This document shows, in pieces, positions 1-21,174 of a DNA stretch of 21,174 bases. The notes beneath the pieces are model-generated. The model made no database searches, was not told the DNA's origin, and saw nothing but the letters and a program-made list of their open reading frames with translations. Origin of the DNA: a virus; IMG/VR virus record IMGVR_UViG_3300010430_000525, positions 1 to 21,174 of that record; one strand, given 5' to 3'. The position numbers and the translations under genes are program-made. Within the stretch, counting starts at the first letter, position 1, and every line of letters begins with the position of its first letter.

Positions 1-692
1 GCCAGGTCGTCGAAGGTCTGGACCTCGACGCGGACGTAGCGGATCTGGTTCGCCTCGCCGAAGTTCGCGCCCTTCGTCTCCGCCGGGACGGTCTCGAAGA
101 CCCAGCCGTTGAGGACCGTCGTCTCGAGGTTCGTGATGACGATGTAGGAGAGCCCGCGATAGGCCGGGAGCGGATCCAGGTCGGGGTGAGTCGCCAGGAA
201 GGCCGAGACCGCCTGGGTCTCGCTTCCCTTGTGGAGCCGGACGCGGCCCAGGAAGCCGCCGCCCTGGTCCTTGCCGCCGAAGAGGTCGGGCTTGTCGACG
301 TCCCAGAACTCCTGGGGGATCCCGCCGGCCTCGGTGTCCATGTCGAAGACCTTCTCGTCGCCGATGTAGATCGCCGTGATCCCGACGCTCTCGCCCTTGA
401 ATAGCGCGTATTGCATCGAGAGCTCGTAGGTGTAGCCGATGACCTCGTCGCGCTTGAAGACGATCCCGGTCGTCGTGGTCCGCTCGACCGCGACGAAGTC
501 GCCGTACCAGATACAGTTCGGAGCGTCACAACGGACCGTTCCGCCGGTGATGATCGGAACGGGCCGGCCCTCGGTCGCGGTCGGGATGTTGAAGTCGCCG
601 ATCCCGCTCGGGGTCTGCGAGGGGAGCCTCTCGCGGAAGTAGTCCGTGAGGAGGAACGAGACGACCCACATGATGAGCTGGGGCCAGATCAT
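1..692 (-). CDS. Baseplate hub / tail tip protein (J-like or GTA megatron-like), N-terminal part
   Basis: The frame is open from an ATG at 692 to the left edge (about 230 codons), so the gene is truncated by the window and is not shown to be broken. The start directly abuts the stop of the upstream hub gene. Visible features are a short hydrophobic N-terminal stretch (MIWPQLIMWVVSFLL), then PTATEGRPVPIITGG, and near the end LPAYRGLSYIVI followed by a hydrophobic strand. The pattern of a Pro-Ala-Tyr-Arg-Gly turn before a beta strand is familiar from the N-terminal hub domain of large central tail proteins, including the gene transfer agent megatron and lambda J-type proteins. Such proteins cap the tail tube, carry the receptor-binding or fibre-docking parts, and take part in DNA ejection. 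Position after the tape measure, distal tail protein and four-Cys hub supports the call. The rest of the protein lies outside the window, so the receptor-binding part cannot be judged. Confidence 0.72.
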   Translation of the reverse strand, partial: MIWPQLIMWVVSFLLTDYFRERLPSQTPSGIGDFNIPTATEGRPVPIITGGTVRCDAPNCIWYGDFVAVERTTTTGIVFKRDEVIGYTYELSMQYALFKGESVGITAIYIGDEKVFDMDTEAGGIPQEFWDVDKPDLFGGKDQGGGFLGRVRLHKGSETQAVSAFLATHPDLDPLPAYRGLSYIVITNLETTVLNGWVFETVPAETKGANFGEANQIRYVRVEVQTFDDL

Positions 693-1607
693 CTACCCAG
701 GCCCCGCGAACGGGTTGACCGACTTCCTCGAGCCCTTCGGGAGCTCGGTGTTCGCCGGGTCGATGATCGGGATGTAGGCGTAGCCCTGGAAGTTGATCGC
801 GTTGTTGAACTTGCGCTGGCAGATGTCCAGGGTGAGCCGGCAGCCGGCGAAGACGGTCGCGCCCTGGCCGGCCGTGAAGTCGCGGAACGGGATCGGGATC
901 CGGACCGTGTCGGGATCCCCGCCGACGTCGCCCTCGATGATGTCGCGGACCTCGCCGGCCCCGGTCTTGATGTAGCCGCCCTGGAAGTAGGTGTCGAGCT
1001 CGGCGGACGTCAAGGATCCAGGCGGGCCGCCCTGGACGGAGTCGATCGTGACGGCCTCGAGGCGGAGGTTCGGGAACGTGATCTCGAGACCGTCTGGGGA
1101 GATCGCGCTGGCGGTCGCCAGGAACCGGAAGTCGTCCTGGGCGAGATTGCATCCTGGCGACTCGAAGAGGAAGGCGTTGCACTGGAACGAGAACGTGTCG
1201 CGCGGCGTCGTCTCGGTTCCCTTCGTGATCGGCTCCAGGAGGAGCTCCACGTTGTCGCCCGAATACTCGAGGGAGACGATCTGGCCCTTCCAGGCGATCT
1301 GGACCTCCTCGGCCGGGTCGTCCGCGTGGAATCGCTGGATCGTCGCCGTCGTGACGTTCGACGTGAGCCGGCCCTGGTAGAGGACCGCGACCGGCCAGTC
1401 GTTCGGCGCGGTCATCCGGACATTATTGTCGTCTTGATCCTTCGATTGTGACCAGGCGCTCCGCGTGTAGGCGAGCGGCTCGTAGGTCGTCGCGCCGATC
1501 GAGATCGGGGCGATCGTGTTCGAGTAGAAGAAGTTCTCGAAGCCGTTCGAGAAGGTGAGGAGCTCGATCGGGGAGCCGTCTCCAGTTTCAAAGGCGTCGA
1601 ACGTCAT
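693..1607 (-). CDS. Tail hub protein, phage BR0599 / DUF2163 family (lambda gpL-like role)
   Basis: A 304-aa protein. Its ATG overlaps the previous stop as ATGA, with GGAG about 10 nt upstream. The C-terminal signature, CRLTLDICQRKFNNAINFQG followed by IPIIDPAN, is characteristic of BR0599/DUF2163 tail proteins. Exactly four cysteines are present, at about residues 143, 153, 256 and 263. In lambda gpL, and I believe in the related gene transfer agent hub, conserved cysteines hold an iron-sulfur cluster in the tail tip; the same role here is inference. The protein should sit between the distal tail ring and the central hub encoded just downstream. No NlpC/P60-type peptidase gene separates it from the large hub gene, unlike lambda K or the gene transfer agent cluster. 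Family call is confident; metal binding is less so. Confidence 0.8.
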   Translation of the reverse strand: MTFDAFETGDGSPIELLTFSNGFENFFYSNTIAPISIGATTYEPLAYTRSAWSQSKDQDDNNVRMTAPNDWPVAVLYQGRLTSNVTTATIQRFHADDPAEEVQIAWKGQIVSLEYSGDNVELLLEPITKGTETTPRDTFSFQCNAFLFESPGCNLAQDDFRFLATASAISPDGLEITFPNLRLEAVTIDSVQGGPPGSLTSAELDTYFQGGYIKTGAGEVRDIIEGDVGGDPDTVRIPIPFRDFTAGQGATVFAGCRLTLDICQRKFNNAINFQGYAYIPIIDPANTELPKGSRKSVNPFAGPG

Positions 1608-3295
1608 GTCGTAATCACTCCGGAGGTCTGGAAGCGGAGCTCGGAGATCCCGAGCCGAAGGTGTCGGAAGGTCGCCGAGTCGCCCTCGAGTCTAACCTGA
1701 TACAACCAGGAGATCTTCACGTCCGCGAGCGGGACGGTCCCCGCGCCGGCGATGACCGAGTCGAGCGTGACGGTCTCGGTCGGGCCGGCGTCGATGACGG
1801 AGTTGATCCTCCGGTAGTAGGTCCCCGCGGACGCGCCGCTGGAGATGACGATCTTGAGATCCCGACGAGGCGCGGAGATCGGGACCTCGGTGAGGCCGAC
1901 GTTGACGATCGACATCGTGTTCCCGCCCAGGGTGAAGTCGACGCCCAGGATGAGATCCTCGAAGTCGGTCGGGACGTAGAACGAGCCCCAGGATCCGCGG
2001 ATGTAATACAGGAATTGACGCCAGGCGAACTGGTCGGCCAGGCTCTCACAATGGACCAGGACGGGCAGCCGCGGCCGGGCGAGGGGTTCGGTCCGCCGGC
2101 TGGCGATGTCGCCGGGACGATTGTCCAGGACGTCCAGGCGTTGCGCGAGCTGGCCGGCGCGGTTCGAGCCGTCGAAGAAGCTCGGCTCGATGATGATCGG
2201 GAGGCCGTCGATGTGATGCGTGTCGAAGTAGGCCATGTTGAGCGCCCCGATGTCGAGGTACTCGATGATATTGAACGAGAGGGTCAGATCCTCGGCGTTG
2301 ATCGCGAAGGTCGACGTCGCGCCCCTGGCTCTCAAGAAGCCGTACTTGATCGGCATCCCTTGAGATCCGAGCGGGAGCTCGATCCCGATCGCCGACTCGA
2401 GCGTGACCTGGGTCGGCGTGAAGGAGCTCACGGTGATCGCCTCCGAGGCGACGCCCGCCGGCGTGACGAACGAGATCTCGGTCGCGTCCGCGATCTCCAT
2501 GTCGAGGGTCGAGATCTGGATGACCGTGTCGAGCGCCGTCGCCGGCGCGGTGATCTCGCGGGCCTCGAACCAGAGCTGGATCCCGACGCGAAGGAAGCCG
2601 GCCGCGTGGATGACGTTGAGCTGGCGGGTCCGCTCGACCTGGTTCGTGAATCGCTGGAGGAGCTTGATCTCGGAGCGCGGGACCTGGCGGACTTCCATGA
2701 CTTGCTCGGTCCCGTTGATCGAGATCATCCGGTCGGTGATCCAGGTGATCTTCTCCGAGATCGGCTTCTGGGGGAGCGTGTCGAAGATGATGAGCCGGCG
2801 GCCGGTGAAGAGGACCGGGATGTCGATCCCGTTGACCGTGAAGATGACGTCGTCGTTGATGACCGCGTCGCCGGTCGTCGTGACCTGGAAGGTGACGATG
2901 ACGGACGAGTAGGCCTCGATCGTAGCCGAGAGCGGCGGCGAGAGAACCGTGAGCCCTGGGATCGCCGAGACGTCGATCGCCGTGAGATCGACCGCGAACC
3001 GTTGCGTGTTGTGGAGCGTGACCTCGCGGGTCTTCGTCGCGGTGATGTTGCCGAACTCGACCGGGACCGGCGAGACCCAGGTCGTCCCGACGTACCAGGC
3101 CTCGAAGTTCGAGCCGATCCCCGGAGCCGAGTATTCCTCGAGCGTGATGACCGTCGCCCGCTCGAAGGTGAGCGAGGCCGCGTCGTCGAAGTCCGCGATC
3201 GTTCCCTGGAGCGGCCCGGTCGGGAGGACCGGGAACTGGGGATTCCCTGGCGAGTATTCCAGGACCCCAAAAGTGAACGCGCCCTTGTCCGCCAT
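1604..3295 (-). CDS. Distal tail-like protein with N-terminal Ig-like domain
   Basis: A 563-aa protein with ATG start two bases after the stop of the preceding gene. Three regions can be told apart. Residues about 80-168 look like a beta-sandwich of the ASH/abnormal-spindle type, with LHNTQRFAVDL, then alternating strands, ending VLFTGRR. Residues about 176-207 carry PISEKITWITDRMI and NGTEQVMEVRQVPR, a motif typical of proteobacterial siphovirus distal tail proteins. The C-terminal third has RGSWGSFYVPTDFEDLIL and a series of short strands also usual in this protein type. It lies two genes before the four-Cys hub-plus-megatron junction, the slot of lambda M or the gene transfer agent distal tail protein. 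It is much longer than a simple distal tail protein of about 210 aa. The likely role is the ring linking tail tube and tip; this is inferred from motif and position. Confidence 0.6.
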   Translation of the reverse strand: MADKGAFTFGVLEYSPGNPQFPVLPTGPLQGTIADFDDAASLTFERATVITLEEYSAPGIGSNFEAWYVGTTWVSPVPVEFGNITATKTREVTLHNTQRFAVDLTAIDVSAIPGLTVLSPPLSATIEAYSSVIVTFQVTTTGDAVINDDVIFTVNGIDIPVLFTGRRLIIFDTLPQKPISEKITWITDRMISINGTEQVMEVRQVPRSEIKLLQRFTNQVERTRQLNVIHAAGFLRVGIQLWFEAREITAPATALDTVIQISTLDMEIADATEISFVTPAGVASEAITVSSFTPTQVTLESAIGIELPLGSQGMPIKYGFLRARGATSTFAINAEDLTLSFNIIEYLDIGALNMAYFDTHHIDGLPIIIEPSFFDGSNRAGQLAQRLDVLDNRPGDIASRRTEPLARPRLPVLVHCESLADQFAWRQFLYYIRGSWGSFYVPTDFEDLILGVDFTLGGNTMSIVNVGLTEVPISAPRRDLKIVISSGASAGTYYRRINSVIDAGPTETVTLDSVIAGAGTVPLADVKISWLYQVRLEGDSATFRHLRLGISELRFQTSGVITT

Positions 3296-3297
3296 GA

Positions 3298-4530
3298 CTA
3301 GCTCGCGTCGGCCGTGATCTTCTTGTAGGCGAGCCCCTCATATCCCGAGTAGCCCTCGTTGTCGAGGGTGTTCTGGCTGTCCTTGTTCATCATAGGGAAG
3401 ACGACGTAGGTGTCCGAGCCGACGAGGATCTCTTGCTCCGGGTCGAGCGACTTCATGTTCACGCGGAAGACGTCCGGGATCTGGGCGACCGGGGCCAGGC
3501 GTCGATCGCTCTCGAAGTCGACGGTCGCGCCGACGAAGATCGGGATGAGCGGGACGGAGTTCGCCGTGAAGGTCGGCTCGCAAGCCCAGAGACTCGCGCC
3601 GAGCCCGTTCGAGTAGCCCGAGCAATTCGCGACGCCGAAGAGGACCGAGTCGTCGCCGGCGTTGACGTCGCCGATCGCCTTCGTCGTTGCGCCTGGGGTG
3701 CTCATGTTGCCGCTCGTCTGTTGCTTCCTCGAGCCCGAGTCGCCGTTCCCCTGGATGCTCAAGTTGAAGTACCAGTCGTAACCGAGCGCGCCGATCCCTG
3801 GCATATAGAGCAACAAGCCGCGGCTCCTCATGTTCTCGCCCGAGAACTGGAGGTTGTCCTTGTTGTCGGCCATGAACGGGAGGCGGTGGCTCGAGCTGTA
3901 GGGCTGGTGCTCGATGTTGTTCGAGTTCGTCGTGAAGGCCGCGCCGGGAAGATCGTCCGGGTCCAGGTAGGCCCAACAATGGCCGGTCGTGTATTGCGAG
4001 AGCGGCGAGAGATCCGGGTGGAGCGGCGTGAGCATCCCGACGTGAAAGTGTCGATACTGGCGCGAGTTGACCTTGAGGACGACGTGGAGATACTCGGCCG
4101 ACGCGCCGCCGAAGAGCCAGTACGAGTCGTAAGGGCCGACGACCGTGTTGAGCATCTGATGGCCGACGCCCTGGATGTTGCCGGGGTCGTTGTAGGGCTG
4201 GGAGGCGACCGACGGGTAGTTCATCGGGTTCCCTGGCTGGTCGTAGGTCTCCTGGCCGGTGTTGACGTCGTCGCCCGTGAAGATGAAGAGCGTCTTCGCG
4301 GTCGTCGCCGGGAACCAGAACGGCGGGGCCTCGGTCCCGACTCCGCCCCTCGAGAAGAGGTAGTTGAAGTTCGGATGAGCGCCCGCTCCCTCGACCGGGG
4401 TCTGTTGCGTCCAGTTGAGCCCGCCCGAGACGAAGGAGTCGGTGAGGAACGGCGCGACGATGTCGTTCATGAAGTCGGCCATGTCGTCGTCGCCTGGCTC
4501 GAAGCCTCCGGTGTCTGTTCTGAATGGCAT
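3298..4530 (-). CDS. Putative tail-associated virion structural protein (unknown)
   Basis: A 410-aa protein with ATG at 4530 and a strong AGGAG 9 nt upstream; its stop lies two bases before the next start. No named domain is recognised. The sequence is rich in Gly, Asn, Tyr and aromatic residues, with low Lys, as in beta-rich virion proteins. Segments such as DSYWLFGGASAEYLHVVLKV, YRHFHVGML and the C-terminal VVFPMMNK followed by GYEGLAYKK resemble a family of structural proteins I associate with proteobacterial siphovirus tails, often encoded beside a partner like the preceding 451-aa gene. It sits between the tape measure and the distal-tail-like gene, suggesting a tail-tip component. The function is not known and could equally be a side fibre or decoration. 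Confidence 0.5.
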   Translation of the reverse strand: MPFRTDTGGFEPGDDDMADFMNDIVAPFLTDSFVSGGLNWTQQTPVEGAGAHPNFNYLFSRGGVGTEAPPFWFPATTAKTLFIFTGDDVNTGQETYDQPGNPMNYPSVASQPYNDPGNIQGVGHQMLNTVVGPYDSYWLFGGASAEYLHVVLKVNSRQYRHFHVGMLTPLHPDLSPLSQYTTGHCWAYLDPDDLPGAAFTTNSNNIEHQPYSSSHRLPFMADNKDNLQFSGENMRSRGLLLYMPGIGALGYDWYFNLSIQGNGDSGSRKQQTSGNMSTPGATTKAIGDVNAGDDSVLFGVANCSGYSNGLGASLWACEPTFTANSVPLIPIFVGATVDFESDRRLAPVAQIPDVFRVNMKSLDPEQEILVGSDTYVVFPMMNKDSQNTLDNEGYSGYEGLAYKKITADAS

Positions 4531-4542
4531 CTTGTCGAGCTC

Positions 4543-5898
4543 CTATAGTTTTTCCATCGCGACCCAGCGCCAGATGTCGGCGGTGTTCGTGTCGTTGAAG
4601 GTGAGGTAGCGGCGGCCGTCGAACGTGATGAGCTCGTCGAAGGCGTCCAGGCCGCGGCCGTGGACTTGCGAGTAGCCGTCGATGAGGCCGATCACTTCCA
4701 CGTCGCCGGGCTGGTTCTCGACGATGAAGCACTGGGCCGGGAAGGCGAGCCGGTTCCCTGGTCCCATCGGGGCCGGGGCCTGGGGGAAGAGCGTCGAGGC
4801 CGACGTCTGGAACCACTCGGGGTCGGACATCGCGCCGGCCCCTGGGTTCGGGTTGAGACTCCAGGGATCCATCGCGGAGGCCGGGGCCAGGGATCCAGCC
4901 GGGACCGGGGCGTCGTTGAAGCTCCAGTTCGAGCCGATCCCGAACCCGGAGATCGGCCAGAGCTGGCTCGCCTGGTCCTCCGCGCCGGAGTTGTTCGTGA
5001 GCGCGATCCCCTCCCAGGCCGGGCTCGAGTTGTCCCGATACTGGACCGGGCCGAGCTGGCCGGCGATCGTGTACGAGTTGAGGTTGACGATCCCCGAGTT
5101 CGTCGTCGACCGGCTCGTGTTGAAGGCCTGGATCGAGCGCGACTGGCCGAAGCAAACGGCCGGGAAGGGATAGTTGAGGTCCGAGTTCGTGAACGGGACG
5201 AAGAGGCCGAGGCCGCCGTATTGCTTGAAGGTCCCGTCCGTGACCATGAAGTTGAGCCGGCGCTCCGTGACCGAGGCGTAGAGGATCGGATCCTCGGACG
5301 GGCAGCCCATGAACATCTCGTTGTCGGGCGGCGCTCCTGGCTGGGTGAGGAAGGTGTTCCCGTTGTCGAACGAGGTCGCCGTCATGAGCTGGAAGCCGTC
5401 GTTCGCGCCCGAGAGGATCATGTCGAGCCCGATCGTCGGGGCGTTCGTCGCCTTGACGCTCGAGGCGATCCACTCGTAGTCGGTCGTGAGGTCGACGAAG
5501 GTGTCCCGGTCGGCCGTCCACTGGGCCGCCTGGGTCGTGAGATTGACCTGGAGGAGATCGTCGCCGATCCCCGAGGCGTTCGTCGTGGCGACGTCGGTCG
5601 TCCCAGGGAGCGACGTGTAGATCCCGCAGGAGGTGATCTTGACCTCGGTGACGTCGTCGCCGGCGATCGCAACCACGACCCCGCGGGCGACGATCGAGAC
5701 GCCGTTGATCGAGACCGCGGTCCCGCCGACGATGTCGAAGGTCTCGCCGACGACGTAGCCCGAGCCGTTGTTCGCGCCGACCGAGTCGAGCGAGAGGACG
5801 TTCGGATTCTCGACGAGCTCCCGGAGGACCTCCCCGACTACGATCCGGCCGTCGGCGGTGACGCCGTCGGCTATTAGAGCTTGTTCGAGCCAGGACAT
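4543..5898 (-). CDS. Putative tail-associated virion structural protein with Gly-rich beta module (unknown)
   Basis: A 451-aa protein whose ATG follows the tape measure stop by one base; GGGAG lies about 6-8 nt upstream inside the end of that gene. Residues 1-40 are helical-looking (LEQALIADGV, VVGEVLRELVEN). Residues about 44-120 form a Gly-rich module, GSGYVVGETFDIVGGT, then DDVTEVKITSCGIYTSLPG and GIGDDLLQVNLTT. A related module occurs in the 230-aa gene at 16839-17531. The remainder (FVPFTNSDLNYPFPAVCFGQ, RRLNFMVTDGTFKQYGGLG, C-terminal FDGRRYLTFNDTN) resembles structural proteins seen next to the 410-aa type partner. The Gly-rich module is common in phage fibre and decoration proteins. 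Role in the tail is inferred from position between tape measure and distal tail gene. Confidence 0.52.
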   Translation of the reverse strand: MSWLEQALIADGVTADGRIVVGEVLRELVENPNVLSLDSVGANNGSGYVVGETFDIVGGTAVSINGVSIVARGVVVAIAGDDVTEVKITSCGIYTSLPGTTDVATTNASGIGDDLLQVNLTTQAAQWTADRDTFVDLTTDYEWIASSVKATNAPTIGLDMILSGANDGFQLMTATSFDNGNTFLTQPGAPPDNEMFMGCPSEDPILYASVTERRLNFMVTDGTFKQYGGLGLFVPFTNSDLNYPFPAVCFGQSRSIQAFNTSRSTTNSGIVNLNSYTIAGQLGPVQYRDNSSPAWEGIALTNNSGAEDQASQLWPISGFGIGSNWSFNDAPVPAGSLAPASAMDPWSLNPNPGAGAMSDPEWFQTSASTLFPQAPAPMGPGNRLAFPAQCFIVENQPGDVEVIGLIDGYSQVHGRGLDAFDELITFDGRRYLTFNDTNTADIWRWVAMEKL

Positions 5899-5899
5899 C

Positions 5900-8134
5900 C
5901 TATACTCCCAGCGCGGCCCGGAACGAGGTCCGCTTCGCGCTTATTCGATTGAGGAGGACCTTGTCGCCCTCCCCGGAATTGAAGGCCCCGGTGATCTCCG
6001 AGGAGTCGATGGCGTTGACCACGTTGACGACGGGCGGAGCCTGGGCTTCTTGTGCGATGTTGACGTTCGGCGTGATCGCTCCCGCCCCTGGAGGCGTGAA
6101 GATCTCCGGACCTCGTTCGCCGACCAGGATCGGCCGGCCGCCGGATACCTGGCCGCCGGCCTGGAAGCCGCCGCCGAAGAGCCCGCCGATGAACTGGAGG
6201 AAGCCGCCAGCGCCGCCGCCACTGTTCGAGCCGAACGACTGGAGGATCTGGAAGATCTCCGCCGCCAGGGCGTCCGCCGCGAGTTGTTGGAGGATCTTCG
6301 CGAACCGGAGAGGGAGCTCGTCCAGGCCTTCGGCCAGGGGATCCGCCAGGAGGCCCGAGAGCTCGCGCTGGGCCGATGCTCCGACCGACTCGAAGAAGCC
6401 CGTGAGGGTGTCCTCCTGTTTGCGGAGCTTCTCGGTCTCGTTGAGGAGCTCCTCGGTGAGCGCGCCGATCGCTTCGGCTTGTTCGACCGTAGCGCCGGCG
6501 GCCAGGGCTCGGAGCTCGGCGTTGATCCCGAGCGCCTCGTTGTTCGCGCCGAGGAGAAGGATCTCGTCCTCGAGGGCCTTGATCTGGTCGTCGAAGGACT
6601 CCTTGAGCTTGCCGGCTTCGATCTCCTCGTTGAAGGCCCGGATCGACTCGAGGGCGTCGCCGCCCAGGAGGAGGAAGGCCTCGCGGAGTTCCATGACTTC
6701 CTCGGTCGGGGCGAGCTCGCCGAAGATCTGCTCGGCCGCGGCCGCCAGGGCGATCTCGTCCTTGAAGATGGCGATCGCGCCCGCGGCTTCGTCGCCGAGT
6801 TCCTTCTGGAGCCGGAGGACCTCTTCCTGGTTCTCGAGGTTCGAGATGAAGTCGAGGACGGCGTCCGAGGCCTCCTGGAAATCCTCGGCCGAGACGGGCG
6901 GCTCGATGATTCCGCCGCCGCCTTCCGCGCCGCCGCCGCCGCCAGCCGCGAAGGCGATGTCGCGAGAGCCCGCGCTCCAGAGCTCGACGAGGGCCTCGAT
7001 CGTCTCCGAGGTCTCGCCGACGAGCGTCTCCTTGAGCTGGGTGAAGTTCCCGACGACGTTGTCGAACTGGCGGCGATCCAGGTCGTCGAAGATCTCGCCG
7101 GCGACGTCGAAGTTCCCGCGGAAGAATTGCTCGATCCCCGCGATCGACGCGCCGATCGTCTCGCCGACGAAGTTGAACGCCGTCGAGAGGACCGTCGTGA
7201 GGGAGGTCGCGAGGGCGTCGATGATCCGGATCGCGACCAGGGCGACGGACGTGAAGAGCACGAGCGCGCCGTTGACCTCGTCCTGGGGTTCGAGCGTCCC
7301 GGAGAGCGCCTTCCCGAGGTCGTCGATCGAGTCGGAGATGTCGACCAGGATCCCGGCCAGGCCGGCCCCGACCCCGGAGGTCTCGGAGAGCTGGCCGACG
7401 AACGAGATGAGCGAGTTGTTGATCGTCGTGAAGGCCTGGGAGATCGTGACCTCGGTGTTCGCGAATTGCTCCTCGATCCCCTCGCCGCCTTCCAGGATCG
7501 CGCGGAAGAACTCCTCCGAGGAGACCTTCCCCTCGACGACCAGGTTCCGGAGACGACCGACGGATCCGGCCGCCTCATCCAGGCCGCGGGCCGCCGCCTG
7601 GGCGAGAGGGAACGCGCCCTCGAGGATCGAGTTGAACTCCTCGGCCCGGACGACGCCGGAGGCGAACGACTGGGAGAGCTGGCGAAGAGCGCCGGCGGAT
7701 TCCGCCGCGCTGGATCCCTGGACCGCGAGCGCCTGGCCCGTGATCTCGGTGAGCTTGAAGAGCTCCTCCTGGGAGGCCCCGAGCTCGCCGGCGGCGATCG
7801 AGGCCCTCGAGTAGAGCTCGGTGACGCTCTCGAGAGGCGTCCGCGTGTCCTGGGCGATCTCGAAGAGACGGCCGGCCGCGAAGTTGAGCTCCTCCTGGGT
7901 GTCGGTGACGACGCGGAGCTGGTTCTGGAGGGTCTGGTAGGTGTTCGTGAGCTGGACGATCTCACGGATCGCCAGGGCCGCCGCGAAGGCCGTCGCGGCC
8001 TTTGCCGCCGCCTTGAACTGGCCCTGGACGTTCTTCGCCTTCGCGCCGATCCCGTCGAGGTCCTTCTTCGTTCGGGCCGCTCCTCGGCGGACCCCGGAGC
8101 CGTCCAGGACGACTCGGATGACGCGGTCGGTCAT
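5900..8134 (-). CDS. Tape measure protein
   Basis: A 744-aa protein, the longest complete one in the window. The ATG overlaps the chaperone GT stop as ATGA, with GGGAG about 9 nt upstream. The N terminus (VIRVVLDGSGVRRGAA, KDLDGIGAKAKN) and the stretch ELNFAAGRLFEIAQDTRTPL, ELYSRAS, LRQLSQSFASGVVRAEEF match the tape measure N-terminal domain (TIGR02675-like). The middle is long amphipathic helix and coiled coil (residues about 400-600), with an Ala/Gly-rich linker near residue 395. The C-terminal part is Gly-rich (FGGGFQAGGQVSGGRPILVG, ERGPEIFTPPG), a usual tape measure ending. These proteins fill the tail tube, set its length during assembly and leave it during DNA ejection. At about 1.5 angstrom per residue it would measure a tail near 110 nm. 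Position after the frameshifted chaperone genes is classic. Confidence 0.93.
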   Translation of the reverse strand: MTDRVIRVVLDGSGVRRGAARTKKDLDGIGAKAKNVQGQFKAAAKAATAFAAALAIREIVQLTNTYQTLQNQLRVVTDTQEELNFAAGRLFEIAQDTRTPLESVTELYSRASIAAGELGASQEELFKLTEITGQALAVQGSSAAESAGALRQLSQSFASGVVRAEEFNSILEGAFPLAQAAARGLDEAAGSVGRLRNLVVEGKVSSEEFFRAILEGGEGIEEQFANTEVTISQAFTTINNSLISFVGQLSETSGVGAGLAGILVDISDSIDDLGKALSGTLEPQDEVNGALVLFTSVALVAIRIIDALATSLTTVLSTAFNFVGETIGASIAGIEQFFRGNFDVAGEIFDDLDRRQFDNVVGNFTQLKETLVGETSETIEALVELWSAGSRDIAFAAGGGGGAEGGGGIIEPPVSAEDFQEASDAVLDFISNLENQEEVLRLQKELGDEAAGAIAIFKDEIALAAAAEQIFGELAPTEEVMELREAFLLLGGDALESIRAFNEEIEAGKLKESFDDQIKALEDEILLLGANNEALGINAELRALAAGATVEQAEAIGALTEELLNETEKLRKQEDTLTGFFESVGASAQRELSGLLADPLAEGLDELPLRFAKILQQLAADALAAEIFQILQSFGSNSGGGAGGFLQFIGGLFGGGFQAGGQVSGGRPILVGERGPEIFTPPGAGAITPNVNIAQEAQAPPVVNVVNAIDSSEITGAFNSGEGDKVLLNRISAKRTSFRAALGV

Positions 8135-8972
8135 GTTCCTCTACTCCCGCCGGCGAGCGCCGGCTTGTTCGCGGCTTCGGCCTTCGCCGAGGCCTGGGCG
8201 GCTTCGTCGACGCCCTTCCAGTGATCCAGGAGGACGCGGTCCGTCTTCCAGATGATCCGCTTCAAGGTGTCCGGGTCGATCTGGTAGCGGTCCGCGTATT
8301 CGACGATCTTCGTGATCGGGATCGTCCCGCGAGCGTGGACGCGCTCGGTCTGGAGATCCTGGAAGGCCTCCCAGTAGATGAAGAAGCGCGACTCGATGGC
8401 CGGCGGATCTACCAGGTGATCGGGCGGAGTAAGGCCTCGCGCCTTGTGGGCCGCGATGACTCGCTCCTGGGTCTCCGCGTCCCCGAGCCGGAGATTGTGA
8501 TCGAGGACTTCGGCTAGTTTCCCGCCGCGTCCTCTTCGTGAGCCGCTCGAAATTGCGACCACTGTCGCGCGACGCGCTGGATCCCCTCGAAGAACTTCGG
8601 GACGCGCTGGCATAGCGTCGTGAAGTTCTTCTCGCGGGTCTCGGCCTTGAGGTTCGAGTGGAAGCGGAGCTTCGGATCCTTCGCGTCCTGGGGATCCGTC
8701 CAGGTGATCTTCGTGACGACGGTCCGCCCGTAGACCTTCCAGAGAAGCGCCCGGTCGGTGTCCTCGTCGATCTCGTTGATCTCGCCGGACTTCAAGAGCC
8801 CGACGGAGAGCTCCGCCAATTCGCGACGATAGTCGGCATTGAGGACGGGATCCGCCGGACGGACCCAGACCCTCGCGATCACTTTCCCGCCGAACTCGAT
8901 CTCGCACTCTCGCCCCTCGCTTGCTAGTTTCTCCGATGTCTCGAAGGCCTCGTAGACTCTCACGGTCTTCAC
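8131..8972 (-). CDS. Tail assembly chaperone GT fusion made by -1 frameshift
   Basis: The first gene (stop at 8514-8516) has no independent downstream partner with a convincing start, yet the -1 frame stays open from the slippery heptamer at 8517-8523 to a TGA at 8131-8133. The shift would read through AAC into CTA and add about 128 residues (LAEVLDHN to GGSRGT), giving a product of about 280 aa. The extension has SRFFIYWEAFQDLQTERVHA and an Ala-rich C terminus. In lambda and many siphoviruses the longer GT product joins the tape measure to tail tube subunits during tail assembly, while G alone is more abundant; neither is in the mature virion. The location just before the tape measure gene, overlapping it by ATGA, fits exactly. 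The fusion is inferred from sequence. Confidence 0.85.
8472..8508 (-). promoter_or_regulatory. Frameshift-stimulating RNA stem downstream of the slippery site
   Basis: Eight nt after the heptamer, GTCCTCG (8508-8502) can pair with CGGGGAC (8485-8479) over 7 bp including one U-G wobble, with a 16-nt loop. That spacing is typical of -1 frameshift stimulators. The loop also holds TCTCCG (8494-8489), complementary to CGGAGA (8477-8472), which starts 1 nt after the stem. This could give an alternative 6-bp hairpin or a pseudoknot, although a 1-nt connector crossing a 7-bp stem is sterically doubtful. Confidence 0.6.
8514..8972 (-). CDS. Tail assembly chaperone G (unshifted product)
   Basis: A 152-aa protein if begun at GTG 8972. 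A second in-frame GTG at 8963 has AGGAG 8 nt upstream, a far better spacing, so the true protein may be 149 aa starting MRVYEAF. The sequence shows a small beta-rich N-terminal part (CEIEFGGKVIARVWVRPADP) and a helical C terminus ending EEDAAGN, directly at the slippery site; chaperones of this family commonly end in a similar E-x-x-x-GN motif. It lies between the tail tube and tape measure genes, separated from the tube gene by 29 bp that hold a small hairpin. The known role of the family is to coat or hold the tape measure and recruit tube subunits. Identification rests on position, ending motif and frameshift site. Confidence 0.82.
   Translation of the reverse strand: MKTVRVYEAFETSEKLASEGRECEIEFGGKVIARVWVRPADPVLNADYRRELAELSVGLLKSGEINEIDEDTDRALLWKVYGRTVVTKITWTDPQDAKDPKLRFHSNLKAETREKNFTTLCQRVPKFFEGIQRVARQWSQFRAAHEEDAAGN
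8517..8523 (-). promoter_or_regulatory. -1 ribosomal frameshift slippery heptamer GGGAAAC
   Basis: On the coding strand the last codons of G are GCG GCG GGA AAC TAG. The heptamer G GGA AAC fits X XXY YYZ and allows both tRNAs to re-pair in the -1 frame as GGG AAA. The stop follows at once. Lambda uses the closely related GGGAAAG at the same point of its G/T genes. Confidence 0.87.
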
Positions 8973-8977
8973 TCCTG

Positions 8978-8992
8978 GGGCCTTCTCGGCCC
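8978..8992 (-). other. Small hairpin between tail tube and chaperone genes
   Basis: The coding strand reads GGGCC GAGAA GGCCC, a perfect 5-bp GC stem with a 5-nt loop, 9 nt after the tail tube stop. There is no U tract, so it is not a convincing terminator. It might protect the 3' end of tube mRNA or dampen translation of the chaperone, whose AGGAG lies directly after the stem. Confidence 0.3.
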
Positions 8993-9001
8993 GGTTGTTG
9001 T

Positions 9002-10519
9002 TTACCGGGCGAAGCTCACGTTCTGGACGCTCATCGTGTAGCCGAGATCCGCGTCGAGAATCGCCTGGTATGTTCCGGGGATCGTGACGTCCTGGTTCTT
9101 GCCTGGGACGTCTGGCGCTCCGCCGCTGAATTTAATCCTCGGAAGGTCGAAGACCATCGAGCGACCGTCGCCTCCCTGGGTGATGAGGTCGAGCGTCGTC
9201 TCCGAGTTCGCGAGAATCACTTGAAGGATCTCATCGTTGTCGAAGTAAGTCGACAAGGTTCCCGTCACGGAGAACTCGCCGAGGCCGATCCCGCTCGCGC
9301 CGAACACTCCGACCGCGGGCTGGCGGCGGAGGTTGTTGTTCATCTCGATCGTCGCCTCGAGGACGAAGTTCAAGCCGGCGGCGTCGATCGGATCCACTCC
9401 TCGACCGAGCCGGCCGATGTCCGAGCTCGTGTTGTAGACGTCGAACTGGGGAGCCGGAACGTCGACCGGGAGCGTCGCGTAGAGCTCCGGATAGGATCCG
9501 CCCGAGTTGTCCGAGACGGTCGAGTTGAAGCCGAACCAGGTCAAGGACCCGACGGCGATCGCCTGGGGCGAGAGGTTGATCGAGAAGTTGTTGAGCGCCA
9601 TCCCGAGGAAGAGCTCGCGCGTGACCGGGGTGTGATCCTCGAAGCGCCTCTCGACCGCGAACTGGTTCGCGGCTACTGAGCCCGCGCCGTTCTCGATCCG
9701 GCCGCCGTAGAAGGCCTGGACGTTCTCGGTCCCGGCCGCGTCGGTCGCCATCCCGGTCTGAGTGTCGACCGTGATCGTGTCCAGGGCCAGGTCGATCTCG
9801 CGGATCCTGGTCCAGACGTTGTTCCCGACGGTCGTGAACTCGGCGAACTTCATCCAGGCCCCGATCGCGAGCGGGACGCCGGTCCCCATAGCGTCATCGA
9901 GCGCGCCGGCGGGGAACTGGAAGACCGTGTTCGGGCCGGTGACGGTGACGGAGATGTCGCCCGGCGTCTGGGCGACGAAGCCCGTGACCTGGAGCGTCGT
10001 GTCCGCGTCGGCCGTCTCGGTTCCGAGGATCGCGGTCGTCGCGGTCCCGGCGAGCGGGTTGAGCGTGAGCGTGTTGACGGCGATGTTCGTGACCTCGAAG
10101 ATCCCGTCGCCGACGTCCCCGGTGAGGAGGGCGTCGAGCCGCGTGACCTGGCCGACGATGAAGTCGCCGCCGACGTCGACGTCAACGGTCCCCGCGCCGA
10201 ACGCGGTGATCTCGCCGGTCCCCTGTTTGAGGACGGGGTTCGTGTAGGTCGAGAAGAGCGCGCCGGCGATGAGTGCATCGAAGGCGCGGAACGAGAGCTC
10301 GATCCCGGTGTCGCCGCCGGCTTCCGCGCCGACGAGGATGAGGTCCGAGATCTGGCGGTCGGGCCGGATCTCCTCGCTCGTGATCGTTGTCGGAGCGAAC
10401 GCGAGGTTCGGCGTCCCGGTGAAGCGGAGCTGGTCGAGGTTGAAGGGACCGCCAGGGATAGGGGCGGTCCGTTGCGAGCTTTGGAAAAATCTAAGCCCGA
10501 CGCGGTTAGTGTCTGACAT
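9002..10519 (-). CDS. Tail tube protein (Phage_tube_2 / PF18906-like)
   Basis: A 505-aa protein with ATG at 10519 and AGGAG 6 nt upstream in a 30-bp gap. The N-terminal part has ITSEEIRPDRQISDL (about residues 46-60) followed by GIELSFRAFDALIAGAL, the signature of this tail tube family. Two similar beta modules follow: about 118-150 (FIVGQVTRLDALL, GIFEVTNIAVNTLTLNP) and about 218-262 (IGAWMKFAEFTTVGNNVWTR, LDTITVD). A C-terminal core starts near GRIENG and FAVERRFEDH (about 273-296). The subunit polymerises around the tape measure to form the non-contractile tube. Its length is at the long end because of the internal modules, which may project from the tube surface. Position between terminator and chaperone genes agrees. 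Confidence 0.88.
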   Translation of the reverse strand: MSDTNRVGLRFFQSSQRTAPIPGGPFNLDQLRFTGTPNLAFAPTTITSEEIRPDRQISDLILVGAEAGGDTGIELSFRAFDALIAGALFSTYTNPVLKQGTGEITAFGAGTVDVDVGGDFIVGQVTRLDALLTGDVGDGIFEVTNIAVNTLTLNPLAGTATTAILGTETADADTTLQVTGFVAQTPGDISVTVTGPNTVFQFPAGALDDAMGTGVPLAIGAWMKFAEFTTVGNNVWTRIREIDLALDTITVDTQTGMATDAAGTENVQAFYGGRIENGAGSVAANQFAVERRFEDHTPVTRELFLGMALNNFSINLSPQAIAVGSLTWFGFNSTVSDNSGGSYPELYATLPVDVPAPQFDVYNTSSDIGRLGRGVDPIDAAGLNFVLEATIEMNNNLRRQPAVGVFGASGIGLGEFSVTGTLSTYFDNDEILQVILANSETTLDLITQGGDGRSMVFDLPRIKFSGGAPDVPGKNQDVTIPGTYQAILDADLGYTMSVQNVSFAR

Positions 10520-10549
10520 GGCGGTCTCCTGGGTTAGTCAAGGGACGCC

Positions 10550-10984
10550 TCACACGTTCCGGAACGAATCATAGCTGATCTGACAGTTGACGACGATCTC
10601 GAACCACTGATTCGAGCGTCCGGCCTCGGTGAGGCCCTGGTCGTTGAAGCGGATCCCGGCGATCTTCGAGCTCTCGAAGAAGTCCAGGATGATCTCGGCG
10701 AGGCGATCGGCTTCCGCCTGGCCGGTGTTTTTTCGGACGAAGATCTGGGCGGCCGCGACGACGATCCTCCGGATCTGGATGTCGGTCCCGGTCCCGAGCG
10801 AAGCCTGGGATCCGGTCGCGTGAGCCAGGCCGAAGAAGACGTAGGCGTCCTGGTTCTCCGGGTCGAAGTCCAGGTTGTCCCAGCCGACGATCGCGAGATC
10901 CTCGCCGGCGTTCGTCCAGTGAGTCGAGAACGCGGAGCGAACCGCGTCGCGGAATTGTGCCGGGGTTCTGGTCGACGCGCCCAC
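10550..10984 (-). CDS. Tail terminator protein
   Basis: A 144-aa protein starting at GTG 10984, which shares one base with the preceding TAG stop (TAGTG). Features fit the siphovirus tail terminator fold: an N-terminal helix (TPAQFRDAVRSAFSTHW), a central strand pair (IQIRRIVVAAAQIFVRKNTG), a helix AEADRLAEIILDFFES, then IAGIRFNDQG and a C-terminal strand WFEIVVNCQISYDSF. Such proteins form a hexameric ring that stops tube polymerisation and joins the tail to the head. It is encoded between the gp10-like neck gene and the tail tube gene, the expected position. The call rests on fold-like pattern and order; no catalytic residues are involved. Confidence 0.77.
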   Translation of the reverse strand: MGASTRTPAQFRDAVRSAFSTHWTNAGEDLAIVGWDNLDFDPENQDAYVFFGLAHATGSQASLGTGTDIQIRRIVVAAAQIFVRKNTGQAEADRLAEIILDFFESSKIAGIRFNDQGLTEAGRSNQWFEIVVNCQISYDSFRNV

Positions 10985-11439
10985 TAGGTCAAGTCCCTCG
11001 TCCCGCCTGGGAACCGGAGCGCGATGTCGATCGAGTCCTGGACCCAGGGCGGCTTCGCTTGCTCCGAGTGTCCCTGGGCCAGGCGTTCGGCGTAGGGGAC
11101 GTTGTTCTGGATGATGAGCTGGGTGTTGACCCTCGCGGTCGCGCCCCAGGTCTCGATCTGGGCCTTGCCGCGCGCGAGTGTCGCCGCCGCCGGCTCATCG
11201 GCTCCCTCGAGCTCGGTCCCGTTGATGCTTCCCAGGGAGACGAGCCAGTTCCGCCGGAAGTGTCCGCCGACGTAGCCGGGCGGAGCCGAGTCCGGGTTCT
11301 GCCAGTCCTCGGGGTTGCCGACGGGCGAGGCGATGACCAGGTTCCGAAGGATCGCGAAGGCCGTCTCGGCCGCGTCCTCGAAGAGCGTCCTCTCGAGCGT
11401 GACGGAGATCTCGAGCGGGTCGTAGATCTTGCGCGCCAT
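10984..11439 (-). CDS. Neck / head-tail joining protein (HK97 gp10-like)
   Basis: A 151-aa protein with ATG overlapping the previous stop by one base (TGATG). It has an N-terminal helix (TLFEDAAETAFAILRNLV), then SPVGNPEDWQNP, GYVGGHFRRNWLVSLG, and IIQNNVPYAERLAQGHSEQA close to the C terminus. The combination of an early TPVxTG/SPVG-like turn, FRxNW, and NNxPYAxxLExGxSxQA is characteristic of gp10-like minor structural proteins of proteobacterial siphoviruses, which act at the head-tail interface or in tail completion. Genes on either side encode the head-closure and tail terminator proteins, consistent with an ordered connector cassette. Family assignment is good; its exact place in the neck is inferred. 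Confidence 0.82.
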   Translation of the reverse strand: MARKIYDPLEISVTLERTLFEDAAETAFAILRNLVIASPVGNPEDWQNPDSAPPGYVGGHFRRNWLVSLGSINGTELEGADEPAAATLARGKAQIETWGATARVNTQLIIQNNVPYAERLAQGHSEQAKPPWVQDSIDIALRFPGGTRDLT

Positions 11440-11807
11440 CAGGGAGCCCTCACTTGTAGCTTCCAGAGGAAGTCGGTCTTCCCTGGCCGGATCCGGTCGA
11501 TCGACATGACGTTCTTCTCGACGCCCTCGTCGAGGATCTTGTCGGCCGTTGTCGGGACCGTGGTCCCCAGGGAGAGGCCGGCGATGAGAACGGTCTCGTC
11601 GCCCTGGCGGACGTTGTTCCCGTCGACCAGGTTCCGCCGGATCGGGACGACGACGGCCGGGGCCGTGACGCCGGACTCGGTCGCGGTCGGATCCACGTCG
11701 AACGGCTTCGCCGGATCCGCCGGCGTTGCCGACGGCTGGAGGAGCGAGACCTGGCGATTCTCGCCGAACTTCTCGATCAAGCGGAGGGCCGTGTCCTGGA
11801 GCGCCAT
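11439..11807 (-). CDS. Head-closure / head-tail stopper protein
   Basis: A 122-aa protein. The ATG lies two bases after the stop of the DnaT-like gene, and no strong Shine-Dalgarno sequence is visible, so translational coupling is likely. The pattern is an N-terminal helix with LIEKFGENRQVSLLQP, then VVVPIRRNLVDG, the pair RQGDETVLIAGLSLG and PTTADKILDEG, and a final strand FLWKLQVRAP. A small beta-barrel with the GD-x-x-v-l-i-a strand and terminal L-Q-x-R motif is common to head-closure proteins encoded between the adaptor and gp10-like genes. It is expected to seal the portal-adaptor after packaging. Assignment is from order and pattern. Confidence 0.7.
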   Translation of the reverse strand: MALQDTALRLIEKFGENRQVSLLQPSATPADPAKPFDVDPTATESGVTAPAVVVPIRRNLVDGNNVRQGDETVLIAGLSLGTTVPTTADKILDEGVEKNVMSIDRIRPGKTDFLWKLQVRAP

Positions 11808-11809
11808 GA

Positions 11810-12373
11810 CTAAGCCGCCCGAACCGTGAGGCCGCCCAGGCCGCCGCCGCGGAGCCAGGGCCGGAGGAGGCGATCGGCTTCCGGGAAGGGCTGGATCGTC
11901 CGGAGCGTCGCGCCGCCCTCGAAGTATTGCGTCGACTCCTCGAGGACGTCGACCTTCTCGCGCTTGCTTCTCACGTTGCTCGACGTGATCTCGGGCGTGA
12001 TGGCGAGCTCGGTCATGAGCTCCAGGTCATCGCCGTCCGGGCCGATGATCTCGCCGGCGTAGAGGATCGTCGCGTTGAGGACGTCCTCCGGGACCTCGTC
12101 CGTCGGGAAGGCGTTCCCCGTTCGTGGATACACGGCGAGCTGGCGCGGCCAGGCGAGCTCCTGGACATCGCCCAGGGGTTCCCCGACGAAGCGCCGGCCG
12201 AAGCGGGTCTCGATGTAGTCGGTCGCGCGAACCAGGGCGGCCTCCTGGACCTCCGTCGTCGCGTCGAGCCAGGCCTGGCGACCTCGGTCCGTCTGGTAGG
12301 CGATCGAGTCGGCGGCGTCCGCGTATGAGTTCGCGCCGGCGACAATCGTCCCGTCTTCCTTCGTCAATGCCAT
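11810..12373 (-). CDS. Head-tail connector (adaptor), DnaT-like ssDNA-binding protein family
   Basis: A 187-aa protein with ATG at 12373 and GAGG about 8 nt upstream. The N terminus, MALTKEDGTIVAGANSYADA, followed by AYQTDRGRQAW, EAALVRATDYIETRFGRRF and VQELAWPRQ, closely fits the phage family usually labelled DnaT-like ssDNA-binding protein (DnaT_2). In these operons it serves as the head-tail adaptor rather than in replication. EDVLNATILYAGEI continues the helical bundle. The C-terminal part (TIQPFPEADRLLRPWLRGGG) includes the Pro-x-x-D-x-x-L-x-P-hydrophobic pattern usual for this family. It opens the connector cassette and is preceded by the unusual block of accessory structural genes. DNA binding is not supported by anything visible. 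Confidence 0.83.
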   Translation of the reverse strand: MALTKEDGTIVAGANSYADAADSIAYQTDRGRQAWLDATTEVQEAALVRATDYIETRFGRRFVGEPLGDVQELAWPRQLAVYPRTGNAFPTDEVPEDVLNATILYAGEIIGPDGDDLELMTELAITPEITSSNVRSKREKVDVLEESTQYFEGGATLRTIQPFPEADRLLRPWLRGGGLGGLTVRAA

Positions 12374-12383
12374 CTCGAGATCC

Positions 12384-12752
12384 TCATGGTGTGATCGAGT
12401 CCGCCTGGATCGTGAAGGATCCGAAGAGCGGCGTGTTCGGTCCTGGTTCCAGTTGGAGCTCGTGATAGTACGCGCCCTTGAGCGCGGCCGTGTCGGCGTT
12501 GTTGATGAGGACGTCGATCCTCCCGTTGACCAGGTCGACCGGGTCGATCTGGGTCGGGCCTCCCGTGAGCGTCTTCGAGACCAGGACGGCGGAGCCTTGC
12601 TTCTTCGCGAGCGCCCAGGTGATCTCGGTGAACGGCGTGAGATCCAGGACGGGCGAGCCGACCGAGTCCCCGTTCCGGACCGTGATCTGGAGCGCCAGGG
12701 CGTCCCCGGAGAAGTAGAGCGGCGAGAGGCCGACGTTCTGTTCTAGTGGCAT
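12384..12752 (-). CDS. Small beta-sandwich structural protein (BppU-like), putative
   Basis: A 122-aa protein with ATG at 12752 and GAGGAG 9 nt upstream. The sequence alternates short strands: YFSGDALALQITVRNGD, LDLTPFTEITWALAKKQG, RIDVLINNADTAALKGAYYH, and GSFTIQADSI. The order GD-x-l-x-l, ldlt-x-W-x-l, v-x-i-x-x-x-D-T-x-x-L-x-G-x-Y is a recurring layout in small phage proteins related to the N-terminal domain of BppU-type baseplate or fibre-anchoring proteins. It lies next to other fibre-like genes upstream of the connector cassette, so an anchoring or decoration role is possible. It might instead be a connector accessory. Function is inferred. Confidence 0.5.
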   Translation of the reverse strand: MPLEQNVGLSPLYFSGDALALQITVRNGDSVGSPVLDLTPFTEITWALAKKQGSAVLVSKTLTGGPTQIDPVDLVNGRIDVLINNADTAALKGAYYHELQLEPGPNTPLFGSFTIQADSITP

Positions 12753-12755
12753 GAT

Positions 12756-13052
12756 CTAGCACTCCTCGACCAGACCGTCGAGGGCCTGGATCGTGATGAC
12801 TTCGCCCGTGAGCGTCGTGAAGGTTGAGACCTCGCCGGCGATCGGGATCGCGTTCACGAAGCCGGCGTCGAGGAGGACCTGGGTGTTGACGACCGCGTCG
12901 AGCGTGACCTGGGTCTCGACCAGGCCATCGACGCAGATCTCCTGGCGGATGATGACGCGGAAGGACCGGCTCGAGAACGTGACCGCGCCGTGAGGGAAGA
13001 AGCTCCCGTTGTAAGCGCCAGCGCCGAGGCTGTTCGGGATCGGGCTCATCAT
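12756..13052 (-). CDS. Small hypothetical protein
   Basis: A 98-aa protein whose ATG overlaps the preceding stop (ATGA); a second Met follows at once. I do not recognise it. It is nearly all predicted strand, with Val, Thr and Ile rich segments, including the partly repeated pair VETQVTLDA and VNTQVLLDA. There are two cysteines, one mid-chain (QEICVDG) and one at the very C terminus (LVEEC). No signal peptide or membrane segment is evident. Tight coupling to the 314-aa and 122-aa genes suggests the three products work together, perhaps in a surface appendage. Confidence 0.55.
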   Translation of the reverse strand: MMSPIPNSLGAGAYNGSFFPHGAVTFSSRSFRVIIRQEICVDGLVETQVTLDAVVNTQVLLDAGFVNAIPIAGEVSTFTTLTGEVITIQALDGLVEEC

Positions 13053-13993
13053 GGCGAGATCGTCTCCCTCGCGATCATCCCGGAGCGACCGATGAAGGAC
13101 GCGACCGTCTCGTTGATCCGGACGTCCGCCTCATCGAAGAGATCGTAGCGGCGGATGATCGTCCCGCCGATGTTCCGCTCGACTCGTTGCCAGCCCAGGA
13201 CATCGTCGCCGACGAAGTCGATCTCCCGGCCGCCTTCGATGAAGCTCGAGAGCGCCAGGATCCCGGAGAGCTCGGCGTCGACCGTGTTCCCGGATCCGAG
13301 GACGAAGGTCATGATGTCCGCGACCGAGATGTCGTTGAGCGCGCCGATCGCCGCCAGGTTCAAGCCGATCCCGACCTGGGTCGCGTCGTGTTCCGCCTGG
13401 GAGGTTGCCGCGTCCATCGGGACGACCTGGGCCGCGATGGCCGCCTGGGTCGCGTCGTGTTCGGCCTGGTCGGTAGCGGCCGCGAGAGGCGTCACGGCGT
13501 TCCGTGACGAGATCGCCGCGTCCAGGTTGTCCAGGAGGGCGGCCCGGATCGTCGTGTAGCCCTGGGCCGTGAGGGCCGTCTGGACGTCCGCGATCGAGAT
13601 GTTGTTCAAGGCCGCGATCGCCGCGAGGACCGTCGCCTCGCTGGCCGAGATGTCCGCCGGCGTCGCCCTGGTCGAGACGGCGACGTCCAGGTTCGCGAGA
13701 TCCGTCGAGACGGCGATGATGTCCGCCTCGCCCGAGAAGCTCCCGAAGTAGTAGCGGTCCGAGGCCGGGACCTGGCCCGAGACGAGCGGATCCGCGTCGA
13801 CGAGGAACGTGTAGGACCTGGCGACGTCCGGGATCGTGTAGGCGAAGAGATGCTTCCCGTCCTGGGTGAGGTCCGTCATCGCGACGAAGGCCTGGACGAT
13901 CGTCCCGGTGTCGTCGGTGATCTGGATCTCCGGGTCGTCGGTGAGCCCGTTCTGGGGAACGCCGGCGGCGAAGACTGTCGCGAAGATGTCCAT
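13049..13993 (-). CDS. Repeat-containing virion structural protein, putative fibre or appendage
   Basis: A 314-aa protein starting directly after the previous stop. Residues 1-75 look like an Ig-like beta-sandwich (GLTDDPEIQITDDTGTIVQ, GKHLFAYTIPDVARSYTFLV), a pattern seen in phage structural proteins. Residues about 90-235 are helical repeats: LAAIAALNNISIADVQ recurs as LAAIGALNDISVADIM, and QAEHDATQ occurs twice 23 residues apart. The C terminus (IGGTIIRRYDLFDEADVRIN, ASFIGRSG) is a short beta domain also typical of this architecture. Phage proteins with ALNDxSxADV repeats usually form trimeric or extended rods, but that is general experience, not shown here. The gene lies in the block between capsid and connector genes. 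Confidence 0.55.
   Translation of the reverse strand: MDIFATVFAAGVPQNGLTDDPEIQITDDTGTIVQAFVAMTDLTQDGKHLFAYTIPDVARSYTFLVDADPLVSGQVPASDRYYFGSFSGEADIIAVSTDLANLDVAVSTRATPADISASEATVLAAIAALNNISIADVQTALTAQGYTTIRAALLDNLDAAISSRNAVTPLAAATDQAEHDATQAAIAAQVVPMDAATSQAEHDATQVGIGLNLAAIGALNDISVADIMTFVLGSGNTVDAELSGILALSSFIEGGREIDFVGDDVLGWQRVERNIGGTIIRRYDLFDEADVRINETVASFIGRSGMIARETISP
13375..13469 (-). repeat. Direct DNA repeat of 26 bp, offset 69 bp
   Basis: Positions 13375-13400 and 13444-13469 match at 25 of 26 bases. The offset of 69 bp equals 23 codons, so the repeat is in frame and encodes QAEHDATQ twice in the 314-aa protein. Such near-identical copies point to a fairly recent duplication of a rod-like repeat, or to gene conversion. 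Confidence 0.75.
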
Positions 13994-14194
13994 CTACTTC
14001 TCGACCTTCTCCAGGGATCCTACGATCGCCGGAAGGAGCGCGCGGGCGTATTTCATCGGGACCTCGTCGACGAGTTGCATGATCCCGACGATCGCCTGGC
14101 CCGAGATCTCGTAGGTCGCGGACGTGTCGATCGGCTGGCTCATCTTCTGGACGAGTTCGGCGTCTGGTTGTTTCAGTTCTGCGGGGTCGCTCAT
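13994..14194 (-). CDS. Small hypothetical protein
   Basis: A 66-aa protein. Its ATG overlaps the stop of the 168-aa gene (ATGA), with GGAG about 10 nt upstream, and its stop abuts the next ATG. It is not recognised. The N-terminal 20 residues are polar and Pro-containing (MSDPAELKQPDAELVQKMSQ); the rest looks like two helices, AIVGIMQLVDEVPMKYARAL and LPAIVGSLEKVEK. No membrane segment is long enough to be convincing. Coupling on both sides supports it as a real gene of the operon; it could be a small assembly factor or virion component. Confidence 0.6.
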   Translation of the reverse strand: MSDPAELKQPDAELVQKMSQPIDTSATYEISGQAIVGIMQLVDEVPMKYARALLPAIVGSLEKVEK

Positions 14195-14697
14195 GCGTCG
14201 GGGTCTCCGGTGAGTTGTTGGATCCGCTGGCGGATCTCGGCCTTGTTGCCGCGGAGGGAGTTCTTCCCCTGGCGGAGGACATCGACGACGAGCTTCCGGG
14301 TCGGCCCGGCTGGTTCGGCGGCGATGAGAATGTCGAGGCGGTCGAGCGCGTTGTTCGTCTCGTCCCGATCCCCGCGGAGCGTCATGAGCTCGGCGTGGAG
14401 GTCGACGACGTGGGTCTCGGCCATCCGGCCCAGGGTCGAGAGCGTGTCGAAGAGCTCGGCGTGGGCGACGGGGTCCGCGACGATGTTCCCGCGGAGGCTC
14501 GAGTAGGTCGGGTTGTTGATGATCCCGAGCCGATTGAACTCGGCCGCGATCGCGTCGACCCAGGCCCCGCCCTCGGTGTTGTCGATCCCGTCGATCGTCG
14601 CCTGGATCTCGTCGATGAAGCCGCCGCGCGTGAGGGCGTTGTCCGCCACGACGGCGTCGATCCCGGCCTGGTAAGCGTCGCGCGATGTCGTTGTCAT
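14191..14697 (-). CDS. Helical hypothetical protein
   Basis: A 168-aa protein with ATG at 14697 and AGGAG 9 nt upstream. It is almost entirely predicted helix, for example FIDEIQATIDGID, THVVDLHAELMTLRGDRDET and a basic C-terminal segment GKNSLRGNKAEIRQRIQQL. Asp and Ala are abundant and there is no Cys. No family is recognised. It is translated between the 710-aa fibre-like protein and a 66-aa protein with overlapping stop and start, so it belongs to the accessory virion block. A chaperone or trimerisation partner for the fibre is conceivable but not supported directly. Confidence 0.55.
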   Translation of the reverse strand: MTTTSRDAYQAGIDAVVADNALTRGGFIDEIQATIDGIDNTEGGAWVDAIAAEFNRLGIINNPTYSSLRGNIVADPVAHAELFDTLSTLGRMAETHVVDLHAELMTLRGDRDETNNALDRLDILIAAEPAGPTRKLVVDVLRQGKNSLRGNKAEIRQRIQQLTGDPDA

Positions 14698-14709
14698 GTT
14701 CGTCTTCTC

Positions 14710-16842
14710 CTATGCGAAGCGCGCCGAGACCGTGAGGACTCGATTGTTCGCGGGTAGTCCGCCCGAGGCGTTGACCGTTCCCGCGATAGTAAACCAGCCG
14801 GTGTTATCTGTGACGCTCGTGATGTCGAAGACGAGGAAGTTCGTCGCGTCTCGCTGGTCCTGGATGTAGAGCTGGTCCCCGTTCGCCAGGGCCGAGAGGA
14901 TGTTCTGGGCGTCGCCGCCGTTGTCGGTGAGCTGGTCGATGTAGAGGTTCGTGACGCTCGCCGGCGTCGCGTTGTCGTAGCGGAGCCGGCCGTTCCCAGG
15001 ATCCGCCGCGCCGGTCGACGTCGAGAACGCCCAGGGACCGGACAACAAGCCCGCGCCCGTCGAGATCGTCTCGAGGATCCGCCAGCGATCGGTCGCCGTG
15101 TCGTCCTTCCAGATCTCGACCGTGTCGCCAGGGGCGAGAACGAAGTCGAGCGCGTTCGCCCGGAGGAACCGATTCGCCGCCAGGCTCGCGCCGTCCTCAT
15201 GCGTGAGCGTGAGGTTGAACGAGCCGACGTTGACGAGCTTGATGAGGTCGCCGCCCTGGCCGAAGCCGAAGCTCGAGTCGATCCCCGTGATGTTGTAGTT
15301 GTCGTCGGAGTCCAGGAGCGCGACGCCTCGCTGGTTGTTGTTCGCGGCGAGCTGGTAGTTGTTCTGGCTGGCCGTGATCTGGGCCGGGGCGTTGCTTCCC
15401 TGGTTGATGTGGCCGTCGATTCTACCGCGACCCAGGACGCGGAGGGCCTGGGTCCTGGTAGCGCCGAAGGAGGGCATTGACTGGACGAAGAGGTTCGAGA
15501 TGTCGTCGATCGTTCCGCCGTTGAGGATGACCGCGGGCGAGTTGATCTTGAAGGCCTGGAGGTCCGAGACCGTCTGGCCGTTGACGTCGATCGAGCCGGA
15601 GGCCGTCCACAAGACGTCGGAATACTCGCCGCCGATCTGGACCTGGCGATTGTTCGGGCCGGCGAACTGGACGAACCAGTTGTTCGAGTTCGGGGTCGGG
15701 AGCGTGACGCCGAACGTGACCGCGTTGACGTTGAAGCCGATCCCGATGTCCTGCGTCCCGCCGTTGTTGTGCTGGAAGACCCACTCGTCGTTCGACGTCG
15801 GTCGCAAGTAGAGCGGGTTCGCGCCGACGCCGGCGAAGGTCGAGAAGAGGAGCGCGGCCTGGCTCGTGTTCCAGCCGAGCCAGAGATCCCCGTCGGTGAT
15901 CGCCCCGCCGAACTTGACGTAGGTGTTGTCGTTGACGTGGATGTCGCCCGCGCCGAAGTCCGAGTCGGCCCCGCCGAGATTCTGGAGGAAGTAGTTCGCG
16001 ACGTTGTTGACCAGGGCCGAGCGAACCGCGGCCCGGACGCCCGTCGTCGCGAGCGTGATCGAGTTCACGTCGAGCCCGATGTAGTTCGCGCACGTCTCCG
16101 TCCCGAGCGACTGGCCGAAGAGGACCGCCGCCGGGTTGAGCATATGGACGCCCCGGATCGTTCCGAAGTCGGCGACCGCGGTCGCGTTGTTCGTGTTCCA
16201 CAAGGGGCCGACCGTGAGGCCGTTGACGTTGTTGATCGAGAGGTCGTCGCCGGCGTTGCGGACTCGGAGGATCGGCGCGAACGAGAAGCCCCGGTAGTTC
16301 GTGACCGTGATGTTCCCCGCGCCCTGGATGTCGTAGGCCGCCTGGGCGGCGTAGAGGAAACACTGGGCCGGCGCGATCCCCGCGTTGAGGCCCCGGTAGG
16401 TCGGCCGCGCGAAGAAGAGCGTCGTGACCGCGAAGCCTGGCGCGACCGCCCAGTTGAGGGTCGAGTGGTCGTCGAGCGCCGAGAGGATGAACGTCGAGCC
16501 CGTGACCGTGATCGTGTTGACGATGTCGATCCCGGCCGTGATGATCCCGCCGGAGGCTGGGATCGTCGCCGCCCAGCGAAGCATCGCCGCGCCCGACTGG
16601 GTCGACCAGTCGAAGCTCGAGTCGATCCCCGAGCCGGCGGTGATCCGTCCGGTGTCCGCGTGAGCGGATCCTCGGAGCTCGAGCGTCTCGCCGGCGGCCG
16701 TTCCTCCGTTGAGGGTCTGGCCCAGGGCTCGGCCCGCGAGGAGCGCGTATTGAAGATGATCGTCCGCCGCGAGGCCCGTGAGCGCCGCGTGGACTCCCGA
16801 GAACTGGGTCTGGCTTGCCTGGGCTTCGACGGCTCCGGTCAT
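14710..16842 (-). CDS. Large fibre-like virion protein (putative head or side fibre)
   Basis: A 710-aa protein, ATG overlapping the upstream stop (ATGA). The N terminus carries GVHAALTGLAADDHLQYALL and GRALGQTLNGGTAAGETLEL (residues about 16-56). This is a widespread phage fibre motif (DDHxQY, then GRxxGQTLxGGTxAxxxLxL). The middle is beta-rich, Asn/Gly-rich sequence with little Lys, as in a beta-helix or trimeric shaft. Near residues 500-590, ITASQNNYQLAANNNQRGVA and DGASLAANRFLRAN, then APGDTVEIWKDDTATDRWRI, make a recurrent fibre C-terminal module. The last 110 residues (GPWAFSTSTGAADPGNGRLR, LSALANGDQLYIQDQRD) form a second common module. Such proteins bind host surfaces or decorate the capsid. 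Placement between capsid and connectors, far from the tail tip genes, favours a head-associated or neck fibre, but a tail fibre cannot be excluded. Confidence 0.68.
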   Translation of the reverse strand: MTGAVEAQASQTQFSGVHAALTGLAADDHLQYALLAGRALGQTLNGGTAAGETLELRGSAHADTGRITAGSGIDSSFDWSTQSGAAMLRWAATIPASGGIITAGIDIVNTITVTGSTFILSALDDHSTLNWAVAPGFAVTTLFFARPTYRGLNAGIAPAQCFLYAAQAAYDIQGAGNITVTNYRGFSFAPILRVRNAGDDLSINNVNGLTVGPLWNTNNATAVADFGTIRGVHMLNPAAVLFGQSLGTETCANYIGLDVNSITLATTGVRAAVRSALVNNVANYFLQNLGGADSDFGAGDIHVNDNTYVKFGGAITDGDLWLGWNTSQAALLFSTFAGVGANPLYLRPTSNDEWVFQHNNGGTQDIGIGFNVNAVTFGVTLPTPNSNNWFVQFAGPNNRQVQIGGEYSDVLWTASGSIDVNGQTVSDLQAFKINSPAVILNGGTIDDISNLFVQSMPSFGATRTQALRVLGRGRIDGHINQGSNAPAQITASQNNYQLAANNNQRGVALLDSDDNYNITGIDSSFGFGQGGDLIKLVNVGSFNLTLTHEDGASLAANRFLRANALDFVLAPGDTVEIWKDDTATDRWRILETISTGAGLLSGPWAFSTSTGAADPGNGRLRYDNATPASVTNLYIDQLTDNGGDAQNILSALANGDQLYIQDQRDATNFLVFDITSVTDNTGWFTIAGTVNASGGLPANNRVLTVSARFA

Positions 16843-17531
16843 GAGAAGGTCGCCGTCCCGATGAGGAGCCGCTTGTTGTGCGGTCCCAGGAAGTAGACCG
16901 ACAAGACGCCGGCCGAGCTCCCGACTCGTCGGAAGATGTGGAGGACCTCGTTCTTCTCGTAGTAGTGGCGGATCTCCTGGATCCCGTCCGCTCCCGTTGT
17001 CTCGGCGTTGTCATGGCCGAGCTCGGGCGGACCGAACTCCGAGAGGCTCACGTCCTGGGGCGAGAGGCCGACCGAGTGAGAGATCGCGAACCGGGCGTTC
17101 GCTGGGAGGGTCAAGTTCGACAAGCTCCCGGCGTCCTGGGCGATCGTTCCGAAGTCGTGAAGGGCGGAGAGCGTGACGTCGACCGTGAGGGCGTCGTCGC
17201 CGCCTCCCGTCTGGGCGACCGTTGCCGCTCCGACGCCAGGCGTGACCGTGTAGGCTCCCGCGATCTGGACCGCGACCTCGGTGACGACGTTCCCGACTTC
17301 CGCGACGACGTAGCCGCGGCCCTGGACGGAGAAGGTCCCGCCAGAGATGAGGAACTCGTCGCCGACGTTGTAGCCGGCCCCGCCGACGTTGACGGCGATG
17401 TCGAGGATCCGCCAGGGCGAAGGCTCGAGCCCGGCGGTGATGAACGCGCTCTCGTTCTGTTTAATCCGGCGACGCTCCCGCCGATAGAAGGCGAGCTTCG
17501 ACTGGGCGGCCGGTCCCGCCGGGAGGCTCAC
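16839..17531 (-). CDS. Putative decoration/adhesin-like protein with Gly-rich beta module
   Basis: A 230-aa protein starting at GTG 17531, with GGAG 6 nt upstream; the previous stop lies in between. Residues 1-30 are basic and helical (LAFYRRERRRIKQNESAF). Residues about 50-120 form a Gly-rich module: GAGYNVGDEFLISGGT, VVTEVAVQIAGAYTVTPG, GGGDDALTVDVTL. It parallels the module in the 451-aa tail-region protein. The C-terminal half is a beta-rich domain (FAISHSVGLSPQDVSLSEFG, VLHIFRRVGSSAGVLSVYFL). The module GxGYxxGDxxxxxGGT followed by a GxYTxxP turn is frequent in phage decoration and fibre proteins. Its stop overlaps the start of the 710-aa fibre gene, suggesting the two proteins assemble together, perhaps as adaptor and fibre. 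Function is inferred. Confidence 0.55.
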   Translation of the reverse strand: MSLPAGPAAQSKLAFYRRERRRIKQNESAFITAGLEPSPWRILDIAVNVGGAGYNVGDEFLISGGTFSVQGRGYVVAEVGNVVTEVAVQIAGAYTVTPGVGAATVAQTGGGDDALTVDVTLSALHDFGTIAQDAGSLSNLTLPANARFAISHSVGLSPQDVSLSEFGPPELGHDNAETTGADGIQEIRHYYEKNEVLHIFRRVGSSAGVLSVYFLGPHNKRLLIGTATFS

Positions 17532-17534
17532 GGC

Positions 17535-18173
17535 CTACTCCGACGCGGCGGCGGGTTCCGAAGTCACTCCGGGGCCAGTAGGGCGAGCCGTTCCTCGGCC
17601 GTTCTTGCGCGCCATCGCGGCGTCGATCGGGGCCTTGCCGGCCTGGGCGAGCATCCGCTTGAGCGCCTCGGGGCTCGAGGCCCTGGTCGCGCGGACCTCC
17701 TTCTGGCTGGCGATGTAGCCCTTGACGGCGACGGTGTGGTGATCGGAGGCCTCGAGGTGAGGGTAGAGCTCGGCGGAGAGACTCCGGAGCTCGTCCTTCT
17801 TCTCTTCGACTCCGGCCTCGAGGTCGTCGATCTCGGCCTGGGTGTCGGCCATCTTCGCGCGGATCTCGGACTTCCGCTTCTGTTCGGCGGCGTCTTCCTT
17901 GCTCGGATCCGGAGGCCTGGGCGCGTCGGCGATCGCTTGCTTCCGCCTGGCGGCGTCGGCCTTCCGCTTGTCCTTCTGGGCCTGGGTCCTCGGCTTCCGC
18001 TTCGGCGGAGCCGCGGCTTCTACCGGAGGCTCCTCCGCGGGAGGATCTGGCTCGGGGTCGACGGCTGGCGGATCCTGGGGATCGGTCGCGGCGTCGTCCG
18101 CCGGCGTCTCGGCCGGGGTTGCTTCTACCTCGAGGGCTTCCTCGAGTTCTTGCTCTTCGGTTTTCTCGGACAT
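17535..18173 (-). CDS. Hypothetical protein with acidic Pro-rich head and coiled coil
   Basis: A 212-aa protein with ATG at 18173 and AGGAG 9 nt upstream. Residues 1-55 are acidic and Pro/Ala-rich (probably disordered), followed by a basic Lys/Arg stretch (PPKRKPRTQAQKDKRKADAA), a coiled coil at about 100-135 (KMADTQAEIDDLEAGVEEKK), and a C-terminal part with APIDAAMARKNGRGTARP. I know similar S/A-P-x-D-x-A-M-x-R-x-x-x-R-G-x-x-R-P endings from unnamed phage proteins encoded after the capsid gene, but no function. It is the first gene behind the post-capsid hairpin. Low complexity and mixed charge would suit a scaffold-like or assembly factor; this is speculation. Confidence 0.55.
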   Translation of the reverse strand: MSEKTEEQELEEALEVEATPAETPADDAATDPQDPPAVDPEPDPPAEEPPVEAAAPPKRKPRTQAQKDKRKADAARRKQAIADAPRPPDPSKEDAAEQKRKSEIRAKMADTQAEIDDLEAGVEEKKDELRSLSAELYPHLEASDHHTVAVKGYIASQKEVRATRASSPEALKRMLAQAGKAPIDAAMARKNGRGTARPTGPGVTSEPAAASE

Positions 18174-18195
18174 GGGTCGGGTCTCCTGGTTGAAA

Positions 18196-18228
18196 GGGAG
18201 CCCGCCCTGGGGGAGCGGCGGGCCTCCG
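18196..18228 (-). terminator. Strong GC hairpin after the major capsid gene, terminator-like
   Basis: On the coding strand GGAGGCCCGCC (18227-18217) can pair with GGCGGGCTCC (18206-18197), a 10-bp stem with one bulged G and a 10-nt loop. It is followed by CTTTC rather than a long U run, so termination would be partial at best. It lies about 20 nt after the capsid stop in the longest gap of the window (71 bp). It may end part of the capsid transcripts or protect their 3' ends. Confidence 0.55.
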
Positions 18229-18244
18229 ACACGTTCTGGTCGAC

Positions 18245-19306
18245 TTAGAACTCAGTCGTCACCAGTCGCGCGGCCTTGATTTGTTTCCGCTCGGGGAACG
18301 TCCGCGCCCAGTTGTTGACGCCGTCGGCCGCTTCCGCGTTCGTCGGGCCGCCGTCCGGGTTCGCGACGGATCCAGCGAGCCAACGATGGCCGACTGGGTG
18401 CATGGACCACTCGATCCTCGAGAAGAGCTCCTCGCCGCCCGCGCCGTTGCCCTGGCCGGGGTAGCGTTCGATCTCGGCCGGGACTTTCGGGTTCCCGACG
18501 CCCCAGCGTGAGGCCATCGGTCCGAAGATCCAGGTGTCGAAGACGCCCGCGGCGTTCGGCATTGTGTCGTCAACGATGACGCGCCGGCCGAGGAAGGTCG
18601 GAACCGCGGCGGCGTTCGTGTTGACGGCGTCCGGGACGAAGTCGATGAGGTTGTTCTTCTGGGCCTTCGAGTAAACGATCGAGTGCATCATGACCGCGAC
18701 GAAGTCGTCCTGGGAGTCTCCCGCCGTGGTGATGGCGTCGATGAACGCCTCGGCCGAGAAGTCCGTGACGCCCGCCGTGAACGCGCCCGAGATGTCGACC
18801 GTGAGGTCGTCCTGGGCGGCGTTGTTGGTGATGCCGGCGCGCGGGTCATCGTTCGGCGTGACCTGGGCGTTGTCGGCGAAGATGCCGGTCCAGGTTGCCA
18901 CGAAGACCGCCTGGAGGCGTCGCCGCCAATAGGCCGCGACGTTCGCCGCGATCGCGTTCGAGGGATCGTCGCCGGCAAGGGCGGCCGCGAGGTCCATCGT
19001 CTGCCAGGACTGGTTCCGCGACAATCTGGTCGCGATCTCCTGGTTCGACTGGATCTTCGCCGGGACCGCGATCGTCGCCGGGTTATCACTGGCGACTCGA
19101 TCCGCGAGGATGTTCGAGTCGTCATCGTTGTCACGCCATGAGGGCGCGTTGAAAGTTGTCCCGCCGCCGGCCAGGAAGCCGTCAAGGGCCGGATCACGAA
19201 CGACGACGCCGGAGTCGATCAAGGCGGTCTTCTGTTCTGTGAGGGTCCTAACGTAGGGGGCGAAGATCTCCGGGACGACTACGTCCGCGACTCTTACTTC
19301 TGCCAT
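18245..19306 (-). CDS. Major capsid protein
   Basis: A 353-aa protein with ATG at 19306 and AAGGAG 9 nt upstream. The N-terminal half follows a well-known capsid pattern: VVVPEIFAPYVRTLTEQKTA, then LIDSGVVVRDPALDGFLAGG, NAPSWRDNDDDSNILAD, ATIAVPAKIQSNQEIATRLS, and WQTMDLAAALAGDDPSNAIA just before an amphipathic helix with YWRRRLQAVF. This SG-V, P-W-D, N-I-L, D-L-A-x-x-L-A-G-x-D-P order marks the HK97-fold coat proteins of the Mcp13-like type. The protein forms the icosahedral shell around the scaffold encoded just upstream. There is no sign of a long N-terminal delta domain, and no protease gene lies between the minor head protein and this gene, so proteolytic maturation is not suggested here. 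It is flanked by a structured 69-bp leader and a strong hairpin. Confidence 0.9.
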   Translation of the reverse strand: MAEVRVADVVVPEIFAPYVRTLTEQKTALIDSGVVVRDPALDGFLAGGGTTFNAPSWRDNDDDSNILADRVASDNPATIAVPAKIQSNQEIATRLSRNQSWQTMDLAAALAGDDPSNAIAANVAAYWRRRLQAVFVATWTGIFADNAQVTPNDDPRAGITNNAAQDDLTVDISGAFTAGVTDFSAEAFIDAITTAGDSQDDFVAVMMHSIVYSKAQKNNLIDFVPDAVNTNAAAVPTFLGRRVIVDDTMPNAAGVFDTWIFGPMASRWGVGNPKVPAEIERYPGQGNGAGGEELFSRIEWSMHPVGHRWLAGSVANPDGGPTNAEAADGVNNWARTFPERKQIKAARLVTTEF

Positions 19307-19336
19307 GAGGGTCTACTCCTTCAAGTTATGGATCCG

Positions 19337-19371
19337 GAGCCCTCACGGCGCGCGGTCTGGTTGTCGGGCTC
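19337..19371 (-). other. Inverted repeat in the leader of the major capsid gene
   Basis: GAGCCC (19371-19366) and GGGCTC (19342-19337) are perfect 6-bp complements separated by 23 nt in the 69-bp gap between scaffold and capsid genes. The loop holds GCGCGC. It lies upstream of the capsid ribosome binding site and leaves that free. It may set scaffold-to-capsid expression or mRNA stability; a chance repeat is possible. Confidence 0.35.
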
Positions 19372-19375
19372 GAGT

Positions 19376-20203
19376 CTACCTCACGGGAGACGTCGCGCCC
19401 AGTTTCACGCCGGCGGCCTTCATGAGGCGCTCGGCTTCGGGCTTGTCGGCGGCGTATTGCTTCGACTGGTTCGTCACGTTCCAGCCGGCCTTCGACCAGG
19501 GGTTCGCGGCGCTCAGATCTCCCGAGCCTCCGCCTCCGCTTCCCGCGTCCGCTCCAGCGCCGGCCGACTTCGGCCAGAACATCCGGAACTCGGGAACACG
19601 GGCCAGGCTTGCGAAGTAGTCCTCCGGGGCCTGGTTCGGCGTCACGCCTTTCCCGGCCTCGAGCTTCGTGACTACGTCGCCCGCCTGGGAGACCTCGAAC
19701 TTGTCCTCGATGAGCTGGACGAGATTCCCGACGCCGTCCGGCGTCGCGCCGGCCTTCGTCGCGGCCTGGGTGAGCGCGTTTGTGATTGTTGTCGAGCGAC
19801 TGGTTCCCAGGGCGTCGTCGCGCTCCTTCTGGAGTTGTTCGTTCTTCTCGGTGAGGCTGGCAAGGTTCCGCTCCAGGTCATGAAGCCGCGCGGACACGTC
19901 TCCGCCCTGGTCCTTGTCGTCTCCCTTTCCGTTCGGCTTGCCCGTCGACACGCCGGCCTTCTTGAGAGCTTCCTCGACCGTTGCCATGAGCTCGTCGCGC
20001 GTCACGCCCGCGCCCGTCTTCCGACTCACGTCGGCGGCGGCGTCGGCGTATCGCTTCTTCAATGCCTCGGCGTAGTTGTCGAAGTCGTCCTGGGTCTTCA
20101 TGCCTCCGACCTGGAGGACGAACTTCCCGTCGACTTCCTTGTAGTGATCGCCGAATCCCTCGGGGATCTTCGCCTTATCGTCGAGCGTTGCTTCGAGTGT
20201 CAT
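19376..20203 (-). CDS. Capsid scaffolding protein
   Basis: A 275-aa protein with ATG at 20203 and GAGAGG about 6 nt upstream. The N terminus (KIPEGFGDHYKEVDGKFVLQ followed by VGGMKTQDDF) is a familiar start for unnamed proteins encoded just ahead of capsid genes. A coiled coil occupies about residues 106-135 (LHDLERNLASLTEKNEQLQK), preceded by a Gly/Asp/Lys-rich linker. The C-terminal region is Gly-rich and ends with NPWSKAGWNVTNQSKQYAAD and a basic tail, as in scaffolds that bind the inner capsid face by a charged C terminus. Scaffolds direct procapsid size and then leave. Order (minor head protein, scaffold, capsid) supports this. Assignment is from composition, coiled coil and position. 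Confidence 0.78.
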   Translation of the reverse strand: MTLEATLDDKAKIPEGFGDHYKEVDGKFVLQVGGMKTQDDFDNYAEALKKRYADAAADVSRKTGAGVTRDELMATVEEALKKAGVSTGKPNGKGDDKDQGGDVSARLHDLERNLASLTEKNEQLQKERDDALGTSRSTTITNALTQAATKAGATPDGVGNLVQLIEDKFEVSQAGDVVTKLEAGKGVTPNQAPEDYFASLARVPEFRMFWPKSAGAGADAGSGGGGSGDLSAANPWSKAGWNVTNQSKQYAADKPEAERLMKAAGVKLGATSPVR

Positions 20204-20229
20204 GACCTACCTCTCACGGGTTCGGTCGG

Positions 20230-20258
20230 ATAGTACGCCCGGCGGCGCTATTTGACAA
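20230..20258 (-). promoter_or_regulatory. Candidate sigma70 promoter upstream of scaffold and capsid genes
   Basis: In the 58-bp gap before the scaffold gene the coding strand reads TTGTCA (20258-20253), a 17-nt spacer, then TACTAT (20235-20230). This is 5/6 and 4/6 match to the -35 and -10 consensus at optimal spacing. A transcript would begin near 20223, about 20 nt before the ATG at 20203. It is one of the few locally AT-rich spots in the window. Confidence 0.5.
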
Positions 20259-20261
20259 TAA

Positions 20262-21174
20262 TCACGGAGCCGGCGCGGGGATCCCGAGGGACTGGAACGC
20301 CGAGGGCTTGATGTCGTAGAGCTGGCGAAGGGTGAGTCGCTGGCCGGAGTTGTCGACGAAGCCCTGGACGTCGAACTCGCCGGCCCGGAAGAGCCGGGCG
20401 CGGGTCGGGCCGAGGACGTTGTTCTGGAACGCGGCGTCGGAGTTCGTGAGGAATTGCTGGTAGGTCGTGTCCCCTGGGACGCGGCCGATGAGCTTCGCCA
20501 CTTCCCGCCGCCTGGCTGGGCCGCGGAGCTTCCCGAGCCGGCCCTTGAAGTTCGCCGAGGCGGGTCGGTTCCCCAGGGCTCGGCCGTCGACGACCGGGAC
20601 GCGGATCGACCGGCAGTTCATGTGGACGGGCGGGATCGCGCCCTGGCCGGTCGGGAAGACCTGGCCGTCGAGGGACTGACAGATCGGGGTCGTCCTGGAG
20701 TCCAGGGTCGCGACGTATTGCTCCTTCGGGATGACCTTCCGGTTCGCCTTGTAGACGGCCTGGCGGACCGCGTTCGAGATGGCGCTCGTCGCCGTTTGCG
20801 CGAGTGTCTGGGCTCCGCGCCGGGTGATCTGGCGGACGCCGTCGGTCCCGCCGAGGGCTCGAGTCCCGAAGATCCGCCGGCCGATCTGGGTCGGCGTCTC
20901 GTCGAAGAGGAGCCCGGTCCGGATCTCGTCCATCATGCGCCGGCGGTCGCCGATCTGGAAGGTCGAGAGCCAGTCGCGGAGGATCCGGTTCTGGAAGGGC
21001 CGGGCGAAGACGATCCCGCGGAGGGTCTTCGGCGGCGGGACCTTCGGCCCGAAGACGACCGGAAGGGCCTCCGCCAGGACGCCGGCGATGTATGCGCCCT
21101 CGCCCAGGGCCAGGCCGACGAGCTCCTTCCGGACGAGCTCGTTGATCGTTGACCAGGTCGGGGCGAGCGTCGCC
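20262..21174 (-). CDS. Minor head protein, MuF / SPP1 gp7-like, C-terminal part
   Basis: The frame is open from the right edge to the TGA at 20262, so the true start lies outside; an internal ATG at 20936 is not the likely start, because about 79 in-frame codons precede it and read as protein (FARPFQNRILRDWLSTFQIG). The MuF signature is clear at about 20606-20717: QYVATLDSRTTPICQSLDG, then PPVHMNCRSIRVP, with Cys and His/Cys residues typical of the family (PF04233). Behind it are TYQQFLTNSDAAFQNNVLG and LTLRQLYDIKP, the usual C-terminal extension of this class. A few copies of this protein sit near the portal inside the capsid and are often ejected with DNA. No toxin domain is visible in the part present. 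Scaffold and capsid genes follow directly. Confidence 0.88.
   Translation of the reverse strand, partial: ATLAPTWSTINELVRKELVGLALGEGAYIAGVLAEALPVVFGPKVPPPKTLRGIVFARPFQNRILRDWLSTFQIGDRRRMMDEIRTGLLFDETPTQIGRRIFGTRALGGTDGVRQITRRGAQTLAQTATSAISNAVRQAVYKANRKVIPKEQYVATLDSRTTPICQSLDGQVFPTGQGAIPPVHMNCRSIRVPVVDGRALGNRPASANFKGRLGKLRGPARRREVAKLIGRVPGDTTYQQFLTNSDAAFQNNVLGPTRARLFRAGEFDVQGFVDNSGQRLTLRQLYDIKPSAFQSLGIPAPAP

Follow-up and report, generated by a model that had tools for sequence, protein, structure and literature searches.

A modular fibre locus, putatively of the neck, between the capsid and adaptor genes of a Queuovirinae-like siphovirus

In the 21,174-nucleotide viral sequence analysed here (IMG/VR record IMGVR_UViG_3300010430_000525; hereafter the window), the genes for the major capsid protein (MCP; 353 amino acids (aa), 18245..19306) and the head–tail adaptor Ad1 (187 aa, 11810..12373), both on the minus strand, are separated by eight open reading frames (ORFs), which raises the question of what these genes build and where on the virion it sits. 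The head is of the Queuovirinae type and SPP1-like: MCP matches phrog_247 (E 9.5e-92) and the SPP1 coat protein (PDB 4an5, E 3e-51) and is about 44–55% identical to the MCPs of Nipunavirus, Seuratvirus, Nonagvirus and their relatives, the scaffold belongs to phrog_206 and Ad1 to phrog_477 (E 1.4e-38). With moderate confidence, we read the block as a modular neck (head-vertex) adhesin or fibre locus of a Queuovirinae-like siphovirus, with a virion position that we infer. The 21-kb record stops short of where a 7-deazaguanine/queuosine gene cluster would be expected.

The eight ORFs fill the space between MCP and Ad1, all on the minus strand, and in order of transcription encode proteins of 212, 230, 710, 168, 66, 314, 98 and 122 aa. 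Neighbouring genes lie 0–12 bp apart or overlap by 4 bp, a codon-based gene caller also chose all eight, and a Shine–Dalgarno-like purine-rich stretch precedes most starts, being least distinct before the 710-aa gene. Conservation shows the ORFs to be real genes: relatives of the 212-, 230-, 710-, 168-, 314-, 98- and 122-aa proteins occur in IMG/VR loci, and the 66-aa family is recognized by position and weak alignment. The gap after MCP (18174..18244) contains, read directly, a GC-rich inverted repeat (GCCCGCC/GGCGGGC), a possible attenuator, which is absent from the terminator-scan output; the promoter and terminator scan of the locus was uninformative. Separate tail-tip genes (BR0599 family and others) lie downstream of the tape measure, and the block is outside that module. 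A host and prophage search of genome contigs returned 33 matching stretches, none of which was confirmed.

In each of the 19 IMG/VR loci that extend to both genes, MCP and Ad1 lie 5.05–7.27 kb apart. By contrast, 16 of the 19 cultured relatives examined, out of 723 phage records with an MCP match, have only 0.4–1.94 kb at this place; the exceptions are R7M, Vid5 and ALK, with 4.0–4.7 kb that includes a large adhesin-like gene. A long interval is therefore unusual when set against cultured relatives. The initial annotation had described an unusually long run of eight tightly coupled genes between the capsid and connector genes, and the gene spacing, the two flanks and this comparison bear it out.

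The first two genes of the block behave as a backbone, as their relatives lie beside nearly every related capsid gene, whichever cassette follows. The 212-aa protein (17535..18173), found with MCP in most loci, has an acidic, proline-rich part followed by a basic, coiled-coil-like part, and hhalign links its C terminus to the PaMx25 gp12 family (94.8%). The 230-aa protein (16839..17531) combines a basic N-terminal helix, an inserted β-domain at about residues 36–120 and an Ig-like C-terminal domain; relatives of about 143 aa in the family alignment lack the inserted domain. For a possible identity with PaMx25 gp13, hhalign gives an alignment in register at 5%; its profile found no match in a sequence search of the PDB, and its AF2 model (pLDDT 60) is Ig-like at 124–230 with a best Z of 5.5. 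A basic N-terminal helix followed by an Ig-like domain is a layout known from decoration proteins.

The remaining six genes (710, 168, 66, 314, 98 and 122 aa) form, as sequence comparison shows, an exchangeable fibre cassette that is swapped piecemeal, as a mosaic. Its largest product (14710..16842) has a short N terminus, a body at 42–591 and a C-terminal fibre domain at about 598–705. The body is 43–70% identical to fibre-like genes of other phages, and the C-terminal domain is about 29–36% identical to phage proteins annotated as fibre or fibritin, the annotations that share it including tail fibre and baseplate fibre connector; a PDB sequence search with the 710-aa protein gave nothing meaningful. 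Bodies of this family stand on other N termini in two loci, L046 and L053. In L046 this N terminus, in which a Pfam search found nothing, is one that we take to resemble a podovirus tail-fibre N terminus, so the fibre body is not specific to heads. The gene of the 168-aa family (14191..14697) is immediately preceded by a 710-family fibre gene in 20 of 20 loci, including those of unrelated phages. We regard the 168-aa protein as a putative chaperone or adaptor; none of 50,697 phage records contained a match to it. The 66-aa protein (13994..14194) has counterparts at the same position, by weak alignment, in six loci (L002, L048, L051, L082, L083 and L084).

The 314-aa protein (13049..13993) consists of an N-terminal domain (about residues 1–90), a repeat-rich middle and a conserved C terminus. 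Relatives in L002, L016 and L017 are 51–79% identical, and L048–L051 and L083 have the N-terminal domain without the rest; the protein was unmatched in phage records, and a PDB sequence search gave nothing meaningful. A 139-aa protein of L082, considered as a further relative, was not convincing and was dropped. The 98-aa protein (12756..13052) is 34–85% identical to its counterparts in L002, L016, L017 and L035. The last gene before Ad1 encodes a putative 122-aa β-sandwich of BppU-N or Ig-like type (12384..12752), a candidate collar or anchor protein that matches phrog_1084 (E 1.7e-4) and is 35% identical to a 'phage BppU N-terminal domain' protein of haloarchaeal virus HCTV-16 (E 1e-8); Pfam at E up to 1 gave no BppU match. 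Its AF2 model (pLDDT 69) is Ig-like, with Z values of at most 5.6 and a fold common to many unrelated Ig domains, and its profile matched Photorhabdus lectins in the PDB over short stretches (E 0.001–0.003), none of which passes alone. Both AF2 models are weak, and structure searches of the PDB and BFVD with them returned nothing beyond generic Ig-like matches and matches to unnamed phage proteins; the missing better match does not indicate a new fold.

Close relatives carry unrelated fibre-like systems in place of this cassette. Those of type B include a small gene with the Pfam Gp80 domain (E 2e-14 to 2e-15) and a profile match to PDB 8jou (E 1.2e-5), and a large protein with a 20-residue periodicity in seven of seven cases; a PDB search with the one from L018, a large repeat protein, turned up no relative of solved structure. 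None of the eight window proteins had a Gp80 match in Pfam at E up to 1. Nearly every locus inspected has a fibre-like or repeat-rich protein as its largest product and, in types A and B, a small BppU-like protein encoded last before Ad1. The cassette site of L016 also includes a sulfotransferase gene. Ad1 follows the cassette: its identity is 65.4% between loci of the same cassette type versus 44.1% between types (permutation p 0.0028, n=11), and once divergence of the head genes is corrected for, the true labelling comes first among 330. The same test applied to hm, scaffold, MCP, g212, Hc1, neck, TrP and MTP gave p 0.14–0.80 (n=4–11), and MCP is 84–98% identical to that of the window in loci with different cassettes. 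L031 is an exception, with a type-B fibre beside an Ad1 of 57–59% identity. This covariation could reflect linkage within a single recombined block instead of contact.

The initial interpretation is supported in part and needs narrowing. A dedicated eight-gene apparatus shrinks to a six-gene cassette, as the 212- and 230-aa genes are backbone genes in nearly every locus. The suggestion of a fibre or adhesin apparatus in the head-connector module fits the similarities of the 710-aa fibre, the BppU-annotated match of the 122-aa protein and the large candidate gene at the same place in R7M, a relative with whiskers at the head–tail junction. As for the site, which the initial annotation put with the capsid and not at the tail tip, the neck seems likelier than the whole capsid surface.

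The cassette might nevertheless encode ordinary tail fibres that sit near the tail tip and are merely encoded within the head-connector module, given that where a gene lies is no proof of where its product sits on the virion, that annotations sharing the 710-aa C-terminal domain name tail and baseplate structures, and that L046 joins the fibre body to an N terminus that looks tail-fibre-like. We consider this unlikely: a tail-tip module of the virus's own follows the tape measure, the cassette covaries with the Ad1 gene and not with tail genes, and the whiskers of R7M are placed at the head–tail interface in the published account (PMC8265664). Head fibres or decoration proteins covering the capsid, or present at every vertex, as in 7-7-1 or phi29, would suit a block that starts directly after MCP and the decoration-like layout of the 230-aa family, and the capsid fibres of 7-7-1 are described as reaching flagella (PMC12796354). 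To this possibility we give less weight again, because the cassette abuts Ad1, with which it varies, and MCP hardly changes across different cassettes. It is very improbable that the site is a general cargo or moron hot-spot, a tolerated place of recombination with no structural role; its content is indeed very mosaic, the sulfotransferase being one example, but the recurrent fibre-like or repeat-rich largest gene and the BppU-like gene before Ad1 argue against it, as do the reports that the R7M and Vid5 products are found in virions (PMC8265664; PMC6266253).

In the favoured reading of a neck locus, the cassette probably builds extra host-gripping whiskers at the neck and not at the tail tip. 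The 710-aa protein would form a trimeric fibre, the 168-aa protein may aid its folding or attachment, and a collar of small Ig-like proteins (the 122-aa one and perhaps the N-terminal domain of the 314-aa protein) around the Ad1 ring would carry the fibres. Such whiskers would make first contact with the host surface or capsule and leave final recognition and DNA delivery to the separate tail-tip module, so that a cassette swap could alter early attachment with head and tail untouched. More tentatively, and with somewhat less than even confidence, the MCP–Ad1 site may serve specifically to dock neck whiskers of interchangeable kinds. Two or more fibre machines that are not homologous, one a trimeric fibre with partner proteins of its own and another a rope made of repeats with GP4-type fibre-I subunits, would fit a single collar–adaptor interface, each bringing a matching adaptor; the fibre and the 168-aa protein, with or without the 66-aa and Ig proteins, would then be a self-contained, portable head-or-neck module that moves between unrelated siphovirus and podovirus backbones. 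Phage host range is usually sought at the tail tip, and if whole sets of adhesins are exchanged at the neck, they will escape any prediction of receptors that considers tail genes alone. Were this true, many unnamed MCP–Ad1 genes of environmental phages would gain a testable role; the co-exchange of Ad1 suggests where such fibres dock, and the 710-family fibre with its 168-aa partner offers a two-gene marker for a portable fibre module.

Among known systems, Alteromonas phage R7M has an MCP 50% and an Ad1 28% identical to those of the window and likewise carries a large gene between them, in the order MCP, 158 aa, 1154 aa (PKD/Ig domains), Ad1, where the window has a six-gene cassette; the match between R7M ORF28 and the 710-aa protein is weak (27.6% over about 120 aa, E 0.002). 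According to the R7M paper, electron microscopy shows the whiskers, the ORF28 product is the second most abundant in virion mass spectrometry, and its identity as the whisker is the authors' suggestion only (PMC8265664). In Pantoea phage Vid5 the gene of an 885-aa depolymerase-like protein immediately precedes the adaptor, and Vibrio phage ALK has large adhesin-like genes (345 and 757 aa) between MCP and adaptor; both differ from the window in that their gene listings contain no 168-, 314- or 122-aa partners. The Vid5 paper reports gp10 in virions, describes it with a P22-tailspike-like N terminus and a lyase domain, mentions central tail fibres and does not use the word whisker (PMC6266253).

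Other likenesses are of description or arrangement. In lactococcal 936 phages, which infect Gram-positive hosts, a variable neck adhesin with carbohydrate-binding modules is described as part of the neck passage structure (PMC6669499). The LSH1 gp34–36 module, which lies downstream of the lysis module, unlike the block, encodes a payload, a fibril and an Ig-like protein together, and in the published model the Ig protein holds the fibril and the fibril holds the adhesin (PMC13243795). By gene number, a collar gene adjoins the neck-1 gene in the published accounts of the myophages Milano (gp13–gp14) and 7-7-1 (gp118–gp119), as the 122-aa gene adjoins Ad1, a comparison of gene arrangement and not of homology; Milano gp13 is given there as all-β, and its collar is stated to have no protruding fibres. 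At the MCP–Ad1 site of type-B viruses of the same group, and not in the window itself, lies a relative of gp80, the fibre-I protein of podophage GP4 (PDB 8JOU). For phage DEV, a collar of 15-fold symmetry is described as encircling a 12-fold adaptor, 'like in the podophage GP4' (PMC10925440).

The 21,174-base virus record carries, on its minus strand, recognised genes for head morphogenesis, scaffold, major capsid protein (MCP), an eight-gene block, the head-tail adaptor (Ad1), Hc1 and neck, followed by the terminator, tail tube, tape measure and tail-tip genes. The MCP belongs to phrog_247 and has a match in PDB entry 4an5, the SPP1 coat protein, an identity that PMC6266253 gives as well. Ad1 (11810-12373) is phrog_477 and named Ad1 by PHROGs; the Pfam label of the adaptor family (PF20557, 'putative DnaT-like ssDNA binding protein') looks misleading. 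Immediately 3′ of the MCP gene lies a GC-rich inverted repeat (18174-18244) that possibly sets MCP versus downstream expression; an annotated terminator is located just past MCP in Siara and one gene further on in PaMx25. Ahead of the tape measure, overlapping ORFs (8131-8562 and 8514-8972) have the look of a tail-chaperone pair with a possible frameshift.

Between MCP and Ad1, the eight ORFs (12384-18173; 212, 230, 710, 168, 66, 314, 98 and 122 aa in transcription order) match those first listed, with 0-12-bp gaps or 4-bp overlaps, and family matches in PHROGs and Pfam are absent or weak for most of their products. The initial annotation considered such a gap unusual, and this holds: 723 phage records have an MCP match, and 16 of the 19 cultured relatives inspected have about 0.4 to 1.94 kb between MCP and Ad1, the longer intervals being those of R7M (4.16 kb), Vid5 (3.96 kb) and ALK (4.7 kb); values for MiCath, BDU-MI-1, SETP3, CA8 and Vid5 come from annotation, and Ad1 is uncertain in MiCath and SETP3. 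Among IMG/VR loci found through an MCP relative (39) or a relative of the 710-aa protein (14), both genes are present in 16 and 3, respectively, and in all 19 (22 rows minus three repeated contigs, with several near-identical pairs or triplets) the interval is 5,050-7,272 bp.

The block had been listed as one set of eight genes. All are present, but two are backbone genes and six form an exchangeable cassette. At its C terminus, the 212-aa backbone protein shows a relationship to gp12-family proteins from PaMx25-like phages (hhalign 94.8%). The 230-aa family occurs in nearly all loci extending that far, either at 230 aa or, lacking an inserted domain, at 143 aa; the inserted domain of the window's protein (16839-17531) recurs in the N-terminal part of a 451-aa protein encoded after the tape measure (4543-5898), the two being 42-47% identical in relatives. 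AlphaFold2 predicts a basic helix (residues 7-32) and an Ig-like part (124-230) for the 230-aa protein (pLDDT 60; best Z 5.5, rmsd 3.3, 79 aligned) and an almost entirely beta fold for the BppU-like 122-aa protein (pLDDT 69, pTM 0.60; best Z 5.6, rmsd 3.4, 92 aligned), whose top structural matches are Ig-like and are equalled, at 4.9, by a T5 tail-tip chain. Neither predicted model is good enough to assign its protein to a family. The 168-, 230- and 314-aa proteins had no match among 50,697 phage records.

Gene content after the two backbone genes varies among the 14 loci in which it was read. Type A loci (the window, L002, L016, L017, L035, L048 and L051) encode a fibre, usually a relative of the 168-aa protein (replaced by a different 240-aa gene in L002), in most cases a small gene, a 314-aa relative, often a 98-aa gene, and a BppU-like protein adjoining Ad1. 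Type B loci (L005, L008, L010, L012, L018, L039 and, in part, L031) carry small genes, one of which is a Gp80 relative, followed by a repeat protein of 512-1320 aa and a BppU-like protein (about 111-127 aa); L021 has neither arrangement (type C). BppU-like proteins of types A and B are alignable and have a common GD motif, although hhalign of one type against the other reaches 63%. L048 and L051 combine type A gene order with a B-like BppU protein. In L016, the cassette also contains a sulfotransferase gene (14317-15123; PF13469, E 1.2e-16), flanked by the relatives of the 168- and 314-aa proteins. In the openly licensed papers searched, we found no description of a slot in which two or more unrelated fibre machines are exchanged, or of a portable module of fibre plus 168-aa protein.

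For the 710-aa protein we infer a fibre shape and trimerisation. Residues ~600-706 match 17 phage records at 29-36%, many annotated as fibre, fibritin or spike, and the body (~42-591) shares 43-70% identity with fibre-like proteins of other phages. Wherever a 168-aa relative occurs, a 710-family fibre lies directly upstream (20 of 20 loci, representing 18 contigs, with two repeats), although L016, L017, L035 and their repeats match by a C-terminal-type domain only. The pair occurs in L041, a virus with an SU10-type adaptor, where a relative of the fibre body and of the 168-aa protein follow an MCP candidate (phrog_4523, E 5e-9). In L083, the fibre is followed without interruption by a 168-aa relative, a 66-like gene and a 314-like one; in L084, fibre, 168 and a 66-like gene precede a protease-capsid fusion. 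On another unrelated backbone, L053 (9800-11731), a 43% fibre-body relative follows a Mu-type portal gene (PF06074).

The initial annotation had suggested a head-fibre, whisker or adhesin apparatus. That suggestion is borne out in part and is narrowed here to a probable modular neck-fibre locus. The neck position is indicated by three indirect lines: Ad1 covariation, Gp80 in type B and the relative R7M. Ad1 identity is 65.4% within cassette types versus 44.1% between them (p 0.0028, n = 11), and none of the other flanking genes reached p below 0.14 for association with cassette type. After correction for head-gene divergence by regression, Ad1 gives the true labels the top rank among 330 arrangements, and each leave-one-out repetition places them first or second. 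The clearest case is L005 against the window (MCP 97%, scaffold 92%, Hc1 82%, Ad1 45%); L031 is an exception. Linkage of Ad1 and cassette in a single recombined segment would produce this pattern too.

The other two lines come from comparison systems. Gp80 (PF23140) was found in both type B cassettes scanned; within the group, other members share 54-93% identity with the L018 query, and the profile matches ten chains of PDB 8jou. All seven type B large proteins tested show a 20-residue periodicity, and this repeat protein is a candidate rope. Fibre I of podophage GP4 reportedly consists of five chain-like fibres at the head's tail vertex, in which a rope protein carries gp80 dimers. In L074, another siphovirus, a Gp80 relative is again in the connector module, beside a 546-aa protein between the neck and major tail protein genes (1243-3323; MW202864). 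Head or neck fibres and whiskers are an already known kind of structure. In PMC8265664, transmission electron microscopy of R7M shows whiskers at the head-tail interface, and the authors suggest that the whisker is ORF28, which ranks second in virion mass spectrometry; like the window's cassette, the ORF28 gene lies between MCP and Ad1, and its product has PKD/Ig domains. Phage DEV is a precedent: PMC10925440 proposes that 15 fibre N termini form a collar round a 12-fold adaptor and draws a parallel ('like in the podophage GP4').
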